Below are positions 1-64,000 of a stretch of 64,000 bases of DNA, in pieces. Both the position numbers and the translations under genes were made by a program. The first letter of the stretch is position 1, and each line of letters begins with the position of its first letter. The DNA lies in NCBI GenBank assembly GCA_944320725.1, contig CALUIM010000009.1, positions 62,001 through 126,000 of the forward strand, read 5' to 3'. The notes beneath the pieces were generated by a model. That model had not been told where the DNA came from. It ran no database searches and saw only the letters and a list, made by a program, of their open reading frames with translations. This stretch comes from an uncultured Coriobacteriaceae bacterium. GTDB lineage: Bacteria; Actinomycetota; Coriobacteriia; Coriobacteriales; Coriobacteriaceae.

Positions 1-800
1 GGTTCGATCACCTTCGACGGCAAAGACATGACCAAGATCAGTGACAAGGAGCTGCTCTCCATTCGCGGCTCCGACATTGCCATGATCTATCAGGATCCCA
101 TGACCTCGCTCGACCCCGTGTTCAAGGTGGGCCATCAGATGGTCGAGCTCATCTTGTCGCACGAGAAGATGAGCAAAGCCGAGGCGCGCGAGCTGGCTAT
201 CGAGATGCTGCGTCGCGTAGGCATCCCCGAGCCCGAGCGCCGCATGGACTCCTATCCCTACGAGCTCTCCGGCGGTATGTGCCAGCGCGTGATCATCGCC
301 ATGTCGATGTGCTGCCATCCCAAGATCATCATTGCCGACGAGCCCACCACCGCACTCGACGTGACGGTGCAGTCGCAGGTGCTCGACCTGCTCAAAGAGC
401 TGCAGGACACCTTTGGCACCTCGATTCTGCTTATCACGCACAACCTGGGCATCGTGTGGAAGATGGCCGACGACGTCATGGTGATGTACGCCGGCCGCAC
501 CGTGGAACACGCCTCGACCGAGGAGCTCTATGCCAATCCGCTGCACCCCTACACCTGGGGTTTGCTGGATTCCATGCCCAAGCTTTCGGACAACGCCGAC
601 GAGGATCTCAAGACCATCCCCGGCGTGCCGCCCGATCTGCGCCTTACCGGTACGTGCTGTAATTTCTGCAACCGCTGCCCGTATGCTACCGAGATCTGCG
701 AGCGCGAGGTGCCCGAGACGCGCGAGGTCGCGCCGGGTCACTTTGTGGCGTGCCACCTCCAGGATGGCAAGGGGAGCCTCAAGAGGGGAGAGGTGAGACG

Positions 801-804
<4 letters not shown>
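1..804 (+). CDS. oppD: Oligopeptide ABC transporter ATP-binding protein OppD/DppD (5' end outside window)
   Basis: This is one of two cytoplasmic ATPases that power peptide uptake through an Opp/Dpp permease. The reading frame is open from base 1, so the start and the Walker A motif lie upstream; about 267 codons are visible. Seen in sequence: the Q-loop (YQDPMTSLDP), a signature motif LSGGM in place of the usual LSGGQ, Walker B with IIIADEPTTALD, the switch histidine in LLITHNLG, and the C-terminal oligopeptide-transporter cysteine cluster (CCNFCNRCPYATEIC). The stop overlaps the next ATPase start as ATGA at 801-804, so the two are translationally coupled. Binding protein and permease genes are expected upstream. 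Peptide substrate specificity cannot be told from the sequence. Confidence 0.93.
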
Positions 805-1844
<1,040 letters not shown>

Positions 1845-1910
1845 CCCCACGGCAGAGCGCGCTGGCTCTCGGGAGTAGCGTGCCAGCCCCGTAGCAGCTG
1901 GAGTATGACG

Positions 1911-1955
1911 AATTGACCTCTAAGGGCCACACGACGGGCCTCTTAGGGGTCAATT
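1911..1955. repeat. Hairpin element with GGCCTCTTA loop motif
   Basis: Arms 1911-1928 and 1936-1955 pair almost fully (outer AATTGACC with GGTCAATT, inner GGCC with GGCC) around a 7-nt loop. It lies after oppF and could end that operon, but no T tract follows on the + strand. The core GGCCTCTTA recurs in hairpins at 8048-8106 and 18425-18465. Confidence 0.6.
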
Positions 1956-1999
1956 TAGCATGTAATAAAGAAGTGCACGCCAGAGATAGTGTGGCGGAG

Positions 2000-2005
2000 T
2001 AGAAT
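2000..2005 (+). promoter_or_regulatory. Putative -10 element of the M20 peptidase gene
   Basis: TAGAAT sits 28 bp before ATG 2034, leaving room for a short leader containing the AAGAGAGGA ribosome site. No convincing -35 hexamer was found. Confidence 0.4.
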
Positions 2006-2033
2006 CGAGCCAGGCAACCGAAAGAGAGGAATT

Positions 2034-3305
2034 ATGTCGCTAACGAAAGAGCAGCTTCACGAGCAGGTGCTGGCGCGCAAGGACGAGCTCATCGCCTTGT
2101 GCCAGGATCTTATTCGCATCAAGAACCAGAGCCCCATCGACGATCAGGCTCCGGCGCTCGACTTTGTGCAGAACTATCTGGCCGAGGCGGGTATTGCTTC
2201 CGAGCGCATCGTGGCCGATGCCGGTGAGGACTACCCGGTGGTGTTCGCGCAGATGGGCGACGCCAGCGCCGAGGGCAGCTTCCGCGTGGTGTTGAACGGC
2301 CATGTTGACGTGGTGCCGGTGGGCCAGCGCTCGGGCTGGGATTTCGACCCCTTTGGTGCCGAGATTCGCGATGGCAAGCTGCTGGGCCGCGGCACGTCGG
2401 ACATGAAATGCGGTCTGGCCGTGCTGCTGTTTAGCATGAAGCTGCTTGCCGAGTCTGGCGATACGCTGAACGGCGACATTCGTTTGCACGTGGTGTGCGA
2501 CGAGGAGATCGCCGGCACGGGTACCAAGTGGTTCTGCGAGCACGGCTATGCCGACGGCGCCGATGCCGTGATGGTGGGCGAGCCCACGGGCCACGAGACC
2601 ATCGAGATCGGTCAGAAGGGTATCTTGCATCTCACGCTCACCGCGCATGGCACCCCGGGGCATGGCTCGACCAACAACTACAAGGGCGATAACGCCATCG
2701 TGAAGCTCGCCCGCGTACTGGTGCATATCGACGAGATCATCTCGGTGCCCGGTCATTTCCTGCCCGAGCACGACCGCGCTGTCGCCAACTCCCGCGCCAT
2801 CGCCGAGCGCACCATCCCGGCGCCTGGTGTGGGCAACGTGGTAGACCACATCTCGTGCAACGTGGGCATTATCGAGGGTGGCGGCAAGATCAACCAGGTG
2901 CCCGACCGCGCCGTTGCCAAGGTGGATATCCGCCTGCCGTACGGCACGAACCACGACGACGTTGTGGCGGCAGTGGATCGCGTGATTGCCGGGAGCGGCG
3001 TCTCGGGCGTGGAGGCGAGCTACGAGTGGATCGCCGAGGGCAACGTGACCTCGGATACATGCACGCTGGTCACGAGCCTCAAGAAGAACATCGAGGATAT
3101 CTGGGGCGAGGAGTGCCTGCCGGCGTACCAGTGGGCGTCGAGCGACGCGGCGCATTACCGCCGTCTGGGCTGCCCCACCATCCAGTTCGGCCCGTGCAAC
3201 AACGACGGCATCCACGGCTATAACGAGGACGTCGACATCATCGATGTCGTCCACGCCGCCGAGATCTACATGCTCACGCTGTGCGACATGCTGGGCATTG
3301 CCTAG
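2034..3305 (+). CDS. M20-family metallopeptidase (ArgE/DapE/acylase-like)
   Basis: Zinc-dependent hydrolase of the M20 family, which cleaves peptides or N-acyl amino acids in the cytoplasm. It has 423 residues. Metal and catalytic positions are readable: NGHVDVVP (His90, Asp92), GRGTSDMKCG (Asp123), CDEEIAG (Glu157/158), VGEPTG (Glu183) and a C-terminal histidine in GIHGYN. HGTPGHGSTNN marks the dimerisation-domain boundary. ATG 2034 follows AAGAGAGGA at a good distance, so I prefer it over an in-frame extension to 1989 that lacks a ribosome site. Its place between the peptide transporter and other peptidases suggests processing of imported peptides, but deacylase or desuccinylase activity cannot be excluded. 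Confidence 0.88.
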   Translation: MSLTKEQLHEQVLARKDELIALCQDLIRIKNQSPIDDQAPALDFVQNYLAEAGIASERIVADAGEDYPVVFAQMGDASAEGSFRVVLNGHVDVVPVGQRSGWDFDPFGAEIRDGKLLGRGTSDMKCGLAVLLFSMKLLAESGDTLNGDIRLHVVCDEEIAGTGTKWFCEHGYADGADAVMVGEPTGHETIEIGQKGILHLTLTAHGTPGHGSTNNYKGDNAIVKLARVLVHIDEIISVPGHFLPEHDRAVANSRAIAERTIPAPGVGNVVDHISCNVGIIEGGGKINQVPDRAVAKVDIRLPYGTNHDDVVAAVDRVIAGSGVSGVEASYEWIAEGNVTSDTCTLVTSLKKNIEDIWGEECLPAYQWASSDAAHYRRLGCPTIQFGPCNNDGIHGYNEDVDIIDVVHAAEIYMLTLCDMLGIA

Positions 3306-3399
3306 TGCCGCTTGCGTGCTGGGCGCGCGGCTGGGCTGCGTGCTCTGCGCGTCCGCATGAATTGTCTGGCAAACGTTTACGAGGGGAGAACGAGCTGTC

Positions 3400-4884
3400 A
3401 TGACCTGTGAGACCACCACCGTACCCGAAACCCGCGCCGCCGCGAACGCCGTGCCCGAGCCCGCCTGTTCTGGCGAGCTTACGTGGCGCGCCGGCGATAA
3501 GAGCGCGGTCTACACCGCGCGCGCCGGCCATCTTGACGTGATCGATGCCGCGGGCGAGCTCGAGGGCAAGATGTTCAACATTGCCTATATCGCATCGAGC
3601 GTGAACGGCGCTGCCGTCGACCAGCGCGAACGTCCGGTCTCGTTCTGCTTCAACGGCGGCCCCGGCTCGGCGTCGGTGCCCATCAACTTTGGCGGCATTG
3701 GCCCCAAGCGCGTGGTGCCCAACGGCTGTGGCTTCGTGGATGCTGCGCACTACGAGGTCGAGGACAACCCCGGTACGCTGCTGCCCGAAAGCGATCTCGT
3801 TTTCCTTGATGCGCTGGGCACGGGCTGGTCGTTTGTGGCCGAGGGCTATGGTACCGAGCGCGTCTACGGTCTTGAAGAGGATGCGCGCACCTTCTGTCGC
3901 GCCATCTGCGCATGGCTCGAGGAGAACGGCCGCTGGAACTCGCCGGTGTATCTGGTGGGCGAGAGCTACGGCACGATGCGCAACTCGGTGCTTATGCGCT
4001 ACCTGGGCGAGGCGGGCGTGCCCGTTGCCGGCGTGGTGATGATCTCGGCGTTGTTCGATTGGACGCAGAACCTGCCTGGCAACGATATGTACTTCGTGGG
4101 CATGATGCCGTCGTTTGCCGCAACGGCGCAGTACTTTGGTCTCGTGGGCGAGGGTGTCGACGAAAACGAATGGTTCGACCGCGCTTCCGAGTTCGCAAGC
4201 TGCGAGTACGCTCCCGCGCTCTTGCTGGGCGACCGTATTAGCGAAGACCGTGCACGTGCGGTTGCCGAGAAGCTCTCCGCGTTCATCGGCCTGCCGGTCG
4301 AGTATTTGCTGCAGCGCAACTGCCGCGTGTCGCTTGAGGAGTTCCGCCGCGATCTGCTTGCCGACCGCGGCTTGGTTACGGGTCGTTTGGACATGCGCTT
4401 CGCCGGTACGGCGCCGCTTTCCATCCAGAACGCCTCGTTCTACTTTGCCTGCGACGATCCCGCGAGCCACGCCATCGAAAGCGCGTGGTACGCGGCGTTC
4501 CGCGCCTTCTTGCATGACGAGGTGGGCTATCGCGGGCCAGCGGGGTATCGCCTGAGCGTGTGGGGCGAGATTGGCATCGGCTGGCGTTGGGTGCACGACG
4601 AGCCCGGCGTCGACGAGACCACCGTTGCCGCGCCGAACGTGGCGCTCGATATCGCGGTCGCCCTGCGCCGCAGCCCCACCACGAAGCTCATGATCATGGG
4701 CGGCCGCTTCGATGCCGCTACGCCGTGGTGGAACGTTGAGCACACCATCGCCCAGCTCTACTTGCCGCGCGAGCTGCGTGACAAGATCGTGTGGTGCCGC
4801 TACGGCTGCGGCCACATGTGCTATGTGGACGAGCCCACGCTCGAGCAGATGACGCGCGACCTCGAGGCGTTCTACCGCGCCTAG
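3400..4884 (+). CDS. S10 serine carboxypeptidase-like protein
   Basis: An alpha/beta-hydrolase of the serine carboxypeptidase (S10) family, 494 residues. Seen: the oxyanion region FNGGPGSAS (near residues 84-92), the nucleophile elbow VGESYG (Ser189), a candidate acid residue in GGRFDAATPW and the catalytic histidine in YGCGHMCY near the C-terminus. No signal peptide is evident: the N-terminus is acidic and Ala/Pro rich, so a cytoplasmic role on imported peptides is likely. GAGGGGAG lies upstream of ATG 3400. It is followed by a strong hairpin terminator, so it is the last gene of its unit. Bacterial S10 proteins are less studied than the eukaryotic ones and the substrate is unknown. Confidence 0.85.
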   Translation: MTCETTTVPETRAAANAVPEPACSGELTWRAGDKSAVYTARAGHLDVIDAAGELEGKMFNIAYIASSVNGAAVDQRERPVSFCFNGGPGSASVPINFGGIGPKRVVPNGCGFVDAAHYEVEDNPGTLLPESDLVFLDALGTGWSFVAEGYGTERVYGLEEDARTFCRAICAWLEENGRWNSPVYLVGESYGTMRNSVLMRYLGEAGVPVAGVVMISALFDWTQNLPGNDMYFVGMMPSFAATAQYFGLVGEGVDENEWFDRASEFASCEYAPALLLGDRISEDRARAVAEKLSAFIGLPVEYLLQRNCRVSLEEFRRDLLADRGLVTGRLDMRFAGTAPLSIQNASFYFACDDPASHAIESAWYAAFRAFLHDEVGYRGPAGYRLSVWGEIGIGWRWVHDEPGVDETTVAAPNVALDIAVALRRSPTTKLMIMGGRFDAATPWWNVEHTIAQLYLPRELRDKIVWCRYGCGHMCYVDEPTLEQMTRDLEAFYRA

Positions 4885-4907
4885 ACGTGCATGTACGGTA
4901 CACAGAA

Positions 4908-4950
4908 GAGCGGGCTGCGTGACGAGCGCGGCCCGCTCCGCTATTCTTGT
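4908..4950 (+). terminator. Intrinsic terminator after S10 peptidase
   Basis: GAGCGGGC (4908-4915) pairs with GCCCGCTC (4931-4938); a T-rich stretch (CTATTCTTGTT) follows. Confidence 0.65.
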
Positions 4951-4980
4951 TGCGTATTGCTTCGATAGAAAGGCGCACGC

Positions 4981-5397
4981 ATGATCAAAGAGATCGTCAA
5001 AGATAGGGACTTCCTCTCCCAACCTGCTGAGGAGGCAACTGCCGAGGACGCTCAGGTTGCCGAGGACCTGCGCGACACCATGGCGTCGCTCGAGGGCTGC
5101 GCAAGCCTTGCGGCCAACCAGATTGGCTCGACCAAGGCGATCGTTGCCTACGAGGATGGCGGCCGCATCTACGTGATGTACAACCCCAAGCTCAAGATGG
5201 GCGCGCAGCCGTTTACGGCGCAGGAGGGCTGCTTCTCGCTCGATGAGGTGAGCGAGGTCAAGCGCTTCAACATGATTACCGTGAACTATCAGGTGTTCGT
5301 GAACGGCAACCTGGTGAGCCGCTCCAAGCGCTTCAGCGGCTGGACGGCGCAGATCGTGCAGCATGTGATCGACCACTGTGCGGGCAAGTTGGTGTAG
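4981..5397 (+). CDS. Peptide deformylase-like protein with altered active site
   Basis: A 138-residue member of the peptide deformylase fold, which normally removes formyl from N-terminal Met using a metal held by one Cys and two His. Motif 2 is intact (EGCFSLDE). Motif 1 reads CASLAANQIG rather than GxGLAAPQ. Motif 3 reads QHVIDHCAG, so the catalytic Glu of HExDH is Val, although both His ligands and the Asp remain. It also lacks the longer C-terminal helix of housekeeping enzymes. It may be a paralogue with weak or different activity, and a standard def gene should exist elsewhere. The start follows AGAAAGG. The gene stands alone between a terminator and an intergenic repeat element. Confidence 0.8.
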   Translation: MIKEIVKDRDFLSQPAEEATAEDAQVAEDLRDTMASLEGCASLAANQIGSTKAIVAYEDGGRIYVMYNPKLKMGAQPFTAQEGCFSLDEVSEVKRFNMITVNYQVFVNGNLVSRSKRFSGWTAQIVQHVIDHCAGKLV

Positions 5398-5603
5398 TTT
5401 CATCTGTTTTGCATATCTTGCCAGAACGGTTGGGTTTGTGATTAGTGCCCAGTGGCGGACCTAGTCTGCTGCACGTGGCAGCTCCATATAGATCCAGTTC
5501 GCTTATTCATTTTGACGGCGTGCTCGTTTCTGTGTAGGGGACGGGCATACCGTTTCCTTTGCTCTGCGTCATAATCTCTCGACAATGTGGTCGATAGATT
5601 ATG

Positions 5604-5723
5604 AAGTGAGTGTCTCATTTGGAACCCGCCGCTTACAGCTGCATATAGAAGCAGCGTTTCCGCAGATAAAACGCTTTTGCTTGGTAAAGTGTAGTCTTGA
5701 AGTGGATTACGAGACACTCACTT
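5604..5723. repeat. Inverted-repeat element (13-bp arms, 94-bp interior)
   Basis: AAGTGAGTGTCTC (5604-5616) and its exact reverse complement (5711-5723) flank an interior that itself can fold (AGCAGCGTTT against AAAACGCTTTTGCT). The arm tip matches an element at 14322-14462. It occupies the otherwise empty 5398-5836 interval, where I see no gene. Confidence 0.55.
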
Positions 5724-5836
5724 TGCGCGCGGCGATACATTGAAGATGAGAATAGCGCATAATGCTGATGGCTATGAACGATCTCGCGTTCCATGCGTCT
5801 GTTCGGTGGGCGCGGGATGGGTAGGAGGCGCTGCTG

Positions 5837-7222
5837 ATGGCTGAACAAGAAATCGGATTGAACGCTCTCGATGCGGAGGTCCCAAGTGGCCTCATAACAC
5901 AGGAGGAGATTGCGCTGGCGCATGAGCTGCTCGCGTTTATCGAGCAGAGCCCCAGCATGTTTCATACCACGGCGTCGATTCGCGCGCAGCTCGATGCGCA
6001 CGGCTTTACATATCTGCCCGAGCGGGCGCCGTGGGATATCCAGGCGGGCGGCAACTACTACACGGTGCGCAACAACTCCAGCGTCATCGCCTTCAAGGTG
6101 GGTAGCGACATGGCGGACGACCTGCATTTTCAAATTGCCGCATCGCATGGCGATTCGCCGACGTTCAAGCTCAAGGCCCGCCCCGTGCTCGAGGGCCCCG
6201 AAGGGACGCTCCGCCTCAACGTCGAGGCGTACGGCGGCATGATCGACTACACCTGGTTCGATCGCCCGCTCTCGCTTGCGGGCCGTGTGCTCGTGCGCGT
6301 GGGCGATCGTGTGGAGAGTCGGCTCGTGGCGCTCGACGAGGATGTAGCGATTATCCCGAGCCTCGCCATCCATCTCGACCGCGCCATGAACGATGGATTT
6401 GCGCCCAACCGCGCCACCGATTTGTGCCCGCTGATCTCGGCCGGTGTGCTGAGCCAGGATTCGCTTGACGGATTGGTTGCCCAGGCGGCGGGCGTGGAGC
6501 CCAGCCAGGTGCTCGCGCGCGACCTTTTCCTGGTGAACCGCACGCCGGCGCGTGTGTGGGGCGCGGCGCATGAGTTCATCTCCTCGCCCAAGCTCGACGA
6601 CCTCATGTGCGCCTTCACCTCGCTCAAGGCATTCCTTGCCGCGCAAAACGACGCATGCGTGACGGTGTATTGCTGCTTCGACAACGAGGAGGTTGGCTCC
6701 AACACCAAGCAGGGCGCGATGTCGACCTTCCTGCCCGATACGCTCACGCGCCTTATGGCAGCACTGGGACGCACGCCGGAGGACTACCGTCGTGCGCTTG
6801 CTGCCTCGATGCTGGTGAGCTGCGATAACGCGCATGCGGTGCACCCCAACCATCCCGAGAAGTACGATGCGGGCAACCGTTGCCGCATGAACGGCGGCAT
6901 CGTGATCAAAGAGGCGGCGAACCAGCACTACTGCACCGACGCCTTCAGTCGCGCGGTGTTTGCCGCGGTGTGTGATCGCGCCGGGGTGCCGTATCAGACC
7001 TTTGCCAACCGCAGCGACATGGCGGGCGGCTCGACGCTGGGCAACCTTTCCAACACGCAGGCGAGCATGCATGCCGTCGACGTGGGTTGCGCGCAGCTTG
7101 CCATGCATTCCTCCTATGAGACGGCCGGCACGCGCGACGTGCATCTCGCGATGTGCGCGCTCAAGGCGTTCTACGAGGCGAAGCTCGCCATCGACGGCGC
7201 CGACGCGGTGACGCTTGGCTAA
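5837..7222 (+). CDS. apeB: M18-family aminopeptidase
   Basis: Dinuclear-metal aminopeptidase of the M18 (aspartyl aminopeptidase) family, releasing N-terminal residues from peptides in the cytoplasm. It has 461 residues, slightly longer than typical M18 enzymes, with about 20 extra residues at the N-terminus. Metal-binding motifs are clear: AASHGDSPTFKLK (His, Asp), CFDNEEVGS (Glu pair), DNAHAVHPNHPEKYD (Asp, His) and a C-terminal MHSSYE with a final His. TAGGAGG precedes ATG 5837. Together with the M20 and S10 enzymes and the Opp transporter this points to peptide catabolism. The symbol is used in the broad sense for M18 peptidases. Confidence 0.92.
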   Translation: MAEQEIGLNALDAEVPSGLITQEEIALAHELLAFIEQSPSMFHTTASIRAQLDAHGFTYLPERAPWDIQAGGNYYTVRNNSSVIAFKVGSDMADDLHFQIAASHGDSPTFKLKARPVLEGPEGTLRLNVEAYGGMIDYTWFDRPLSLAGRVLVRVGDRVESRLVALDEDVAIIPSLAIHLDRAMNDGFAPNRATDLCPLISAGVLSQDSLDGLVAQAAGVEPSQVLARDLFLVNRTPARVWGAAHEFISSPKLDDLMCAFTSLKAFLAAQNDACVTVYCCFDNEEVGSNTKQGAMSTFLPDTLTRLMAALGRTPEDYRRALAASMLVSCDNAHAVHPNHPEKYDAGNRCRMNGGIVIKEAANQHYCTDAFSRAVFAAVCDRAGVPYQTFANRSDMAGGSTLGNLSNTQASMHAVDVGCAQLAMHSSYETAGTRDVHLAMCALKAFYEAKLAIDGADAVTLG

Positions 7223-7318
7223 CGCGCGGAGTTGCTGATTGGCGAGAAATAGTTTGGGTATCCGGTTAACAGGGTCCGCACTGAGGGTCCCGAGTTGCTG
7301 CTACCTCAAGGATTGCAT

Positions 7319-7984
7319 ATGGACGAACGCCCCGATGGCACGCCTGCGCCCGAGCAGGAGACAACTGTGATGGCAGATGATGCCGCACCAACGCGTCTGG
7401 TGGGAACCGAGCGCATGGCGCGTCCTGCCGATGCGGCGCCTTCGCTGGGCGACACGCCGATGCTGCAGGATGATGCGCCTGCCGCGGCGCGCATCGAAGC
7501 ACTCGAGCAGCGCGTGCGCCATGATCGGATTGCCATCGGCGTGCTCGTGGCGTTGGTCGCGATACTCGCCGTTGTGGTTGCGTTCATGGCGGCAGGAGCG
7601 CTGAGCGCACCATCTACGCAGGTGCCTGCTGCTGGCGTGCAGGATGCCGTTGAGGCGGAGGATAGCGGCGATGAGGATGCGGATACACCAGACGGCGTGA
7701 ACTCGCGCGAGGATACCGGGACGGATGCCGAAGATGCCGATGACGCTGCGTCGAGCGATGGCGAGCGTCTGCGCGCAGCGGATCTGGTGAGCATCGTGGG
7801 GCAGAAGTGGTCGAACGCAAAGCTCATGCTTGATGCGCTGGGTGTCGACGAGAGCGATCTGGTGATCACCACCAACGACGGCGGCATGGTGTTCGATGCG
7901 GGCAACTGGACTGTCTCGACCGTGACCGATCTCGAGGACTCCGGCAAGGTGGAGGTTCGCTTGCGCCACGACATCGCGTGGTAA
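7319..7984 (+). CDS. Single-pass membrane protein with acidic linker and small C-terminal domain
   Basis: Unrecognised 221-residue protein. The N-terminal 80 residues are cytoplasmic-looking and charged. One membrane segment follows (IAIGVLVALVAILAVVVAFMA), then an extracellular linker of about 60 residues rich in Asp, Glu and Ala, and a folded-looking domain of about 65 residues (LVSIVGQKWSNAKLMLDALG to the end). The tail resembles small PASTA-like or lipoprotein-type extracellular modules only in pattern; I do not assign it. ATG 7319 is chosen because AAGGA lies 7 bases upstream; an in-frame codon at 7295 has no ribosome site. It has no operon partner: M18 peptidase lies 96 bases upstream and a hairpin follows. 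Confidence 0.65.
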   Translation: MDERPDGTPAPEQETTVMADDAAPTRLVGTERMARPADAAPSLGDTPMLQDDAPAAARIEALEQRVRHDRIAIGVLVALVAILAVVVAFMAAGALSAPSTQVPAAGVQDAVEAEDSGDEDADTPDGVNSREDTGTDAEDADDAASSDGERLRAADLVSIVGQKWSNAKLMLDALGVDESDLVITTNDGGMVFDAGNWTVSTVTDLEDSGKVEVRLRHDIAW

Positions 7985-8047
7985 ATCGACTGCGGCCCCG
8001 CCGCGCGGTGCCGGACGCCGCGCTCTTGCCACACCGTTGCGTGCCAT

Positions 8048-8106
8048 AGTGTCTCATGAACCATTAAGGACCCCTTTTTCGGCCTCTTAATGGTTCATGA
8101 GACACT
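8048..8106. repeat. Perfect 21-bp hairpin element
   Basis: Arms 8048-8068 and 8086-8106 are exact reverse complements around a 17-nt loop ending in CGGCCT. The start of the 3' arm completes the motif GGCCTCTTA shared with 1911-1955. The tip AGTGTCTCAT resembles the arms at 5604-5616. It lies in the 7985-8301 gap, where I see no gene. It may act as a bidirectional terminator, but there is no T tract. Confidence 0.65.
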
Positions 8107-8301
8107 GTGCGGTGCATCAGAGGGCCCCGCGTGATGCTCGATGTTGAAAGAAATGAACAAATTACCGCGTCATCAACTAAGTATCGTGGGTATAGAGCGA
8201 TCGGCGGCACACAGGTGCTGCGATAGCGCGTGCTGCGCCGTATCGTAGATGCAAACCAACAATCTCGCTCGTTGTGAGTAGCGCTGGTGAAAGGTGTTTC
8301 A

Positions 8302-8889
8302 ATGGAGCGTCATCTCTATCTCGTGCGACATGGTCAGACGATGTTCAACAAGAAGTTCATCATCCAAGGCTGGTGTGATTCGCCACTTACCGCAACGGGG
8401 CGCGCGCAGGCGGCCCGCGTGGGGGCGTTCTTTCGGCATGAAGGCATCTCGTTCGATCGCGCCTACGCCTCGCCGCTGGGGCGGACGCGCGAGACCATAG
8501 AGCAGATCACCGATATGCCCTACACCTGCGATAACAGGCTTAAGGAGTTCTTCTTTGGCGATTGTGAGGGCGAGCGCGATGTGATTGTGCCGGCAGAATC
8601 GTGGGGCGATTTCTTCGTTCGCTTTGGTGGTGAGTCGGTACAACAGCTCACCGACCGCATGAATGACGCGCTGCTCGACATCATGGGCCGCGACGGCCAC
8701 AATCGTGTGCTAGCGGTTTCTCACGGTACGGCATGTCAGGTGTTTCTCGAGCGCTGGCAAGATACAAGCGCAATCACGGTGGAAGGTATTCCCGGCAACT
8801 GCTCGGTGATGCATCTGACCTTCGACGGCGAGGCCTTTTCGCTCCGTGAGGTTGTCGAGCAAGGTGAGATGGAGCGCTTGCTGGGGTAG
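8302..8889 (+). CDS. Histidine phosphatase superfamily protein (phosphoglycerate mutase-like)
   Basis: Branch-1 histidine phosphatase, 195 residues. The phospho-accepting motif LVRHGQT is at residues 7-13 and the second catalytic His is in VSHGTAC. The Arg in ASPLGRTRET fits the phosphate pocket. Family members dephosphorylate small phosphoesters (sugar phosphates, alpha-ribazole phosphate) or act as phosphoglycerate mutases; the short length favours a phosphatase of unknown substrate. ATG 8302 is preferred over GTG 8287 because AAAGGTG lies between them at the right distance. It is monocistronic and shares a bidirectional terminator with the convergent small gene at 8966-9274. Confidence 0.88.
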   Translation: MERHLYLVRHGQTMFNKKFIIQGWCDSPLTATGRAQAARVGAFFRHEGISFDRAYASPLGRTRETIEQITDMPYTCDNRLKEFFFGDCEGERDVIVPAESWGDFFVRFGGESVQQLTDRMNDALLDIMGRDGHNRVLAVSHGTACQVFLERWQDTSAITVEGIPGNCSVMHLTFDGEAFSLREVVEQGEMERLLG

Positions 8890-8905
8890 TTTCTCAACAA
8901 ACGAG

Positions 8906-8941
8906 AATGCGCCCGTCACATGGAAGCGTGACGGGCGCATT
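8906..8941. terminator. Bidirectional terminator between convergent genes
   Basis: Perfect 14-bp stem (8906-8919 with 8928-8941) and an 8-nt loop, placed between the convergent genes at 8302-8889 and 8966-9274. The right arm contains GACGGGCGCATTGCG (8930-8944 with flank), which recurs at 9289-9303 in the leader of the minus-strand gene. Confidence 0.8.
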
Positions 8942-8965
8942 GCGTCAAACAGCTATATGCCGGCG

Positions 8966-9274
8966 TTATTTCTTGCCGAAGAGGCCGCCGAGGCCCTCAG
9001 CGATGCCGCCGAGCGGGGAGTTACCCAGCAGGTCGCCGATGCCGCCCAGCGCGGAGAGATCGATCTTGGAAAGGTCGATGTTCGAGAGATCGATGCCGCC
9101 GTCGGCGATGCGCTCCTGCACGCCGGAGACAATCTGCGAGAGGTCGCCCTCGCCCAGCGCCTGGCCGGTGATGTCCTCAATTGCCGCTTTGGGGTCGGCG
9201 AGGATGTCATTAATCTTCTCGGGGGCGTCGCCCACGACACCCATAACCTGGTCGATGATGGCCTGGATATCCAT
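8966..9274 (-). CDS. Small hypothetical protein with IDLS repeats
   Basis: Unrecognised 102-residue acidic protein. The first half is predicted helical (MDIQAIIDQVMGVVGDAPEK). The middle holds tandem five-residue units IDLSN-IDLSK-IDLSA, and the C-terminus is Gly/Leu-rich (LGGIGDLLGN, GGIAEGLGGLFGKK). The repeats recall pentapeptide-repeat proteins but are too few for a helix of that fold. AAAGGA lies upstream of ATG 9274, and a -10 (TATAGT on the minus strand) is at 9322-9327. It is a single-gene unit. The leader and the terminator share a 15-base sequence, noted as a finding. No signal peptide or membrane segment is seen. Confidence 0.7.
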   Translation of the reverse strand: MDIQAIIDQVMGVVGDAPEKINDILADPKAAIEDITGQALGEGDLSQIVSGVQERIADGGIDLSNIDLSKIDLSALGGIGDLLGNSPLGGIAEGLGGLFGKK

Positions 9275-9321
9275 GATGTTCCTTTCTCGACGGGCGCATT
9301 GCGCGCCGGGTCATCGATGCA

Positions 9322-9327
9322 ACTATA
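9322..9327 (-). promoter_or_regulatory. Putative -10 element of the 102-residue protein gene
   Basis: TATAGT read on the minus strand, about 48 bases before the start codon; a leader with AAAGGA fits. Confidence 0.4.
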
Positions 9328-9505
9328 GCAGGGAAATCGCACGTGCAGGCATCCTTCAACAGCTTTTTGGTTCAACGGTTGCAGGGCGGTTGCTCACTGT
9401 GGGTGCGGGCGAGCATCGTGCCGTCAAAAGTGTGTCCGGACGAGGATCTATCTTCAAGTTGTCAGGCAAGGGCTCGCATAAGCGAGCGGGACTTGAGGAG
9501 GAGCC

Positions 9506-9835
9506 ATGGGGTACCAGCCGTCACGTTCACTCGATTCGTTCTATATTGCAGGATTTCAGTTTTGGGATGGGCCGGAAGTGCTTCACGAGCTCAAGCCGGG
9601 CATGAAGCTCGCGCTCGTGCCAGAGCAGGATAACCCGTACGACCCCAGCGCCATCGCCATCTATCGCGGCGGCACCAAGTTGGGATATGTGCCAAGCGAG
9701 CGCAACGAGCTCATTGCAACCATGATGTTCTACGGCCATACCAACGTCTTTGAGCTCATGGTATTGCAGGCTGATCCCGAGCGCAGCCCGTGGCATCAGG
9801 TGAGGGTGTCGCTGCGCGTTCGCGACGCACGGTAG
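9506..9835 (+). CDS. HIRAN-domain protein
   Basis: A 109-residue protein made of little more than one HIRAN domain, a module found alone in bacteria and fused to SWI2/SNF2 helicases (HLTF/Rad5) in eukaryotes, where it binds DNA 3' ends. The family pattern is visible: FYIAGFQFWDG, then LVPEQDNPYDPSAIAIY and the following LGYVPSERNE. GAGGAGGAG lies just before ATG 9506. Stand-alone bacterial copies have no firm function; DNA-damage sensing is a guess from the family. The gene stands alone, with about 230 bases of non-coding DNA upstream holding only the minus-strand promoter of the neighbouring small gene. Confidence 0.85.
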   Translation: MGYQPSRSLDSFYIAGFQFWDGPEVLHELKPGMKLALVPEQDNPYDPSAIAIYRGGTKLGYVPSERNELIATMMFYGHTNVFELMVLQADPERSPWHQVRVSLRVRDAR

Positions 9836-9925
9836 CGGAGATCGCCCGTAGTTTGCGCCCTTTGCCAGAGATGATGTCGCTGATAACGTGTGATAGTGAC
9901 GCGTCCGCCCGCCGCTCGCCCGCGC

Positions 9926-9931
9926 TATACT
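9926..9931 (+). promoter_or_regulatory. Putative -10 element of the patatin-like gene
   Basis: TATACT, 30 bp before ATG 9961. No clear -35. Confidence 0.4.
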
Positions 9932-9960
9932 TCACATTTACGTGAATGGAGGCGTTTGAG

Positions 9961-10833
9961 ATGGTTGAGATACCCACGATGGGCGAGCATACGGTAGGGG
10001 TCGTACTCGAGGGCGGCGGTTTCCGTGGGATGTATACCGCGGGCGTGCTCGATGTATGGATGGAGCACGGTATCACCGCGACGCATACGGTAGGCGTGTC
10101 CGCGGGTGCTACGTTTGGGTGCAACTTCAAGTCGCTCCAGGTGGGGCGCACGCTGCGCTACAACAAGAAGTACTGTGCCGATCCGCGCTATGCAAGCCTG
10201 AGGAACCTCATCTTCACGGGCGACCTTTTTAGCAAGGACTTTGCCTATACCGAGCTGCCGTGGAAGCTCGATGTGTTCGATACCGAGACGTTTCAGGCGC
10301 ACCCAATGCGCTTCACGGTGGTTGCAACCGATATCAACACGGGCGAGGCGGTGTATCACGATCTCGATCGAGGTGGCGAGGAGGACATCGAGTGGATTCG
10401 CGCCTCGGCGTCTATTCCAGCGCTTTCTCGTCCGGTGCACCTTGAGGGTCGCGAGCTGCTCGATGGTGGAACGGCCGACTCGATTCCCTTCCGCTGGATG
10501 TTGAGCCAAGGCTACGATCGCTGCGTAGTGGTGCGCACGCAGGATGCCGCATACCGCAAGGAGCCTAATGAGTTCATGCCCTTCTTACGCTTGTGGCTGC
10601 GTAAATATCCTCGGCTTGTCGAGCTGTTGGCAAACCGTCACGAGCGCTACAATGCGCAGCTCGATGAGCTTGATGAGCTGGAACGCGCGGGCAAGGTATT
10701 TGTGGTGAAGCCCTCGGAGCCCGTGCGGCTGCCTACGATGTGCCGCGATCCCGAGCAATTGCAGGCGGTATACAACATAGGCCGGCGCGACGGCGAGGCA
10801 ACGCTCGAGACGCTCACGCGCTATCTCGCCTAG
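9961..10833 (+). CDS. Patatin-like phospholipase (RssA/YjjU type)
   Basis: Serine hydrolase of the patatin family acting on lipid esters; 290 residues. The oxyanion loop GGGFRGMY, the nucleophile GVSAGA (GxSxG) and the catalytic DGG (ELLDGGTADS) are all present, so the Ser-Asp dyad is intact. The C-terminal part (YRKEPNEFMPFLRLWLRKYP) matches the bacterial YjjU-like subgroup. ATG 9961 is chosen because GGAGG (9948-9952) lies 8 bases upstream; the earlier ATG 9946 would include that ribosome site in the coding sequence. No signal peptide is seen, so it is cytoplasmic or at the inner membrane face. It is monocistronic; the next gene starts 71 bases downstream. Confidence 0.88.
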   Translation: MVEIPTMGEHTVGVVLEGGGFRGMYTAGVLDVWMEHGITATHTVGVSAGATFGCNFKSLQVGRTLRYNKKYCADPRYASLRNLIFTGDLFSKDFAYTELPWKLDVFDTETFQAHPMRFTVVATDINTGEAVYHDLDRGGEEDIEWIRASASIPALSRPVHLEGRELLDGGTADSIPFRWMLSQGYDRCVVVRTQDAAYRKEPNEFMPFLRLWLRKYPRLVELLANRHERYNAQLDELDELERAGKVFVVKPSEPVRLPTMCRDPEQLQAVYNIGRRDGEATLETLTRYLA

Positions 10834-10904
10834 GGGCTTGTTTCGCAACATTGCTGTCCGCACAGTCTGCTACCGTTGATACAAGGCGACGAAGGGATGC
10901 ACGG

Positions 10905-12548
10905 ATGAACGAGATCAAGTGCCCGAAGTGCGGAACAGTGTTTACCGTCGACGAGACGGGCTATGCCAACATCGTTAAACAGGTACGCGACCAGCAGTTT
11001 GCCGAGGAGCTGCGCGAACGCGAGCAGCTTCTGGCGCGCGAGAAGGAGCAGGCGCTTGCTCTGGCGCGCCAGGAGGCAGCCGGCAAGCTGCAAACGAGCC
11101 TTTCGGAGCGCGATGCCAAAATCGCCGAGCTCGAGGCGAAACTTGCTGCCGCGGCGGACGCACAAACGATGGCGCGCGAGCAGGCTGCGGCCGAGGCGCG
11201 CGAGGCGGTGCAGCGCGATGCGGCAAGCGAGCGCGAGGAGGCCCAGCGTGCGGCGGCGGCCGAGCGTGAGGAGGCCCAGCGCAACGCCGCTGAGCTGCAG
11301 CGCCAGATTGATGCTCTGAAAGCCCAGCTGCGCGAGCAGGAAGATGCCGCGAAGCTCGCAGACGCCTCGACCCGGCGCGAGCTTGCAGCAGACGTGGCGG
11401 CGCGTGATGCTCAGATTGCCCAGATGAAAGCGCAACTCGATGCTGCGGATACCCAGCGCGCGCTTGCCCTCGAAAAGGCGGCGGCCGAGGCAGATCAGCG
11501 GCTGCAGCAAGAGGTTGCGAAGGCGCACGAGGAGACCGTTCAGCTCAAGGCACAGCTAAGCGAGCAACAAGGAAAGATGGAGCTTGCCCGCGCCCAGGCG
11601 ATGGCCGCCGTGGAGCGTGAGCGTGACGAGGCGCGTGCGGAGCTACTGCGCGAGCGTGCCGTGCGGACCTCGGAGCAGCAACAGCTCAAGGCGTCCCATG
11701 AGCTCGAGCTTGCCCAGGTGCGCAAGACAAGCGATGAGCTTATCCGCTACAAAGATGAGGAGATCGAGCGCCTGCGCGATATGAAGGCGCGCCTCTCAAC
11801 CAAGATGGTGGGCGAGACGCTCGAGCAGCACTGCGAAACCGAGTTCAACCGCCTGCGCATGACCGCGTTCCCGCGCGCCTACTTTGAGAAGGATAACGAC
11901 GCGAGCGGCGGTACCAAGGGCGATTACATCTTCCGCGAGACCGACGAAGCGGGGAACGAGATCGTCTCGATTATGTTCGAGATGAAAAACGAGAACGACA
12001 CCACCGCAACCAAGCACAAAAACGAGGACTTCTTCAAGAAGCTCGACCACGATCGCACCACCAAGGGCTGCGAGTACGCGGTGCTTGTGAGTCTGCTGGA
12101 ACCGGAGAGTGAGCTCTACAACGCGGGTATCGTCGACGTGTCTTACCGCTATCCGAAGATGTACGTCATCCGTCCGCAGTTCTTCATCCCCATGATCACG
12201 CTGCTGCGCAATGCTGCCTTAAATGCGCTGGCGTACAAGCAAGAGCTTGCGCTCATGCGCCAGCAGAACATCGACGTCACCACCTTCGAGGAGAAGCTGC
12301 TCAAGTTCCAGGATGGGTTTGCAACGAATTACGAGCGTGCCAGCAGGAAGTTCCAGACGGCGATCGACGAGATTGATGCCACGATCAAGCACCTGCAAAA
12401 GGTGAAGGACAACCTCATCTCGAGCGAGAACAACCTGCGGTTCGCCAACGACAAGGCGCAAGGCCTCACCATTCGTAAGCTCACCTATAAGAACCCCACC
12501 ATGAAGGCGGCGTTCGAGGAGGCTCGAGCCAACGCGCAAGGTGAGTAG
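10905..12548 (+). CDS. DUF2130 coiled-coil protein
   Basis: A 547-residue protein. A CPKC pair (IKCPKCGTVF) at the N-terminus suggests half a zinc ribbon. Residues about 25-280 form a long Ala/Glu/Gln-rich coiled coil. The C-terminal 250 residues carry the DUF2130 domain, with conserved KGDYIFRETDEAGNE, IMFEMKNEND and HDRTTKGCEYAVLV segments. The acidic/lysine pattern (Y..E..E..V....ExK) resembles restriction-endonuclease-like folds, which fits the family's suggested nuclease relation. GAAGGGA precedes ATG 10905, and an upstream in-frame extension has no start signal. Function is unknown in the family. It is followed by about 190 bases with the promoter of the next gene. Confidence 0.85.
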   Translation: MNEIKCPKCGTVFTVDETGYANIVKQVRDQQFAEELREREQLLAREKEQALALARQEAAGKLQTSLSERDAKIAELEAKLAAAADAQTMAREQAAAEAREAVQRDAASEREEAQRAAAAEREEAQRNAAELQRQIDALKAQLREQEDAAKLADASTRRELAADVAARDAQIAQMKAQLDAADTQRALALEKAAAEADQRLQQEVAKAHEETVQLKAQLSEQQGKMELARAQAMAAVERERDEARAELLRERAVRTSEQQQLKASHELELAQVRKTSDELIRYKDEEIERLRDMKARLSTKMVGETLEQHCETEFNRLRMTAFPRAYFEKDNDASGGTKGDYIFRETDEAGNEIVSIMFEMKNENDTTATKHKNEDFFKKLDHDRTTKGCEYAVLVSLLEPESELYNAGIVDVSYRYPKMYVIRPQFFIPMITLLRNAALNALAYKQELALMRQQNIDVTTFEEKLLKFQDGFATNYERASRKFQTAIDEIDATIKHLQKVKDNLISSENNLRFANDKAQGLTIRKLTYKNPTMKAAFEEARANAQGE

Positions 12549-12702
12549 CGCGCCCGGGCGGCAGAATATCGCGCGGAAGATGTGAAGTTGCGCTATGACG
12601 GCCTTGTGCGGCGCGTGCGCGGCTATTATCGGTCGCGTTTTGCATCGTTGATTGCCATTTGGGAAAGATGGCCACCGCGGCGCGCGAGGAGCGGCTGCGG
12701 CC

Positions 12703-12708
12703 TATAAT
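12703..12708 (+). promoter_or_regulatory. Consensus -10 TATAAT of the PurF-like gene
   Basis: A perfect TATAAT 34 bp before ATG 12742, with GAGGGGAG between. No good -35 is visible. Confidence 0.6.
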
Positions 12709-12741
12709 GGGCAGGACAGAAGCCCGAACGAGGGGAGCGCA

Positions 12742-14172
<1,431 letters not shown>

Positions 14173-14218
14173 TTTCTGACGGCGCGATCGCTCTCGACAA
14201 CAACCAAGGTTTCATGCA

Positions 14219-14258
14219 GCCCGGTCCTGGAGTGCATCCAGGACCGGGCTTCGTTTTA
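14219..14258 (+). terminator. Intrinsic terminator after PurF-like gene
   Basis: Perfect 13-bp stem (14219-14231 with 14237-14249), 5-nt loop, followed by TTCGTTTTA. Confidence 0.85.
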
Positions 14259-14321
14259 TAGCTCATTGCTGCCATGGCCTAAGGCCGGGCAACGTTCAGC
14301 TTGGGTGCAGTAGTCGTTTGA

Positions 14322-14462
14322 GCACGAAGTGAGTGTATCGTTTGGATCAGGTCACGTAGAGGCAGGGACATTGAACGTTCGTCTCTGCTGTTTCTGCAGG
14401 TAGTTGCAGTGCGTTCGATTTCGAGGTGCCATGAGCTTACGCGTTTGACACTCACTTCGTGC
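14322..14462. repeat. Inverted-repeat element (15-bp arms, 111-bp interior)
   Basis: GCACGAAGTGAGTGT (14322-14336) and its exact reverse complement (14448-14462) flank a non-coding interior. The left tip GAAGTGAGTGTATCG and the following TTTGGAT match the element at 5604 (GAAGTGAGTGTCTCA then TTTGGAA), so both belong to one repeat family. Confidence 0.55.
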
Positions 14463-14539
14463 ACAGGGAAGCATCTGGTTCGCATCTATTGGATGATTTT
14501 GGATGCGTTCGCAATAGTTTGGCCGCTGCTGATCTTAAA

Positions 14540-14640
14540 TTGAACACTTCATATTGAGCAGACACCGATTTACGTCAAAATTGAACTAATTATCCAATGA
14601 GAATTGAACTTCTCGCTCCACTCGTTCAAAATAAGTTCAA
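14540..14640 (+). promoter_or_regulatory. Cluster of five TTGAAC operator-like sites
   Basis: TTGAAC occurs at 14540-14545, 14581-14586 and 14604-14609, and inverted (GTTCAA) at 14624-14629 and 14635-14640. Four of the five have an AATTGAAC-type extension. They lie immediately upstream of the XRE-aminotransferase gene in an unusually AT-rich stretch and are good candidates for binding by its own helix-turn-helix domain. Confidence 0.55.
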
Positions 14641-14661
14641 TTTCGTTGGATGGGAGGGGAA

Positions 14662-16206
14662 ATGGCCGCGACTGCATTTGCTGAGCGCTTGTCCAAGGCG
14701 ATGACGTCTGCCGGCATGAAGCAGGCGGATCTCATCCGTGCTGCCGCCGAGCGCGGGCGCAAGCTGGGCAAGAGCCAGGTCAGCCAGTACGTGAGCGGCA
14801 AGACGCTGCCCCGCCATGACGTTCTGGCGCTGCTCGCCCAGATCTTGCAGGTCGAAGAGGCGTGGCTTGCGGGGAAGGCCGTTGAGGCTCCCGCGCGAGC
14901 TACCACGCGGCATGAGGCCGCCACCACCGCGTCTCCTCGCGAGCGCACCTCCACCCGTCACGCTGCACATGAACAAAGGAGCACTACGATGCGCACGTTC
15001 AAGAAGTCTTCCAAGCTCGATAACGTTCTCTACGATGTCCGCGGCCCCGTGGCCGACGAAGCTGCTCGCATGGAGGCCGAGGGACTGCGCATTCTGAAGC
15101 TCAACATTGGCAATCCCGCGCCGTTTGGGTTCCGCACGCCCGATGAGGTCATCCAGGACATGCGCCAGCAGCTCCCCGAGTGCGAAGGCTACTCGGATTC
15201 GCGCGGCCTGTTCTCTGCCCGCAAGGCCATCATGCAGTATGCCCAGCTTAAAGGGCTTCCCAACGTGAGCATGGACGGCATCTATACCGGTAACGGCGTT
15301 TCCGAGCTCATCCAACTGTGCATGAACGCACTGCTTGACACTGGTGACGAGGTGCTCATTCCCAGTCCCGATTACCCGCTGTGGACCGCCTGCACCACAC
15401 TCGCCGGCGGCACGCCCGTGCATTATGTTTGCGACGAAGAGGCCGAGTGGAACCCCGACATCGCCGACATGGAGGCGAAAGTCACCCCGCGCACGAAGGC
15501 GATCGTTGTTATCAACCCCAACAACCCCACCGGTGCGGTGTACTCGCGCGAGGTGCTCGAGGAGATTGTCGAGATCGCGCGCAAGAATCAGCTCATGATC
15601 TTCTGCGACGAGATCTACGACCGGCTGTGCATGGACGGCGTGAAGCACATCTCGATTGCCTCGCTCGCGCCCGATTTGCCATGCGTGACGTTCTCCGGTC
15701 TCTCCAAGAGCCATATGATCGCTGGCTACCGTATTGGCTGGATGATTCTTTCGGGCAACAAGCGCTGCATGCAGGACTTTGTCTATGGCATCAACATGCT
15801 CTCCAACATGCGCCTGTGCTCCAACGTGCCCGCGCAGTCGGTGGTGCAGACGGCGCTTGGCGGATACCAGAGCGTGGAGCGCTACGTGGAGCCGGGTGGG
15901 CGCATCTATGAGCAGCGCAACTACGTGTACGAGGCGCTCAACGCGATTCCGGGCATCACCGCGGTGAAGCCCAAGGCGGCGTTCTACATCTTCCCCAAGA
16001 TGGATGTCGAGAAGTTCAACATCACCGACGACGAGCAGTTCGCGCTCGATTTGTTGCACGAAAAGCGCATCCTCATCACCCGTGGCGGCGGCTTCAACTG
16101 GGCAAAGCCCGACCACTTCCGCATCGTATTCTTGCCGGGCATGCGCCAGCTGCACGAGGCGATGGAGGAACTCGCCGACTTCTTCGCGCATTATCGTCAG
16201 GCATAA
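14662..16206 (+). CDS. XRE helix-turn-helix fused to class I aminotransferase (AlaA-like)
   Basis: A 514-residue fusion. Residues 1-75 form an XRE-type DNA-binding domain (GMKQADLIRAAAERG, then KSQVSQYVSGKTLPR). Residues 76-110 are an Ala/Thr/Arg linker. The remaining 405 residues are a complete fold-type I PLP aminotransferase, the exact usual length of AlaA (glutamate-pyruvate). PLP-site motifs: NPNNPTGAVYS, CDEIYD, and the Schiff-base Lys in FSGLSKSHMIAGYRIGW. ATG 14662 follows GGGAGGGG; ATG 14650 has no ribosome site. A second strong start (AAAGGAG then ATG 14989) sits exactly at the enzyme boundary, so free enzyme may also be made. It probably links alanine or keto-acid metabolism to its own transcription. 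Confidence 0.88.
   Translation: MAATAFAERLSKAMTSAGMKQADLIRAAAERGRKLGKSQVSQYVSGKTLPRHDVLALLAQILQVEEAWLAGKAVEAPARATTRHEAATTASPRERTSTRHAAHEQRSTTMRTFKKSSKLDNVLYDVRGPVADEAARMEAEGLRILKLNIGNPAPFGFRTPDEVIQDMRQQLPECEGYSDSRGLFSARKAIMQYAQLKGLPNVSMDGIYTGNGVSELIQLCMNALLDTGDEVLIPSPDYPLWTACTTLAGGTPVHYVCDEEAEWNPDIADMEAKVTPRTKAIVVINPNNPTGAVYSREVLEEIVEIARKNQLMIFCDEIYDRLCMDGVKHISIASLAPDLPCVTFSGLSKSHMIAGYRIGWMILSGNKRCMQDFVYGINMLSNMRLCSNVPAQSVVQTALGGYQSVERYVEPGGRIYEQRNYVYEALNAIPGITAVKPKAAFYIFPKMDVEKFNITDDEQFALDLLHEKRILITRGGGFNWAKPDHFRIVFLPGMRQLHEAMEELADFFAHYRQA
14975..14991 (+). promoter_or_regulatory. Internal ribosome-binding site and start codon for the aminotransferase domain
   Basis: AAAGGAG (14975-14981), a 7-nt spacer and ATG (14989-14991), in frame with the longer protein. 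Translation from here gives a standard 405-residue aminotransferase without the DNA-binding domain. Confidence 0.6.
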
Positions 16207-16231
16207 CTGAACGACGCACATTGGCGTAATG

Positions 16232-16274
16232 GCTGCGGCAACCGGTGTGATGCATCGCGTGCCGCAGCTTTTTT
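16232..16274 (+). terminator. Intrinsic terminator after aminotransferase
   Basis: GCTGCGGCA (16232-16240) pairs with TGCCGCAGC (16260-16268), followed by six T. Confidence 0.85.
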
Positions 16275-16415
16275 GTTGCGCTTGCCGGCCTCGTCGCCTC
16301 ATTCGCGGAACCTTACAAAGCGCTAACACATTCCTCACGATACGCTGCCGCTTCGTGGGTAGGGTGAGCGTATACAACGGCCGAGATGCTATGAGGCAGG
16401 AAGGCGAGGTGCGTG

Positions 16416-16670
16416 ATGGACGAGTATGGAAAGCAGCTTGAGCGCGAGAGCGAGTTCACGGGACTCAAGGGCGCCATTCTTCGTTACGCGGGCAATATCT
16501 ATACGCTCACGTTGGTGGCGCTGTTTCTCGCGGCCTTTGCCGATGCCTACCCCAACGCGGCGTTTGTGCTCGATCCGCTCTCGATCGTGGTGTTCGCGGC
16601 GGGCATCGTGATTCATCCGCTGAAGAAATGGTTCGCACGCGAGCATGCGGTGCGCGGTGCGGCACAATAA
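16416..16670 (+). CDS. Small two-helix membrane protein
   Basis: An 84-residue hypothetical protein. A charged N-terminus (MDEYGKQLERESEF) is followed by two hydrophobic segments, ILRYAGNIYTLTLVALFLAA and FVLDPLSIVVFAAGIVI, and a basic C-terminus (KKWFAREHAVRGAAQ). By the positive-inside rule both ends would be cytoplasmic. ATG 16416 is chosen over GTG 16413 as the stronger codon at the same ribosome site (GGCGAGG). No family recognised. It is flanked by terminators on both sides, so it is expressed on its own. Confidence 0.6.
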   Translation: MDEYGKQLERESEFTGLKGAILRYAGNIYTLTLVALFLAAFADAYPNAAFVLDPLSIVVFAAGIVIHPLKKWFAREHAVRGAAQ

Positions 16671-16709
16671 GCGCGGCGCGGCTGTACGGCACAATAGATC
16701 ATGCTGATT

Positions 16710-16736
16710 GCGCACGTCTTCGGGCGTGCGCCTTTT
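16710..16736 (+). terminator. Intrinsic terminator after small membrane protein
   Basis: GCGCACG (16710-16716) pairs with CGTGCGC (16725-16731), loop TCTTCGGG, then CTTTTG. Confidence 0.75.
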
Positions 16737-16887
16737 GTGCGCATGGAGGTTCTGCCCATATGCGGGGTAGTTTGCCCCTTACACTTGTGTGCGCTGTCGG
16801 AAGACGGCTCGGTATGCCGCCGGGAGGCCGGTGAAGCGGCGCGGAAGCGCCCGGAATGGCGCCTGAGGGCGCGAAAGGACGGACGAT

Positions 16888-17757
16888 ATGTCTGAGTTTG
16901 ATGAGATGGTAGAGCCCGAGATGGACGAGATGGAAGAGGTCGAGGTGGCCGAGGTCGAGGAGACTCCCGCGTCTGAGGCTGATGACGCAGCCGCTGAGGA
17001 TGCCGAGCCCGAGGTGGCTCCTGTTGATATCGACAAGGAGCTGTTCGACAAGCTGAATCGCGCTGCCCGCCTGATGCGTAGCCGCAAGGACGTGCTTGCC
17101 GAGGAGGCCGAGGCCGATGCCGAGCGCCTCGCCAACCTCATCCGCGCGCTCAAGCTTCTGGAGCTCAAGCCCAAGATGGAGCAGAAGGAGATGGCCGACC
17201 TGCTGGGCATGCGCCTTCGCGAGCTCGACCGTCTGCTTGCCCAGGCCGAGAAGCAGGACATCGTGGGCCGTATCCAGCCCGAGGACGAGGATATGCGCGC
17301 CGTGGTGGTCTTCGCGAGCGAGGACGCCGTTGCGATGGCCGAGGCACAGGGCAAGAAGCGCAAGAAGTTCATTCCGCAGCTTTCCTCCGAGGATGCGGAG
17401 CAGCTGCTCGCCCTGCTCGACAAGGTGATTGACCCGCTGACCGAGATGGGTCTCGACGCCGATCGCGGCCCGCGCGCAGGCCGTGACGATCGTGGTCCGC
17501 GCGGCGGCTTCGGCGGTCGTGGCGGCCGTGATGACCGTGGCCCGCGTGGCGGCTTCGGTGGTCGCGGTGGCCGTGATGATCGCGGCGGTCGCGGTGGCTT
17601 CGGTGGCCCGCGCGGCGATCGTGCCGGTCGCGGCAAGCAGTTTGGCGACCGTGGCGGTCGCGGTGGCCGTGGCGGCGACCGCGGTGGGCGCGGCGGCTTT
17701 GGTGGCCGTGGCGACCGTGGTGGCTTCGGCGGCGGTCGTGGCGGTTTTCGCGGCTAA
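16888..17757 (+). CDS. Winged-helix (MarR-like) protein with RGG-repeat tail
   Basis: A 289-residue protein in three parts. Residues 1-50 are highly acidic (EEVEVAEVEE). Residues about 50-190 form a helical, winged-helix-like domain (LFDKLNRAARLMRSRKDV, then MEQKEMADLLGMRLRELDRLLAQAEKQDIVGRI), the pattern of MarR-type DNA-binding proteins. Residues about 192-289 are an RGG/RG-rich disordered tail with three 15-residue repeats of the type RDDRGPRGGFGGRGG. Such tails bind RNA in eukaryotes and in bacterial cold-shock or DEAD-box proteins. The 5' leader (16740-16887) is GC-rich and looks structured. GAAAGGACG precedes ATG 16888. A nucleic-acid-binding regulator is likely; its target is unknown. 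Confidence 0.8.
   Translation: MSEFDEMVEPEMDEMEEVEVAEVEETPASEADDAAAEDAEPEVAPVDIDKELFDKLNRAARLMRSRKDVLAEEAEADAERLANLIRALKLLELKPKMEQKEMADLLGMRLRELDRLLAQAEKQDIVGRIQPEDEDMRAVVVFASEDAVAMAEAQGKKRKKFIPQLSSEDAEQLLALLDKVIDPLTEMGLDADRGPRAGRDDRGPRGGFGGRGGRDDRGPRGGFGGRGGRDDRGGRGGFGGPRGDRAGRGKQFGDRGGRGGRGGDRGGRGGFGGRGDRGGFGGGRGGFRG
17482..17616 (+). repeat. Three in-frame 45-bp tandem repeats encoding RGG units
   Basis: Units 17482-17526, 17527-17571 and 17572-17616 each encode 15 residues starting RDDRG; the first two are identical in protein, the third differs at several Gly/Pro/Arg positions. Confidence 0.85.
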
Positions 17758-17797
17758 GACGCGCGGCGCGGCCAGCTCAACATAGAACGACCCTGTG

Positions 17798-17828
17798 GCG
17801 GCGTACCCTCAGCGGGTGCGCCGCTTTT
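17798..17828 (+). terminator. Intrinsic terminator after RGG protein
   Basis: GCGGCGTACCC (17798-17808) pairs with GGGTGCGCCGC (17814-17824), one G-U pair, loop TCAGC, then TTTT. Confidence 0.85.
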
Positions 17829-17867
17829 GCATGCTATGATGCGCATGAGGTGAGGGGAGGCGCTGCC

Positions 17868-18425
17868 ATGAGGACGTTTATTGCGCTTGAGCTGCCGCAT
17901 GAGGTTGTGTGCGATATTGCGGATACCGCGCGGACGCTTGCCGGCGTACTCAAAGGGGGCGTCAAGCGCCGCGGGCGCGGGCCGCGTTTCATGCCACGCG
18001 AGAACTACCACATTACGCTGGCATTTCTCGGCGAGCTCGACGAGTGCGGCGTGCGTGCCGCCATGGAAGCTGTCGATGAGGCATGCGCAGGTCGTGCACC
18101 CTTTATGCTCACCTGCGATGGTCTAGGGACATTTGGCCGCCCGAGCGATGCGACGCTTTGGATGGGCGTGAGATGCACCGAGGCGCTCGAGGTGTTCGCT
18201 AAAGACCTGCGTTGCGCTCTTGCCGAGCATTGGATCGCCTACGACGAGAAGCCCTTCCGTCCACATATCACCATGGCAACCCATGTGCGCTTCGAGCGCG
18301 GTGCTCTGCCGCAGCTCACGTTTCCGCGTGAGGCGACATGCTCGCGGGTTACGCTTTTCAAAAGCGAGCTCACCCCCGAGGGTGCCATCTATAAACCGCT
18401 CTATACCGTAGATTTGGCTGAGTAG
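17868..18425 (+). CDS. thpR: RNA 2',3'-cyclic phosphodiesterase (ThpR/LigT family)
   Basis: A 2H-phosphoesterase of 185 residues that opens 2',3'-cyclic phosphate RNA ends (and can reversibly join 2'-5' linkages in vitro). Both HxTx signatures are present: HITLAFLG near residue 46 and HITMAT near residue 133, with FIALELP at the N-terminus as in the family. ATG 17868 follows GGGGAGG; an in-frame GTG/ATG region at 17850 lies inside the ribosome site. It sits directly after the RGG protein terminator and before the palindrome cluster in front of fic, so it forms its own unit. The function is known for the family; a physiological role in this organism is not. Confidence 0.88.
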   Translation: MRTFIALELPHEVVCDIADTARTLAGVLKGGVKRRGRGPRFMPRENYHITLAFLGELDECGVRAAMEAVDEACAGRAPFMLTCDGLGTFGRPSDATLWMGVRCTEALEVFAKDLRCALAEHWIAYDEKPFRPHITMATHVRFERGALPQLTFPREATCSRVTLFKSELTPEGAIYKPLYTVDLAE

Positions 18426-18522
18426 CATTCACTTCTTCACGACGGCCTCTAACGGAAGTGAATGCCGTTTCACTTCCGTTATTTTGTGATTAACGGAAGT
18501 GAATTGCTGTTCACTTCCGTTA
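18425..18522 (+). promoter_or_regulatory. Duplicated palindrome upstream of fic gene
   Basis: Two identical 13-bp inverted repeats, TAACGGAAGTGAA with TTCACTTCCGTTA: 18450-18462/18469-18481 and 18491-18503/18510-18522, each with a 6-nt spacer and offset by 41 bp. A third partial arm (GCATTCACTTC, 18425-18435) can pair with 18455-18465 around a loop containing GGCCTCTAA. They could be operators for the Fic protein's own winged helix, or tandem terminators for thpR (TTATTTTG follows the first). Confidence 0.6.
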
Positions 18523-18558
18523 TTGGTACGCTAGACGCAGTAAAAAAGGAGGTCGAAC

Positions 18559-19785
18559 ATGGAGCTCGCATCATCTCAATGGCCGCCGCTGACATTCGAA
18601 GAACTTCCGTGGTACAGAGATCTTGATGAGCTACGCTTGCTGTCGAAGACCGCTCGTCAGAAGATCGGTTCGACCTATCGTGCGGCAATTCCGTTTACCA
18701 TCGCTGAACGTTCGCTTGTCATGTCTCCGCAACTTGCTGCGCGTATGGAGGAGGTCGCTGGTCTCCTGTCGCGGTTTGATGAGATGCAGCAGCAGCGTGG
18801 GTATGATTTGCCGGCGTTGCTGTTAAGGAGTGAATCGGCGGCAAGTTCACAGATAGAAAACCTCACATCAAGCCCTCGAAATATTGCACTTGCAGAGCTC
18901 ACAAACGATGCGCCCCACAACGCTCAACTCATTGCAGGCAATATTGCTGCAATGCGCGAGGCGCTATCCGGCAACGGCGAGCTCAGCATCGAAGCGATTC
19001 TTGCCATCCATAAGGTTCTCATCGATCGCACCGGTCAATCATTTGGCGGCGAGCTTCGAGATGAGCAGGTTTGGATAGGCGGTTCTGCCTATAGTCCCCA
19101 CGGCGCCATCTATGTGCCGCCGCATGCGAGCAGGGTGAGAGGTTATTTGGAGGACATCATCACCTTTGCTCGTCGGGATGATGTTGGCACGATTGCGAAA
19201 GCTGCTCTTGTCCATGCGCAATTCGAGACGGTGCACCCGTTTATCGACGGAAACGGTAGGACGGGAAGGACGCTGCTTCATCGCATCCTCAAGCAGGAAG
19301 GTGTGTTGGGTAGTGCAACGCTGCCTGTTTCAGCGGGGCTGTTGCACAATATCGACCGATATCTGGAGAGCATTACACGCTATCAGGAAGGCGATCCGCT
19401 ATCCGTTATCGAGGAGTTGCTCGACGCGCTCGAACTGGCGCTTGCGCTCGGCGAGATGGTAGCGCACTTGGTTGATGAGGTGCTTGCTAACTGGGGGGAT
19501 CGTATAACCGAGCGAGCTGGTTCAAGCATGCATCGGCTTCCCGCCCTGCTTATCCAGCATCCTGTGGTGAATGTATCATTTTTGGCAGAAAAGCTCGATA
19601 TTTCGCCGCGCGCCGCACAGAATCTCGTCGCGCGTGCGTGCGAGTACAACATGCTGCGGGCATTTGGCAACAAGCGGCGCGGCACCTTCTACCAGGCAGA
19701 CGATATCATCGACATTCTCGAGCAGGCGTCGAGCGCGCAGGGCGTGCGTCGTTTGGTGGCGGGGAGACCGCGCAGCAAAGGTTAG
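18559..19785 (+). CDS. Fic-family protein (class II, with C-terminal winged helix)
   Basis: Fic enzymes transfer AMP (or other phosphate-containing groups) from nucleotides to hydroxyl side chains of target proteins. It has 408 residues. The catalytic motif HPFIDGNGRTGR begins at His226. An inhibitory helix SSQIEN (Ser96 to Asn101, Glu100) lies before the Fic core, making it class II, auto-inhibited. The flap and Fic_N region (LTSSPRNIALAEL) are normal. Residues about 320-395 look like a winged helix (VVNVSFLAEKLDISPRAAQNLVARA), so DNA binding is plausible. AAAGGAGG precedes ATG 18559. Base composition is lower in GC than the genes before it, suggesting transfer. Targets are unknown. Confidence 0.9.
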   Translation: MELASSQWPPLTFEELPWYRDLDELRLLSKTARQKIGSTYRAAIPFTIAERSLVMSPQLAARMEEVAGLLSRFDEMQQQRGYDLPALLLRSESAASSQIENLTSSPRNIALAELTNDAPHNAQLIAGNIAAMREALSGNGELSIEAILAIHKVLIDRTGQSFGGELRDEQVWIGGSAYSPHGAIYVPPHASRVRGYLEDIITFARRDDVGTIAKAALVHAQFETVHPFIDGNGRTGRTLLHRILKQEGVLGSATLPVSAGLLHNIDRYLESITRYQEGDPLSVIEELLDALELALALGEMVAHLVDEVLANWGDRITERAGSSMHRLPALLIQHPVVNVSFLAEKLDISPRAAQNLVARACEYNMLRAFGNKRRGTFYQADDIIDILEQASSAQGVRRLVAGRPRSKG

Positions 19786-19863
19786 CGATGCGTTTTCATT
19801 CGCCGTCTGTATCCTATCCCTTTGCTATCCTGGAGACGATGTCTACTTGAGAATGGGGAGGCT

Positions 19864-22821
19864 ATGGGATTTGATGCCAAAGTGCAGAAAGGTCGCACTG
19901 CCTTTGAGCGCAGTTTGGCTGCGTCGTTCATTGATGATTCGATCGACTCCGACGAACGATTCCATAGTCGCGTCATCACCAATTCACGGGCGATGGGGGA
20001 GAGTCTCCTCTCTGCGATCAAGCAGCAGTTAGATACGTGCGACTCTTTCGATTTCTGCGTAGCGTTTGTGGCGGAGAGCGGTCTCTCCTGCTTGGTTCAG
20101 GTTCTTGCAGAGCTTCGTGCCAAGAATATCCACGGCAGGTTGCTCACTTCAACCTACCTCAATTTCAATACCCCGACGGCGTTTCGTAAACTTCTCGAGT
20201 ATGACAACATTGAAACCCGCGTTTATCAGGGCGATCTACATGCAAAGGGTTACGTGTTTCAGCGAGATGGGATCTGCACGGTCATTATCGGTAGTGGAAA
20301 CCTGACGCAATCTGCATTGACCTGCAATCGAGAATGGAATGTGCTTTTTCATTCCTACGATGCAGGGGCAGTGTCGCGTTCCGTTAGCCGGGAGTTTGAC
20401 GAGCTGTGGAATGATACCTCCACGGTGTGCCTGAGTGAGGCATGGATCAGGGGATATGAGGCTTTCCACGTTCATGCTGAGCGCGGGCGTGCGCGCATGA
20501 GCACATATGTCGAAGAGCGTTTGGATCGGGACCTGTTGCTGAGCGCGAAGAAGGGGATCAAGCCTAACGAAATGCAAAAACGCGCCCTTGAGGCGCTCGG
20601 TGTTCTGCATGCGCGCAATGAGCCGAGGGCCCTGCTCGTGTCGGCCACGGGGACCGGGAAAACCTATCTCTCTGCATTCGATGTCGAGCGCGCGCGGCCA
20701 AGGCGTGTGCTTTTCCTCGCCCATAGGAAACGGATCTTGGAAGCTTCGATGAAGAGCTACCAAAAACTGTTGGGCGATCGTTATCGGTATGAGGTATATC
20801 GTCCGGGGCGACCGCCCGAGGGGAATGTTTGCATCTTTGCCATGTGCTCAACCATCGTTCGGCATCTCGATGAAATCAACCCCGCCTTTTTCGACTACAT
20901 CATAGTTGACGAGGCGCATCGCACAGGATCATCCAGCTACAAGAAGATCATGTCGTACTTCACGCCATCGTTTTATCTCGGTATGACAGCGACCCCTAAT
21001 CGAACTGACGGCTACGACGTGTTTGCGTTGTTCAACCACGTGATCGCGTATCAGATCACGCTGCAAGACGCTCTGGAAAACAAGATGTTGGTGCCGTTTC
21101 ACTACTATGGGATCGCGGACCTTACCATCGATTATGAGGAGGCGGATGACCCTTCCTTATTCTCGAGACTCGTATCTGAGGAACGTGTCCGTCTCGTAAC
21201 GGAGAAGATTGAGGAATACTCCGTTGACAAACAGAACCGGAAAGGCCTGATCTTTTGCAACGGGAACGATGAAGCGCGTGAACTATCGAGAAGGTTCAAC
21301 GAGCTTGGCTATAGAACTGAGGCGTTGAGTGGCGAGAACTCTGATACTGAGCGCGATGATGCAATTGCGCGTCTTGAGGCGGGCGAACTCGAGTACATCT
21401 TCTCGGTTGATATCTTCAACGAGGGAATCGATATTCCCAGCGTGAATCAGATCATCATGCTCAGGCGCACCGAGTCGGCAATTGTATTTGTCCAGCAGTT
21501 GGGGCGTGGGCTTAGGAAGGACGAGGGGAAAGACTACACCCTTGTTCTCGATTTCATCGGTAACTACCAGAAGAACTTTTTCGTTCCTGTGGCGTTGTCG
21601 GGAGATAAAACGTACAACAAGGACAATCTCAGGACAATCGTTAGGGAGGGAAGCCTCATTGTGCCGGGCGCCTCTACGGTCAGCTTTGATCGAATCGCCG
21701 AAGCTCGGATTTACCGCGCGATCGATGGGGGTAACTTTACTGAGGCGAAATTCCTGAAGAATGAGTACATGGGGCTTCGGCAGATGGTCGGGCACATCCC
21801 ATCGCTTAGGGAGTTCGATGTGCACGGATCCATTGACCCGTTGCTTATCTTCAAGAAATACGGCTCATACCATGCTTTTCTTACAAAATGCGAGGAGTCG
21901 TATAACGTTGAGTTTTCCCAAGCGCAATGCGGCGTTCTTAAATTCTTGTCGCAGAAACTCGCCAGCGGTAAACGGTTTGAGGAGCTCTATGTGCTCCGCT
22001 CTCTTATCGAGGATGGGAATAAGACTATCGGTGGCTTAGACGATGCGGCTCGACGGTCCTTCGGTGTGGTTTCGCGAGCAACTATCTGGTGGTCTGCCGC
22101 CCATGTTCTCGAGGGCGATTTCTCTGTTGTTAAAGATGTCACGCCTTTGATGATGCATGATGAATCGGGCTTCCATCTCATGAAACCCCTCGCACGGATG
22201 CTCCAAGATCATGAGTTTGCGCGGCAGGTCATGGAGGTCATCGACTTTGGTATCAGCCGCTATCAGGAACGATATTCCAGGCGATACAGGGAAACCGGTT
22301 TCGTTCTCAATGAGAAGTACACCTATGAAGAGGCGTGCAGAATTCTTGGCTGGAAGAAAAACGTTAACGGGCAGAACATCGGAGGATATAAGTACGACGC
22401 GGAGACGAATACGTTTCCGGTGTTCATCAACTACGATAAGGCGCCGGATATTGAAGATTCGATTCGCTATGAGGATCGGTTCGTCTCCAATCGAGAGCTC
22501 ATCGCGATCTCAAAACAACCGCGCGACATGCATTCTCCTGAGATCAAGCGGCTTCAGGCTTGGCCGAATAACGGGATGAAGATCTATCTTTTTATGAGGA
22601 AGAATAAGGCTGATGAGGGCAGTAAGGAGTTTTATTTCTTTGGAGAGATGGAGCCTACAGGGGAGTTCAAGCCCATTATTATGCCCAAGGTTAATAAAAA
22701 GGCAGTTGAGATCACCTATTCCCTGGAGACGCCAATTCGCCAAGACCTTTATGACTTCATGACCGCCAACCTCGATGAGGGAGAATTGACCGATGCGGAG
22801 CGGCAGGGCGATAGCGCCTGA
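19864..22821 (+). CDS. PLD-nuclease / SF2 helicase / DUF3427 protein
   Basis: A 985-residue multidomain protein. Residues about 45-195 are a phospholipase-D-type nuclease domain with one HxK...GSxN motif (LHAKGYVFQRDG and IGSGNLTQSAL). Residues about 235-590 are a superfamily 2 helicase: motif I SATGTGKTYLSAF, DEAH box IIVDEAHRTG, motif III MTATPNRTDG, motif VI QQLGRGLRKDEGKD. The C-terminal third is the DUF3427 domain. Such proteins are found in mobile and defence regions and may process foreign or damaged DNA. ATG 19864 follows GGGGAGG; an upstream in-frame TTG at 19822 is weaker. It ends 4 bases from a convergent Nudix gene. Codon use differs from the flanking housekeeping genes. Confidence 0.9.
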   Translation: MGFDAKVQKGRTAFERSLAASFIDDSIDSDERFHSRVITNSRAMGESLLSAIKQQLDTCDSFDFCVAFVAESGLSCLVQVLAELRAKNIHGRLLTSTYLNFNTPTAFRKLLEYDNIETRVYQGDLHAKGYVFQRDGICTVIIGSGNLTQSALTCNREWNVLFHSYDAGAVSRSVSREFDELWNDTSTVCLSEAWIRGYEAFHVHAERGRARMSTYVEERLDRDLLLSAKKGIKPNEMQKRALEALGVLHARNEPRALLVSATGTGKTYLSAFDVERARPRRVLFLAHRKRILEASMKSYQKLLGDRYRYEVYRPGRPPEGNVCIFAMCSTIVRHLDEINPAFFDYIIVDEAHRTGSSSYKKIMSYFTPSFYLGMTATPNRTDGYDVFALFNHVIAYQITLQDALENKMLVPFHYYGIADLTIDYEEADDPSLFSRLVSEERVRLVTEKIEEYSVDKQNRKGLIFCNGNDEARELSRRFNELGYRTEALSGENSDTERDDAIARLEAGELEYIFSVDIFNEGIDIPSVNQIIMLRRTESAIVFVQQLGRGLRKDEGKDYTLVLDFIGNYQKNFFVPVALSGDKTYNKDNLRTIVREGSLIVPGASTVSFDRIAEARIYRAIDGGNFTEAKFLKNEYMGLRQMVGHIPSLREFDVHGSIDPLLIFKKYGSYHAFLTKCEESYNVEFSQAQCGVLKFLSQKLASGKRFEELYVLRSLIEDGNKTIGGLDDAARRSFGVVSRATIWWSAAHVLEGDFSVVKDVTPLMMHDESGFHLMKPLARMLQDHEFARQVMEVIDFGISRYQERYSRRYRETGFVLNEKYTYEEACRILGWKKNVNGQNIGGYKYDAETNTFPVFINYDKAPDIEDSIRYEDRFVSNRELIAISKQPRDMHSPEIKRLQAWPNNGMKIYLFMRKNKADEGSKEFYFFGEMEPTGEFKPIIMPKVNKKAVEITYSLETPIRQDLYDFMTANLDEGELTDAERQGDSA

Positions 22822-22825
22822 TCGC

Positions 22826-23218
22826 TCATGCCTTCAGGGCTTTTTCTAGCTCTTTGACGACCTTGATGTCTGCGGGGAGCCAGTCAACCGACCAGAGGGA
22901 ATCTTTGGTGAGCCAGCGAAGGTTTTCATGTTCGGAGTCATGGATCGTCCCCGACGCGATTTGGCAGAGGAAACACTCCATCGAGAGGTGGAACGTATCG
23001 TAGTCATGTTCGACCGTGCAGAGATGTTCGAGATTGCCGATCTCCACCTCGAGCTCCTCGTGGATTTCGCGAATGCATGCTTCAGCCGCGGTCTCATTGG
23101 ACTCGAGTTTTCCTCCGGGGAACTCCCAGCCGTCTTTGAACTCGCCATACCCGCGCTGAGCTGCTAGAATGCTCCCACGATCTTGGATGATCGCCGCTGC
23201 AACATGAATGCATTTCAT
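22826..23218 (-). CDS. MutT-type Nudix hydrolase
   Basis: A 130-residue Nudix hydrolase of the (deoxy)nucleoside triphosphate pyrophosphohydrolase type (8-oxo-dGTPase-like). The Nudix box is complete: GGKLESNETAAEACIREIHEELEVEIG gives G-x5-E-x7-REUxEExGU with U as hydrophobic residues. FKDGWEFPGG before it matches MutT. It is convergent with the PLD-helicase gene with a 4-bp gap. The association with a DNA-processing helicase suggests a damage or conflict role, but the pairing could be chance. The ribosome site is weak (GGATAGC before ATG 23218). MutT enzymes normally keep oxidised nucleotides out of DNA. Confidence 0.9.
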   Translation of the reverse strand: MKCIHVAAAIIQDRGSILAAQRGYGEFKDGWEFPGGKLESNETAAEACIREIHEELEVEIGNLEHLCTVEHDYDTFHLSMECFLCQIASGTIHDSEHENLRWLTKDSLWSVDWLPADIKVVKELEKALKA

Positions 23219-23270
23219 ATTCTGCTATCCGATCTCTTTGGTTGTTCTAAGTCGATCAATGATACCGCTT

Positions 23271-25958
23271 CTATTCGTCCCCTAGCAGCTCCTCGATGGC
23301 GCCGGCGCGGTAGTTGGTAAAGACGGCCTCGCTTTCCTCCTGCGTGGCATCGAGGTCTACGTCGGCCATGATGCCAAAGTCGTGGTCGCCGTCGCTGTCG
23401 TGGAATACTTGATGCACATGCCAAACGTGGTCCGCCTGCTCGTCTGCTTCATCAATGGTGAAAAACGCCGTTGAACGCGCATCGGCATCGACGAGCAGCT
23501 CGTCGTGCGCTTCAAAGAACGCATCGAGCGCATGTCGCCAACGCGCCACGCCCATGCCCCATGCGCCATCGAGCTCTCCCAGCTCATCGGCTTTGTTGCG
23601 CGCCGCGAGCTTCACGCGACGGAAGAGCGCGTTGCGCACCAGCAGCTGGACACCGCGGCGGTCTGCCACAACGGCGTCGGCGGCGGTGGGCGGAGCCATG
23701 TCGAACGCAGCGGCATCGCCTGCAGCTGCCCATTCGTCTACCAGGCTCGAGTCGACCGAGCGTACCATGAAACCCAGCCACGAGATAATCTCGTCCAGTT
23801 GCTCGTTGCGCTTCGAGACTGGCACGGTGCGGTCGAGCGAGCGGAACGCCTCGGCGAGATAGCGCAGCAAGATGCCCTCAGAACGGGCAATCTTGTAGCG
23901 CTGGATGTAATCCTTGAAGTCCGATGCCGTTTCGAGCATGTCTCTCAGCACCGATTTGGGGCTGAGCGCGTAGTCGTTTGCCCAGGGCACTTCGGCGCAA
24001 TACTGAGCAAAGGCCGCATCGAGCAGTTCTTCGAGTGGCTTGGGATACGTGACGTCGGCAATGCGCTCCAGACGCTCTTCGTAGTCGATACCCTCCGCTT
24101 TCATGGCCGCCATGGCGCGGTCGCGCTCGGCGCGCTCTTGGGCACGCAGCACCTGCTTGGGGTCTTCGAGCGTGGCCTCCACCATGGAGATGAGGTCCAG
24201 CGTATAGGTTTCGCTTTCGGGGTCGAGCAGTTCCAGCGCGGCGAGCAAAAACGGCGAGAGCGGCTGGTCGAGGGCGAAATCCTCGGGTAAGTCGACGGTG
24301 AGGGAATACTCGATCGCTGGCTCATTGCCTGTTGCTTCGCTGTCATCCGCCGCAGCGCATTCGCTGCGCACTACCACGCCGGTGTCGATGCGGGTCGCGC
24401 AGATCTCATCGGCGCGTGCCTCGAGTTTGGGCTTCTCTTCGGGCGTCTGCAGGCTCGCGCCAATAAGCTCGCCCACGCGCTCGCGCGCGCCGCCGCCGCG
24501 CTCCACCATGGAAAGCACCATGGAGTGCGTGATGCGCAGGCGCGGCTTGAGCGTTTCGGGCTGGGTTTCGATCAGGCGGTTGAATGTTTGCTCGTTCCAG
24601 GTGACAAAGCCTTCGGGCGCCTTTTTCTTTCGAATCTTGCGCAGCTTCTTGGGGTCGCCGCCCGCCTTGGCAACGAGTTTGGCATTCTCGATATCGTGCT
24701 CTGGGGCCTCGGCGATCACCAGGCCTTCGGTGTCAAAGCCGGCGCGCCCCGCACGTCCGGCAATCTGGTGGAACTCGCGGGCGCGCAGCCGACGCATACG
24801 GTATCCGTCGTATTTGGTGAGCGCGGTGAGCACCACCGTATGGATGGGTACGTTGATGCCTACACCGAGGGTGTCGGTGCCGCAGATGACGGGCAGAAGC
24901 CCCTGCTGGGCAAGGCGCTCAACCAGCAGGCGGTATCTCGGCAGCATGCCAGCGTGGTGCACGCCCACGCCGCAACCAATGAGTCGCCGCAAGATCTTGC
25001 CGAATGCGGTGGTGAAGCGCGTGCCCTTGGCGGCTTGCTTGATGGCCTCGCGCTGCTCCTTGGTGGCGATGCCAAAGTTGGCGAGCGAGCTTGCCGTGGC
25101 AAGTGCAGCATCTTGGCTGAAATGCACGATGTAGAGCGGTGCGTTGCCCTGGCGCAGCGCCAGCTCTACAGTTCCCTCGAGCGCGGTGTCCACGTATTCG
25201 AATGCGAGCGGTACGGGGCGCGGAGCGTCGGTAACGAGGTCGACCTCGGCGCCCGTTTGTACGCGCAGGGCATCGGCGACCTGCGTCATATCGCCGAGCG
25301 TGGCGCTCATGAGCATGAACTGCGTATGCGGAAGCGTGAGCAACGGCACCTGCCATGCCCAACCACGATCGGGGTCGGCGAAGTAGTGGAACTCATCCAT
25401 GGCGACGAGGCCGACATCGGTATCCTCGCCCTCGCGCAGCGCTTGGTTGGCGAGAATCTCTGCGGTGCAGCAGATAACGGGCGCGCCCGTGTTGATGTGC
25501 GTGTCGCCGGTGATCATACCCACGTTATCGCGACCAAGCACGTCGACGAGGTCAAAGAACTTCTCGCTCACGAGTGCTTTGATGGGCGCGGTGTAGTAGG
25601 CGCGGCGGCCCTGCGCCATGCCAAAGAAGAGCAGGCCCAGCGCCACAAGCGACTTGCCCGAGCCGGTGGGTGTGCCCAGAATCACATGGTCGCCGGCGGC
25701 GAGGTCCATGAGGGCCTCTTCTTGGTGCGGCCACAGCTCGATACCGCGCTCTTCGCACCAGCCCCAGAAGCGCTCGAACGCTTCATCTGGCGTGAGCCAC
25801 GGCTCGGGCTCCGAGCCGTCTTCGGGCATGCGCCAGCTAGGGGAGAGCGCGCCCAGCGAGCCGGGCGCGCCAACGCCGCCCGTGCCGGCGGCAAAAGAGC
25901 TTGCCGACGAGCGGCTGGTTTCGGGGGCGGATGTAGATGCGTTCTCGGCGTGCGTCAT
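23271..25958 (-). CDS. Ski2-like DEAD/DEAH helicase with DUF3516 (actinobacterial)
   Basis: Superfamily 2 helicase of 895 residues. The first 60 residues are a low-complexity Ser/Ala/Gly leader. The helicase core shows motif I LGTPTGSGKSLVA, DEFH box (VAMDEFHYFADP), motif III SATLGDM, and the C-terminal lobe with TDTLGVGINVP and HQIAGRAGRAGFD. This pattern, followed by the long C-terminal DUF3516 region (YSLTVDLPEDFALDQPLSPF onward), matches the actinobacterial helicases related to Ski2/Mtr4 RNA helicases. An RNA-processing role is inferred from that family. The start at 25958 has a weak AGAGAAAG site. It is minus strand with the next gene 72 bases downstream of its start, and is probably transcribed alone. 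Confidence 0.88.
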   Translation of the reverse strand: MTHAENASTSAPETSRSSASSFAAGTGGVGAPGSLGALSPSWRMPEDGSEPEPWLTPDEAFERFWGWCEERGIELWPHQEEALMDLAAGDHVILGTPTGSGKSLVALGLLFFGMAQGRRAYYTAPIKALVSEKFFDLVDVLGRDNVGMITGDTHINTGAPVICCTAEILANQALREGEDTDVGLVAMDEFHYFADPDRGWAWQVPLLTLPHTQFMLMSATLGDMTQVADALRVQTGAEVDLVTDAPRPVPLAFEYVDTALEGTVELALRQGNAPLYIVHFSQDAALATASSLANFGIATKEQREAIKQAAKGTRFTTAFGKILRRLIGCGVGVHHAGMLPRYRLLVERLAQQGLLPVICGTDTLGVGINVPIHTVVLTALTKYDGYRMRRLRAREFHQIAGRAGRAGFDTEGLVIAEAPEHDIENAKLVAKAGGDPKKLRKIRKKKAPEGFVTWNEQTFNRLIETQPETLKPRLRITHSMVLSMVERGGGARERVGELIGASLQTPEEKPKLEARADEICATRIDTGVVVRSECAAADDSEATGNEPAIEYSLTVDLPEDFALDQPLSPFLLAALELLDPESETYTLDLISMVEATLEDPKQVLRAQERAERDRAMAAMKAEGIDYEERLERIADVTYPKPLEELLDAAFAQYCAEVPWANDYALSPKSVLRDMLETASDFKDYIQRYKIARSEGILLRYLAEAFRSLDRTVPVSKRNEQLDEIISWLGFMVRSVDSSLVDEWAAAGDAAAFDMAPPTAADAVVADRRGVQLLVRNALFRRVKLAARNKADELGELDGAWGMGVARWRHALDAFFEAHDELLVDADARSTAFFTIDEADEQADHVWHVHQVFHDSDGDHDFGIMADVDLDATQEESEAVFTNYRAGAIEELLGDE

Positions 25959-26030
25959 GCGGGCGGCTTTCTCTCGTGTCGAACGCTCCCATTATGGCAG
26001 ACGGTGCGGACGCGCGTTGCGTGCACGGCG

Positions 26031-26894
26031 TTAGCGCGCCTCCGCGTGTCGTTGTGCGCGTTCGCGTTCGCGACGACGGCGGTTGATGAGGTTGGTGACC
26101 GCAGCCTCCATACCAAGCGGCACGTAGGTGAGGCGCTCGAGGTCGTCGGGTAGGTAGCTCACCAGGCTCTGCTCCTGGTTGCGCGCGCGTTCGATAGCAT
26201 CGCGATCAAGTTCGTTGGTGGGAGTGGGGGTCGGGGTGATGCAGAGCCCCCAGACGGCGGCGCCCTGCTCGACAAGACGGCTTTCGTATTCGGTCTGTGG
26301 GTGTTCCGGATGGTCGCGGCGCACGTCGTCCGATACCCAGCGGAGCTCATAGCCCGCCGCTTCGATTTGCGTGAGCGTGAAGTCACGCAGCGGCTGGCTA
26401 TCGGTACGCAAGGTCACGGTTGCGTGCGGTGCGAGCAGCGAACGATATGCGAGCAGGTGGTCGACGTTCGTGAGGCGGCGCTGGGCGAAGTGGCGTTTGG
26501 GGTAGGGCGTGGGGAAGTTGAGCGTGATGGCAGCGAGCTCGCCCGCTCCGAAGATTTGGTCGAGCGCGTCTGCTCCGCGCGGAATAACGAGCGCGTTGGT
26601 AAGCGCAGACTCACAGATGCGCTGCGCCGCGTAGGCGATGCAGACCGGCTCGACATCCATGCCAATGAACAGCGTTGTTGGATCCCGATGGGCCGCCTCG
26701 ACAAGATAGCTGCCCTTACCGCACCCCAGATCGAGCGCGACGGTGCGCAGCGGGCGGTTGCCGTCGAGCGGGCTTGCGGCCTCTGTCCATCTGCCGCGAT
26801 AGTGTGCCGGATGCGTTTCGATGGCGCGCGCATAGCGCTCAAGACGCTCTTCGAGCACGAAGTTCTTCGGCTTGCGCATATGGGTAAGTCCCAC
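26031..26894 (-). CDS. trmB: TrmB-like tRNA (guanine-N7)-methyltransferase
   Basis: Class I SAM-dependent methyltransferase of 287 residues, close to TrmB, which makes m7G46 in tRNA. Motif I is LDLGCGKGSYLVEAA, motif II MDVEPVCIAYA, and the TrmB-specific motif appears as NFPTPYPKRHFAQRRL (canonical FPDPWPKxxHxxRR) with TEYE near the end. The Asp of the usual PDPWPK is Thr and the Trp is Tyr, so this is a divergent TrmB. The chosen start is GTG 26894, four bases after GGAGG; the in-frame ATG at 26879 is too far from any ribosome site. The C-terminus has an extra basic tail (NRRRRERERAQRHAEAR). It may be in one unit with the following minus-strand helicase. Confidence 0.8.
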   Translation of the reverse strand: MGLTHMRKPKNFVLEERLERYARAIETHPAHYRGRWTEAASPLDGNRPLRTVALDLGCGKGSYLVEAAHRDPTTLFIGMDVEPVCIAYAAQRICESALTNALVIPRGADALDQIFGAGELAAITLNFPTPYPKRHFAQRRLTNVDHLLAYRSLLAPHATVTLRTDSQPLRDFTLTQIEAAGYELRWVSDDVRRDHPEHPQTEYESRLVEQGAAVWGLCITPTPTPTNELDRDAIERARNQEQSLVSYLPDDLERLTYVPLGMEAAVTNLINRRRRERERAQRHAEAR

Positions 26895-26935
26895 GATTCC
26901 TCCGTATAGTAGGATGCTGCTTCGTACGCCGGGCT

Positions 26936-27715
26936 TTACGGGCGCTCGAGCACGACGTAGCGGTTGAGCGTGCCCGAGGCGCCATCTGCCGAGAAGCGCG
27001 TCAGCTCGCGCGCGCCAGCCGCATGCAACAGCCGGTCAATTTCTTCATCGTTGGTATGGTGGCAATAGCGAAGCGCTGAGGGGTCGTTCTGCCAGCCGAG
27101 AAGCCAATCGCTCTCTTCAAGGATATCCGCGATATCGTGGTGCGCGATGTGTGCCTGTGCGGTGACGCTTCGCGCTTTGCCGGCGAGACGCGCGTCATTC
27201 ATGAACTGCCAGAATGATACAACAGCGATGCCATGCGGCGCGAGATGTGCAAGCAACAGGCGAAGCACCTCGGCGCGCAGCTCGAAGGTGGGAACATGGT
27301 GCAAGAACCCAAAACTACATACGAGTTCGCAGGGTGCGGAGGTGATGCACTGCGGCTCACCTTCCGGCTGCCCGAGCAGCGTGGAAAGGATGTCGAGCTT
27401 CTGAAATTCCACCGAGCACCGGGGGAGCTCGTGGGGCGCCTGCGTGTCGAACACGTCGCAGTTATCAGTCGCGTGATACGTAATGTCGGTGTGGGGAAAG
27501 CATCCGTGCAGGTAGCTGGCGAGGCGCATATTACCGCATGCAAGGTCGAGCACAGAAATCGTTTCAGGTTCGTCGCCAAAACGGTTGTGCAGCAGCGGGA
27601 GCATGCGGTTCCATCCGGTCCACGGTGCCTGCCTCGTAGCAGAGAAGGACGCGGCGTGTTGCTGGTAGAACGTTGTGTTGAGCGCAATGAGCTTACGGGC
27701 CGAGGCGTGGTCCAT
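26936..27715 (-). CDS. SAM-dependent methyltransferase
   Basis: A 259-residue class I methyltransferase. The SAM site reads VLDLACGNMRLASYL (motif I), then ATDNCDVFD (motif II), CELVCSFGFLHHVP (motif IV) and LAPHGIAVVSFWQFMND (post-motif region), the arrangement of class I small-molecule or tRNA methyltransferases. It resembles the Trm9/ABH8 type (SFGFLHH) that completes wobble uridine mcm5 groups. That would fit the nearby Elp3 gene, which starts the same pathway, but the match is not proven. ATG 27715 follows AGGAG; the longer frame to 27847 has no ribosome site. The gene is 41 bases upstream of the trmB-like start on the same strand. Confidence 0.82.
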   Translation of the reverse strand: MDHASARKLIALNTTFYQQHAASFSATRQAPWTGWNRMLPLLHNRFGDEPETISVLDLACGNMRLASYLHGCFPHTDITYHATDNCDVFDTQAPHELPRCSVEFQKLDILSTLLGQPEGEPQCITSAPCELVCSFGFLHHVPTFELRAEVLRLLLAHLAPHGIAVVSFWQFMNDARLAGKARSVTAQAHIAHHDIADILEESDWLLGWQNDPSALRYCHHTNDEEIDRLLHAAGARELTRFSADGASGTLNRYVVLERP

Positions 27716-27848
27716 GGTTCTCCTGTATTCGCATGATGTTCGGGGCTCATTGTAGCAGGGGGTGCGCATGCGGGCTATGCGTTGCGCCTGAGGCCTTGGC
27801 CGAGCCTGCGTGAGCAGTTTTTCCTGAATTCGAGCCAAATGTGGCACG

Positions 27849-28039
27849 TTAGTTCAGATTCCGGAGTAAATCGGCTGTATCGGCATGACTATCAGCGCTC
27901 TGATCATGTTCTTAACAGTAATGAATCCAGATAATTAGTATATAAATCTATATTTTATAGATCTATAGTGCTATCAATTCTCGTCGACGTGTATTAGCGG
28001 GGCAAAGGCGGGCGGCCATCGCTCCGGAATCTGAACTAA
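27849..28039. repeat. 191-bp element with perfect 18-bp terminal inverted repeats
   Basis: 27849-27866 and 28022-28039 are exact reverse complements (TTAGTTCAGATTCCGGAG type). The interior is AT-rich, including ATAGATCTAT palindromes near 27955-27970, and has no credible reading frame. It resembles a MITE, but I see no convincing target duplication. The rest of 27716-28210 has no gene. Confidence 0.5.
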
Positions 28040-28198
28040 ATGACCAAAATGAAGCGGATAATTAAAAAAAGTTACGCTTGAGCGGTTCCAAGGACGTGTG
28101 CGCGGCGGTTTTGGCCAAGCAGCGAGATTCGGCTCCGGCCGAATTGCCCCGCGTCGCAACGTACTTGGCTCCGCTCGCATCACGGCGGCCATATTCGA

Positions 28199-28204
28199 TA
28201 GAAT
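28199..28204 (+). promoter_or_regulatory. Putative -10 of elp3, suggesting a leaderless mRNA
   Basis: TAGAAT is followed by only 6 bases before ATG 28211, and no ribosome site is visible, so transcription would start at or next to the start codon. Confidence 0.45.
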
Positions 28205-28210
28205 GCTTGC

Positions 28211-30142
28211 ATGGAGACGATTATTCTCGAAATTCTTGATCGGCTGCGACGCGGCGAGGCGGTGGATGACCGCGTGCTCGTGAAGCTCATTCATGCCGAG
28301 ACCAAGCGTGCGGGTGGCGATAAGCGCGCGTTTGCCAAGCGCCGGTTGCTACCGTTTTACCAGCGCGTTAAAGCTGAGGAGCCAGGGCGCTGGGCTCGCT
28401 GGAACATCACGCCTGAGCTTGAGCGGAAACTCGTGGGGGCTTTACGCATGAAACCGCGGCGGTCGGCTTCGGGCGTGGCAACCATCACGGTGATTACCAA
28501 ACCGTGGCCGTGCTCGGGGCGCTGCGTGTTCTGCCCCAGCGACATTCGCATGCCAAAAAGCTATCTCGCCGACGAGCCCGCCTGCGCTCGTGCGGAGCAA
28601 AGTTGCTTCGACCCGTATCTACAGGTCTCAGCCCGTCTCACCGCGCTTTCGCAGATGGGGCATGCAACCGACAAGATCGAACTCATCATTCTCGGCGGCA
28701 CGTGGAGCGATTATCCGCGCGCATACCAAACGTGGTTCGTGACCGAGCTCTTCCGGGCTCTGAACGATGATGCCGTGGCAGGAATTGCGGCAAACCCCAT
28801 GCTGCGCGGCTTTGCTGATGGGGCGGGAGATGCGCCTGCGGCGACAGATAACGCCGATCAAGCCGGTCTGGTGCCCGAGGGCGTCCGTGCACGCCGCGCG
28901 CGCTACCACGCCTGCGGGCTCGTGGACGTTGCTGCCGGGGGATCCTGCATGCCACACGCCGAATCAGCAGAGGGGTTGCAGCAGCGCATCAACGCAGGCG
29001 AGCTAACCTATAACGAAGCTGTTGCGCGCATCACGGGTTCCGATACGCCGTGGGAGGAAGCCGCACGCTGGCAGACGGCAACGCTTGACGAGCTCGAGGC
29101 TGAGCAGCGCCGCAACGAGCTCGCGCGGCATCGCGTGGTGGGGCTTGTGGTGGAAACACGGCCCGATGCCATTACGCCCGAGCGGCTCGAGCTCATTCGG
29201 CGAATGGGTGCAACTAAGATCCAGATGGGCATTCAAAGCCTTGACCAGCATATTCTTGACGGTAACCATCGCGGCATCACGGTGGAGCAGATCAAGCGCG
29301 CGTTTGCGCTCACGAGGCTCTTCGGCTTCAAGATCCACGCGCATTTCATGGTGAATCTGCTGGGCGCCACGCCCGAGGGCGACAAGCGCGATTATGAGCG
29401 ATTTGCCACCGAGGAGCCGTTCCAGCCCGATGAGGTGAAGCTCTATCCCTGCGCGCTTATCGACGGCGCCGAGCTCTGCCGCTGCTACGAGGCGGGAACA
29501 TGGCGTCCGTACGCCGAGGAAGAGCTTATCGACGTACTTACTGCAGACGTGCTTGTCACGCCGGCATGGACGCGTGTCTCGCGCATGATCCGCGACTTCT
29601 CGTCCAACGATATCAAGGCGGGCAACAAAAAGCCTAACCTTCGGCAGCTTGTGGAGCAGCGCGCTGCGGCGGCGGGGCGTGAGGTGCGCGAGATTCGATA
29701 TCGCGAGGTGGGCACGCGTGAGGTCGATCTCTCGGAGCTTTCGCTTAAGGTGGTGCCGTACGAAACGGGTGCCACCAGCGAGCGGTTCTTGCAATGGGTG
29801 ACACCCAACGGGCACATCGCAGGTTTCTTGCGGCTCTCGCTGCCGAGCGAGCAAGCCGTGTGCGCACTTTCGGATGAGTTGGGGGATGCCGCGCCGGTGC
29901 ATCTTGGCGAGGCGATGATTCGCGAGGTACATGTGTACGGTATGGCGACGCGGGTGGGCGCGGCGGGGCCTTCGGCGCAGCACCACGGGCTCGGCCGGCA
30001 GCTCATCGAGCACGCCTGCGAGCTTGCGCACGAGGCGGGATACAGCCGCATCAACGTGATCAGCGCGGTGGGTACCCGTGAGTACTACCGCCGTCTTGGA
30101 TTTGTGGATAACGGCCTCTACCAGCAAAGGAGGCTTCTATGA
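28211..30142 (+). CDS. Elp3-like radical SAM / GNAT tRNA wobble uridine-modifying enzyme
   Basis: A 643-residue bacterial Elp3, which forms carboxymethyl-type groups on wobble uridine 34 of tRNA using radical SAM chemistry and acetyl-CoA. The iron-sulfur Cys are in CSGRCVFC (Cys101, 105, 108). The radical SAM barrel follows (GTWSDYP, VVGLVVETRPDAI, RMGATKIQMGIQSLD, FKIHAHFMVNLLGATPEGD). The C-terminal GNAT domain has REVHVYG, HHGLGRQLIEHA and VISAVGTREYYRRLGF. An insert of about 60 residues rich in Ala/Gly (near residues 200-250) lies in the barrel. The gene is translationally coupled to the next (ATGA). It may work with the Trm9-like methyltransferase at 26936-27715. Confidence 0.92.
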   Translation: METIILEILDRLRRGEAVDDRVLVKLIHAETKRAGGDKRAFAKRRLLPFYQRVKAEEPGRWARWNITPELERKLVGALRMKPRRSASGVATITVITKPWPCSGRCVFCPSDIRMPKSYLADEPACARAEQSCFDPYLQVSARLTALSQMGHATDKIELIILGGTWSDYPRAYQTWFVTELFRALNDDAVAGIAANPMLRGFADGAGDAPAATDNADQAGLVPEGVRARRARYHACGLVDVAAGGSCMPHAESAEGLQQRINAGELTYNEAVARITGSDTPWEEAARWQTATLDELEAEQRRNELARHRVVGLVVETRPDAITPERLELIRRMGATKIQMGIQSLDQHILDGNHRGITVEQIKRAFALTRLFGFKIHAHFMVNLLGATPEGDKRDYERFATEEPFQPDEVKLYPCALIDGAELCRCYEAGTWRPYAEEELIDVLTADVLVTPAWTRVSRMIRDFSSNDIKAGNKKPNLRQLVEQRAAAAGREVREIRYREVGTREVDLSELSLKVVPYETGATSERFLQWVTPNGHIAGFLRLSLPSEQAVCALSDELGDAAPVHLGEAMIREVHVYGMATRVGAAGPSAQHHGLGRQLIEHACELAHEAGYSRINVISAVGTREYYRRLGFVDNGLYQQRRLL

Positions 30143-31149
30143 GCGAGCAACGAGGGCCTTTAGACGAGGCGCCCGAGCTGCAGCATACTGCAGGCGTAAT
30201 CGCTGCCGTGGTAACGATTGTGCTGGTTGCGGCGGCGCTGCAGATTGCGCAGCTTGAGAGTCCCGTGGCCGAGATCATGCTCGTGATTATGGCGGTCGCG
30301 ATTGCGTTGGCGTGGATTCGTATCGTGCTCGACCCACACCCTGTGCGCATCACGCGCGGCATGGCATACGTCTACACGAGGCCGACGGAAGATGGTGAAC
30401 CGGTGCGCGTGCTTCGCCAGGGCGGGGTGTTCCAATCGGCAACGTACCTGGGCGAGCGCCGCTTCGAGCCCGTGTTCGCCTACCACCGCGCGTTCGATGC
30501 GATGTTCGAGGCAGGGCATGATGTGCAACGCGTTCTTGCGCTGGGCGGCGGCGGGTTCGCTTGGCCCAAGCATGCACTTGTCGAGCATCCCGGTCTGCAG
30601 GTCGATGTGGTCGAGATTGATCCCGCCATTGTGCGTGCGGCACGTCGGTGGTTCTTCATCGACGAGCTTGCTGCGCAGGTGGGCGCGGTCGAAGGCTCCT
30701 GCGTGGCGGGCGCCGTGCAGGATACGGCGGTATCATCTGGCGAGCCCGCACGTCTGGGCATTATCGTGACGGATGCGCGCGCGTACCTCGAGCGCGCCGA
30801 TGCACCTCGCTACGATGCCATCGTGAACGATACCTTTTCCGGGCGCGAGCCCGTGCGCCAGCTTGCAACTGTCGAGGCGGCCCGTGCGTGCAAGGATCAT
30901 CTGGTTCCCGGCGGGTGGTATCTTGTCAACGTGGTTTCGCAACATGACGGCGCGGACCTCACGTTTTTGTGCGATACGGTGGCGACGCTCTCGCAGGTGT
31001 TCGCGAACGTGCAGATCGTTCCCGCGCTCGACGAGGGTCTTGCCGGAGAGGATAATTACCTCGTGGTGGCAACCGATGGCGCGCTGGCGCTAGCAGAGGC
31101 CATTCCCTTTGACGATGACTTTTTGGGCAGCGTGATGCACGATGGCTGA
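30139..31149 (+). CDS. Spermidine synthase-like protein with N-terminal membrane segments
   Basis: A 336-residue protein. Two membrane segments (GVIAAVVTIVLVAAALQI and AEIMLVIMAVAIALAWI) are followed by a Rossmann-type domain of the spermine/spermidine synthase family: VLALGGGGFAWPK (motif I), VDVVEIDPAIV (acidic loop), VTDARAYLE and DAIVNDTFSG. Family enzymes transfer aminopropyl groups from decarboxylated SAM. Membrane-linked members are often of unknown activity and may be methyltransferase-like. The start overlaps the elp3 stop (ATGA), and its stop overlaps the next gene by 8 bases, so all three form an operon. FSGREPVRQL is a conserved-looking segment after the active-site Asp. Confidence 0.82.
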   Translation: MSEQRGPLDEAPELQHTAGVIAAVVTIVLVAAALQIAQLESPVAEIMLVIMAVAIALAWIRIVLDPHPVRITRGMAYVYTRPTEDGEPVRVLRQGGVFQSATYLGERRFEPVFAYHRAFDAMFEAGHDVQRVLALGGGGFAWPKHALVEHPGLQVDVVEIDPAIVRAARRWFFIDELAAQVGAVEGSCVAGAVQDTAVSSGEPARLGIIVTDARAYLERADAPRYDAIVNDTFSGREPVRQLATVEAARACKDHLVPGGWYLVNVVSQHDGADLTFLCDTVATLSQVFANVQIVPALDEGLAGEDNYLVVATDGALALAEAIPFDDDFLGSVMHDG

Positions 31150-32419
31150 GATATCTCACAGTGCAACCACAAACGACGCGTTTGGCAGCACCGCGCACCT
31201 CATCTCGCGCCGCAGGTTCGCCTCAGTTCTTGCTGCGGGTGCGCTGCTGCCGCTTGCGGGCTGCGCGGGGCTTCCGGGTTCATCAAGCCCGGTCGCTGGC
31301 TCGGCAGACGCCCATGCCGCAGCGAATCTCGCGACCATCTCCGATGCCGCCGCCGCGCCCGATCGCGTGTCCATCTGCATGGTGGGCGATGTGCTCGTGC
31401 ATCCCGGCGTGTGGATGAGCGGCGAGCGCAGCGACGGCACGCGCAACTACGATCACATCTACGCCCAGCTTGCGCAAACGTTCACCAAGACGGATATCGC
31501 TATCGTGAACCAAGAGACTATCCTGGGCGGCACGGCGCTGGGTCTTTCGGGCTATCCCATGTTTTGCAGTCCGCAGGAGTTTGGCGATGCCGAGGCGGCA
31601 GTGGGTGTAGACGTTGCCTGCGCTGCGACCAACCATGCGCTCGATAAGGGGTTCGAGGGCATCCAGGCCGAGCTCTCCTTCTGGGCGGAGCATCATCCTG
31701 ATGTCGCGTGCACGGGCATCTTTGATTCGCAGGAGCGGTCCGCCACAATTCCTATCGTGGAGCGCAACGGCATGAAGGTCGCGATTCTCAACTACACCGA
31801 GAGCACCAACGGCCTCCCCATACCCGCGTCCGCGCCATGGTGCGTGGCCATGCTCGATCGCGACCGTGTAGCGGGCGATGTTTCGGCAGCGCGCGAGCGG
31901 GGTGCCGATATTGTAATCGTGTGCCCGCATTGGGGTGTCGAGTACCAGTACCAGCCCAACGAGGCGCAGCGCGGTTGGGCGGACTATTTCCTCAGCCTGG
32001 GCGTCGACGCGGTCATTGGCACACATCCGCATGTGCTCGAGCCACTCGAGCTCCTCACCGGTACCGACGGGCATACCATGCCGGTCTTTTGGTCGCTTGG
32101 GAACTACGTGTCGTGGCAGGCGCGCAAAGACACCATGGTGGGCGGTCTGGCCGAGCTCGCGTTCGACCGCGCGGCAGACGGCTCGGGTGTGCGGGTGACA
32201 TCGGCCACGTTGACGCCGGTCATTACGCATTTGGCGATGGACCCCAGCATGGCGGTGTACCCCATCAAGGCGTATACCGAGGAGTTGGCCCAAGTAAATC
32301 GCGTTCGCGCGCAGAGTGGTGCCGGTGACTTCACCCTCGAGTGGTGCCACGATCATTGCGCCGAGGTGCTCGGCGAGGGCTATGACCGCACTTCCGGCGT
32401 ATTCACGCTCGCGTTATAG
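31142..32419 (+). CDS. CapA-family metallophosphatase-like Tat lipoprotein
   Basis: A 425-residue exported protein. A twin-arginine signal SRRRFASVLAAGALL is followed by a lipobox LAGC (Cys near residue 41), so it is likely a Tat-exported lipoprotein. The mature part is the CapA/PgsA (calcineurin-like) fold: CMVGDVLVH, NQETILGG, ATNHALDKG, CPHWGVEYQY and GTHPHVLEP supply the metal-binding residues. CapA members take part in capsule or poly-gamma-glutamate export or act as surface phosphatases; here the role is unknown. It is the last gene of the elp3 operon. Its end is 5 bases from the convergent kinase-RyR gene. Confidence 0.9.
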   Translation: MAEISHSATTNDAFGSTAHLISRRRFASVLAAGALLPLAGCAGLPGSSSPVAGSADAHAAANLATISDAAAAPDRVSICMVGDVLVHPGVWMSGERSDGTRNYDHIYAQLAQTFTKTDIAIVNQETILGGTALGLSGYPMFCSPQEFGDAEAAVGVDVACAATNHALDKGFEGIQAELSFWAEHHPDVACTGIFDSQERSATIPIVERNGMKVAILNYTESTNGLPIPASAPWCVAMLDRDRVAGDVSAARERGADIVIVCPHWGVEYQYQPNEAQRGWADYFLSLGVDAVIGTHPHVLEPLELLTGTDGHTMPVFWSLGNYVSWQARKDTMVGGLAELAFDRAADGSGVRVTSATLTPVITHLAMDPSMAVYPIKAYTEELAQVNRVRAQSGAGDFTLEWCHDHCAEVLGEGYDRTSGVFTLAL

Positions 32420-32424
32420 GAGCG

Positions 32425-33993
32425 TTATCGCGTCACGGCGAACCCAAGCTGCTCCAAGATGCCAATGATGCCGCGTGCGGCAACGCGATCATACTCGCGA
32501 CTCTGCTCGGAGAGTTCGTCGTAGGGGATGAGGTCGGGATGAACGCGGTGCTCGTCATTGCGCGGGAATCCGGCGATCCAGCCGTCGTGCAGGCGCTCTT
32601 GCCACCAGCGTCTATGTTCAAGATAGGCGAGTGACTCGATTTCTTCGGGGGAAAACGCTGTCACGCGCGCGTCGGGGCCCGCCTCCGCGAGCGGTACGAT
32701 CCGGTATCCCAGCGCACGTACCTTAACAGGGATATCGCGAATCTGGTCGATGTTCGATTGCTGCAGCATTGGCGGCTGCTCCTCGAAGCTCGCGTACTCG
32801 GGAACGCGCCCCGCCGCGCGGCACGCCTCGCGCCATGCCCGGTAAACGATGTCGCGTGCGAGGTCGTCCATAGGCGCATCGCGCAGGAACGACGCGTCTC
32901 GGTTGAGGATCCCCCGCCCACGCTCATCGAGGAATCCACCCGGGGCGATATGCTCGCGCGCGTAGGCGACCATGCGCGCGTCGAAGAGGTGCGTTGAATC
33001 AAGCGGAGTGAGGCCGAGCTCCCGAGCGAGGGGGTCGAGGTCCTGCTCGCGGTCGAGCCGGCGCACTGCGACGGCGCCTGTGCTCGTGTACTGGAAAAAC
33101 GGTCGTGTTCCGAACGCGAGCTTCGCGGGTTCCGCCTCGGCGATGCTGCGCCCCTCCCATAGTTCGAAGTGCAGCGCGGCAAGGTATCCCACATCGCGGA
33201 CAAACGACGTGGGTGGTTCGCTATGCGCGACAGGTGAGACGAGCCGGGGCAGCGCGTCGAAGAGCGCCCGGTTATAGCGCTCTGCGGTCGCTGGGACATC
33301 AGTGCCCTCATATGAGGTCACAAGTTCATAATCGATGAGTGTTGCATGGATGTCTTGCGGGGAAGATCCGAAACGGCGAACGCAGATGTTCGCTGCGCGA
33401 ACGTCACGATGGTAGAGGCCATGAGCATGAAGGCGTTCCACTTGGTCGAGGATGTCGTAGAAGATCTTCTTGTTCTCCAGGTCGCGCTCGCGCGTGCCAA
33501 GCGGATGGAGCGGTGCGGGCTCTTCATCGCCTTCTCCCCCTGGTCCAGCGATGGGGGCACCGGTGAAGAGCGCCATATCGAGGTCGGTGCCGGCGTCTTC
33601 CTCAACCACCACCGGCACCTGTCGCCCCTCGAGTGCGACGCGCGCGGTCAGTGCATAGGCTTCGGGTCCCACGCACAGCAGCTGGTTGCGGGCGAGCGAT
33701 GCCGCCTCCGCCGCATAGAAGGTGGGGTCGGACGAGGCGAAGAGCACGGCGATTGCGGGGAGGTGCGTGCCGTTCGGGCGTATGAGCGTGCCCCGATAGG
33801 CCTGCTTGCGGGCCGAGGACACCATAGCGCGCGCCGAGTCGGCGATGAATGTTCCGGCATCGGACGCAAAGCGCAGTGTCGCCGCGAACGGGACGAACGC
33901 CGCTTGCGGGTCGCCCAGGGTCGCCGTCTCGCGCGATGCCGTGGCGCCCAGCGTCTGTGGTACCTGATGATGAGGCTCGCGTGCCGTTGGCAT
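32425..33993 (-). CDS. Atypical protein kinase fused to RyR domain
   Basis: A 522-residue protein. Residues about 40-330 look like a protein-kinase fold: the catalytic loop LYHRDVRAANICV (HRD at 195-197 with the following Asn) and, in place of DFG, LIDYEL (Asp221). I could not find a clear beta-3 lysine or glycine loop, so it may be atypical or a pseudokinase. Residues about 400-515 match the prokaryotic RyR module: QQSNIDQIRDIPVKVRALG, then EHRRWWQERLHDGWIAG and HPDLIPYDELSEQSREYD. RyR domains occur in ryanodine receptors and in bacterial stress or conflict proteins. ATG 33993 lies 11 bases after the FHA gene stop, so the two form an operon. Confidence 0.8.
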   Translation of the reverse strand: MPTAREPHHQVPQTLGATASRETATLGDPQAAFVPFAATLRFASDAGTFIADSARAMVSSARKQAYRGTLIRPNGTHLPAIAVLFASSDPTFYAAEAASLARNQLLCVGPEAYALTARVALEGRQVPVVVEEDAGTDLDMALFTGAPIAGPGGEGDEEPAPLHPLGTRERDLENKKIFYDILDQVERLHAHGLYHRDVRAANICVRRFGSSPQDIHATLIDYELVTSYEGTDVPATAERYNRALFDALPRLVSPVAHSEPPTSFVRDVGYLAALHFELWEGRSIAEAEPAKLAFGTRPFFQYTSTGAVAVRRLDREQDLDPLARELGLTPLDSTHLFDARMVAYAREHIAPGGFLDERGRGILNRDASFLRDAPMDDLARDIVYRAWREACRAAGRVPEYASFEEQPPMLQQSNIDQIRDIPVKVRALGYRIVPLAEAGPDARVTAFSPEEIESLAYLEHRRWWQERLHDGWIAGFPRNDEHRVHPDLIPYDELSEQSREYDRVAARGIIGILEQLGFAVTR

Positions 33994-34004
33994 GATGCAC
34001 CCAC

Positions 34005-35576
34005 CTATACGATCTCGAAGCACGATCCGCACAGCCGAATCATGTCGCCGCGCTTCAGCTCGATGCGGCGATGCATGGAAACAGATGATGGCGCGGCGCC
34101 CAAGCGGCTTGCCCATGCGGAGGCGTCTCCGCCGCCGCGATGCTCGAGTACGAGGTACGTTTGGCTTCGTGGGGTGGTGCGCACCACATATGTGCCATTC
34201 TTTGACCCTAGGTCCTCGAGGACGAGATGCCAGCCGTCATCGCGATGCTCGAGTGACAGCGCAGCATGGTAGCGCGAGTCCCCTCGGCCCTCGATCTGCC
34301 GCCCGAGCGCATCGAAGCGATTCGTGGGGAGGAAACAGGAAGGGACGTCGTCTACGCCGGCGAGTACGGCGGGCATGCGAGCCCGGTCGTCGAAGGAACT
34401 GCCGAGCACCCGCCAGATGTGCTGGCGGGTATGCTGCAAGGTATCGTCTGGCCGTGCAGTCCCAGGTGCGACGCGGGCGAGGTCGACGCGCGCGACCACC
34501 TCGCGCTCGCCGGTGGCGAGGACGCGCCTGAGCAGCACCTCGCCGCGCAGGCCGTCTGCGCGCCCGATTGCCGGCGCGGGCTCGAATGTGGTTGCCGTGC
34601 GCGCGGCGCCGGAGGGGACAATCGCGGCATCGGGGCCTAGGATTGAGCAGATGACGACGTTCCAGATGAGGAGCGCCTTGCCCGGGAGCCAGCGGGGTAG
34701 CGCGCTGCCAGTCGGGATCACGGCGCTGCCGAGCGAGAAGAACTCCTGATCGAGCACGCGCGCAATTTCCGGTATCGGGAGCTCGCGGAAGTCGCGCGGC
34801 TGGACGGACCGAGATGGCTGGGACAACCCGTCGAGGTGGAGGCGCACAGACGCGTGGACGGCGCCGAGATACGCATCGAAGCGAGCGCCTCCCGAGCGCG
34901 TCCGATAGCCGCTCGTGCCGAAGGCAGCCGCGATGCCCTGGGCGAGCTCCGCCACGGCGCGCTCGTCTTGCCATATGGTGAGTGAGAACAGGGGGTTGAC
35001 CTCCTTCAGGCACCAAAGGGGGACGAGCGTCCGGCACCGCGCACCGACATCGTCCGGCGCGCTCGAGTGGATTCTGCCATAGCAGCCCGCCTCGTCGACG
35101 AGTTCCTGCGCGATGGCGCGAAGGGCTGCGGGCAAGCCGGGCGCCACGGGGGCGAACCGCGTGCCGCAACTTCCCAACGCGGGCAGGATGCGATGCAAGT
35201 CGTTTCGGCTGCCGTGGCAAAACGGCGGCCAGTCCTTACCCAGCTCGTCCGTGATGGCAGCCGACTGCTTCGACCGGAGCTTGAGCGGGTTGGTGTCCCG
35301 GATGGACTTGAGGTGAGAGGCGAGGTGGCCGAGCAGCATGCGGCAGGCATCGGGGTCATCGGGCAGCTGATCGCGCATGAGCAACGCATCGCCAACGCGA
35401 TAGTATGTATAGTTGCAGCCGAGGATCCAGCGCTCGATATCCTTCTGCTCGACGGGTTGGTCGAGCAAGGTCTCGAACGAGTTGAAGGGCGCGGTCTCGC
35501 CCCCGCGAACGCGAATCCACGCGGCGAGGAAGCGTGCGAGCACGTTAATCGGTTTCATCTCATTGACCGCGCGCAT
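34005..35576 (-). CDS. FHA-domain protein, copy 1
   Basis: A 523-residue protein with a C-terminal FHA domain (residues about 425-523), a phosphothreonine-binding module: GRGDSRYHAAL supplies the conserved Arg and Ser/His, and DLGSKNGTYV the loop. The N-terminal 400 residues are a helical domain I do not recognise (KPINVLARFLAAWI, CNYTYYRVGDALL, WCLKEVNPLFSLTIW, GKALLIWNVVICSILG). The same domain occurs throughout the protein at 38832-40361. ATG 35576 is chosen because it gives the same 12-residue start as that paralogue; ATG 35597 is possible. It is divergent from the TIR gene across about 90 bases. It presumably reads phosphorylation by the kinase encoded just downstream. Confidence 0.85.
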   Translation of the reverse strand: MRAVNEMKPINVLARFLAAWIRVRGGETAPFNSFETLLDQPVEQKDIERWILGCNYTYYRVGDALLMRDQLPDDPDACRMLLGHLASHLKSIRDTNPLKLRSKQSAAITDELGKDWPPFCHGSRNDLHRILPALGSCGTRFAPVAPGLPAALRAIAQELVDEAGCYGRIHSSAPDDVGARCRTLVPLWCLKEVNPLFSLTIWQDERAVAELAQGIAAAFGTSGYRTRSGGARFDAYLGAVHASVRLHLDGLSQPSRSVQPRDFRELPIPEIARVLDQEFFSLGSAVIPTGSALPRWLPGKALLIWNVVICSILGPDAAIVPSGAARTATTFEPAPAIGRADGLRGEVLLRRVLATGEREVVARVDLARVAPGTARPDDTLQHTRQHIWRVLGSSFDDRARMPAVLAGVDDVPSCFLPTNRFDALGRQIEGRGDSRYHAALSLEHRDDGWHLVLEDLGSKNGTYVVRTTPRSQTYLVLEHRGGGDASAWASRLGAAPSSVSMHRRIELKRGDMIRLCGSCFEIV

Positions 35577-35667
35577 ATCCCGTACCGTCTCCCGCATCGC
35601 AGCTTGTAGGTTGGCGTGTACACTTAATCTTAGTGGAACATCGCGTTGCAAGCGGGGAGGATCGACC

Positions 35668-38600
35668 GTGGGCGTGCAGGCGTCTGCCAAAGGCGACGGA
35701 CCGACAGGGTATGAGGCGTTCATCAGCTACAGCCATACCGAGCACGATGCGCGCATCGCGCGCGAGGTGCAGCGCTTCATCGAGGAGTTCTCCATTCCAT
35801 CCGCCCTGCGCGCCCGAGCGGGCAGGGCGCGTCTGGGCCGGGTGTTTCGCGACGAGGACGAGCTCGGCGCCGGCGGGCAGCTTGCCGCCGGTCTGGACGA
35901 GGCACTGAGGTGCTCACGCTGGCTCGTGGTGGTCTGCTCGCCGGCGGCTGCGGCGTCACCCTGGGTGGCACGCGAGATCGAGACGTTCATCTCCTACCAT
36001 GGCCGCGAGCGGGTGCTCGCTGTGTTGGCGAGCGGTGATCAAACAACTGCATTTCCGTCCGCACTTGTCACGAGTGCCGGGATGCCGTGTGCTACAAACG
36101 AGCCGGTTGCTGCCGATCTCCGTGCCTCGGTGCCGCGCCGGCGACGTCGCGCCGAGCTGCTTCGCCTAGCAGCACCGCTCGTTGGTTGCGCATACGACGA
36201 GCTGGCTCAGCGCCGGCGCACACGCGCTCGTCGACGGATGGCGCTCGCCGCCGTTGTGGCGCTTCTCTGTTTTGGCGTTGTGGGCGGTGTGGTTATTTCG
36301 CAGCGGCGGCAAGTTGATGCTGTTGAGGAACGGGCGGAAGCCACGCGGACGCGCCGTGAGGCTCTTGATGTTGCAGCAACGGGCGATCGCATCGAGGCGC
36401 TCCGACTTGCGGTGGCGGGCGTGCCTGAAAACGGGGACGCGGCGCAGCGGGCAGACGCTCGCGCCGCGCTCGCGCAGACACTCGGCGTCTACCATCCCGT
36501 GCTCGATACCAAGCCGCTCTATGCGCTTCACGATGTCGCCGATGCCTCGACGCTCGCAGTATCTGCCGAAGGCGATCTTCTTTCGTTGCTCGATAGCCCG
36601 GAACGCATACGCATCTACGACGTGGCAACAGGCGCTGTGTGCTTAGAGCTCGATGCGGGCAAGCTATCCTTCAGGGGAGAGCGCCAAGCGTTCGCTCCGC
36701 TTCAGCTGCTTGCCAATGGGCATCTCGTTACCTTACTCGATGCTGACGGCGTGGCTTGTTTTGACGCACGTAGCGGTGCGCTTGCGTGGCAACAATACGC
36801 CGTTGGAAACGTCCATAGCATCAGATTGGTTGCGGGCGGAATACCAAGCGGAGGCGACATCGTTGTCGTTGGCTGGCGCGATGGCGCCTGCATCCTTTCG
36901 GTTCTCGATGGCGAGACCGGAGATATCGTTCGATCGGTGCTTCTTGAAGACGTTGGCAATGAGCCCACGCTGTTTGCGTTGACGGTGCGAGACGACACTG
37001 CCGTTATCGCTGCAAATGACAGGCTTGTCCAGGTGGACCTGGCTGATGGTAGCGTTCAATCCGCGCCGTTGGCAGCGGGTGATGTTACCGGGATCGTGCT
37101 GGATGATACAGGTGTCTATACCGTGAGCAGTGATCTTGCGAGCGAGGCTGGTACCGAGGACACGTGGACGGGAACCGCCACGATCTGCGCTTATGAGCGT
37201 GACGGCCTAGGGTCGCGATGGAGTTTCGGGCGCACGTGGGAACCGTATGAGCTTGCGTCTTCAATATCGCCATTCAATGCAGATGCGCAGATCGGTTTGG
37301 TTGAACGCTCAGGCGCGCTTGGAGAAGGGGTGCTGCCGCTGGCGGTGGGGTCGCAGCTGCTGCTTATTGATGTTATGACAGGTGCGCCCAAGGCGACCTT
37401 TACGGCGGCGGCACCGATCGTGCATTTCGATTTCGCCGCCGGGGAGTCTGGCGCGGAGGTGCTCCGCGCGACCACCTTGACCGGGGAGCGTTGCGTAGCG
37501 GATGTCGGGGCGGGCGATGCTCGGCTTGCATCGTTTGACCCCTATCGCTTCCCTTGCAGCGTTTGGCATGCCGAGGAAAGGACTGTGGGGACATCACGTT
37601 ACGCTATCGCATGTTCGGCGGACGACTTGAAGACCATACTGGTGTATCGTGACGATCCTGTTGTCCCGCAAGAATTTGGCGTAGAACGGATCGATGTGAG
37701 CGGTGTAGCGACCGGCGCCTCGGTAAGTGCGCACCGGGATAAGGTGGCGATCTTTGATGGCGCGGATACCATCACCGTGCTTGATGGCGAGGAGTTTGAT
37801 CCTGTTGCGACAATCGACCTTGCCCAACGCGGCATCGAGCTCACCGATTTGAACGACGCGCTCATTACGTTTCCAGATGCGGACAGCGGCCTTTTGCTCG
37901 TGTGTGATGCGGGTGCCGGTGCCATGCCACCGCGTGCTTGGTTATTCGATGCGCTCAGCGGCGAGCTGGTGCGGTCATGGGTTTGGCCGTATGCGATCGA
38001 TGGCATTGCATACGACGGGTGCACCTTCTCGCAGGAACGTGGAGGATGCGTTACGCTGATGTTTCCCGCTGGCGGCTATCTTGGGCTTATCGATGCTGGG
38101 ACGCTTGAAGTGGTACAGGAGTTCACGATAACCGATACGGGTATCACCGATGTGCTCGCAGTAAGCGATGATCGGCTTCTCATCGTCTTTGAAGGCGGCG
38201 CAACCGGGCTCTACGATTGGGAAAGCATGGAGCGCATCGATAGCGCCCTTGACGGTATGACCTTCATAAGCGCCCCTGGCACAGCGCAGGTTGCCGTTGC
38301 GCCTGATGGCGCTACCCTTGCCGCCATCTCGCCAGAAGAGGGCGTGACTGCGGTCGACGTGCAATCGGGAGATAGGCTTTGGGGTGATGCCATCGAGGTG
38401 GCGGGTGGGGAATATATAGCCTATTCGTCCGACGGCAACTACGTGCTCGTGCAGGATGCGGCAGGTGTATTGAGGTGCTATAACGCCGAGAATGGCGAAC
38501 TTGTGGCGCAGACGGAAGATACGCTCGACTCCATCTTTGCAATCGATACGGCAGCTGGAAGCAAGATCTTTGCGGTGCATACAACCGATACCGCAACAAC

Positions 38601-38799
38601 TTCATTGCAGGTGCGGGAGCTCGATGCAGCAACAGGGGCGTTTCACCTTATCGCATTGGTGCCTCAGGGGCTTGCCATATCCTCGGATGGCTCGAGGCTG
38701 CTTGCTTGCGGCAGCTGCCTCTATCGACAGCCGGTCTACTCATTAGAGGAGCTGGTGCAGATGGCCGAGGAGACCATCGCTGAGTATGAGGGCAGGTAG
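35668..38799 (+). CDS. TIR domain / transmembrane / beta-propeller protein
   Basis: A 1043-residue protein. Residues about 13-140 form a TIR domain (YEAFISYSHTEHDARIA, RVFRDEDELGAGGQLAAGL, SRWLVVVCSPAAAASPWVAREIE) with a candidate catalytic glutamate at 103; many bacterial TIR domains cleave NAD or make cyclic ADP-ribose. One membrane segment follows (MALAAVVALLCFGVVGGVVIS, from residue 191). The remaining about 800 residues are repetitive beta-strand sequence of PQQ/WD-like propellers (SAEGDLLSLLDSPERIRIYD and similar). TIR would be cytoplasmic and the propeller outside. The start is GTG 35668, seven bases after GGGGAGG; the longer frame upstream overlaps FHA1. It is likely the effector or sensor of the adjacent FHA/kinase genes. 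Confidence 0.88.
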   Translation: MGVQASAKGDGPTGYEAFISYSHTEHDARIAREVQRFIEEFSIPSALRARAGRARLGRVFRDEDELGAGGQLAAGLDEALRCSRWLVVVCSPAAAASPWVAREIETFISYHGRERVLAVLASGDQTTAFPSALVTSAGMPCATNEPVAADLRASVPRRRRRAELLRLAAPLVGCAYDELAQRRRTRARRRMALAAVVALLCFGVVGGVVISQRRQVDAVEERAEATRTRREALDVAATGDRIEALRLAVAGVPENGDAAQRADARAALAQTLGVYHPVLDTKPLYALHDVADASTLAVSAEGDLLSLLDSPERIRIYDVATGAVCLELDAGKLSFRGERQAFAPLQLLANGHLVTLLDADGVACFDARSGALAWQQYAVGNVHSIRLVAGGIPSGGDIVVVGWRDGACILSVLDGETGDIVRSVLLEDVGNEPTLFALTVRDDTAVIAANDRLVQVDLADGSVQSAPLAAGDVTGIVLDDTGVYTVSSDLASEAGTEDTWTGTATICAYERDGLGSRWSFGRTWEPYELASSISPFNADAQIGLVERSGALGEGVLPLAVGSQLLLIDVMTGAPKATFTAAAPIVHFDFAAGESGAEVLRATTLTGERCVADVGAGDARLASFDPYRFPCSVWHAEERTVGTSRYAIACSADDLKTILVYRDDPVVPQEFGVERIDVSGVATGASVSAHRDKVAIFDGADTITVLDGEEFDPVATIDLAQRGIELTDLNDALITFPDADSGLLLVCDAGAGAMPPRAWLFDALSGELVRSWVWPYAIDGIAYDGCTFSQERGGCVTLMFPAGGYLGLIDAGTLEVVQEFTITDTGITDVLAVSDDRLLIVFEGGATGLYDWESMERIDSALDGMTFISAPGTAQVAVAPDGATLAAISPEEGVTAVDVQSGDRLWGDAIEVAGGEYIAYSSDGNYVLVQDAAGVLRCYNAENGELVAQTEDTLDSIFAIDTAAGSKIFAVHTTDTATTSLQVRELDAATGAFHLIALVPQGLAISSDGSRLLACGSCLYRQPVYSLEELVQMAEETIAEYEGR

Positions 38800-38831
38800 C
38801 GAGGCGGCGTGCAGAGCCGCAGGTTGCGGGA

Positions 38832-40361
38832 TCAGATAAGCTCAAAGCACGAATCGGCGAGCTGGATGATGTCGCCGCGCTCGAGCGTGAGCTCACGGAC
38901 CATGTGCACGCTCTCCCGGGGCACGTCGAGCCGCTCCGACCAGTCTGATGCCGTGAGATGCCGTCTGCTGGGAAAGGCGAAGCAGGCGATGCCGTCCGAT
39001 GTGGTGCGCAGAATGCAGGTGCCGTTTTTTGAATCGAGGTCGCGCGCGACGATGCTCGTGCCGCCGCTCGTGGCCTCGATAGCGAGCTCCACATGGAAGC
39101 GCGAGTCTCCCGTGCCTTCCACCTGCCGTCGATTGCCGTCGAATGTCTCGCTTGCCACGTAGATCGCCCCGAGGTTGGGAAACTGCCCACGATAGACGCT
39201 GTTAGGGATGGGGGCGTACGGGTCGTAATGTCCGCCGATGACCTTCCACAGGCCCGGCGCATGAATGTTGTCGAGCATGAGGCGATCGATGGTCTCGATG
39301 CGTCCGGTGCGGTACCGCCGACGAAGCAATACTTCGCCATCGAGGGCGCGCGTTGACGTGATGACGAGATAGCTTCCTCGGGCTCTTAGCGTGGGCGAAC
39401 GATCCAACGAAACGCTTCCGATGGCCTCCTGAGGACCAAGGATGGCACAGATGACGACATTCCAGATGAGCCGCGTTTTCCCGAGAAGCCAGCGCGGAAT
39501 CTCTGGCGTCGCATCGTCGTGGCTCAGGGAGAAGCCGTTCGCGTCGAGAAACGAGCTCAGCTCGGGTACGGTGAGCAGGGCAAGGTCGGCATCGTCGTCG
39601 ACGTTGTCCAGATAGAGCTCTTGGGCAGCGAGCGCAGCGTCGCGCCAGGTATCAACGACGTCGCCATTAACGGGGCCGTCGAGGCGTTGCGAGAGGAATG
39701 CGGATCGGAGCGCCTCGACGAGCTCGCCCATGGCGTCGCGATCGTCCCAGATAAGTAGCGAGACAAGCGGATTGATTTCTTTGAGGCACCAGATGGGCAG
39801 GAGCTCTCGGCAGCGTGTTGCCAGTGCCCGTACATCACGTCCAGCTTGCGAGGAGATGCTACTGTAGAATACCGCCTCGTGCGAGAATTCGCGGCAAAGA
39901 TCGCTGAAGGCATCGCGATGCTCGTCGAAAAAGGCCGGATCGAGTTCGCGGAATTGCTCGACGCCTTGGTTGAGATGCTCAAGCGTGTTGCGACTGTTTT
40001 GACAGAAAGGCGGCCAATCCCGCGACAGCTCGTAGACTATGGCATCGGCAGGCTTGGAGCGCAGGTCGAGCGGCGTGCTGTCGCTAATGGCCTTGAAGGC
40101 GCTCTCGATGTTCTCGATAAGGCGAGTGCGCTCGCGTGCGTCGTCGGGGATGAGATTGGTATCGTAGAGATAGTTGCCCACGCAGCTGCAGATGTAGTTG
40201 CAGTTGAAAATCCAACGTTCAACGTGCTTTTGCGCGATGCGCCCGGTGCGGAGCGCCTCGAATGAGTCAAACGGCAGGGCCTCGTCGGAGTTCTTACGAA
40301 TCCACGAGGTGAGGTATTCCGCTAACACATTGATGGGCTTGCGCCCGCTCTTGGCTTCCAT
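38832..40361 (-). CDS. FHA-domain protein, copy 2
   Basis: A 509-residue paralogue of the FHA protein at 34005-35576, homologous over its full length: KPINVLAEYLTSWI, CNYICSCVGNYLY, DWPPFCQNSRN, WCLKEINPLVSLLIW, GKTRLIWNVVICAILGP, then the C-terminal FHA domain (GTGDSRFHVEL and DLDSKNGTCI). It is convergent with the TIR gene (33 bases apart), so the two FHA genes bracket it. ATG 40361 is used; an in-frame TTG at 40436 is the alternative. The ribosome site is weak (GCGGGAT). The duplication suggests two phospho-readers of different specificity or a heteromer. The helical domain is unassigned. Confidence 0.85.
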   Translation of the reverse strand: MEAKSGRKPINVLAEYLTSWIRKNSDEALPFDSFEALRTGRIAQKHVERWIFNCNYICSCVGNYLYDTNLIPDDARERTRLIENIESAFKAISDSTPLDLRSKPADAIVYELSRDWPPFCQNSRNTLEHLNQGVEQFRELDPAFFDEHRDAFSDLCREFSHEAVFYSSISSQAGRDVRALATRCRELLPIWCLKEINPLVSLLIWDDRDAMGELVEALRSAFLSQRLDGPVNGDVVDTWRDAALAAQELYLDNVDDDADLALLTVPELSSFLDANGFSLSHDDATPEIPRWLLGKTRLIWNVVICAILGPQEAIGSVSLDRSPTLRARGSYLVITSTRALDGEVLLRRRYRTGRIETIDRLMLDNIHAPGLWKVIGGHYDPYAPIPNSVYRGQFPNLGAIYVASETFDGNRRQVEGTGDSRFHVELAIEATSGGTSIVARDLDSKNGTCILRTTSDGIACFAFPSRRHLTASDWSERLDVPRESVHMVRELTLERGDIIQLADSCFELI

Positions 40362-40633
40362 GGCGATCCCGCTGCAGCACGTTTCCCCAACTGGCAGGGA
40401 TAACGATACCGCCAACGGTTTTACTCGGTTTCCCAATGGAGCTGGTTTGTAGGCGCCCGTATTCGTCGATCGCTATCTCGTTGAGCTGTGGAAATGATAT
40501 TGAGTGATGATGTTTGACAGAGGGCGATGAACGAGCTTTTGGCCAATGGGAGATGATTGGCAAATGTCACCTTTCCGTCGGTGGTTAACTGGCTCCAGGT
40601 ACACGCCTAGATCGTTTTGGTTGGAGTGCCGAT

Positions 40634-41101
40634 ATGGAAGCTATGATTGCGCTAATCGTCCTATTGTGGGGAGTCTGCTATTGGGTTCAGACGTTCTTTG
40701 GCTTCGGGACAGCGTACCGTTATGCCAAGCGAGGAGGCGATAACGGCATCGTTCTCTTCGGATGGCTTTGCGTCTTCTCGTTTTCCGCCATCGTTCCTGG
40801 TTTGGGGATTTACTTCTGGTACAAGACACGCAAAGAGGAACAAGAGACAAAGAAAAAGAAGGAATTCGGGGCTGCGACGCAGCCGCAGATCATCTATATC
40901 GCTCAAGCGGCTCCTCAGCAGACAACGTTGGTTGGTGAAATCGCGGCTTCCCCTGTTGCAGTTTCTGTCGAGCCCAAAGACTTGGGTGAGGCGAAACTTG
41001 TTTGTCCGAAATGCGGGCATGATCTACCTTCTGATAGCAGATTCTGCGAGTACTGCGGCGCTTCTCTGAGCGAGGGCAATCCGAGCGACGCGGAAGCGTG
41101 A
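40634..41101 (+). CDS. Membrane protein with C-terminal zinc ribbon
   Basis: A 155-residue protein with two membrane segments (ALIVLLWGVCYWVQTFFGFG and GIVLFGWLCVFSFSAIVPGLG), a basic stretch (YKTRKEEQETKKKKE) and a C-terminal double-CxxC zinc ribbon (CPKCGHDLPSDSRFCEYCGA). GGAG lies 7 bases before ATG 40634. It starts a run of small membrane genes up to 44416 in the same orientation. Zinc ribbons of this type mostly serve as protein-binding or structural modules. I do not assign a function. Upstream is a 200-base gap (40437-40633) that probably holds promoters for this gene and FHA copy 2. Confidence 0.7.
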   Translation: MEAMIALIVLLWGVCYWVQTFFGFGTAYRYAKRGGDNGIVLFGWLCVFSFSAIVPGLGIYFWYKTRKEEQETKKKKEFGAATQPQIIYIAQAAPQQTTLVGEIAASPVAVSVEPKDLGEAKLVCPKCGHDLPSDSRFCEYCGASLSEGNPSDAEA

Positions 41102-41107
41102 TGAGTC

Positions 41108-41821
41108 TTGTCGTCGCCTGGAACAGATGTATCGCATGTTGAGCGCAAGCTGCGGACGATGAACCTCGTATTGTTTGCGGTGTTGTCCTGCGCAATCGCG
41201 GCTGTGGGAGGCATGGCACTGTGGCACGGTGCCGCATCAGATCCTGTTGCCGGCGCTGACGGTGAAGTAGCCGGTGAGCACGAGGGGGTAATTCAAAGCG
41301 ACTTCGTATATCGGGAGATGACCTACGACATTAACCCTGGAAAAGATTATGCGGTCTATACGAACTATGCCTGCCCCCATTGTGCGGAGTTCTACTTTGG
41401 TGCTCAAGCAGAAGGAATTGAGTACACGAGCCGCATACTGCTCCTTGAAGATGCTGAAGGCGCTTTCTCCACGCAAAAGCTCGTCTCAGCGTACATGCTC
41501 AAGTTGTATCGGGATGATAGCGCGGCATATGCCGCTCTCGAAGCGGAGCTCTTCGGCTCGCAGGCCGAGTGGACGGTGCTCGATGAGCCGGATCTCCTTG
41601 CCTGGCTAAACGAGCATGCGGGTCGGCGTTGGGTAAGTAGCGACCTCGCATCTGAATCAGAAGACATCGTGCAGATCGAGCGCGATGCTCCTGTCGATCT
41701 TGAATACGTTCCCGGCGTCTTTCGCGACGGGGAACGTTGTGACGGCTTGATGTACGACCTGCTGGGGCAGGGCGCAGAGATACTGGCGTCTTCTGGGGAG
41801 GAGGCTTCAAATGAGGTGTAA
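41108..41821 (+). CDS. Membrane-anchored DsbA-like thioredoxin-fold protein
   Basis: A 237-residue protein with one N-terminal membrane anchor (MNLVLFAVLSCAIAAVGGMAL) and an extracytoplasmic thioredoxin fold: YAVYTNYACPHCAEFYF holds the CPHC active site, identical to that of DsbA. Later segments (FSTQKLVSAYMLKLYRDD, LVPGVF-like EYVPGVFRDG) fit a DsbA/DsbG-like domain, so disulfide formation outside the cell is likely. The start is uncertain: TTG 41108 keeps the positive ERKLRT stretch before the anchor, ATG 41159 does not, and neither has a good ribosome site. It overlaps the next gene by 11 bases. Confidence 0.75.
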   Translation: MSSPGTDVSHVERKLRTMNLVLFAVLSCAIAAVGGMALWHGAASDPVAGADGEVAGEHEGVIQSDFVYREMTYDINPGKDYAVYTNYACPHCAEFYFGAQAEGIEYTSRILLLEDAEGAFSTQKLVSAYMLKLYRDDSAAYAALEAELFGSQAEWTVLDEPDLLAWLNEHAGRRWVSSDLASESEDIVQIERDAPVDLEYVPGVFRDGERCDGLMYDLLGQGAEILASSGEEASNEV

Positions 41822-42689
41822 GAGCTGCAGAGAAGAGATCGGTAACGCGAAGACGTGCGAGAAGTGCGGAACACTTCAGGATGAGACCAGTGAGACTGTT
41901 ATAGAGGATGTGCTTGCCGCCGACTCGAACTCCGAGGAGGAGGGCAAACAAGCCGATGATGAACAGGACGCCGATAGGGTCCGTCGATTCTGTCGCAAGT
42001 GCGGTTCAGAGCTGGGCGATGATGGCATCTGCCCGAAGTGCGGAATTCTTCTTTATAAGGAAGAGGATAAGGAGGATAACGCCTCGGAAGAATCTAAGCA
42101 AAATGAGGACAGTGAGGGGAACAAGAAAAACTCGGCACTCCGCACCATCGCGATCAACCTCGGTATCACTGCGGCATTGATTTGCGCTATCGCGTTTGTT
42201 ATGTGGTATGGAGTGGATACGGCATACCGCTGGGAGAAAGTTGACGATCCTGGTACCTGGGAGACGTACGAGACGGGCTACTACATCATTACCATGGATG
42301 AGGTAAACCCCTGCTACGTTGGCCAGGATTGGACCGATTGCATCGCCGCTCATCAAGCGGAATACAACAGGGAGTGTACGAAGCCTATCGCTACGGGGAA
42401 CCGCAACAGAGCATCCGGAAGAGCGGCAGATGGTTTTGCTCCGTATCGTCAGATAGCATTGCGGCGGATGGGTCCTCGGAACCAAGAGCTGTGCAATCGC
42501 TACGCGGAAATGATTGCTGATATGCAAGCGGAGGATGAACCCGGATACTATGTGGCTTCGCTGGGAAGCTGGGGCCACCTTCACTCCACGCCGGAAACGG
42601 AGCGCCAGCTCGTTGGTCGTGAAACGCATGATGCCGTCTGCTACTACGGTTTCCTTGGCGAGTGTCCAGAGGACGAGGAGGACGAGTGA
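41811..42689 (+). CDS. Double zinc-ribbon membrane protein
   Basis: A 292-residue protein. Two zinc ribbons lie at the N-terminus (CKSCREEIGNAKTCEKCG and, after a 40-residue acidic linker, CRKCGSELGDDGICPKCG). A charged linker and one membrane segment follow (IAINLGITAALICAIAFVMWYG), then an extracytoplasmic domain of about 150 residues with several Cys (NPCYVGQDWTDC, AVCYYGFLGECPEDEE). The Cys-rich outer domain next to a DsbA-like gene suggests disulfide-bonded substrate and enzyme, which is inference. GGGGAGGAGG precedes ATG 41811, and the gene overlaps the preceding one. No family recognised. Confidence 0.7.
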   Translation: MRCKSCREEIGNAKTCEKCGTLQDETSETVIEDVLAADSNSEEEGKQADDEQDADRVRRFCRKCGSELGDDGICPKCGILLYKEEDKEDNASEESKQNEDSEGNKKNSALRTIAINLGITAALICAIAFVMWYGVDTAYRWEKVDDPGTWETYETGYYIITMDEVNPCYVGQDWTDCIAAHQAEYNRECTKPIATGNRNRASGRAADGFAPYRQIALRRMGPRNQELCNRYAEMIADMQAEDEPGYYVASLGSWGHLHSTPETERQLVGRETHDAVCYYGFLGECPEDEEDE

Positions 42690-42694
42690 CCGCC

Positions 42695-43594
42695 ATGTTT
42701 TGCGAATACTGCGGCAAGGAAATCGGTGAGGCGAAATTCTGCCGTCATTGAGGGAGAAAGGTTACCCCGCCACCCAAGATCAAGCCATGGAAGCAGTCGA
42801 TTCCATGCAGCATCTTGGGCATAGTTTGTTCAGCGCTGGCGAGCCTCTATTTTCAGATGAGCGGGTTCGATGGGGCGCTGCTTCTCGTGTTTTGGGCGAT
42901 GCTGGCTGTCGCTTGGTTTGTTATCGCTCTGCCGAATAGTTTTGCAAATCATAAAACCAACCTTGAGCTTGCCCAGAAGGAGCGTTGCGATTATGAGCCG
43001 AAAACAAAATGGGTCTCCTTCTGTAACTGCCTTTTTGGAGGACTATTCGGCTTGCTGCTAAACAGAGGACTTGAACGAGCTTCGCTTGGTGTGACGCGTA
43101 AGGTGCTCGCGGGTTTATCTGTAGCGAGCGCTTTGCTCACGTTGGCCTTGGGTTTCTCGAATGGCTTCCTTTATGTCGCGCCGTTTGAACACTTCGCCTT
43201 TCGGACGACCGCGACGATGCGGCGCGAAGTGAACGATGAAAGCATAACGTATTACGATACTTTGCGAGGTACGACCGAAATCATCATCTTCGAGCCGGCT
43301 GAGGGAGGGATAGGCTTTGGCCCCGATCAGATGGGCGATTGGTACGAGGACTTTGGTTGGATTCAAACGGACGATATCTCGTATGCGGGCGATGTTTCCA
43401 CGGGAACGAGCGTTTATGCTGTGGCTGCGTCATTTGCTGATGAAAGCGGATATTACGATGCGATCGTGGTAGCGCATGTGGAAGGCACGTTCAATCGCGT
43501 TTACGAGATACGGCTCTTTTTCCAAGGCGGTGATGTTTCGAGCTGGCGGCAAACGACAGCGGATGTGCTGGGTGACTTCCGGCCATTTGCTTAG
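42695..43594 (+). pseudogene. Zinc-ribbon membrane protein interrupted by in-frame TGA
   Basis: The frame runs from ATG 42695 to the stop at 43594 with one internal TGA at 42749-42751. Before it: FCEYCGKEIGEAKFCRH; after it: GRKVTPPPKIKPW, so the TGA stands exactly where the fourth zinc-binding Cys (TGC or TGT) of the ribbon should be. The rest has membrane segments (ALLLVFWAMLAVAWFVIALP, and one near VLAGLSVASALLTLALGF) and an outer domain of about 140 residues. The continued in-frame coding sense after the TGA suggests a recent nonsense mutation or a sequencing error. Selenocysteine is unlikely because no convincing SECIS hairpin follows. It lies 5 bases after the preceding gene. Confidence 0.75.
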
Positions 43595-43657
43595 CCGTAG
43601 CGGGATTATCGCCTACAGTCACTGAATGTGCGTGCTGATGCAAATCGGAGGACAAGC

Positions 43658-44122
43658 ATGGAAAACGCTCAAGATAAACGACCACTCATCGCCATCGGCA
43701 CCGTCGTGGCTCTCATCGTCTGTTTATTCATTCCCTACAACCATTGGGACACGGACATCGTGAGCGGGCGGCTGGTGAGCGAGGGTACGATCGTCGAGCG
43801 CAGCGATGATGCCATTGCGGTGAGGCTCTATACCATGACAGCGTCGAGCAGCATGATCGAGACCAACACGTTTCTCGTGCTCCAAGGATATATTCCCGAT
43901 GATGCCTATACGGGGCAGCGCGTGCGCATCGGCTACAGCTCGTCGGATGGTCTCTACGCGAATCCAGATCAGACGGTGCAGGTTTCTTATTATGTCGATG
44001 GTAACTTGCTGACCGGGCTGATCCTGGACTGGCTCATTCCTTTCCAGAGCACCCGGACCGATCTGCAGATTGCCGACATCCAGTCGGACGGTTCGTTGCT
44101 GGCGTACCATAGGGCGAATTAG
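43658..44122 (+). CDS. Small membrane-anchored hypothetical protein
   Basis: A 154-residue protein with one N-terminal membrane segment (LIAIGTVVALIVCLFIPY) followed by an extracytoplasmic beta-rich domain (SGRLVSEGTIVERSDDAIAVRL, GQRVRIGYSSSDGLYA). A second weakly hydrophobic stretch (GLILDWLIPF) lies near the C-terminus. ATG 43658 follows GGAGG at a good distance; an in-frame start at 43628 lacks one. It is in the same run as the zinc-ribbon proteins, 63 bases after the interrupted gene. No family recognised. Confidence 0.65.
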   Translation: MENAQDKRPLIAIGTVVALIVCLFIPYNHWDTDIVSGRLVSEGTIVERSDDAIAVRLYTMTASSSMIETNTFLVLQGYIPDDAYTGQRVRIGYSSSDGLYANPDQTVQVSYYVDGNLLTGLILDWLIPFQSTRTDLQIADIQSDGSLLAYHRAN

Positions 44123-44146
44123 TATCTATCCTGGGAGGGGTTCTTC

Positions 44147-44416
44147 ATGGCAATCAAACCCACGGTGACTCCTCGGAATGATCGCAACAAGACACCTGCA
44201 GTCGAATGTGAGGCTGGTGAGTTTGCGCATGTGTTCATCAAGAGCGGCGAGGACAATCAAGTCGCGATAGGTAACGATTTGCTTGAGGGGCAATCCTGCG
44301 ACTTGGAACAACGCGCAGCGGTTCTCGAAGCGGAGACGCACAGACCTAAAGGCGAGATAATGTTTAGCGTCAGCGAGGCGTGTGCCATGTTGAAGAATCG
44401 TCGCGCAGGGGTATGA
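44147..44416 (+). CDS. Small hypothetical protein
   Basis: An 89-residue protein with no recognised domain. It has many charged residues, no membrane segment, and a central beta-like stretch (FAHVFIKSGEDNQVAIGND). GGGAGGGG lies before ATG 44147, and it follows the preceding gene by 24 bases, so translation is plausible. It may be the last gene of the 40.6-44.4 kb run or a degraded remnant. Confidence 0.45.
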   Translation: MAIKPTVTPRNDRNKTPAVECEAGEFAHVFIKSGEDNQVAIGNDLLEGQSCDLEQRAAVLEAETHRPKGEIMFSVSEACAMLKNRRAGV

Positions 44417-44879
44417 GCTGCAGTTGCGGCTGAGAACTGAGAAGAGCGATGAGATCGGTTGACCGTGCTATCGCGTTATCGCTTCGACTGGGCTGTCCTC
44501 GAATGGACCTATGCCGCATGCACAATTTCGTTAGCGGAAGGGCACTTTCGACGATGTCCTTGGCGTGCGCGGAGTATTTGGTGGATACGAATTCCAGCCG
44601 CCGTCTGTGTAACTGTTCCTGCAAAAGGGGCTGCGCCCATGCGAGCCGTGATTTCGGTAATCGGACATCCTATTCACCCCTTTGCTCTTGGTTGCCAAAA
44701 TGCAACTCATTGCGGATTGGGTTTGGGAGGACATTTCCCAAAATGCTGCGAGATGAACGCATGCCGTGTTCCTTGAGACGAATCTTCAGCGTCATTGGGA
44801 AATGACACTTGTTTCCCGAAAGTATGATTCGGTCATGAAGCCTAGAGCAACGCCAACGGCGGTAACGGAGGGAATCGTA
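44417..44879. other. Intergenic region with no recognised gene
   Basis: Overlapping frames here lack ribosome sites and family features. The GGAGGGAAT just before 44880 belongs to the next gene. A partial inverted repeat (TGGGAGGACATTTCCCA near 44725) is visible. The region probably holds the promoter of the 44.9-49.4 kb operon. Confidence 0.5.
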
Positions 44880-45542
44880 ATGGGGAAGATCGTGGGATGG
44901 ACCTCTATTGATAGCAAAACTACTTATGTTGATAAAGATGCAGCGACAGAGTCACAACTGACCCAGATCGACACTGAATCATTCGAACTAAAATCAGAAG
45001 ATGGTGATAGTCAGGAATTCGTGCCAACCGTTTCCTGCGATGCACCTGATGTGGATGCACAAGCGGCTTTCAACGACGATGGTTATGGCGATGAAGCTCT
45101 CCGCGCTGACGTCGAGGTTATTGAAGATGCGGATTTGTGCGGCGTGGAAATTGATGAAGCAGTCGCAAACGAACTTTTGGATATCCTCCAGGCAAATTTC
45201 TCAGATCAGATTGTTGTCCAAGAGGGCATTCATGGTTCGGTGGAGTCTTCAAAAACGGAACGCATTTGCAAGGCGATTGGCAATCTGCAGCCTCTCTTCC
45301 ATAGAGATTCTTATGGGAAATACTGCGATATCACTGATGCATCTGACAAGATGGTCCGCGCGCTTATCTTAGCTGCAGATTCCTCGGAGTTGGATTTCTT
45401 TGCCATTCTAGAAAAGCTTCAGGAAGTTGTCCGCAGACAAGGCGAAATAGCGGGTCAATACACCAGTACTCTTGAATCGCCCAATCTCAATAGCCTCATT
45501 GAATTCGTTGGATCTTTAGCGCTGGACAACGCGTGTGATTAG
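44880..45542 (+). CDS. Acidic hypothetical protein, first gene of TerY-P operon
   Basis: A 220-residue protein with no recognised family. The first 90 residues are acidic and low in hydrophobics (DTESFELKSEDGDSQEF, DDGYGDEALRADVEVIED). The rest looks helical (VANELLDILQANFSDQ, SSKTERICKAIGNLQPLF, LDFFAILEKLQEVVRRQGEIAGQY). ATG 44880 is chosen because GGAGGGAAT stands just upstream; a longer frame from 44766 has no ribosome site. It is 2 bases before the PIN gene and heads a tightly packed five-gene operon with a kinase, vWA protein and PP2C phosphatase. A substrate or adaptor of that kinase/phosphatase pair is an inference. Confidence 0.65.
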   Translation: MGKIVGWTSIDSKTTYVDKDAATESQLTQIDTESFELKSEDGDSQEFVPTVSCDAPDVDAQAAFNDDGYGDEALRADVEVIEDADLCGVEIDEAVANELLDILQANFSDQIVVQEGIHGSVESSKTERICKAIGNLQPLFHRDSYGKYCDITDASDKMVRALILAADSSELDFFAILEKLQEVVRRQGEIAGQYTSTLESPNLNSLIEFVGSLALDNACD

Positions 45543-45544
45543 TC

Positions 45545-46183
45545 ATGTCTGTGAGCGATACATATATTTTCATCGACACATGTTCGCTTCTTGTTTCCTG
45601 TTGGGATGTGTCCCGAAATAATACGGTTATCTATAACCAGGAAAAAGATAAGCAGTTCTGGGATGGCGAAATGCCCACCCTCTCCCGGGTTGGAACCATC
45701 ATTCTCGCGAAGCGAAATTACGACGAGCTCGAAAAGTTGTCGCATGTGCGTAACGACCCTAATCGTCCGCAGCTGGGAGAACGTTGCTCCCAAGTGCTTT
45801 CGCGCATAGCTCCCTTGCTGTCGAATAAGACCATTTCGATAGTGGGCGACCCCAACGACCCCTTTGCCGACGCCATTCTTCTTTCGGTTGCGCTCAAATT
45901 TCGGACTCAAAAGAACCTGCTGTTCCTAACGCAGGATAGGGCGCTCGCCTTCGATTTAATCGCTATTTCCAACTTCCAGTCTGTACGACCGAGAAATGGA
46001 TACGAGCTCAAGGTTCGTCGACTCAGTGAGAAGGGTTCCATCGAGCGTTGGCATTTCAATGACATGTCGGGTGGATGGCACGCGAAGTCGCATCCAAAGA
46101 CGAAGTCAAAATCAATCTTGCCAGACAAGACCAGACAAGGATCTAATCAGTCGCCTGAGCATGAGTGGTGGCGATTGTCATGA
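45545..46183 (+). CDS. PIN-domain protein in TerY-P operon
   Basis: A 212-residue PIN-like nuclease domain protein. The acidic active-site pattern is visible: TYIFIDTCSLL (first Asp), DPNDPFADAILLSVALKF (second cluster) and LLFLTQDRALAFDL (third Asp). A basic C-terminal tail of about 50 residues follows (HAKSHPKTKSKSILPDK). PIN domains cut RNA. Unlike VapC toxins it has no antitoxin partner but sits in an operon with signalling genes, so it may be the effector of the kinase/phosphatase switch. It starts 2 bases after the preceding gene and overlaps the next by ATGA. Confidence 0.8.
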   Translation: MSVSDTYIFIDTCSLLVSCWDVSRNNTVIYNQEKDKQFWDGEMPTLSRVGTIILAKRNYDELEKLSHVRNDPNRPQLGERCSQVLSRIAPLLSNKTISIVGDPNDPFADAILLSVALKFRTQKNLLFLTQDRALAFDLIAISNFQSVRPRNGYELKVRRLSEKGSIERWHFNDMSGGWHAKSHPKTKSKSILPDKTRQGSNQSPEHEWWRLS

Positions 46184-47880
46184 CGGTACCACGTCAACAA
46201 GAAAATGTCGTATCAGCTGGAAGGCAAATCGCTCTCCGAGGGTCCTTGCCCGGTGAAGGCGTGCAAAAAGGTCAAGCGGTTTCTATAGATGTGACTGCAG
46301 ACGACGGTAGCCACAGCAAATCGATTAGACTGACGAAGAAAATCGGCGAGGGCGGCGAAGGTTCGGTTTTTGAGACGAGCCTTGGAAAAACCTCTGACTA
46401 CGTTGCGAAAATATACTCGCGCAACAAGCTTATCGATACAAAAATCGAGAAGCTCAAGCTGATGATGTCAAAATCAATTGCGCTTCGCGGCCTGTGTTTT
46501 CCTGTTGCTTTAATCAAAAACGAGCAAGGGGAGCCCGTTGGGTTTCTTATGCCTCGTGCTAAAGGCGTTGAACTTGGCAAATCGATATTCATGCCGAAGT
46601 TGTTGCAGCAGAAATTTCCTTCGTGGACACGTCGAGACACGATTCAGCTTTGCATAACAATCCTAGAGAAGATCAAGTATCTGAACAGTAGGGGGATTAT
46701 TCTCGGGGACATTAACGGCCAAAACATACTTGTCGTTTCTCCGACAGAGGCCTATCTCGTCGATTGCGACAGCTATCAAATCGGCAAGTATCCATGTCCG
46801 GCGGGCACGGTTCATTTCACGCCGCCTGAGGCTCAAGGGAAGGACTACAGCACCTTTTTGCGCACGCAGGCGATGGAGAACTTTGCTATTGCCACGTTGC
46901 TCTTCATGATTATGCTTCCAGGGAAATCGCCATATGCCTCGGTGGGCGGGGCGAGCCCTGCTGAAAACATCCGAAACGGTGCTTTTGTTTATGAGAGTAA
47001 TGACAACTCCAAGGTGCCGCCTGGAAAATGGGGATTCATCTGGAGCCACATGTCATTCAGGACACGGGAGGCGTTTGTTGATACCTTTCGCAGGGGCGGA
47101 GAGCACTTTGCGCCTGAGAAACGCATGAATGCCCAGCAGTGGCTTGAGATTTTCAAAGCATATCAGCATGGAATTGACCATATGTTGGCTCGAGACCCTA
47201 TGGCTATGGACATCTTTCCAACGCGTCCGAAAATGCGCGAATGTAAACAATGCGGCAAGATGTATGTCCCTGATCCATTGCATTACCTGCCGTTTTGTCC
47301 AGAATGTGCTGGGAAAAAGGGGAGTGCTCCCTACCTTACTCCTCGTGAAATCCAGCTTAATGCTGCGCATGCGGCAAAAAAGGAGATGGAGCGCTTTGAG
47401 AGGCAGAGGCAGCGTGAGGCGCAGCGAGAAGTAGAAAGCCAGCGAAACGCAGCCCATCGAAGATGGTTGGGTGAGGTCTGGAAGAAATATCCGTGCAAGA
47501 ATCAAAAATGTCATAACACGATTACGCTTTACAACCGCGATCAGGCGAGGTTTTACGGCAATAGACGACTTCCGGAATACTGCAATGAATGTTGGCAGGA
47601 TACGCCATGCAAAAAGTGCGGCTATGTTGCTGCGAAATGGATGCATGACGAACGCGGCGGCCTTTGCAGAAGGTGCTACGAGGAAGAACAGAGGAACAAG
47701 AGGCTTGTAGCTCAGCAAAAATTCCAGCAAACGCGCCGGCCAAAGCGGCCAGTTCAGAACAGCAAACCTCCAACTCAAAACAGCAGATCGAAGAACGATG
47801 AAATTGGATGCTGGGGTTACCTTGTCTGTGCCTGGGCAATCGTCATCGTTCTAGCGATGTTATCAAATTGCAGCTCATAG
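46180..47880 (+). CDS. TerY-P type protein kinase with zinc ribbons and C-terminal membrane segment
   Basis: A 566-residue kinase. It has a glycine loop IGEGGEGSVFE (from residue 55), ATP Lys77 in YVAKIYS, catalytic loop GIILGDINGQNIL (Asp177, Asn182; HRD is LGD) and VDCDSYQIG in place of DFG (Asp195). The stretch YPCPAGTVHFTPPEAQG is characteristic of the kinase of the TerY-P triad. The C-terminal 230 residues hold three Cys clusters (CKQCG with CPEC; CKNQKC with CNEC; CKKCG with CRRC), a charged coil between them and a final membrane segment (LVCAWAIVIVLAMLSN). ATG 46180 overlaps the PIN stop as ATGA. It would phosphorylate partners, with the PP2C two genes down reversing this. Confidence 0.88.
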   Translation: MTVPRQQENVVSAGRQIALRGSLPGEGVQKGQAVSIDVTADDGSHSKSIRLTKKIGEGGEGSVFETSLGKTSDYVAKIYSRNKLIDTKIEKLKLMMSKSIALRGLCFPVALIKNEQGEPVGFLMPRAKGVELGKSIFMPKLLQQKFPSWTRRDTIQLCITILEKIKYLNSRGIILGDINGQNILVVSPTEAYLVDCDSYQIGKYPCPAGTVHFTPPEAQGKDYSTFLRTQAMENFAIATLLFMIMLPGKSPYASVGGASPAENIRNGAFVYESNDNSKVPPGKWGFIWSHMSFRTREAFVDTFRRGGEHFAPEKRMNAQQWLEIFKAYQHGIDHMLARDPMAMDIFPTRPKMRECKQCGKMYVPDPLHYLPFCPECAGKKGSAPYLTPREIQLNAAHAAKKEMERFERQRQREAQREVESQRNAAHRRWLGEVWKKYPCKNQKCHNTITLYNRDQARFYGNRRLPEYCNECWQDTPCKKCGYVAAKWMHDERGGLCRRCYEEEQRNKRLVAQQKFQQTRRPKRPVQNSKPPTQNSRSKNDEIGCWGYLVCAWAIVIVLAMLSNCSS

Positions 47881-47904
47881 CGTTCGGATGGAAAGGATTG
47901 AACA

Positions 47905-48591
47905 ATGAACGAGCTAGCTTTGATCGAGATGGAAGATCTTTTCGAGAACCCGACCCCACGAGTTCCCGTTGCGCTCTGCCTAGATTGCTCGGGCTCCATG
48001 ATGGGCGAACCTATTCAAGAGCTTAATGAGGGCGTGAAGACCTTCTATCAAGCTATCAACGACGATGAAATCGCTCGATTCTCTGCAGAAATCTGCATCG
48101 TGACATTCGGCCCGGTGTCGCTCGAGGCCGACTTTGCAACGCTTGATACGCGCCCGCAGCCTCCAATTCTCAGCGCATCGGGAAATACTCCCATGGGCGA
48201 GGCGGTTGAGCTCGCTATCAACAGCTTGGAAAAGCGCAAGGCTGCTTACAAGGCAAGCGGTGTCGATTATTATCAGCCTTGGCTTGTGTTGATGACCGAT
48301 GGCCATCCTTATGGCGGTAGCCAAGTAGTTCTTGATCGACAAATCGCTCGCGTTGCCACAATGGCCGAATCACGCAAGCTCACGGTTTTCCCAATCGGAA
48401 TTGGGGATGAGGCTGATATGAGTACCCTCGCAAGGTTCTCTCCGGGCCGTTCGCCCCTTAGGCTCCAGGGTCTCAAGTTCTCGGAGTTTTTCTCGTGGCT
48501 GAGTAAGTCTGTGTCGCGTGTTTCGCAATCTACGCCTGGCGATAAGGTCACCCTCGATGTAGAGGGTATTCGTGGCTGGGCAGAACTGTAA
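47905..48591 (+). CDS. TerY-like von Willebrand factor A protein
   Basis: A 228-residue vWA protein of the TerY type, close to the length of tellurium-resistance TerY. The metal-ion site is complete: CLDCSGSMMG (DxSxS), the Thr in SGNTPMGEA and LMTDGHP (Asp). Such proteins bind a divalent metal and a partner protein. GAAAGGA lies before ATG 47905. It is third from last in the operon, between the kinase (24 bases upstream) and the PP2C gene (25 bases downstream), the same three-gene set known as the TerY-P triad. FPIGIGDEADM is a typical TerY segment. Confidence 0.92.
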   Translation: MNELALIEMEDLFENPTPRVPVALCLDCSGSMMGEPIQELNEGVKTFYQAINDDEIARFSAEICIVTFGPVSLEADFATLDTRPQPPILSASGNTPMGEAVELAINSLEKRKAAYKASGVDYYQPWLVLMTDGHPYGGSQVVLDRQIARVATMAESRKLTVFPIGIGDEADMSTLARFSPGRSPLRLQGLKFSEFFSWLSKSVSRVSQSTPGDKVTLDVEGIRGWAEL

Positions 48592-48616
48592 CGCCGCTTA
48601 ATTCATTTGGAGAGTC

Positions 48617-49387
48617 ATGAAACGAGTAGTGTGGAAGCGAGCTTGCGCTGCCGTGCGGGGCAGGTCTCATCAAATTGACCAAACGCCGTGTCAGGATGGC
48701 GTGGCAACAACGTATCGGCGCAACGTCAGCGTAATCGCGCTGTCAGATGGTGCAGGATCAGCCAGCCATTCTCATTTTGGATCTGAGGTTTGCGCTCGAA
48801 GCCTCTGCGCTATCCTTTGTCGACATTTCGATGAGATATGGCACATGGATCAACGGGATGCAAAGTGCAAGATCGTTTCCACGCTACATGGTCGGCTGGG
48901 CTGCAAAGCGAGGGAGCTGAACGTTGATGTTTCTGCGCTCGCTGCGACTCTTCTTGCGGTTGCGGTCAAGAAAAATCGTTACATAGCGATTCATCTTGGG
49001 GACGGGGTTATCGGCGCCGAGGTGGCTGCTGCGGATGGTAGCCGCGAGCTCGTAACCCTTAGTGCACCTGAAAATGGTGAACATTCGAACGAAACATTCT
49101 TTGTTACGTCCGGCACGGCAGAAGCGCATATGAGCATGTTGCTAGGGAGAGTTCGCGAATGCGACCGCAGCGAGATTGCGGGGTTCATTCTCATGTCTGA
49201 CGGGCCTGAAGCTGCGTTGTATCGAAAGGCGGATAGTGTCCTTGCCCCAGCTTGTACAAAGTTGTTGGACTCGGCTCGTGACCTAAGGAAGGTTGATTAT
49301 CGGCACGGATTACAAGGAACGCTGGAGCTTATCGCTCGATCTAAGACGCACGACGACTGTTCGATAGCAGTCATGGTGCACGTATAA
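48617..49387 (+). CDS. PP2C-family protein phosphatase of TerY-P triad
   Basis: A 256-residue PP2C-like Ser/Thr phosphatase. Metal-binding motifs: QDGVATTY and ALSDGAGSASHSHFG (Asp), ATLLAVAV with IHLGDGVIGAE (Asp), ILMSDGPE, and THDDCSIAVMV at the end. GGAGAG precedes ATG 48617. It is the last gene of the kinase/vWA/phosphatase operon and would reverse the phosphorylation made by the kinase at 46180-47880. The short length is typical of this subgroup. No membrane segment. Confidence 0.9.
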   Translation: MKRVVWKRACAAVRGRSHQIDQTPCQDGVATTYRRNVSVIALSDGAGSASHSHFGSEVCARSLCAILCRHFDEIWHMDQRDAKCKIVSTLHGRLGCKARELNVDVSALAATLLAVAVKKNRYIAIHLGDGVIGAEVAAADGSRELVTLSAPENGEHSNETFFVTSGTAEAHMSMLLGRVRECDRSEIAGFILMSDGPEAALYRKADSVLAPACTKLLDSARDLRKVDYRHGLQGTLELIARSKTHDDCSIAVMVHV

Positions 49388-49481
49388 TGGGCTTAACGGG
49401 GTCTTCGCGCTGAAGATGCTGGGCCTCTTGTTTGGAAATCTGTGCATGCGCGATTGAGATGCCCATGCACGTGCGACGGGC

Positions 49482-49756
49482 GTGTCTGGCGCGCATCCTG
49501 TCAGGTACTATCATGATGACACGAATGTAGAGGTTGATGCCGTCATTGAGCTTATAGATGGTCATTGGGGAGCATTCGAGATCAAGCTGAGTTACGCTAA
49601 GGTTGACGACGTTGCGAAGAGTTTGCGGCGCATGCGCAGAAACTTCTCAAGGATGCGAACGGCAGGGTTTCCGAACTGTCTTTCCTGGGGGTGCTGGTTG
49701 GCGTCAGCGAGGCAGCGTGTCGTCGGTCGGATGGCGTGATCGTGATCCCCATCTGA
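49482..49756 (+). pseudogene. DUF4143 ATPase C-terminal remnant, frameshifted
   Basis: The fragment begins with VSGAHPVRYYHDDTNVEVDAV and continues ELIDGHWGAFEIKL, as in the C-terminal domain of DUF4143 AAA proteins. Near 49640 the sense moves to another frame, giving QKLLKDANGRVSELSFLGVL and ending VIVIPI at the TGA at 49754-49756. The ATPase part is missing. It is a decayed gene, typical of mobile or defence regions, and the rest of 49388-49811 holds no other gene that I can support. Confidence 0.7.
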
Positions 49757-49811
49757 ACCCTGGGCGCATGATTGTTGCACGTAACGATGATTGTTGGGGG
49801 ACGGCGGATGA

Positions 49812-49835
49812 TTGTATACTGTATACAGTATACAA
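49812..49835 (+). promoter_or_regulatory. Perfect 24-bp palindrome, TA operator
   Basis: Exact palindrome built of TTGTATACTGTA and its complement, 24 bases before ATG 49859. It contains TATACT, a possible -10, so binding would block transcription. It is the expected place for autoregulation by the RelB-like antitoxin. Confidence 0.75.
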
Positions 49836-49858
49836 AAATGAATTGCTTGGGAGTTATC

Positions 49859-50149
49859 ATGGCGACGGCGGTGATTTCCGGCAGGGTTGATGAGCGGGTA
49901 AAGGCCCGCGCGGAGGTGTTCATACGCGCAGCTGGGCTTTCGGCGGGCGATGTGATCCGCATGGTATGGGAACATATCGCTCAAACAGGCGAGGTGCCCG
50001 ATGCGCAGGATGCAGCCGAGAGCGCTCCGGTTGCTAAAGATCCTCTGATGCGGCTTGGCGAGCTCCGAGTAAATTTCGGGGCTTCTGATGAGCTCGTTAA
50101 TCTAACCGATTCGCAGATGCGAGAGATGATTGCGAGCCGACATGCGTAA
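49859..50149 (+). CDS. RelB/DinJ-type antitoxin
   Basis: A 96-residue ribbon-helix-helix antitoxin. The N-terminal AVISGRVDERVKARAEVFIRAAGLSAGDVIRMVWE matches the RelB/DinJ DNA-binding domain; the C-terminal half would wrap the toxin. ATG 49859 follows GGGAG; longer in-frame starts lie before the operator. It overlaps the PIN toxin by 8 bases, a normal toxin-antitoxin layout, although RelB with a PIN toxin is a less usual pairing than RelB with RelE. Confidence 0.85.
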   Translation: MATAVISGRVDERVKARAEVFIRAAGLSAGDVIRMVWEHIAQTGEVPDAQDAAESAPVAKDPLMRLGELRVNFGASDELVNLTDSQMREMIASRHA

Positions 50150-50573
50150 CTTCAATGCTCGCCGTTTGCTGCTCGACACGAATGTCCTATTGGATGCCTT
50201 GGTTGAAGGAAGGCCGGAGTCCACGGAAGCATGGGAGGTTCTCAAGCGCTGCAACGGTGGTGGCGATATGGGGCTCGTCACATCTGGCTCGCTTAAGGAT
50301 GCGTATTATGTGCTGAGCCGAGGAGGACGGGAGGCCGCCGCACGTGAAGCCATTGAGCTGCTCATGGAGCTTCTCGTCATCGCGCCGGTAGGAGCCGAAG
50401 AATGCGAGCTTTCCATGCGGTCGGGCGAACCCGATTTCGAGGACGGCCTTGTGCGCGCATGTGCCGAGCTCAACGATGTTGCCTTCATCCTCACGCGTGA
50501 TGACCGCGCATTCCGTACATCGCGTGTGCGGTCTCTTACATGCGCGGAATACCTAGAGTTGTTTGCTGAGTAG
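50142..50573 (+). CDS. PIN-domain (VapC-like) toxin
   Basis: A 143-residue PIN toxin, a Mg-dependent endoribonuclease that cuts tRNA or rRNA. The active-site acidic residues are in LLLDTNVLLDAL, the central Glu in ATSGSLKD-type region, EPDFEDGLVRACAEL and FILTRDDRAF. ATG 50142 overlaps the antitoxin end; TTG 50130 is an alternative. It forms a pair with the RelB-like gene just upstream. Confidence 0.85.
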   Translation: MRNFNARRLLLDTNVLLDALVEGRPESTEAWEVLKRCNGGGDMGLVTSGSLKDAYYVLSRGGREAAAREAIELLMELLVIAPVGAEECELSMRSGEPDFEDGLVRACAELNDVAFILTRDDRAFRTSRVRSLTCAEYLELFAE

Positions 50574-50611
50574 ATGGCAACTTCCTTGTATGAGATTTCA
50601 AGGAGACGGAA

Positions 50612-50821
50612 ATGGTGCGCGGAAGAACGAGTCACGGTTCTATGCAGTCTCGGGTGAACGTGCGGATCGATACAGATTTGAAAACGGCCGGTGATGCTGC
50701 CCTCGCTGCCGCGGGGTTCACACCTACGCAAGCGGTGCGCATGCTGTGGTCGCTCGCCGTGCGCTATCAAGATGAGCCGGAAAAACTTCGTGCGATGCTC
50801 CACGCATCATCTAAGAGGTAG
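50612..50821 (+). CDS. Orphan DinJ/RelB-like antitoxin
   Basis: A 69-residue ribbon-helix-helix protein (QSRVNVRIDTDLKTAGDAALAAAGFTPTQAVRMLWSLAV). AAGGAGACGG lies before ATG 50612. No toxin follows directly: the next gene is a separate Phd/YefM antitoxin with its own promoter, so this is an orphan, or it supports the pair upstream. Confidence 0.7.
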   Translation: MVRGRTSHGSMQSRVNVRIDTDLKTAGDAALAAAGFTPTQAVRMLWSLAVRYQDEPEKLRAMLHASSKR

Positions 50822-50840
50822 GGGCGCTATTCTTTCGTGG

Positions 50841-50846
50841 TATAAT
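50841..50846 (+). promoter_or_regulatory. Consensus -10 TATAAT of Phd/ParE pair
   Basis: Perfect TATAAT, 35 bases before ATG 50881, with TGAGGA between. Confidence 0.6.
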
Positions 50847-50880
50847 AAGGCCATGATTTCGTACGAGTGAGGATGCTGCT

Positions 50881-51150
50881 ATGGCGGTCTGCGTTCCCGT
50901 AAGAGATATGAAAGATACCGCGGCGTTTGCCAGGCTCGTGAGGGAGTCTCCTGAGCCAATAACCGTCACCAAGAACGGATACAGCGAATTTGTGGTCATG
51001 CGGAGTGAGGATTATGACCTCCTGCGGGAGGAAGTGGCAAAGGCTCGCCTCGTCCGCGTGCTTGCCGATGCCGATAAGGCGTATGAATCGGGTGAATACG
51101 TCGACGGCGCTTCGTTCATCTCCGATGTGAGGGAACGATATGGACTCTAG
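50881..51150 (+). CDS. Phd/YefM-type antitoxin
   Basis: An 89-residue antitoxin: VPVRDMKDTAAFARLVRESPEPITVTKNGYSEFVVMRSEDYDLL is the Phd/YefM DNA-binding domain, followed by a toxin-binding tail (DKAYESGEYVDGASFISDVRERYG). TGAGGA lies before ATG 50881. The stop overlaps the toxin start by 11 bases. Confidence 0.88.
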   Translation: MAVCVPVRDMKDTAAFARLVRESPEPITVTKNGYSEFVVMRSEDYDLLREEVAKARLVRVLADADKAYESGEYVDGASFISDVRERYGL

Positions 51151-51445
51151 CTACATTCTGCTTCCGCGTGCGCAAGAAGACTTCGAGGGCATTGTTCGTT
51201 ATTTATCTGTCGAGCTTGCGAGTCCAGCTGCAGCGCGGCGTTTCGTTGATGAATTCGAGAAGGGGATCACGCTCGTCTGCAAACACCCTGAGCTGTATCC
51301 GCTCAGTCGCATGCCTGAGGTCGCGGCACGCGGCTATCGAGCGATGCCTGTCATGAGGTACATCGCGCTCTATGCGATCCGTGACGGTAAGATTATCGTC
51401 GCTCATATCTTTCATTCGTTGCAGGACTACGCGCGCTACGTGTGA
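51140..51445 (+). CDS. RelE/ParE-family toxin
   Basis: A 101-residue toxin of the RelE/ParE fold: LLPRAQEDFEGIVRYLSVELASPAAARRFVDEFEKGI, then HPELYPLSRMPEVAARGYRAMPVMRYIALYAI. ParE poisons DNA gyrase and RelE cuts mRNA; the sequence does not decide which. It overlaps the Phd/YefM antitoxin, its partner, and is convergent with the helicase gene (12 bases apart). Confidence 0.88.
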   Translation: MDSSYILLPRAQEDFEGIVRYLSVELASPAAARRFVDEFEKGITLVCKHPELYPLSRMPEVAARGYRAMPVMRYIALYAIRDGKIIVAHIFHSLQDYARYV

Positions 51446-51457
51446 GCGCCTGCTTCG

Positions 51458-53827
51458 CTACACCGTTTTGCGCCACTCCCGTACGCGCTCGCGCATGCCT
51501 TCGATGTCGAGGACGCCTTCGGCGAAGCCCTTGCGCACGAGCTCGGCGGGCAGGAACTCGTCGTACTTCTCGAAATAGGGCACCTCTCCGGGATAGACGA
51601 GTTCCACGGGGTCGAAGTCGGCATCGGCCGCCTCGGCTACCACCTGGAAGAACGTCTCGGCATCCGCGTTCATCTGGAACTGCATGAAGTAGGGTCGGCT
51701 CGAATCGAGGCCGCGCAGCCCCAGCTCACCGGCGCACTTGATCTTGAGCAACCGTTCAAGTGCCAAAAACGCGTAGCTGCCAAGCCAAGGCAGCAACACC
51801 CAGGTCTTGCCGCCCAGGTTGATGAGAGGCTCAGTTGCCGCGCCCGAGAGCTCGGCCGTACGACGCGCTTGGCGAAGACGCGCGCGGGCATTGTCCAGCA
51901 GGTACGGATAGGTCTCGTGGCTCCCCAGCACGCGGCGCATGCGCTCCAGGATATGCGTGTGGATGTCGCCGGGACAGTCTCCAAAGTAGGCGGGCACACG
52001 CCCCTTGACCTGCGTGGCATACACGAGATGGCGCTTCCAATCGACCTCCTCGACCACCCAGCAGGCGCCGGCGATGGCAATGCGCTCGCCGGGCGGAGGC
52101 GGGTTCACAATGGTGCCGAGTTCGGCCGATTCGCTCCGTACGGTGAACTCCTCGTTTTCCTGGAACACCGCGTAGAACTTGAAGCTGTTGGTATAGCGCT
52201 CGCCGGCGAGGCCCACGATGAGGCCGCCGCCCTCGGTGAGCTGGATGTGTTCGGTCTCGATAAGGTGGCGCAAGAGGATGCGGAAGTCGTCCGCCGAGAT
52301 GCGGTGGAAATACGAGAGCGTGAGCACGCGCGCCGCGAGCTCGGCGGGCGTGAGCTCGCCCGTGCTGGCAAGGGTTGCCATGGTCTGGTGATAGAGCAGG
52401 CTGTAGGGTAGCCGCTCTGTGCGCGGCGGCTCGACCCACTTCTCCTCGCGATAAAGCTGTACGAGCGCGATGCCCTGTAAGAGCTTCCAGGGGATGGTCT
52501 CGGGCATGGTGGTGCGCGGCTCGGGGCTCTCCTCGCGCATCACGAAGTGCATCTCGGGCGGCTCGCCACGCCGGCCCGTGCGGCCCATGCGCTGCAAAAA
52601 GCTCGACACGGTGAACGGTGCATCAATTTGGAACGCGCGCTCGAGCCGGCCGATGTCAATGCCCAGCTCGAGCGTGGCGGTGGTTACGGTGGTGTCGAGT
52701 CGCTCGTCATCGCGCATGACCTCCTCGGCAGATTCGCGAATGGCACTCGAGAGATTGCCGTGGTGGATGAGAAACCGATCCGGCTCGTGTTGCACCTCGC
52801 AATAGGCGCGCAACATCGTGCAGACTGCCTCCGCCTCTTCGCGCGAGTTCACGAAGACAAGGCACTTGGCGCCGCGCGTGCGCTCAAAGATGTAGCCAAT
52901 GCCGGGGTCGGCGTTCTCGGGCGCACGATCAGTGGGGGCAAGAAGCTCGGTTTGCGTGTCGTGTTCGAGGTCCGCGTTGGCATCGGCGTCCTCGTCAGGC
53001 AACGCGTTTGCGTCCACGCGCTCAACGGCAACCACGTCCGCTTCGATGGTGCCGTCGGCGCGTGCAATTCCGATGCCTGCGTCGCCGGCTGGCGGGAAGT
53101 CGCTCGCACGCTCGGTTGCTTGGGGGCCGGTGATGTAGAAGTGCTCCATGGAGAGGCGCCAGGTGCGGCGCGGCTCCTCGAAGCGCGGGATAATGCAGCC
53201 GCGTCCGGTGCCGGCGGCGAGGAAGGCGCCGGTGCGTTCGGGGTCGCCGATGGTGGCGGAGAGGCCGATGCGCCGCGGGTTCACGCCTGCCATGCGGGAG
53301 AGGCGCTCGATGAGGCAGAGCGTCTGGCCGCCGCGGTCGCCGCGCAAGAGCGAATGCACCTCGTCGATCACCACATAGCGCAGGTCGCAAAAGAGGCGCG
53401 GTACCTGCGCATGGCGGTGCATGAGCAGGGCCTCGAGCGATTCGGGCGTAATCTGCAGGATGCCGGAAGGATGCTGCATGAGCTTGCGCTTGTGCGACTG
53501 CGCCACGTCGCCATGCCAGCGCCAAACGGGAATATCAGCCTCGATGCAAAGGTCTTCAAGGCGCATGAACTGGTCGTTGATGAGCGCTTTGAGTGGGCCG
53601 ATATAGATGGCACCGATGCTTGCCGGCGGGTCCTCCCAGAACTCGGTGAGGATGGGGAAGAACGCGGCCTCCGTTTTGCCGGACGCAGTCTGCGCGGTGA
53701 GCAGCACGTGCTCATCGGTGTCGAAGATGGCCTCTGCGGCGGCAACCTGGATGGAGCGCAGGCCCTCCCAATCGTGGTCGTAGATGAAGTCCTGCACGAA
53801 GGGCGCATAGCGATCGAAGATACCCAT
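51458..53827 (-). CDS. SF2 helicase of the TerB_N/ATPase/helicase module
   Basis: A 789-residue DEAD/DEAH-type superfamily 2 helicase. It has motif I TAQTASGKTEAAFFP, Ia GPLKALINDQF, DEVH box YVVIDEVHSLLRG, motif III LSATIGDP, motif IV-VI ITTATLELGIDIGRL-type region and FLQRMGRTGRRGE. An acidic insert (about residues 255-310) lies between the two lobes and a C-terminal region follows (VVEEVDWKRHLVYATQVKGR). It resembles Lhr-type helicases. ATG 53827 follows AGGAACG; longer frames lack a site. It is the last of three genes (TerB_N protein, DUF2791 ATPase, helicase) with 8-base spacing to the ATPase. Confidence 0.9.
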   Translation of the reverse strand: MGIFDRYAPFVQDFIYDHDWEGLRSIQVAAAEAIFDTDEHVLLTAQTASGKTEAAFFPILTEFWEDPPASIGAIYIGPLKALINDQFMRLEDLCIEADIPVWRWHGDVAQSHKRKLMQHPSGILQITPESLEALLMHRHAQVPRLFCDLRYVVIDEVHSLLRGDRGGQTLCLIERLSRMAGVNPRRIGLSATIGDPERTGAFLAAGTGRGCIIPRFEEPRRTWRLSMEHFYITGPQATERASDFPPAGDAGIGIARADGTIEADVVAVERVDANALPDEDADANADLEHDTQTELLAPTDRAPENADPGIGYIFERTRGAKCLVFVNSREEAEAVCTMLRAYCEVQHEPDRFLIHHGNLSSAIRESAEEVMRDDERLDTTVTTATLELGIDIGRLERAFQIDAPFTVSSFLQRMGRTGRRGEPPEMHFVMREESPEPRTTMPETIPWKLLQGIALVQLYREEKWVEPPRTERLPYSLLYHQTMATLASTGELTPAELAARVLTLSYFHRISADDFRILLRHLIETEHIQLTEGGGLIVGLAGERYTNSFKFYAVFQENEEFTVRSESAELGTIVNPPPPGERIAIAGACWVVEEVDWKRHLVYATQVKGRVPAYFGDCPGDIHTHILERMRRVLGSHETYPYLLDNARARLRQARRTAELSGAATEPLINLGGKTWVLLPWLGSYAFLALERLLKIKCAGELGLRGLDSSRPYFMQFQMNADAETFFQVVAEAADADFDPVELVYPGEVPYFEKYDEFLPAELVRKGFAEGVLDIEGMRERVREWRKTV

Positions 53828-53835
53828 GGTCGTTC

Positions 53836-55203
53836 CTACAGCGTGAATTCGGCGAAGTCGGTTGGGTTGCGTGGGGCAGATCCAAGAGCAACCGTTGTTG
53901 TGGACGGGCCGGATGTCGCGGAGTCTCCGTTGCCGCATGCCGCCTGTGTGCCACCCACGTCGTGCAGCAGCGCGGCGATATCGGCGTCGGGGTTTTGGTA
54001 GGCGATGTCCAACAGCTCGATGAAGTCGCGGATGACCTCGCGCGGCGTGAGGTGCGTATCGGCACCTACGCGCCCGAACTCGATCTTGAGGAAGTCGACC
54101 AGATTCGCTTCGGTGAGGCGGGCGGAATAGCCGTAATAGCCAGCGTGGATTTGCTGCAGCTTCTCGATGAGCACTAAGAGCTCTTCGTAAGTGAGCGGGT
54201 GCAGATGGATGATGGGCGCGAGCATATCGCGCATGCCCTCGCGGGCAAAGTGGCCCTGCGTGAGGCGGCTGCGCAACGCCTCGTAGCTAAAGACGCCGCG
54301 CCGGCGGTCCTCGATGGACTGTGGTGTGCCGCCCATGATGACACCCAGATGGTGTGCCTTGCCCTGCAGCGTATCGTTGTACATCGTGAGAATCTTCTCG
54401 TAGTTGTACTGGCGCGTGATGGCGTTGGGGATTTTGAAGAGGTTCACGAGCTCGTCGATAAGCACAAGCAGACCCTTGTAGCCCGCACCCGTGAGGAACT
54501 GCGCAAAGAGCTTCACGTAGTCGTACCAGTCGTCGTCGCCGATGATCGTTGTGGTGCTCAGCTCGGCGCGGGCCTCGCTCTTGGTGCGATACTCGCCGCG
54601 CAGCCACTTGATAACGAGGCTCTTGGTCTCGTCGTCCCCCTCGAGCGAAGCGGTGCGATAGCGGCGGAGCATGCGGGTGAAGTCGAAGCCGTGAACGAGC
54701 TCCTCGAGCGGTGCGAGGTGCATCTCGAGCTGCTCTTCCTCCGCCGCGCGGGCGCCTGCGGGGTCTGCCGAGGCGGGCGATTGCGTGCTTGCGACCCAGC
54801 GGTCGAGGATGAGTGTGAGCGCGCCGCCCTCGGGTCGTGTTTTGGTGGAGAGGTTGCGGATGAGCTCGCGGTACGTGGCGAGTCCCTGCCCCTGGCCGCC
54901 TTGCAGGCGGCGCTCGGGGGAGAGATCGGCATCGGCTACCACGAAGTTCTCACCCATGGCATGTGTGCGGATGGTCTGCAAGAGGAAGCTCTTGCCCGCG
55001 CCGTAGCGGCCAACGAGAAAGCGGAACGAGGCGCCGCCGTCGGCGATGAGGGAAAGGTCGGTAAGCAGCGCTCGAATCTCAGCCTCGCGGCCCACCGTGA
55101 TATAAGGCAGCCCAATGCGCGGCACCACGCCGCCTTTGAGCGAGTTCAAGATGACGGCCGCGACGCGCTTGGGTACGCGCGGTGCGTTTGCTGTGTTGTT
55201 CAT
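53836..55203 (-). CDS. P-loop ATPase, BREX/BrxD-like (DUF2791)
   Basis: A 455-residue ATPase. Walker A is FLVGRYGAGKSFLLQ and Walker B GLLVLIDELVNLF. The regions VGREAEIRALL and MYNDTLQGKAHHLGVIMGGTPQ match the DUF2791 family used as BREX system ATP-binding proteins and in Ter-associated operons. A long helical middle part (HLAPLEELVHGFDFTRMLRRY) and a C-terminal domain (HPLTYEELLVLIEKLQQIHAGYYG) follow. ATG 55203 overlaps the stop of the TerB_N gene (ATGA). It is expected to couple ATP use to DNA loading or translocation with the adjacent helicase. Confidence 0.88.
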   Translation of the reverse strand: MNNTANAPRVPKRVAAVILNSLKGGVVPRIGLPYITVGREAEIRALLTDLSLIADGGASFRFLVGRYGAGKSFLLQTIRTHAMGENFVVADADLSPERRLQGGQGQGLATYRELIRNLSTKTRPEGGALTLILDRWVASTQSPASADPAGARAAEEEQLEMHLAPLEELVHGFDFTRMLRRYRTASLEGDDETKSLVIKWLRGEYRTKSEARAELSTTTIIGDDDWYDYVKLFAQFLTGAGYKGLLVLIDELVNLFKIPNAITRQYNYEKILTMYNDTLQGKAHHLGVIMGGTPQSIEDRRRGVFSYEALRSRLTQGHFAREGMRDMLAPIIHLHPLTYEELLVLIEKLQQIHAGYYGYSARLTEANLVDFLKIEFGRVGADTHLTPREVIRDFIELLDIAYQNPDADIAALLHDVGGTQAACGNGDSATSGPSTTTVALGSAPRNPTDFAEFTL

Positions 55204-57110
55204 ATACCAAGCACCTCTTTTAGGTCGTCTTGATAATCCTCGATGAGCTCGGGCCCTGCGGTGCCGAACTCGATAACCGTGTCGCCGATCGCGTCAAAGA
55301 GCTTCTCATTGATGCCGTCGACCAGCATATCCTCGCTCGTTCCTACAGGTACAGGAGCCACTTCGCCCGCCAGCAGCGCAGTCAGATACGCCCGTTCATT
55401 CGCGGTGAGCAGGTCTTCGGTTTGCCCGGACAGCTCTGAGATCTCTGCCATTGAGGAGACGGGCATTGACGATGGGCTCGCGGTGCCGGTGTGGTGCACC
55501 CCGTTGCTATCTTCAGGGCGATCCACCGCCCCAGCTGGCTGCGGCATGTCTCCGCGCGCATTTCCGCAGGCAAGCGGAGCGCAGCCGAGGACTGTCTGGG
55601 CACGGGGACATGCCGCAGCCTCGGTTGCGGGCGACGTCTCGTCCTCGCGCTCCTCGTCGATGAGCAGCGCCTCGCGTGTCTCGGCTGCCGCACTGCGAAT
55701 GCTGGAGAGCTGGGAGAGGTCGATGTCAATCACGCGTGGCGTATGATCGCGCTTCCACGAGAGCCACGAGGTGATTTCTCGCTCGATGATGCGCACGAGG
55801 TATTTGGGCGCGCCCTCGTCTTCAAGCGGTGCTTCGCATTCCAGCGCTGTGCGCAGCAGTCGATCGACGGCGTGCAGGATGTCGCCGAGCTTGCTGCTGC
55901 GACCCCGCCCGCCATAGATGCGCGTGCAGCTCCACAGGCCGCGCCTGCAGGTGTAGCGGTGGATGGGGTCAAGCTCGTACTCGGTGTCCTCGTGCGTCTG
56001 AGGGTCAAAAAAGACCGCGGAGCCAAACATGGTGTACGACATCGTTGCCATCTCTCCAAAGGCACTTTCGATAAGCCCTTTTGTTCGATGACCTCGATAG
56101 TACGCAAGCATGCGGACAAAAACTGCGCATGCCACATGGCGCAGATCGTCATGGTTTGCTTGCTCGAGCGGCGATACGCGCAAGCGGTGCGATGAGAGTC
56201 GGTCGAGTACCTCGAACAGGCGCTCCTCCCATGCCTCATCAGGCGGCAGGGGTACGGTCTCAAGGTTGGTAGGCGCTGCCGTCCGCACTCCCTCGTCCCC
56301 GGATACTCCCAGATCGCGTGCGGCACCTGCATCATATGGTGCGCAGAGCTCCACCAACTCGAGGATATTGCGGTCAAAAGCAATCGAGGTATCGTCGAGT
56401 TCGATGAGCGCAGGGTCGAGGCCGTGGTAAACCACGTAATCTTTGAGCCAAGGGTGCACCGTGCGGTTGAGCTCGGGGGAGAAGTCGCGGTAGGCAAGCC
56501 AAAACGAGCGGATCTTCTCGAACCCATCGCGCGGGCTCTCAACACCGATACCGCATATCAGCTCATAGAGGTACACGAAGGCGAATGCGGTGGGCGCTTC
56601 GTGCACCTCACCCCGGCGCACGTTGGTACGCCAGGTGAAGTAGCCGCGCAGCTGGCGGTTGCTCATATCGTTATAGGTGGGGTAATACGAGCGAAACGAT
56701 CCCTCGTACGGGCAGGTGTCCTCGAAATCCTCCATGAAGCGAGCCTGCTTGTAGAACAGCTCGGCCTCGGTGAGCCATCGCCCGCGTTCCGCGCCTTGCT
56801 CCCAGCGCGAGATGGCGCGCATCTCACGGTAGCGGTTGGGAAAGCTCGTATCGAGGCGGCGCGTGCGAACCGATGCATCGAGTTCGAGCTGGTCGAAGAT
56901 GCTCACGGGGCGTGGCACCGGTTGCGGTGCATCTGGATGCTTCCGCTGCTGGCGCGCAGCGCGCTCTCGGTCGCGCATGAGCTGACGTCCCGTTTTGATG
57001 ATAGGCTCCCCGCGCGAGACGGAATCTGAGAAGTGCGAGCTGCCGTGTAGGTGCTCGCCGGTGTTGAGCCGGCGAATCAGCTCCTGAATATCAATCGGAT
57101 GGTCCTCCAC
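55200..57110 (-). CDS. TerB_N / TerB_C domain protein
   Basis: A 636-residue protein. After a charged leader, residues about 75-330 match the TerB N-terminal domain (NRYREMRAISRWEQGAERGRWLTEAELFYKQARFMEDFEDTC, SYYPTYNDMSNRQLRGYFTWR). A central region with basic residues follows (HRLRVSPLEQANHDDLRHV), and the last 70 residues match TerB_C (LTALLAGE, NEKLFDAIGDTVIE, IEDYQDDLKEVLG). I chose GTG 57110 because GGGAGG stands 7 bases before it and a -10 at 57155-57160 would start transcription near 57148; ATG 57152 has no ribosome site. It heads the three-gene operon. Helicase, ATPase and TerB_N together form a predicted DNA-processing system. Confidence 0.85.
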   Translation of the reverse strand: MEDHPIDIQELIRRLNTGEHLHGSSHFSDSVSRGEPIIKTGRQLMRDRERAARQQRKHPDAPQPVPRPVSIFDQLELDASVRTRRLDTSFPNRYREMRAISRWEQGAERGRWLTEAELFYKQARFMEDFEDTCPYEGSFRSYYPTYNDMSNRQLRGYFTWRTNVRRGEVHEAPTAFAFVYLYELICGIGVESPRDGFEKIRSFWLAYRDFSPELNRTVHPWLKDYVVYHGLDPALIELDDTSIAFDRNILELVELCAPYDAGAARDLGVSGDEGVRTAAPTNLETVPLPPDEAWEERLFEVLDRLSSHRLRVSPLEQANHDDLRHVACAVFVRMLAYYRGHRTKGLIESAFGEMATMSYTMFGSAVFFDPQTHEDTEYELDPIHRYTCRRGLWSCTRIYGGRGRSSKLGDILHAVDRLLRTALECEAPLEDEGAPKYLVRIIEREITSWLSWKRDHTPRVIDIDLSQLSSIRSAAAETREALLIDEEREDETSPATEAAACPRAQTVLGCAPLACGNARGDMPQPAGAVDRPEDSNGVHHTGTASPSSMPVSSMAEISELSGQTEDLLTANERAYLTALLAGEVAPVPVGTSEDMLVDGINEKLFDAIGDTVIEFGTAGPELIEDYQDDLKEVLGI

Positions 57111-57154
57111 GTGCTCACCTCCCGCCTTCTCGCGTGCATACTGGGTAATCATTC

Positions 57155-57160
57155 ATTCTA
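57155..57160 (-). promoter_or_regulatory. Putative -10 of TerB_N operon
   Basis: TAGAAT on the minus strand. Transcription starting near 57148 would leave a leader of about 38 bases with GGGAGG before GTG 57110. Confidence 0.45.
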
Positions 57161-57208
57161 CCACGGATACAAACAGACGTTCGGTTTCGCAAGTGGATTC
57201 TTTTGCGT

Positions 57209-57658
57209 CTAGTTCTCGCTGCGTTCGGCTGACGGTGCTTGTGCTCGCTCGCGCATAAGGGCGAGCAGGCCGGCGGGATCGATAAAGGGGAGCGGCGAGG
57301 TGGCGTAGTCGCGTTGGTTTCGTGTGAGGATATAGTCGCACCGCGCTTCACGTGCCGTTTCAACTTGCACGGCGTCTTCGAAATCGGGGAGCGGCGAGGC
57401 AAGCGCGGTTACGTAGGCGTTCGGTGAGGTGGGTACGAGTTCGCACAGTTGCAAGAGCTTACCAAGCCAGCTGCGCGTTTCTTGTTGTCCGAGATACTTG
57501 TGAAGGATGTAGTAGCAATCGGTCACTTGTGATGTTGCGAGTACGAGCGTATCGCCGCGCTGTAGGCAAAAACGCATGGCATCGTGAGCTGCTGCGTGAT
57601 CGGGTCGTGTGGCGACCGCGTAGTCGATCACAACATTGGTGTCGAGAAACAGCCTCAT
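57209..57658 (-). CDS. PIN-domain toxin
   Basis: A 149-residue PIN toxin: MRLFLDTNVVIDYAV (first Asp), ATSQVTDCYYILH, LPDFEDAVQVETAREARCDYILTRNQRDY (further acidic residues). AGGA lies before ATG 57658; a longer frame lacks a site. It pairs with the antitoxin 4 bases upstream. Confidence 0.85.
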   Translation of the reverse strand: MRLFLDTNVVIDYAVATRPDHAAAHDAMRFCLQRGDTLVLATSQVTDCYYILHKYLGQQETRSWLGKLLQLCELVPTSPNAYVTALASPLPDFEDAVQVETAREARCDYILTRNQRDYATSPLPFIDPAGLLALMRERAQAPSAERSEN

Positions 57659-57662
57659 GAGC

Positions 57663-57956
57663 TTAGTCCTTCGAGACGAGGTGTTCGTCGCCGTCGTGGT
57701 GCGGTATGAAGCCGGCGCGGCGCAGGATACGCTCCTCGCGAAGGCGTTCGGCATCTTCGTCGGTTATCACTACGTTAGATATCGCGCCGCTCAGCTCGTC
57801 AACAAGCTTTATCTGATCGCGATGGGGGTTGGTCCACAATCCAATGACGTGGCCGTTTCGCGTAACCTCGAAGTCGGTGTGCGCGACGTCTTTCATGTAT
57901 TTCCCGAAGTTCTGCCGGAATTCGGACGCCGTGATGCGGACGGGTGGAAGGGCCAT
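57663..57956 (-). CDS. Phd/YefM-like antitoxin
   Basis: A 97-residue antitoxin: VRITASEFRQNFGKYMKDVAHTDFEVTRNGHVIGLW is the Phd-type DNA-binding domain, with an acidic/basic tail (TDEDAERLREERILRR) for toxin binding. GAGGAG lies before ATG 57956. It precedes the PIN toxin by 4 bases. Direct repeats at 57988-58020 are likely its operator. Confidence 0.85.
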   Translation of the reverse strand: MALPPVRITASEFRQNFGKYMKDVAHTDFEVTRNGHVIGLWTNPHRDQIKLVDELSGAISNVVITDEDAERLREERILRRAGFIPHHDGDEHLVSKD

Positions 57957-57987
57957 GCCAGTCTCCTCAACATCGTGTGGTTGAGGA

Positions 57988-58020
57988 ATATTGTACAAGA
58001 TATCAAGAAATATCGTACAA
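57988..58020 (-). promoter_or_regulatory. Direct-repeat operator of PIN/antitoxin pair
   Basis: ATATTGTACAA (57988-57998) and ATATCGTACAA (58010-58020) are 22 bp apart, two helical turns, 32 bases before the antitoxin start. Confidence 0.5.
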
Positions 58021-58096
58021 AACAGGTCGAGCGGATCGCGTAGGGCACGTGCGGGTCCCTGCGTATCTGAGAAGGCGGAGGGTTGAAGCTGGCCGG

Positions 58097-58429
58097 TCAT
58101 CGCGGTGCCCCGGAGGTGTGGCCCGCCGCGTTAGATCCAAGCGGGATGCCCATGGCGTGCGCATACTCCTCGATGCCGAGTGCTTGGTCGAGAAACGCTG
58201 TGAGCGCTTCGCGCGCAGCGCGTTCGCGCGGTGTGAGGGCGGGAAGCTCGACACCGGCATCGCGTGCCATGCGTTGCTCGAGCAGGTCGAAGCCAACCGA
58301 ATCATGCAGCTCTGCTGCGGTTACCCGGTAGACGCGATAGCCGGGATACGCATCAAGATCAGCCGGCTGACTCAGCGGGTCGTCGATGATTTCAATCGCG
58401 GCGTGATAGCGGGGAACGTATACGGCCAT
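58097..58429 (-). CDS. Small hypothetical protein upstream of lactate dehydrogenase
   Basis: A 110-residue protein with no recognised family. It begins MAVYVPRYHAAIEIIDDP, has YPGYRVYRVTAAELHDSVGFDLLEQR, then a helical stretch (LTPRERAAREALTAFLDQALGIEEYAHAMG). GAGGAG precedes ATG 58429. It is divergent from the dehydrogenase gene and shares its 267-base control region. No membrane segment. Confidence 0.6.
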   Translation of the reverse strand: MAVYVPRYHAAIEIIDDPLSQPADLDAYPGYRVYRVTAAELHDSVGFDLLEQRMARDAGVELPALTPRERAAREALTAFLDQALGIEEYAHAMGIPLGSNAAGHTSGAPR

Positions 58430-58480
58430 AGGGGCTCCTCTCATGTGGTGCGTGTGCCGTAACCGCAGCGTAGCAGGCGA

Positions 58481-58520
58481 ATCTAACAGGATTGTCACAA
58501 CATCTAACAGGGGTCTCACA
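58481..58520 (+). promoter_or_regulatory. Direct repeats in divergent control region
   Basis: ATCTAACAGG occurs at 58481-58490 and 58502-58511, 21 bp apart, each followed by a GTCACA/CTCACA-like stretch. It lies between the divergent small gene and the lactate dehydrogenase operon. Confidence 0.45.
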
Positions 58521-58696
58521 GGCGCAGGCAGGCGGGTGCGGAAAAATGATTGTGGAGGTTTTGGGCGAGCCGTGGCGTGGGCGGGGCAATGCGTCCTTTT
58601 CGGAACCGTTACGCGGACGGGCCTCGCCGATAGCGGTTGGGCATGCACGATACAATTGCCTGCACGCACTTTTGCATGCTAAAGAGTGGGGTGTCC

Positions 58697-60355
58697 ATGG
58701 CTGCGATAGACGAACACGCTGGTACGGTACGCATCGTGCCACTTACGCATGAACATGACGACTACCTGCACGATGAGTCGCGAAGTCGCGGTGAGGCGGA
58801 GAGCATCTCGTTTCCCACGACAGAAGACGAGGTGCGCTCCATCCTGCGCTCGCTTCATGCTGCTGCCACGCCCATAACGGTGCAGGGCGCGCGCACGGGC
58901 CTCGCCGCAGGCGCGGTGCCGCACGGCGGGCATGTGCTCAACCTGTCGCGCATGAATCGCGTGCTCGGGATGCGCCGTGACGATGCGGGAGCGTTTTTCG
59001 TGCGCGTGCAGCCGGGTGTGATCCTATCCGAGCTCCGTAAGAATCTCCATGCGCGCTCGTTCGGTACAGAGGGTTGGGACGATGTCTCGTTGCAGGCGTT
59101 GCACGCCCTTGCCGATGCTCCCGAGCAGATCTTTCCCACCGATCCCACCGAGGCCTCGGCATGTTTGGGCGGCATGGCCGCGTGCAACGCTTCGGGTGCT
59201 CGGAGCTACACGCACGGCGCCATGCGGCAGCATGTGAGTGCACTGCGGCTCGTGCTTGCCTCAGGCGACGTGCTCGCGTTGCACCGCGGCGGCGAGCGTG
59301 CGCACGGTCGGCACCTTTCGCTGACTACCGAGGGCGGCCAGACGCTCGAGATCGAGCTTCCCACCTACGTGATGCCCGCGTGCAAAAACGCCTCGGGCTA
59401 CTTTGTCGAGGATGGTATGGATGCCATCGACCTCGTGATTGGCTCTGACGGCACGCTCGGCGTTATCAGCGAGCTCGAGCTCGCGCTGGTGCCTGCGCCT
59501 GCGGTTACTTGGGATGTGAGCTGCTTTTTCACCGCCGAGCACGACGCGCTCGACGCTACGGAGGCCATGCGAAGCGAGCTTGGCTGCGCTGCGGCGATTG
59601 AGTACTTCGACGGTGCGGCGCTTGATATTCTGCGCCGCCAGCGTACCGAGAGTACCGCGTTCTCGTCGCTTGCGGAGCCTCCGGCAGATGTCGCGTGCTG
59701 TGTATACGTCGAGCTGCAGTGTGCAAGCGAGGATGAGGCGCTTGCCGAGCTCACGCGTCTGGGCGCGCTCGTTGAGCGCGCGGGCGGCAGCGCGGAGCAC
59801 ACGTGGGTTGCCCGCACCGAGCTCGACCGCGAGGCACTCACGTTCTTCCGCCACGCTGTGCCCGAGAGCGTGAACATGCTCATCGACGAGCGCCGGCGCA
59901 CCGATCCGGCCATCACCAAGCTCGGCAGCGATATGGCCGTACCTAACGAGCGCCTGCATGAGGTCATGGACCTCTACCGCACCACCATCGCCAAAGCGGG
60001 GCTCGAGGCGGCTGCGTGGGGCCATATTGGCAACAACCACCTGCATGTAAATATCCTGCCGCGCTCGGCGGCCGAGTATGCCGCCGGCAAGGAGCTGTTC
60101 GCCCGGTGGGCGCACGCCGTCACAGCGATGGGCGGCGCCGTGTCTGCCGAGCACGGCGTGGGCAAGCTCAAGCGCGATTTTCTCGAGATCATGTATGGAC
60201 GTCAGGCGCTTGCTGAGATGGCACGCGTGAAGCTTGCCTTCGATCCGTGCGGCCAGCTGGGACGGGGCAACCTGTTTGGCGAGGAATTGCTGGATGCGTT
60301 GCGGCAAGCAGAGGCATCTGCGTTAGACGACAACGCCGAGAAAGGGGGTGCGTAG
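58697..60355 (+). CDS. FAD-linked D-lactate/glycolate dehydrogenase (GlcD/LctD-like)
   Basis: A 552-residue FAD oxidoreductase of the GlcD/D-lactate dehydrogenase family. The PCMH FAD-binding fold has TVQGARTGLAAGAVPHGG, VQPGVILSELRK and AACNASGARSYTHGAMRQHV, then SGYF...DLVIGSDGTLGVISELELAL. The C-terminal cap shows EAAAWGHIGNNHLHVNILP and GAVSAEHGVGKLKRDFL, the substrate/metal and FAD-contact motifs. ATG 58697 follows GAGTGGGG; earlier in-frame codons lack a site. Four bases separate it from EtfB. With the following Etf genes it probably oxidises lactate and passes electrons to NAD in an electron-confurcating complex. Confidence 0.88.
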   Translation: MAAIDEHAGTVRIVPLTHEHDDYLHDESRSRGEAESISFPTTEDEVRSILRSLHAAATPITVQGARTGLAAGAVPHGGHVLNLSRMNRVLGMRRDDAGAFFVRVQPGVILSELRKNLHARSFGTEGWDDVSLQALHALADAPEQIFPTDPTEASACLGGMAACNASGARSYTHGAMRQHVSALRLVLASGDVLALHRGGERAHGRHLSLTTEGGQTLEIELPTYVMPACKNASGYFVEDGMDAIDLVIGSDGTLGVISELELALVPAPAVTWDVSCFFTAEHDALDATEAMRSELGCAAAIEYFDGAALDILRRQRTESTAFSSLAEPPADVACCVYVELQCASEDEALAELTRLGALVERAGGSAEHTWVARTELDREALTFFRHAVPESVNMLIDERRRTDPAITKLGSDMAVPNERLHEVMDLYRTTIAKAGLEAAAWGHIGNNHLHVNILPRSAAEYAAGKELFARWAHAVTAMGGAVSAEHGVGKLKRDFLEIMYGRQALAEMARVKLAFDPCGQLGRGNLFGEELLDALRQAEASALDDNAEKGGA

Positions 60356-60358
60356 CCC

Positions 60359-61153
60359 ATGCATATCGTGGTGTGTGTGAAGGCGGTGCCCGCCTCGACC
60401 GAGGTCAAGATGGACCCTGTGACAAACACGATTGTGCGCGACGGCGGCGATGCGGTGGTGAACCCGTTCGACGCGACGGCGCTCGAGCTTGCGTTGCGCT
60501 TGCGTGAAAAGCGGCGCGCGGCGGGGGAGGATACGCGCATCTCTGTCCTCTCGATGGGCATTCCGGCAACGGAGCGCCTGCTGCGCGATTGTATCGCCCG
60601 CGGCGCTACCGATGCGCTGCTGCTTTCGGACCGTGCCTTTGCCGGCGCCGATACGCTTGCAACAACGCATGCGCTTACCTGCGGCATCCGCGAGCTCGGC
60701 ATGCCCGACCTGGTGCTCTGCGGCAAGATGGCGGTCGATGGCGACACGGCGCAGATTGGCCCGGAGCTCGCCGGTGCGCTCGACATGGCGTGCGTGACCG
60801 ACGTGCGCGCGCTTGTGGCCTGCGAACATGACGCTGTCACGGTGTACGCCGGTGGCGACGCGGGCGTCTCGCTCATCGAAGCAACACTTCCTTGCGTGCT
60901 TACCGTGGCCAAGGAGGCGGCGACACTACGCATGCCGAGTATCGCCGGTGTGCTGGCTGCCGAGCATGCGGCGGTGGACGTGCGCGGAGCCGCCGAAGTG
61001 GGTGCCGATGCTGCGCGCATCGGGCTTTCTGGATCGCCCACGCAGGTGGTGCGCTCATTTGTGCCCGAGCAGCAAGCGGCGGGCGTCGAGGTTTCAGGTG
61101 ATACCACCGCACAAGCCAAGCAACTTGTTCGAATCATAGAGGAGGTGGCGTGA
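60359..61153 (+). CDS. etfB: Electron transfer flavoprotein beta subunit
   Basis: A 264-residue EtfB. Family signatures: VCVKAVPASTEVK at the N-terminus and MAVDGDTAQIGPELA, which binds the AMP/FAD, as well as TLPCVLTVAKEAATLRMPS. It forms a heterodimer with the EtfA encoded next, accepting or donating electrons. It has the length of EtfB of anaerobic bifurcating complexes. The stop overlaps the EtfA start as TGATG. Confidence 0.92.
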   Translation: MHIVVCVKAVPASTEVKMDPVTNTIVRDGGDAVVNPFDATALELALRLREKRRAAGEDTRISVLSMGIPATERLLRDCIARGATDALLLSDRAFAGADTLATTHALTCGIRELGMPDLVLCGKMAVDGDTAQIGPELAGALDMACVTDVRALVACEHDAVTVYAGGDAGVSLIEATLPCVLTVAKEAATLRMPSIAGVLAAEHAAVDVRGAAEVGADAARIGLSGSPTQVVRSFVPEQQAAGVEVSGDTTAQAKQLVRIIEEVA

Positions 61154-62373
61154 TGGCAGGCCTTCGCGTGGATGAAACCCGCTGCATAGGATGCGCGCGC
61201 TGCGTGCGTGCCTGTGCACATGGCGGTATCAAGGTCGAGCATCGCCTGGCGCATCCCACCGACGCGTGCGTCTTTTGCGGTGCCTGCATCGACGCGTGCC
61301 CCGTGGATGCCATCTCCATCGAGCGTGACGAGGCGGCCGCGGATCTCTCGGTCTATCGCGACATCTGGGTGTTTGCGCAGGTAGACAAAGGCGGAGCGGT
61401 ATTGCCTGTTGCGTTTGAGCTTCTAGGGCGCGCCCGCGCGCTCGCCGCCCAGCGAGCATGTGCGGTGGTGGCACTGCTGCCGCAGGGCCCCAATGGTACG
61501 GGCGCGCCCGAGCGGGAGCTCATCGCCTGCGGCGCCGATCGTGTGCTCACGGTGCATGATGCGCGCATGGTGCCGCTCGATGCCGAGATGTGCGCCGGTT
61601 GGATCTGCGGCTTGGCGCAGCAGCTCAAGCCCGAGATCATTCTCTACGGCGCCACCGCCTTCGGGCGCGAGCTTGCGCCCATGGTGGCGGTGCGCCTGGA
61701 AACAGGCCTTACCGCCGATTGCACGCGCTTGGAAATCGATGAGGCGACGGGGCTGTTGCAGCAGACGCGCCCCGCATTTGGCGGCAACCTCATGGCCACG
61801 ATCGAGTGCCCCGCGCGGCGTCCCCAGATGGCGACCGTGCGTCCCGGTGTCTTCGCCGGTGATGCGTGTGCCTGTCCGGTTACTGTAAGCGACGATGCCG
61901 TCAAGGATAAGATCGTCACGTGTCCGCTCGATGCGTCCGCACGCCCGCGTGTGCGCGTGCTCGCAACTGAGCCTGCGCAGCAGGGTGCCTCGATTGCCCA
62001 GGCGAAGCGTTTGGTGGTCGTGGGGCGCGGCATTGGCTCGAAGAAGCATCTGCCGCTCATGCAGCGGATCGCCCGCGCACTCGATGCCGAGCTGGGCTGC
62101 ACGCGCCCGCTTGTCGAGGCGGGCTGGCTCGAGTATCCGCATCAAGTAGGGCAGACCGGCGTCTCGGTTGCGCCGGAGCTGCTGGTGAGCATCGGTGTTT
62201 CGGGTGCCATTCAACATCTCGCGGGTATCAGCGGAGCCAAGACCATCATCGCGATCAACGAGGATGCACAAGCGCCCATCTTCGGCATCGCCCACTACCA
62301 GGTGGTTGGTGATGCCATCGAAATCGTGAATAATCTCGTACGCGAGCTCGAGAGCGCAGCGCCCCGACTGTAG
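61153..62373 (+). CDS. etfA: EtfA with N-terminal ferredoxin domain
   Basis: A 406-residue fusion. Residues 1-65 hold two [4Fe-4S] motifs: CIGCARCVRAC and CVFCGACIDACPV. The rest is EtfA, with GATAFGRELAPMVAVRLETGLTADCT, TRPAFGGNLMATIE, and the FAD-binding C-terminal VVVGRGIGSKK, VGQTGVSVAPELLVSIGVSGAIQHLAG and INEDAQAPIF. The ferredoxin-EtfA arrangement occurs in anaerobic electron-bifurcating Etf complexes such as lactate dehydrogenase of acetogens. GGAGGTG lies 5 bases before ATG 61153. It is translationally coupled to EtfB (TGATG). Confidence 0.92.
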   Translation: MAGLRVDETRCIGCARCVRACAHGGIKVEHRLAHPTDACVFCGACIDACPVDAISIERDEAAADLSVYRDIWVFAQVDKGGAVLPVAFELLGRARALAAQRACAVVALLPQGPNGTGAPERELIACGADRVLTVHDARMVPLDAEMCAGWICGLAQQLKPEIILYGATAFGRELAPMVAVRLETGLTADCTRLEIDEATGLLQQTRPAFGGNLMATIECPARRPQMATVRPGVFAGDACACPVTVSDDAVKDKIVTCPLDASARPRVRVLATEPAQQGASIAQAKRLVVVGRGIGSKKHLPLMQRIARALDAELGCTRPLVEAGWLEYPHQVGQTGVSVAPELLVSIGVSGAIQHLAGISGAKTIIAINEDAQAPIFGIAHYQVVGDAIEIVNNLVRELESAAPRL

Positions 62374-62394
62374 GCGTGTCTTGGGCGTTGCCGC

Positions 62395-62718
62395 TTACGC
62401 AACGTTGACGATGAGCATATAGAGCACCGTGGAGATGGCGATGGAAAGCAGCATGTTGCGCTTCCAAAGGTAGGTGCTGCCAGCCACGAGGACGCCGAGC
62501 GCCTCGGGTAGCCCGTGCATGCCCGTAAAGACGTCCACCTCGCGCAGGCAATACACCACCAGCAGGCCAAAGACCGCGCCGGGCAGCACGCGGCCGAGGT
62601 ATTGGATGTAGGGAGGCGTCTGCTTGCCCGCCGGAAAGGCGATGAAGGGCAGCGCACGCGTGAGGATCGTCGCTGCGGCAGCGATGGCGATGGTTGCAAG
62701 CATCTGCGCGGTCGTCAT
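62395..62718 (-). CDS. azlD: AzlD-family branched-chain amino acid exporter subunit
   Basis: A 107-residue membrane protein with about four hydrophobic segments (MLATIAIAAAATILTRALPFIAF, VLPGAVFGLLVVYCL, ALGVLVAGSTYLW, LLSIAISTVLYMLIVN). RALPF is a family hallmark. It overlaps the azlC stop (ATGA) and works with it to export branched-chain amino acids. It is the second gene of the pair and lies convergent with the EtfA gene. Confidence 0.88.
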   Translation of the reverse strand: MTTAQMLATIAIAAAATILTRALPFIAFPAGKQTPPYIQYLGRVLPGAVFGLLVVYCLREVDVFTGMHGLPEALGVLVAGSTYLWKRNMLLSIAISTVLYMLIVNVA

Positions 62719-63455
62719 GCGTCATCACCGCCCCGCTCATCGTGCGCTGTAAGTGCGCGCTCCACGGGCGTGCGGGTGAGCGTGAGGACAATCAGGATGA
62801 GGACCATGGCGGGGATGATGAACCCATCGGGGCCAAAGACGATGAGCGTGCCGAGCGAGGCGAGGATGCCTGTCCATGCGCCCGCATGCACACCGTCTTT
62901 CAGCCACTGATCGAGGAAGATAACCACGAACAGCGCCGTCATGGCAAACGATACGCCTTCGATATGGACGGCGAGCAGGGTGCCGCATACCGCGCCCAGC
63001 GTACAGCCGCAGATCCAATACAGCTGGTTGAACAGGCTCACGAAGAACATGAACCAGCCGCGGTCAATGCCCTCTGGCACCTTGGCAGCGTAGTTGATTG
63101 AGAACGTCTCGTCACACATGCCGAAGATGAGGTAGGCGCGCTTGCGACCAAGACCGCGAAACCGGTCGAGCATGGAGATGCCATAGAAGAGGTGGCGCGC
63201 ATTGATGACAAAGACCGTGATGAAGGTCTGGATGGGATTGAACGGAGCCACGAGCATCGATGCCACCACGAACTCGGCCGAGCCAGCGAAGATGCAGATA
63301 GACATGAGCGGGGGAACCCACCAGGGGAGCCCGAGCGAACCCGCGTAGATGCCGCAGGTAATGCCGAGGAAGATGAAGCCCGCCAAGATGGGGATGGTGG
63401 GTGGGAAAGCTGCCTTTGCAGCTGCTATAAGGCGCCGCCGGGGCGGGAGCGTCAT
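62715..63455 (-). CDS. azlC: AzlC-family branched-chain amino acid exporter
   Basis: A 246-residue membrane transporter: IPILAGFIFLGITCGIYAG, SICIFAGSAEFVVASML (family motif AGSxxF), NARHLFYGISML, GMCDETFS and several more membrane segments (WFMFFVSLFNQLYWICG, FAMTALFVVIFLDQW). With AzlD it exports leucine, isoleucine and valine or analogues. The start is uncertain: ATG 63455 gives the standard length but no clear ribosome site; an in-frame start at 63524 adds 23 unusual residues. Confidence 0.85.
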   Translation of the reverse strand: MTLPPRRRLIAAAKAAFPPTIPILAGFIFLGITCGIYAGSLGLPWWVPPLMSICIFAGSAEFVVASMLVAPFNPIQTFITVFVINARHLFYGISMLDRFRGLGRKRAYLIFGMCDETFSINYAAKVPEGIDRGWFMFFVSLFNQLYWICGCTLGAVCGTLLAVHIEGVSFAMTALFVVIFLDQWLKDGVHAGAWTGILASLGTLIVFGPDGFIIPAMVLILIVLTLTRTPVERALTAHDERGGDDA

Positions 63456-63611
63456 GGGCTGTCCAATCGGATGGGAGAGACAGAACCGGCATCGCCTTCG
63501 CACGCCAAATCTGTCGCATGTCACAATCGTTCACCCTATGGTACTCGCCTTATACAGGGATTTCTACCGTTTACCGCCAAGATGCTACCGTTCGCAGCCT
63601 ATGACCGATAT

Positions 63612-63687
63612 TGAACGTTTTTGAATGTTTGTGATGCTATAGTTCGCATCGTGAACGTTTTAGAATGAATTTGAACGGTTCTGATTG
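63612..63687 (+). promoter_or_regulatory. Repeated operator-like sites and -10 before DeoR regulator
   Basis: TGAACGTTTTTGAATG (63612-63627) and TGAACGTTTTAGAATG (63652-63667) are 40 bp apart and differ in one base; a weaker copy TTGAACGGTTCTGATTG is at 63671-63687. TATAGT (63638-63643) lies between the first two. The position suits autoregulation by the DeoR-type protein that follows. Confidence 0.6.
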
Positions 63688-63744
63688 ATTCTGTAGCGTT
63701 TGCGGGGCAGTCGGGACCTCGAGGTGAACGGAAGGGGAGCGAAC

Positions 63745-64000
63745 ATGCTGGCAGAAGATCGTTTGAACAGAATCGTTGACACGGTAAACGAGCGCGGTTC
63801 GGTTACGGCGATGGAACTCATGGAGCTCCTTGATGCCTCGGAGTCCACGATTCGACGCGACCTCACACGCTTGGCGCGCGAGGGACGCATTGTAAAGGTT
63901 CACGGCGGAGCGACGGCTGTTCGCCGGACGGTCGTACTTGCCGATCAGCCGGTGGGCGAGAAACACGGCGTCCACATCGAGGAGAAGCGCGCCATCGGCC
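63745..64000 (+). CDS. DeoR-family transcriptional regulator (3' end outside window)
   Basis: The first 85 codons of a DeoR regulator. The helix-turn-helix is at residues about 8-60 (RIVDTVNERGSVTAMELMELLDASESTIRRDLTRLA followed by the EGRIVKVHGGA beta-turn), the typical DeoR signature. GGAAGGGGA lies before ATG 63745. The sugar-phosphate-binding domain is outside the window. DeoR proteins control sugar use, and the repeated upstream sites resemble those of fructose/1-phosphofructokinase operons, but no downstream genes are visible. Confidence 0.9.
   Translation, partial: MLAEDRLNRIVDTVNERGSVTAMELMELLDASESTIRRDLTRLAREGRIVKVHGGATAVRRTVVLADQPVGEKHGVHIEEKRAIG

Follow-up and report, generated by a model that had tools for sequence, protein, structure and literature searches.

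The standard case in which a DNA-binding domain is combined with an aminotransferase fold is that of the MocR-type regulators (MocR, GabR and PdxR, of the GntR class), which share a layout where an N-terminal DNA-binding domain is followed by a variable linker and a C-terminal fold-type-I aminotransferase. In GabR, the heads borne by the dimer read repeated half-sites. As set out in the accessible portion of PMC5320631, the MocR heads are winged helix-turn-helix domains of the GntR type. The CI repressors of the phages TP901-1 and phi13, compared here from the available portions of PMC4941734, PMC8516035 and PMC7250872, recognize a half-site given as AGTTCAYR; the accessible part of PMC8516035 further reports binding constants of phi13 CI for a pair of these sites (22 and 15 nM) and the loss of specific binding on a C to G exchange of the half-site's central C, and that of PMC4941734 gives an OL oligonucleotide. 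Finally, in N-terminal proteoform pairs a single gene with two in-frame starts yields forms that differ by an N-terminal piece, as in AerR, whose long and short forms have opposite actions according to the available sections of PMC6199135 and PMC11005335.

Here we analyze a gene in which a head of the XRE class is joined to an alanine aminotransferase. It lies in the window, by which we mean the whole stretch of 64,000 nucleotides analyzed, from an uncultured Coriobacteriaceae bacterium. In a literature search, with most subscription papers outside its scope, no XRE-aminotransferase fusion is described in the titles and abstract openings listed.

Results

Architecture of the fused gene

The gene occupies a single open frame on the + strand, from 14650 or 14662 to 16206, and we prefer the start at 14662 because a GGAGG Shine-Dalgarno sequence (14653–14657, + strand, anti-Shine-Dalgarno energy −10.7 kcal/mol) directly precedes it. 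The encoded protein begins with an XRE (HTH_3) DNA-binding domain of the phage TP901-1 CI type (residues 1–72; 14662–14877), continues with a linker (residues 73–109; 14878–14988), of which residues 75–107 are predicted to be disordered (pLDDT < 50), and ends with an AlaA-type alanine aminotransferase of 405 residues (14989–16206 with the stop codon). The first codon of the enzyme part is itself an ATG (M110; 14989–14991), a putative start of free enzyme, and is preceded at a spacing of 7 nt by an internal Shine-Dalgarno sequence, AAAGGAG (14975–14981, −8.1 kcal/mol), all on the + strand. A preliminary description of this DNA had placed an XRE part in frame with a complete 405-residue enzyme and AAAGGAG-N7-ATG (14975–14991) exactly at the head-enzyme junction; both statements are borne out, the first by the one open frame together with HTH_3, Aminotran_1_2 and AlaA matches.

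The gene is flanked on the + strand by an intrinsic-terminator-like hairpin 3' of the upstream gene (14218–14250), which comes from a consensus scan that found 4 such hairpins against 1.9 expected in shuffles, and by a terminator-like hairpin with a T run 3' of the fused gene itself (16243–16264), and therefore looks monocistronic. Control by a riboswitch or other RNA element was considered and rejected, as an Rfam scan of 14000–17000 gave no match. Further downstream, the open frame at 16888–17757 (+ strand) has RGG-rich repeats at its end (GGRGGRDDRGPRGGFGG), and the opposite strand also holds a long open frame.

The enzyme part looks like an ordinary, apparently working AlaA-type aminotransferase. 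It is matched by Aminotran_1_2 (E 5e-57) and by the E. coli AlaA structure 4cvq (E 2e-164), to which it is 56% identical across 401–404 aligned columns, and its best-scoring NCBIfam model is the alanine aminotransferase NF006230, at 357.7 bits and thus under that model's cut-off of 534. Residues Y124, Y238, K349 and R487 of the fusion protein (P0001) align with Y15, Y129, K240 and R378 of E. coli AlaA, which we take, in numbering and roles, to be active-site residues, and all four are invariant in 46 of 46 aligned fusions. Close sequence relation and retained active-site residues are thus shared with AlaA of E. coli, whereas the stand-alone AlaA genes examined differ from the fusion in having neither a head nor TTGAAC box clusters.

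A head related to phage CI repressors

Taken alone, the N-terminal part matches Pfam HTH_3 with 26.3 bits against a cut-off of 23; HTH_3 also matches 19 of the 19 heads scanned, with no GntR match listed. A profile of 19 heads, compared with all solved structures, ranks TP901-1 CI first (E 1.5e-17 to 7e-17 for its four distinct sequences); another XRE structure follows only at E 0.0034, and the two BurrH repeat proteins that rank in between match residues 10–32 only. Foldseek with the predicted head likewise returns TP901-1 CI at ranks 1–4, and a PHROGs search finds general repressor families only. The head shares with TP901-1 and phi13 CI the type of DNA-binding domain and, as shown below, the AGTTCA half-site core, and with TP901-1 CI also a flexible linker to the oligomerizing part (PMC4941734, available portion); unlike in the phage proteins, the C-terminal oligomerization domain is here replaced by an alanine aminotransferase. 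In the literature searched, including the accessible part of PMC11149083, we found no residue contacts of the TP901-1 head to DNA.

Close relatives of the head among phages were sought without success: a scan of viral contigs found none, and the annotated phage repressors among the matches listed are about 44–48% identical to it. The best "phage" records matching the head include contigs that hold the bacterial fused gene; two "Bacteriophage sp." records, L323 (MT839381.1) and L324 (MT838394.1), carry a bacterial XRE-AlaA gene, and that of L324, an unverified record and the single candidate left for a natural split of head and enzyme, is interrupted by an in-frame stop in the linker and lacks the junction ATG. 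Some heads (L174, also L170, L177 and L178) have a short insertion before the recognition helix; in the head of TP901-1 CI, an insertion of 4 residues stands at a comparable position.

Distribution and history of the fusion

The preliminary description had called an XRE head on an aminotransferase unusual, which holds for the literature searched and not for the genomes, as three groups of bacteria commonly have this arrangement. Removal of 20 duplicates left 230 loci: 68 are not fused, and the other 162 are non-redundant fused genes, which come from Coriobacteriia, Bifidobacteriaceae and Lachnospiraceae. In a search of genome contigs, the best 80 of 536 relatives are, judged by their titles, from Coriobacteriia, Bifidobacterium, Lachnospiraceae or other Clostridia. 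Among Actinomycetota, 58 of 396 genomes have a match at E ≤ 1e-60 and, judged by matched range and identity, these matches are fused in the window's order and stand-alone outside it. The family of one Lachnospiraceae genome (G396, locus L072) has a match in 81 of 299 genomes, with about one-third of the matches fused, and that of one Bifidobacterium genome in 54 of 121, with nearly all of them fused.

An unrooted tree of 147 thinned AlaA domains, many of whose inner branches are weakly supported, groups the fused genes together, adjoining stand-alone Lachnospiraceae genes, and contains five changes between the fused and stand-alone labels compared with 48 in shuffles. One of the five is a masked gene, L138, which is counted among the 68 and has a head separated from its enzyme by a run of N; for this reason it was rejected as a natural split of head and enzyme, and so was L262, whose frame is lost around a G run (by eye), probably through an assembly error. 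Three stand-alone genes (L180, L181 and L214) are nested among the fused ones and have none of the boxes described below, and look as if the head had been lost together with the operator. The simplest reading of these sequences would be one fusion event, spread among the three groups, and a few losses. A separate fusion event is probable for one Lachnospiraceae gene (L245, genome G648): its XRE domain, which lies in frame some 310 nt before the enzyme part, differs from the other heads and is not TP901-1-like, and no TTGAAC boxes accompany it. Another fused gene (L322) is carried by a plasmid of Roseburia sp. 831b (NZ_CP135163.1), where it adjoins pdxS, for PLP synthesis, and a gene annotated "PLP-dependent aminotransferase family protein" that we read as MocR-type.

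A phased array of TTGAAC boxes as candidate operator

Upstream of the fused gene, candidate operator half-sites are found as TTGAAC on the + strand (boxes 1 to 3; 14540–14545, 14581–14586 and 14604–14609) and as GTTCAA, in − strand orientation (boxes 4 and 5; 14624–14629 and 14635–14640). Box 5 lies within AAGTTCAATTT, the only perfect match to AAWTTGAACTT in the window's genome, and this match stands at the fused-gene promoter. Such boxes precede fused genes in both orientations and in AAATTGAACTT context, mostly at 4–5 per 150 nt upstream in 79 loci compared with 0.09 expected. At least three boxes within 230 nt are present at 151 of 161 fused genes, the other 10 having fewer, and at none of 66 stand-alone genes, 63 of which are without any box and three of which have one.

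Distances between boxes of the same orientation peak near 11, 21, 31, 41, 52 and 62 bp. For a period of 10.5 bp, the 279 pairs from 82 loci give an nR2 of 43.1, whereas 500 random placements averaged 2.0 and did not exceed 9.5. The period holds separately in Coriobacteriia (12.7) and in the remaining loci (32.0); kinship of the loci makes all these values too high, though it does not account for the two sets agreeing. The boxes contain the AGTTCA core, followed mostly by AT rather than by YR, and because they had been defined before the published half-site was compared, the agreement with TP901-1 and phi13 CI constitutes an independent check. The phage operators have paired half-sites, whereas the boxes here occur in several orientations and spacings and mostly not in the palindromic geometry of those operators.

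In a set of nine Lachnospiraceae genes, the residue that follows GK in the recognition region is Ala, where Thr or Val is usual. Two or more TTGAAC boxes accompany only two of these altered heads, the other seven having 0–1, versus 153 of 153 others; ATGAAC repeats are found in 3/9 versus 4/153 and TAAACTT repeats in 3/9 versus 0/153. The pattern, from a small and related set, is suggestive of a joint change of head and box sequence. DNA binding by the head, as the preliminary description had supposed, thus gains strong support at the sequence level from an operator which that description had missed, as the boxes track the head, are phased and match the site of TP901-1 CI.

A probable dedicated regulator rather than a regulon

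Apart from those at this promoter, the paired boxes of the window's genome are located within stop-free spans that measure 125 to 726 codons, and their numbers are near those of reversed-pattern controls, except for the divergent pair with 5 per strand versus 1, a palindromic arrangement in which each site is counted on both strands. In the window's family, 42 of 59 genomes have a triple-box match (the window's own genome has a different box order and none), and alaA is close by in 29 of the 30 triple-box loci fetched; in the lone exception, L316 (G854:C13), no alaA was found in the 3-kb locus. A wide regulon was rejected, since box clusters are essentially confined to the own promoter and the other paired sites fall inside stop-free spans, and the head seems to be devoted to the control of the gene that encodes it.

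These data also bear on the link between enzyme state and gene control that the preliminary description had raised as a possibility, and on whether the protein could be a sensor in the manner of MocR, in which PLP or an amino acid would switch the DNA binding of the head, possibly at more genes. The domain layout, as in MocR (PMC5320631, accessible portion), and the MocR-type gene and pdxS next to the Roseburia plasmid copy would suit such a role. It is, however, unlikely, considering that box clusters occur almost only at the own promoter (29 of 30 loci checked), that the remaining paired sites of the window's genome fall in the stop-free spans of 125 to 726 codons, and that the enzyme keeps its active-site residues. 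The comparison with MocR made in the preliminary description is apt, although the protein itself lies outside that subfamily: the head is of the phage-CI type rather than GntR (HTH_3 in 19/19), and, unlike in MocR, the enzyme is a close AlaA relative with its active site kept and the gene has a conserved internal start.

A conserved second start at the junction

The junction start is not due to chance, as an in-frame ATG is conserved at the junction or at most 4 codons away in 136 of 162 fused genes. An anti-Shine-Dalgarno energy of −4 kcal/mol or better precedes 135 of these 136 ATGs (median −8.1), a level reached at 345 of the 1820 in-frame ATGs that these genes contain elsewhere, and the median for the starts of stand-alone alaA is −8.7 kcal/mol; the exception, L264, has the junction ATG and no Shine-Dalgarno match. 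The surrounding linker measures 5–143 codons (median 33.5), and its alignment in 46 fusions has no invariant column between 62 and 115. The GG core of the junction site falls in codon phases 1, 0 and 2 in 71, 51 and 10 genes, respectively, and the Arg codon over the site is AGG in 61 of 61 cases, as against only 3.7% of AlaA Arg codons. Codon phase and codon choice indicate that it is the nucleotide string, not the peptide, that the junction conserves. Furthermore, 77 of 136 genes exceed synonymous recodings in Shine-Dalgarno strength at p<0.05, in a test that is conservative in that the peptide itself implies part of the motif. The mRNA around the junction tends to be open: 110 of 136 genes have less structure there than >80% of control windows, and none (0/136) falls in the most structured fifth. 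All of these are counts over related, non-independent genes.

All 26 fused genes that lack the junction ATG are from Bifidobacteriaceae. Nine of them (L071, L190, L265, L266 and L268–L272) have a Shine-Dalgarno-preceded ATG 14–30 codons upstream in the linker. In another 16 the linker offers none, a few of them having GTG or TTG candidates, and one gene, L262, is frameshifted. The second start hence appears to be old and usually kept, and dispensable in this one group; with 26 of 162 genes lacking the junction ATG and 16 of these without replacement, the free form would not be needed everywhere. Seven Bifidobacteriaceae genes (L263 and L267–L272) hold 4–11 TTGAAC boxes inside their linker-coding DNA, and the enzyme-coding part of such genes averages 1.3 per kb. 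In L268–L272 the array precedes the relocated Shine-Dalgarno-ATG, which opens with MEPQFD, and the linker there seems to be written for DNA as much as for peptide.

The conserved ATG might alternatively be a relic, inherited from a stand-alone alaA at fusion, so that only the full-length, autoregulated enzyme would matter. The AlaA tree, which places the fused genes among stand-alone Lachnospiraceae genes whose real starts look alike, and the 16 Bifidobacteriaceae genes that lost the ATG without a Shine-Dalgarno-ATG in its place are both compatible with such an origin. Yet decay would be expected in a linker of 5–143 codons, where 135 of 136 genes keep a strong match, and neither the invariable AGG (61/61) nor the open junction mRNA nor the nine genes with a Shine-Dalgarno-ATG elsewhere in the linker fits a mere remnant, which makes this explanation quite unlikely. 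Two products, fusion and free enzyme, had also been put forward in the preliminary description and are well supported, on comparative grounds, by the retained ATG (136/162), its Shine-Dalgarno match (135/136) and the open junction. Such a pair would resemble AerR-type proteoforms in arising from one gene with two in-frame starts, and would differ from them in that a metabolic enzyme here gains an entire DNA-binding domain in its long form and that the use of the second start is deduced.

Discussion

The fusion itself, its conserved second start, the conservation of the boxes, the tie between boxes and head, and the kinship of the head to a repressor with a known site can be read from the sequences. 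We consider it likely, on this basis, that a captured phage-repressor head makes AlaA self-regulating, most probably by repression, with the conserved second start supplying free enzyme and mixed dimers tuning the feedback. In such a mechanism, the full-length protein would be an AlaA subunit carrying a TP901-1 CI-type head on a flexible linker, and the AlaA dimer would bring two heads together for binding of the phased AGTTCA (TTGAAC) array at the own promoter. The full-length protein would most likely repress its own transcription, whereby the enzyme would set its own level, and free enzyme would be translated from the same message at the junction start and the Shine-Dalgarno sequence belonging to it. 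Mixed dimers with one or no head would have a lower affinity for the operator, so that the gain of the feedback would be determined by how often each of the two starts is used. Use of the second start, repression rather than activation, the mixed dimers and any effect of ligands such as PLP or an amino acid are what we infer beyond the sequences.

The placement of the boxes bears on the sign of the regulation. A promoter scan found no sigma-70-type promoter in the window and thus did not recognize that of the fused gene; by eye, many Atopobiaceae loci have one box at about −35 before a −10-like TAGAGT or TATACT and another box after it, and in many loci boxes are near the start codon, at positions about −17 to −27. 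A box at about −35 could be an upstream activator site, and the head would then activate the promoter in positive feedback; boxes at about −17 to −27 from the start codon fit repression better, and we hold activation to be quite unlikely. HppE-like enzymes carry a Cro-type domain, maybe for folding or oligomerization only, and HppE chains are among the structural matches of the head, but a head of that kind, without DNA binding, is barely credible here, where boxes accompany the head from one gene to the next, recur in helical phase and agree with the site of its closest known relative.

A more far-reaching version of the self-regulating enzyme is one that we advance tentatively and with more doubt than belief. 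The head would have been captured once and spread in gut bacteria; the start ratio, not a ligand, would tune a cooperative array through the mixing of headed and headless subunits; and in L263 and L267–L272, a second array in the linker DNA would serve the inner gene, with the linker peptide as a by-product.

That an ordinary enzyme is here under unusual control is well supported by the sequences compared. Annotation can conceal the regulator as well as the putative second product: the one annotated record examined names the protein simply an aminotransferase. If the proposed mechanism is true, the fusion would be a second, separately evolved solution alongside MocR, with a phage-type head on an apparently working enzyme, a readable operator and a built-in second start. 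Being widespread in gut Coriobacteriia, bifidobacteria and Lachnospiraceae, it would also make a compact model of how an enzyme sets its own level and of how two starts, by their ratio, tune the feedback.

Follow-up and report, generated by a model that had tools for sequence, protein, structure and literature searches.

A TerY-P operon subtype with a PIN-fold protein as its likely effector in an uncultured Coriobacteriaceae bacterium

TerY-P systems shield P. aeruginosa from phages (PMC10889362), activity against T7-like phages has been reported (PMC7699616), and TerY-P is frequent in CoCoNuT systems, for which RNA is the predicted target (PMC11090510). None of the triad's three proteins (kinase, phosphatase and vWA protein), however, offers an obvious killing step. 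Here we describe an operon of an uncultured Coriobacteriaceae bacterium in which a triad of this type is preceded by the gene of a PIN-fold protein, and ask what this additional protein may do.

The operon occupies positions 44880-49387 on the forward strand of the window, i.e. the whole 64,000-nt stretch that was analysed (assembly GCA_944320725.1, contig CALUIM010000009.1, positions 62,001-126,000 of the forward strand). ORFs were recomputed, and five uninterrupted genes were found in the order acidic protein (44880-45542; 220 aa, pI 4.1), PIN-fold nuclease (45545-46183; 212 aa, pI 9.3), Ser/Thr kinase whose C-terminal part bears zinc ribbons and a hydrophobic anchor (46180-47880; 566 aa, pI 9.5), TerY-type vWA protein (47905-48591; 228 aa, pI 4.6) and PP2C phosphatase (48617-49387; 256 aa, pI 8.1). 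They are separated by 2, -4 (an ATGA overlap), 24 and 25 bases, reproducing the spacings given in a preliminary description of this DNA. The same description had assigned the last three genes to the TerY-P triad. This assignment was borne out and also holds against other genomes: adjacent genes on the same strand encode a MIDAS vWA protein, a metal-binding PP2C and a zinc-ribbon Ser/Thr kinase.

The kinase showed a match to Pfam Pkinase just under the curated cut-off (2.9e-7), with the catalytic residues K77, D177, N182 and D195 all in place. Zinc ribbons had been ascribed to it earlier on the basis of the motifs DCDS and PPEAQG. These motifs belong to the activation segment, but ribbons do exist as later Cys pairs (355/358-373/376, 468/471 and 477/480-496/499). 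The C-terminal anchor was recognised by hydropathy. CFI-box domains (NF041770) were found at the C-terminus of kinases in L004 (7480-9258), L007 (9923-12232) and L008 (9758-12340), while a hydrophobic anchor takes this place in most of the remaining Coriobacteriia kinases of the family and the L033 kinase has a C-terminal DUF6273. The vWA protein matched Pfam VWA (4.7e-10) and carries the MIDAS motif DCSGS, and the phosphatase matched PP2C_2 (PF13672; 3.1e-38) with its metal-binding DG/DD motifs present. PADLOC, run without a positive control, returned no TerY-P call for the operon genes. The anti-phage TerY-P of Gao et al. (2020) reportedly has a kinase with a C-terminal OB-fold and confers phage protection. 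Among the neighbour proteins scanned, no CoCoNuT marker (McrB-type GTPase CnuB with CnuC, CnuH/CnuE) was detected.

Neither the PIN protein nor the acidic protein had any Pfam or NCBIfam match. However, membership of the former in the PIN superfamily, which is defined by the fold and a conserved acidic active site, is supported by a profile link, fold matches and invariant acids. A profile built from stand-alone PIN relatives only recovered the PIN part of proteins in which PIN is fused to the kinase (1.9e-21 and 8.6e-14), and the PIN parts of all four such fusions exceed the cut-off of PF13638 (PIN_4). The AlphaFold model, of low confidence (pLDDT 56), matched mainly solved PIN/FEN-type nucleases (Utp24, SMG6/EST1A, MJ1533 and AF0591). 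The active-site acids D11, E61, D105/D109 and D131 are present and invariant in seven Coriobacteriia relatives. The tail of the protein is variable and rich in S, T and K, and ends in an invariant WW motif. Since this motif is retained in L031, where the PIN and kinase genes do not overlap, it is probably a feature of the protein rather than a by-product of the overlap with the kinase start, a reading that rests on this one locus. RNA is the presumed substrate of the PIN protein.

The acidic family combines an MGKIVGW-like motif conserved at the N-terminus, a variable acidic middle and a C-terminal domain, also conserved, that spans about 90 residues and was modelled as helical with low confidence. 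Because of the MGKIVGW motif, the gene start at 44880 was preferred over an upstream GTG at 44766. Homologues directly upstream of PIN in related loci share both ends, and all the intact copies have a pI of 4.05-4.8. Gene position and charge hint at an antitoxin role, and an inhibitor of PIN is a tentative proposal, to which we give slightly less than even chances. In two loci, L005 (3531-4106) and L032 (10748-11314), the acidic gene is directly preceded by a leucine-rich-repeat-like gene, and these two genes are related to each other; no similar gene was found in the window.

The preliminary description had regarded the PIN and acidic genes as an extension of the triad, a view that depends on their conservation beside triads in related genomes. 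A first search of 100 relatives uncovered PIN in one other genome, in a locus of the same five genes, and a scan of GTDB contigs added loci in one Slackia and one Collinsella MAG. The kinase and PIN families co-occur in the same seven of 397 Coriobacteriales genomes, one-to-one in eight loci. In all eight, PIN lies directly upstream of the kinase and the acidic gene immediately upstream as well, so that both genes flank the triad throughout. The acidic family was found at these loci and in one more fragment, which abuts the end of a short contig so that any downstream genes would be lost. Frameshifts that may be assembly errors affect both the acidic and the PIN gene in L005, the Slackia MAG, and the kinase gene in L006. 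Ten further Coriobacteriales triads have the canonical order vWA-PP2C-kinase and lack this PIN family (PIN-type versus canonical triads, Fisher's exact test with relatedness ignored: p = 2.3e-5), as do six plasmid triads including E. coli YegL-PphC-YegI. Since canonical triads persist without it, PIN may be an add-on. One canonical triad is found in the genome studied here, on another contig (C14; L079, 5517-9008), where it adjoins an RyR-kinase and a TIR-propeller-like gene.

Beyond the eight Coriobacteriales loci, the neighbourhood search for triads with PIN found PIN-kinase fusions in four other lineages. In a Lysinibacillus plasmid, Fusobacterium vincentii, a Paenarthrobacter conjugative plasmid and a viral contig with phage-like genes, the PIN domain makes up the N-terminus of the kinase, and vWA and PP2C come next. 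Sampling outside Actinomycetota comprised plasmid records and viral contigs. Neither the viral nor the Lysinibacillus fusion protein, used as queries against viral contigs, found new fusions, nor did the viral one against phage records, and the PIN protein alone had no match in viral contigs. The operon kinase belongs to the same family as the fusions and is more distantly related to E. coli YegI. A single branch sets the PIN-linked sequences apart from canonical triads in the tree of kinases (94/90) as well as in that of vWA proteins (97/95), which is good but not decisive support for a PIN-linked kinase group. Among the relatives that lack PIN, the closest is a canonical-order triad on a Photobacterium plasmid. 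Because the fused forms branch outside the Coriobacteriia forms, a fused ancestor that was later split in Coriobacteriia would be the simpler reading of these few sequences. Near the operon of the viral contig is a DRT type VI-like reverse transcriptase (L018, 10671-11621), and the gene just upstream of the Fusobacterium fusion (L007, 8970-9878) encodes an HTH protein in which a second PIN domain is present but apparently degraded.

The fusion in several lineages and the strict linkage make it very likely that PIN and the triad form a functional unit. In Paenarthrobacter, the fusion gene and an excisionase-type HTH gene share 4 bp, and homologues of this HTH gene lie immediately before a stand-alone PIN gene at four of the five plasmid loci inspected. 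This relationship suggests that the PIN-kinase unit may have a toxin-antitoxin origin. The acidic gene of Coriobacteriia occupies the same upstream position as the HTH gene before PIN. However, the Lysinibacillus and viral fusions have no obvious antitoxin gene directly upstream. Therefore, the acidic protein need not be an antitoxin, and direct control by the kinase may suffice.

We propose that the operon represents a TerY-P subtype with its own PIN-fold RNase effector under a phosphorylation switch, probably acting against phages, and regard this overall reading as more likely than not. The preliminary description had suggested that PIN could be the effector of the switch. This is consistent with the comparison across genomes, and we consider it likely that PIN is an effector under kinase control, although both that role and the phospho-switching itself are inferred. 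A defensive role of the operon appears somewhat less assured, if still probable. In the resting cell, a complex with the acidic protein, docking to the kinase or the two together would keep the basic PIN protein inactive. The kinase would be tethered at the membrane through its C-terminus, with the zinc ribbons as sensor, and the MIDAS vWA protein would scaffold the switch. Kinase and PP2C would then set the phosphorylation state of PIN (perhaps of its S/T-rich tail), of the acidic protein or of the kinase itself. A stress signal, most plausibly phage infection, would tip the balance between kinase and phosphatase, PIN would be released or activated, and its cutting of RNA would stop growth or phage replication. 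In its most specific form, a phosphorylation-gated toxin in which the acidic inhibitor holds the PIN RNase and the dedicated kinase/phosphatase/vWA triad switches it, the scheme is a tentative one, with chances that fall a little short of even.

The operon is carried by an accessory insert (32425-51457) that separates capA from Shango and is delimited by the capA-SngC spacing in same-genus genomes: the distance between the two ORFs is about 0.13 kb in one of these genomes (G003) versus about 19 kb here, and a close relative (G001) has only a C-terminal RyR-kinase remnant left after capA. The insert contains, in order, RyR-kinase, FHA-like, TIR-propeller, FHA-like, zinc-ribbon and thioredoxin-like genes, the five-gene operon and small toxin-antitoxin-like genes, and is context rather than part of the operon itself. 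The RyR-domain kinase-like gene, the two paralogous FHA-like genes and the TIR-propeller gene form a signalling block (32425-40436). On the flanks of the operon and Shango (49482-51445 and 57209-57754) are a DUF4143 ATPase gene fragment and several small genes of toxin-antitoxin-like type (PIN_3, Phd/RelE-like). A complete Shango locus (SngC, SngB and SngA by PADLOC; 51458-57152) follows the insert and is conserved at this site in same-genus genomes. We rejected its proximity as a sign of joint function, as same-genus genomes that lack the triad have Shango at this site too. The window had been described as free of terD/terC-type genes. TerD is indeed absent genome-wide, but a TerB_N/TerB_C protein is present in the window, namely SngA (55200-57152), which belongs to the Shango locus also present in close relatives without the triad.

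Conceivably, the operon is only one part of a larger immune locus, whose main effector arm would be the TIR-propeller, FHA-like and RyR-kinase proteins, with PIN as a secondary one. Genes of these kinds adjoin PIN-type triads (in the window, L004, L030 and L031) and canonical triads as well (L075, L077, L078 and L079). However, none was found by similarity in the stretches around L005, L032 and L033, and the plasmid and viral PIN-kinase forms have none annotated. The operon can therefore apparently stand alone, and we consider the larger locus improbable. Even less probable, by a little, is that the acidic and PIN genes are an ordinary toxin-antitoxin pair that stabilises the element and travels passively with the triad. 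The PIN fold is common among toxins, the pairing of an acidic with a basic protein and the order of their genes are like those of toxin-antitoxin pairs, and HTH-PIN pairs related to the Paenarthrobacter front gene occur alone. Passive hitchhiking is nevertheless hard to reconcile with PIN-kinase fusions in several phyla, the invariable gene order, the 4-bp overlap with the kinase and the co-grouping in trees, and this PIN family was never found without a triad in the 397 genomes.

A different role altogether, in which PIN is a kinase-linked RNase that reshapes the transcriptome (Ire1-like) in a reversible metal or envelope stress response rather than a defence effector, is unlikely but deserves more weight than either of these. 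The hydrophobic anchor and the zinc ribbons suggest sensing, thioredoxin-like and zinc-ribbon genes precede the operon both in the window and in L030, TerY-P has been proposed to be a metal-sensing phosphorylation switch (as cited in PMC11090510), and no role is assigned to the YegI/PphC pair of E. coli (PMC13232886). The spread of PIN-triads is patchy and mobile, with plasmids, a viral contig and an accessory chromosomal insert as carriers, which suits defence or addiction better, and related triads are anti-phage. We retain the TerY-P subtype with a PIN-fold effector as the preferred reading, in which phage would be the trigger and phosphorylation would control PIN.

The operon shares with known TerY-P triads a C-terminal zinc-ribbon kinase, a TerY vWA protein and a PP2C encoded side by side on one strand. 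It differs in its order (PIN/kinase-vWA-PP2C versus vWA-PP2C-kinase), in the added or fused PIN RNase and, in Coriobacteriia, in the extra acidic gene. In E. coli, PphC dephosphorylates YegI (PMC13232886). The vWA protein, PP2C and membrane kinase of YegL-PphC-YegI are homologous to those described here, but that system has another order and no PIN, and its kinase is about 26% identical over the shared part. The toxin of the TglT/TakA system is not a PIN protein. This type VII toxin-antitoxin system likewise pairs a kinase with a toxin, and phosphorylation of TglT by TakA is a precedent for a kinase neutralising a toxin (PMC7641770), but TakA itself is the antitoxin there and has no phosphatase or vWA partner. 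HTH-PIN toxin-antitoxin pairs also have a small gene directly upstream of a PIN nuclease, and the Paenarthrobacter PIN-kinase retains such an HTH gene. In the operon, however, the toxin is coupled or fused to a kinase, and the front gene of Coriobacteriia encodes an acidic protein with no recognised DNA-binding domain. Ire1 and RNase L join a kinase domain to an RNase domain and are comparable in the way they work only, as they are eukaryotic and their RNase is C-terminal and of an unrelated fold.

We found no paper in the open literature that names both TerY-P and a PIN domain, though an earlier mention in the founding 2012 paper on Ter systems (Anantharaman et al.) is possible. A kinase coupled or fused to a nuclease is a candidate for the output of TerY-P and makes the question of how it stops phages testable with single-residue mutants. 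If the proposal is true, reversible phosphorylation controls a PIN-type RNase in bacteria, and TerY-P immunity would include forms with a built-in RNA-cutting effector, comparable in bacteria to Ire1 and other kinase-RNase sensors. The operon may thus encode a phosphorylation-controlled nuclease that shuts down cells during phage attack.
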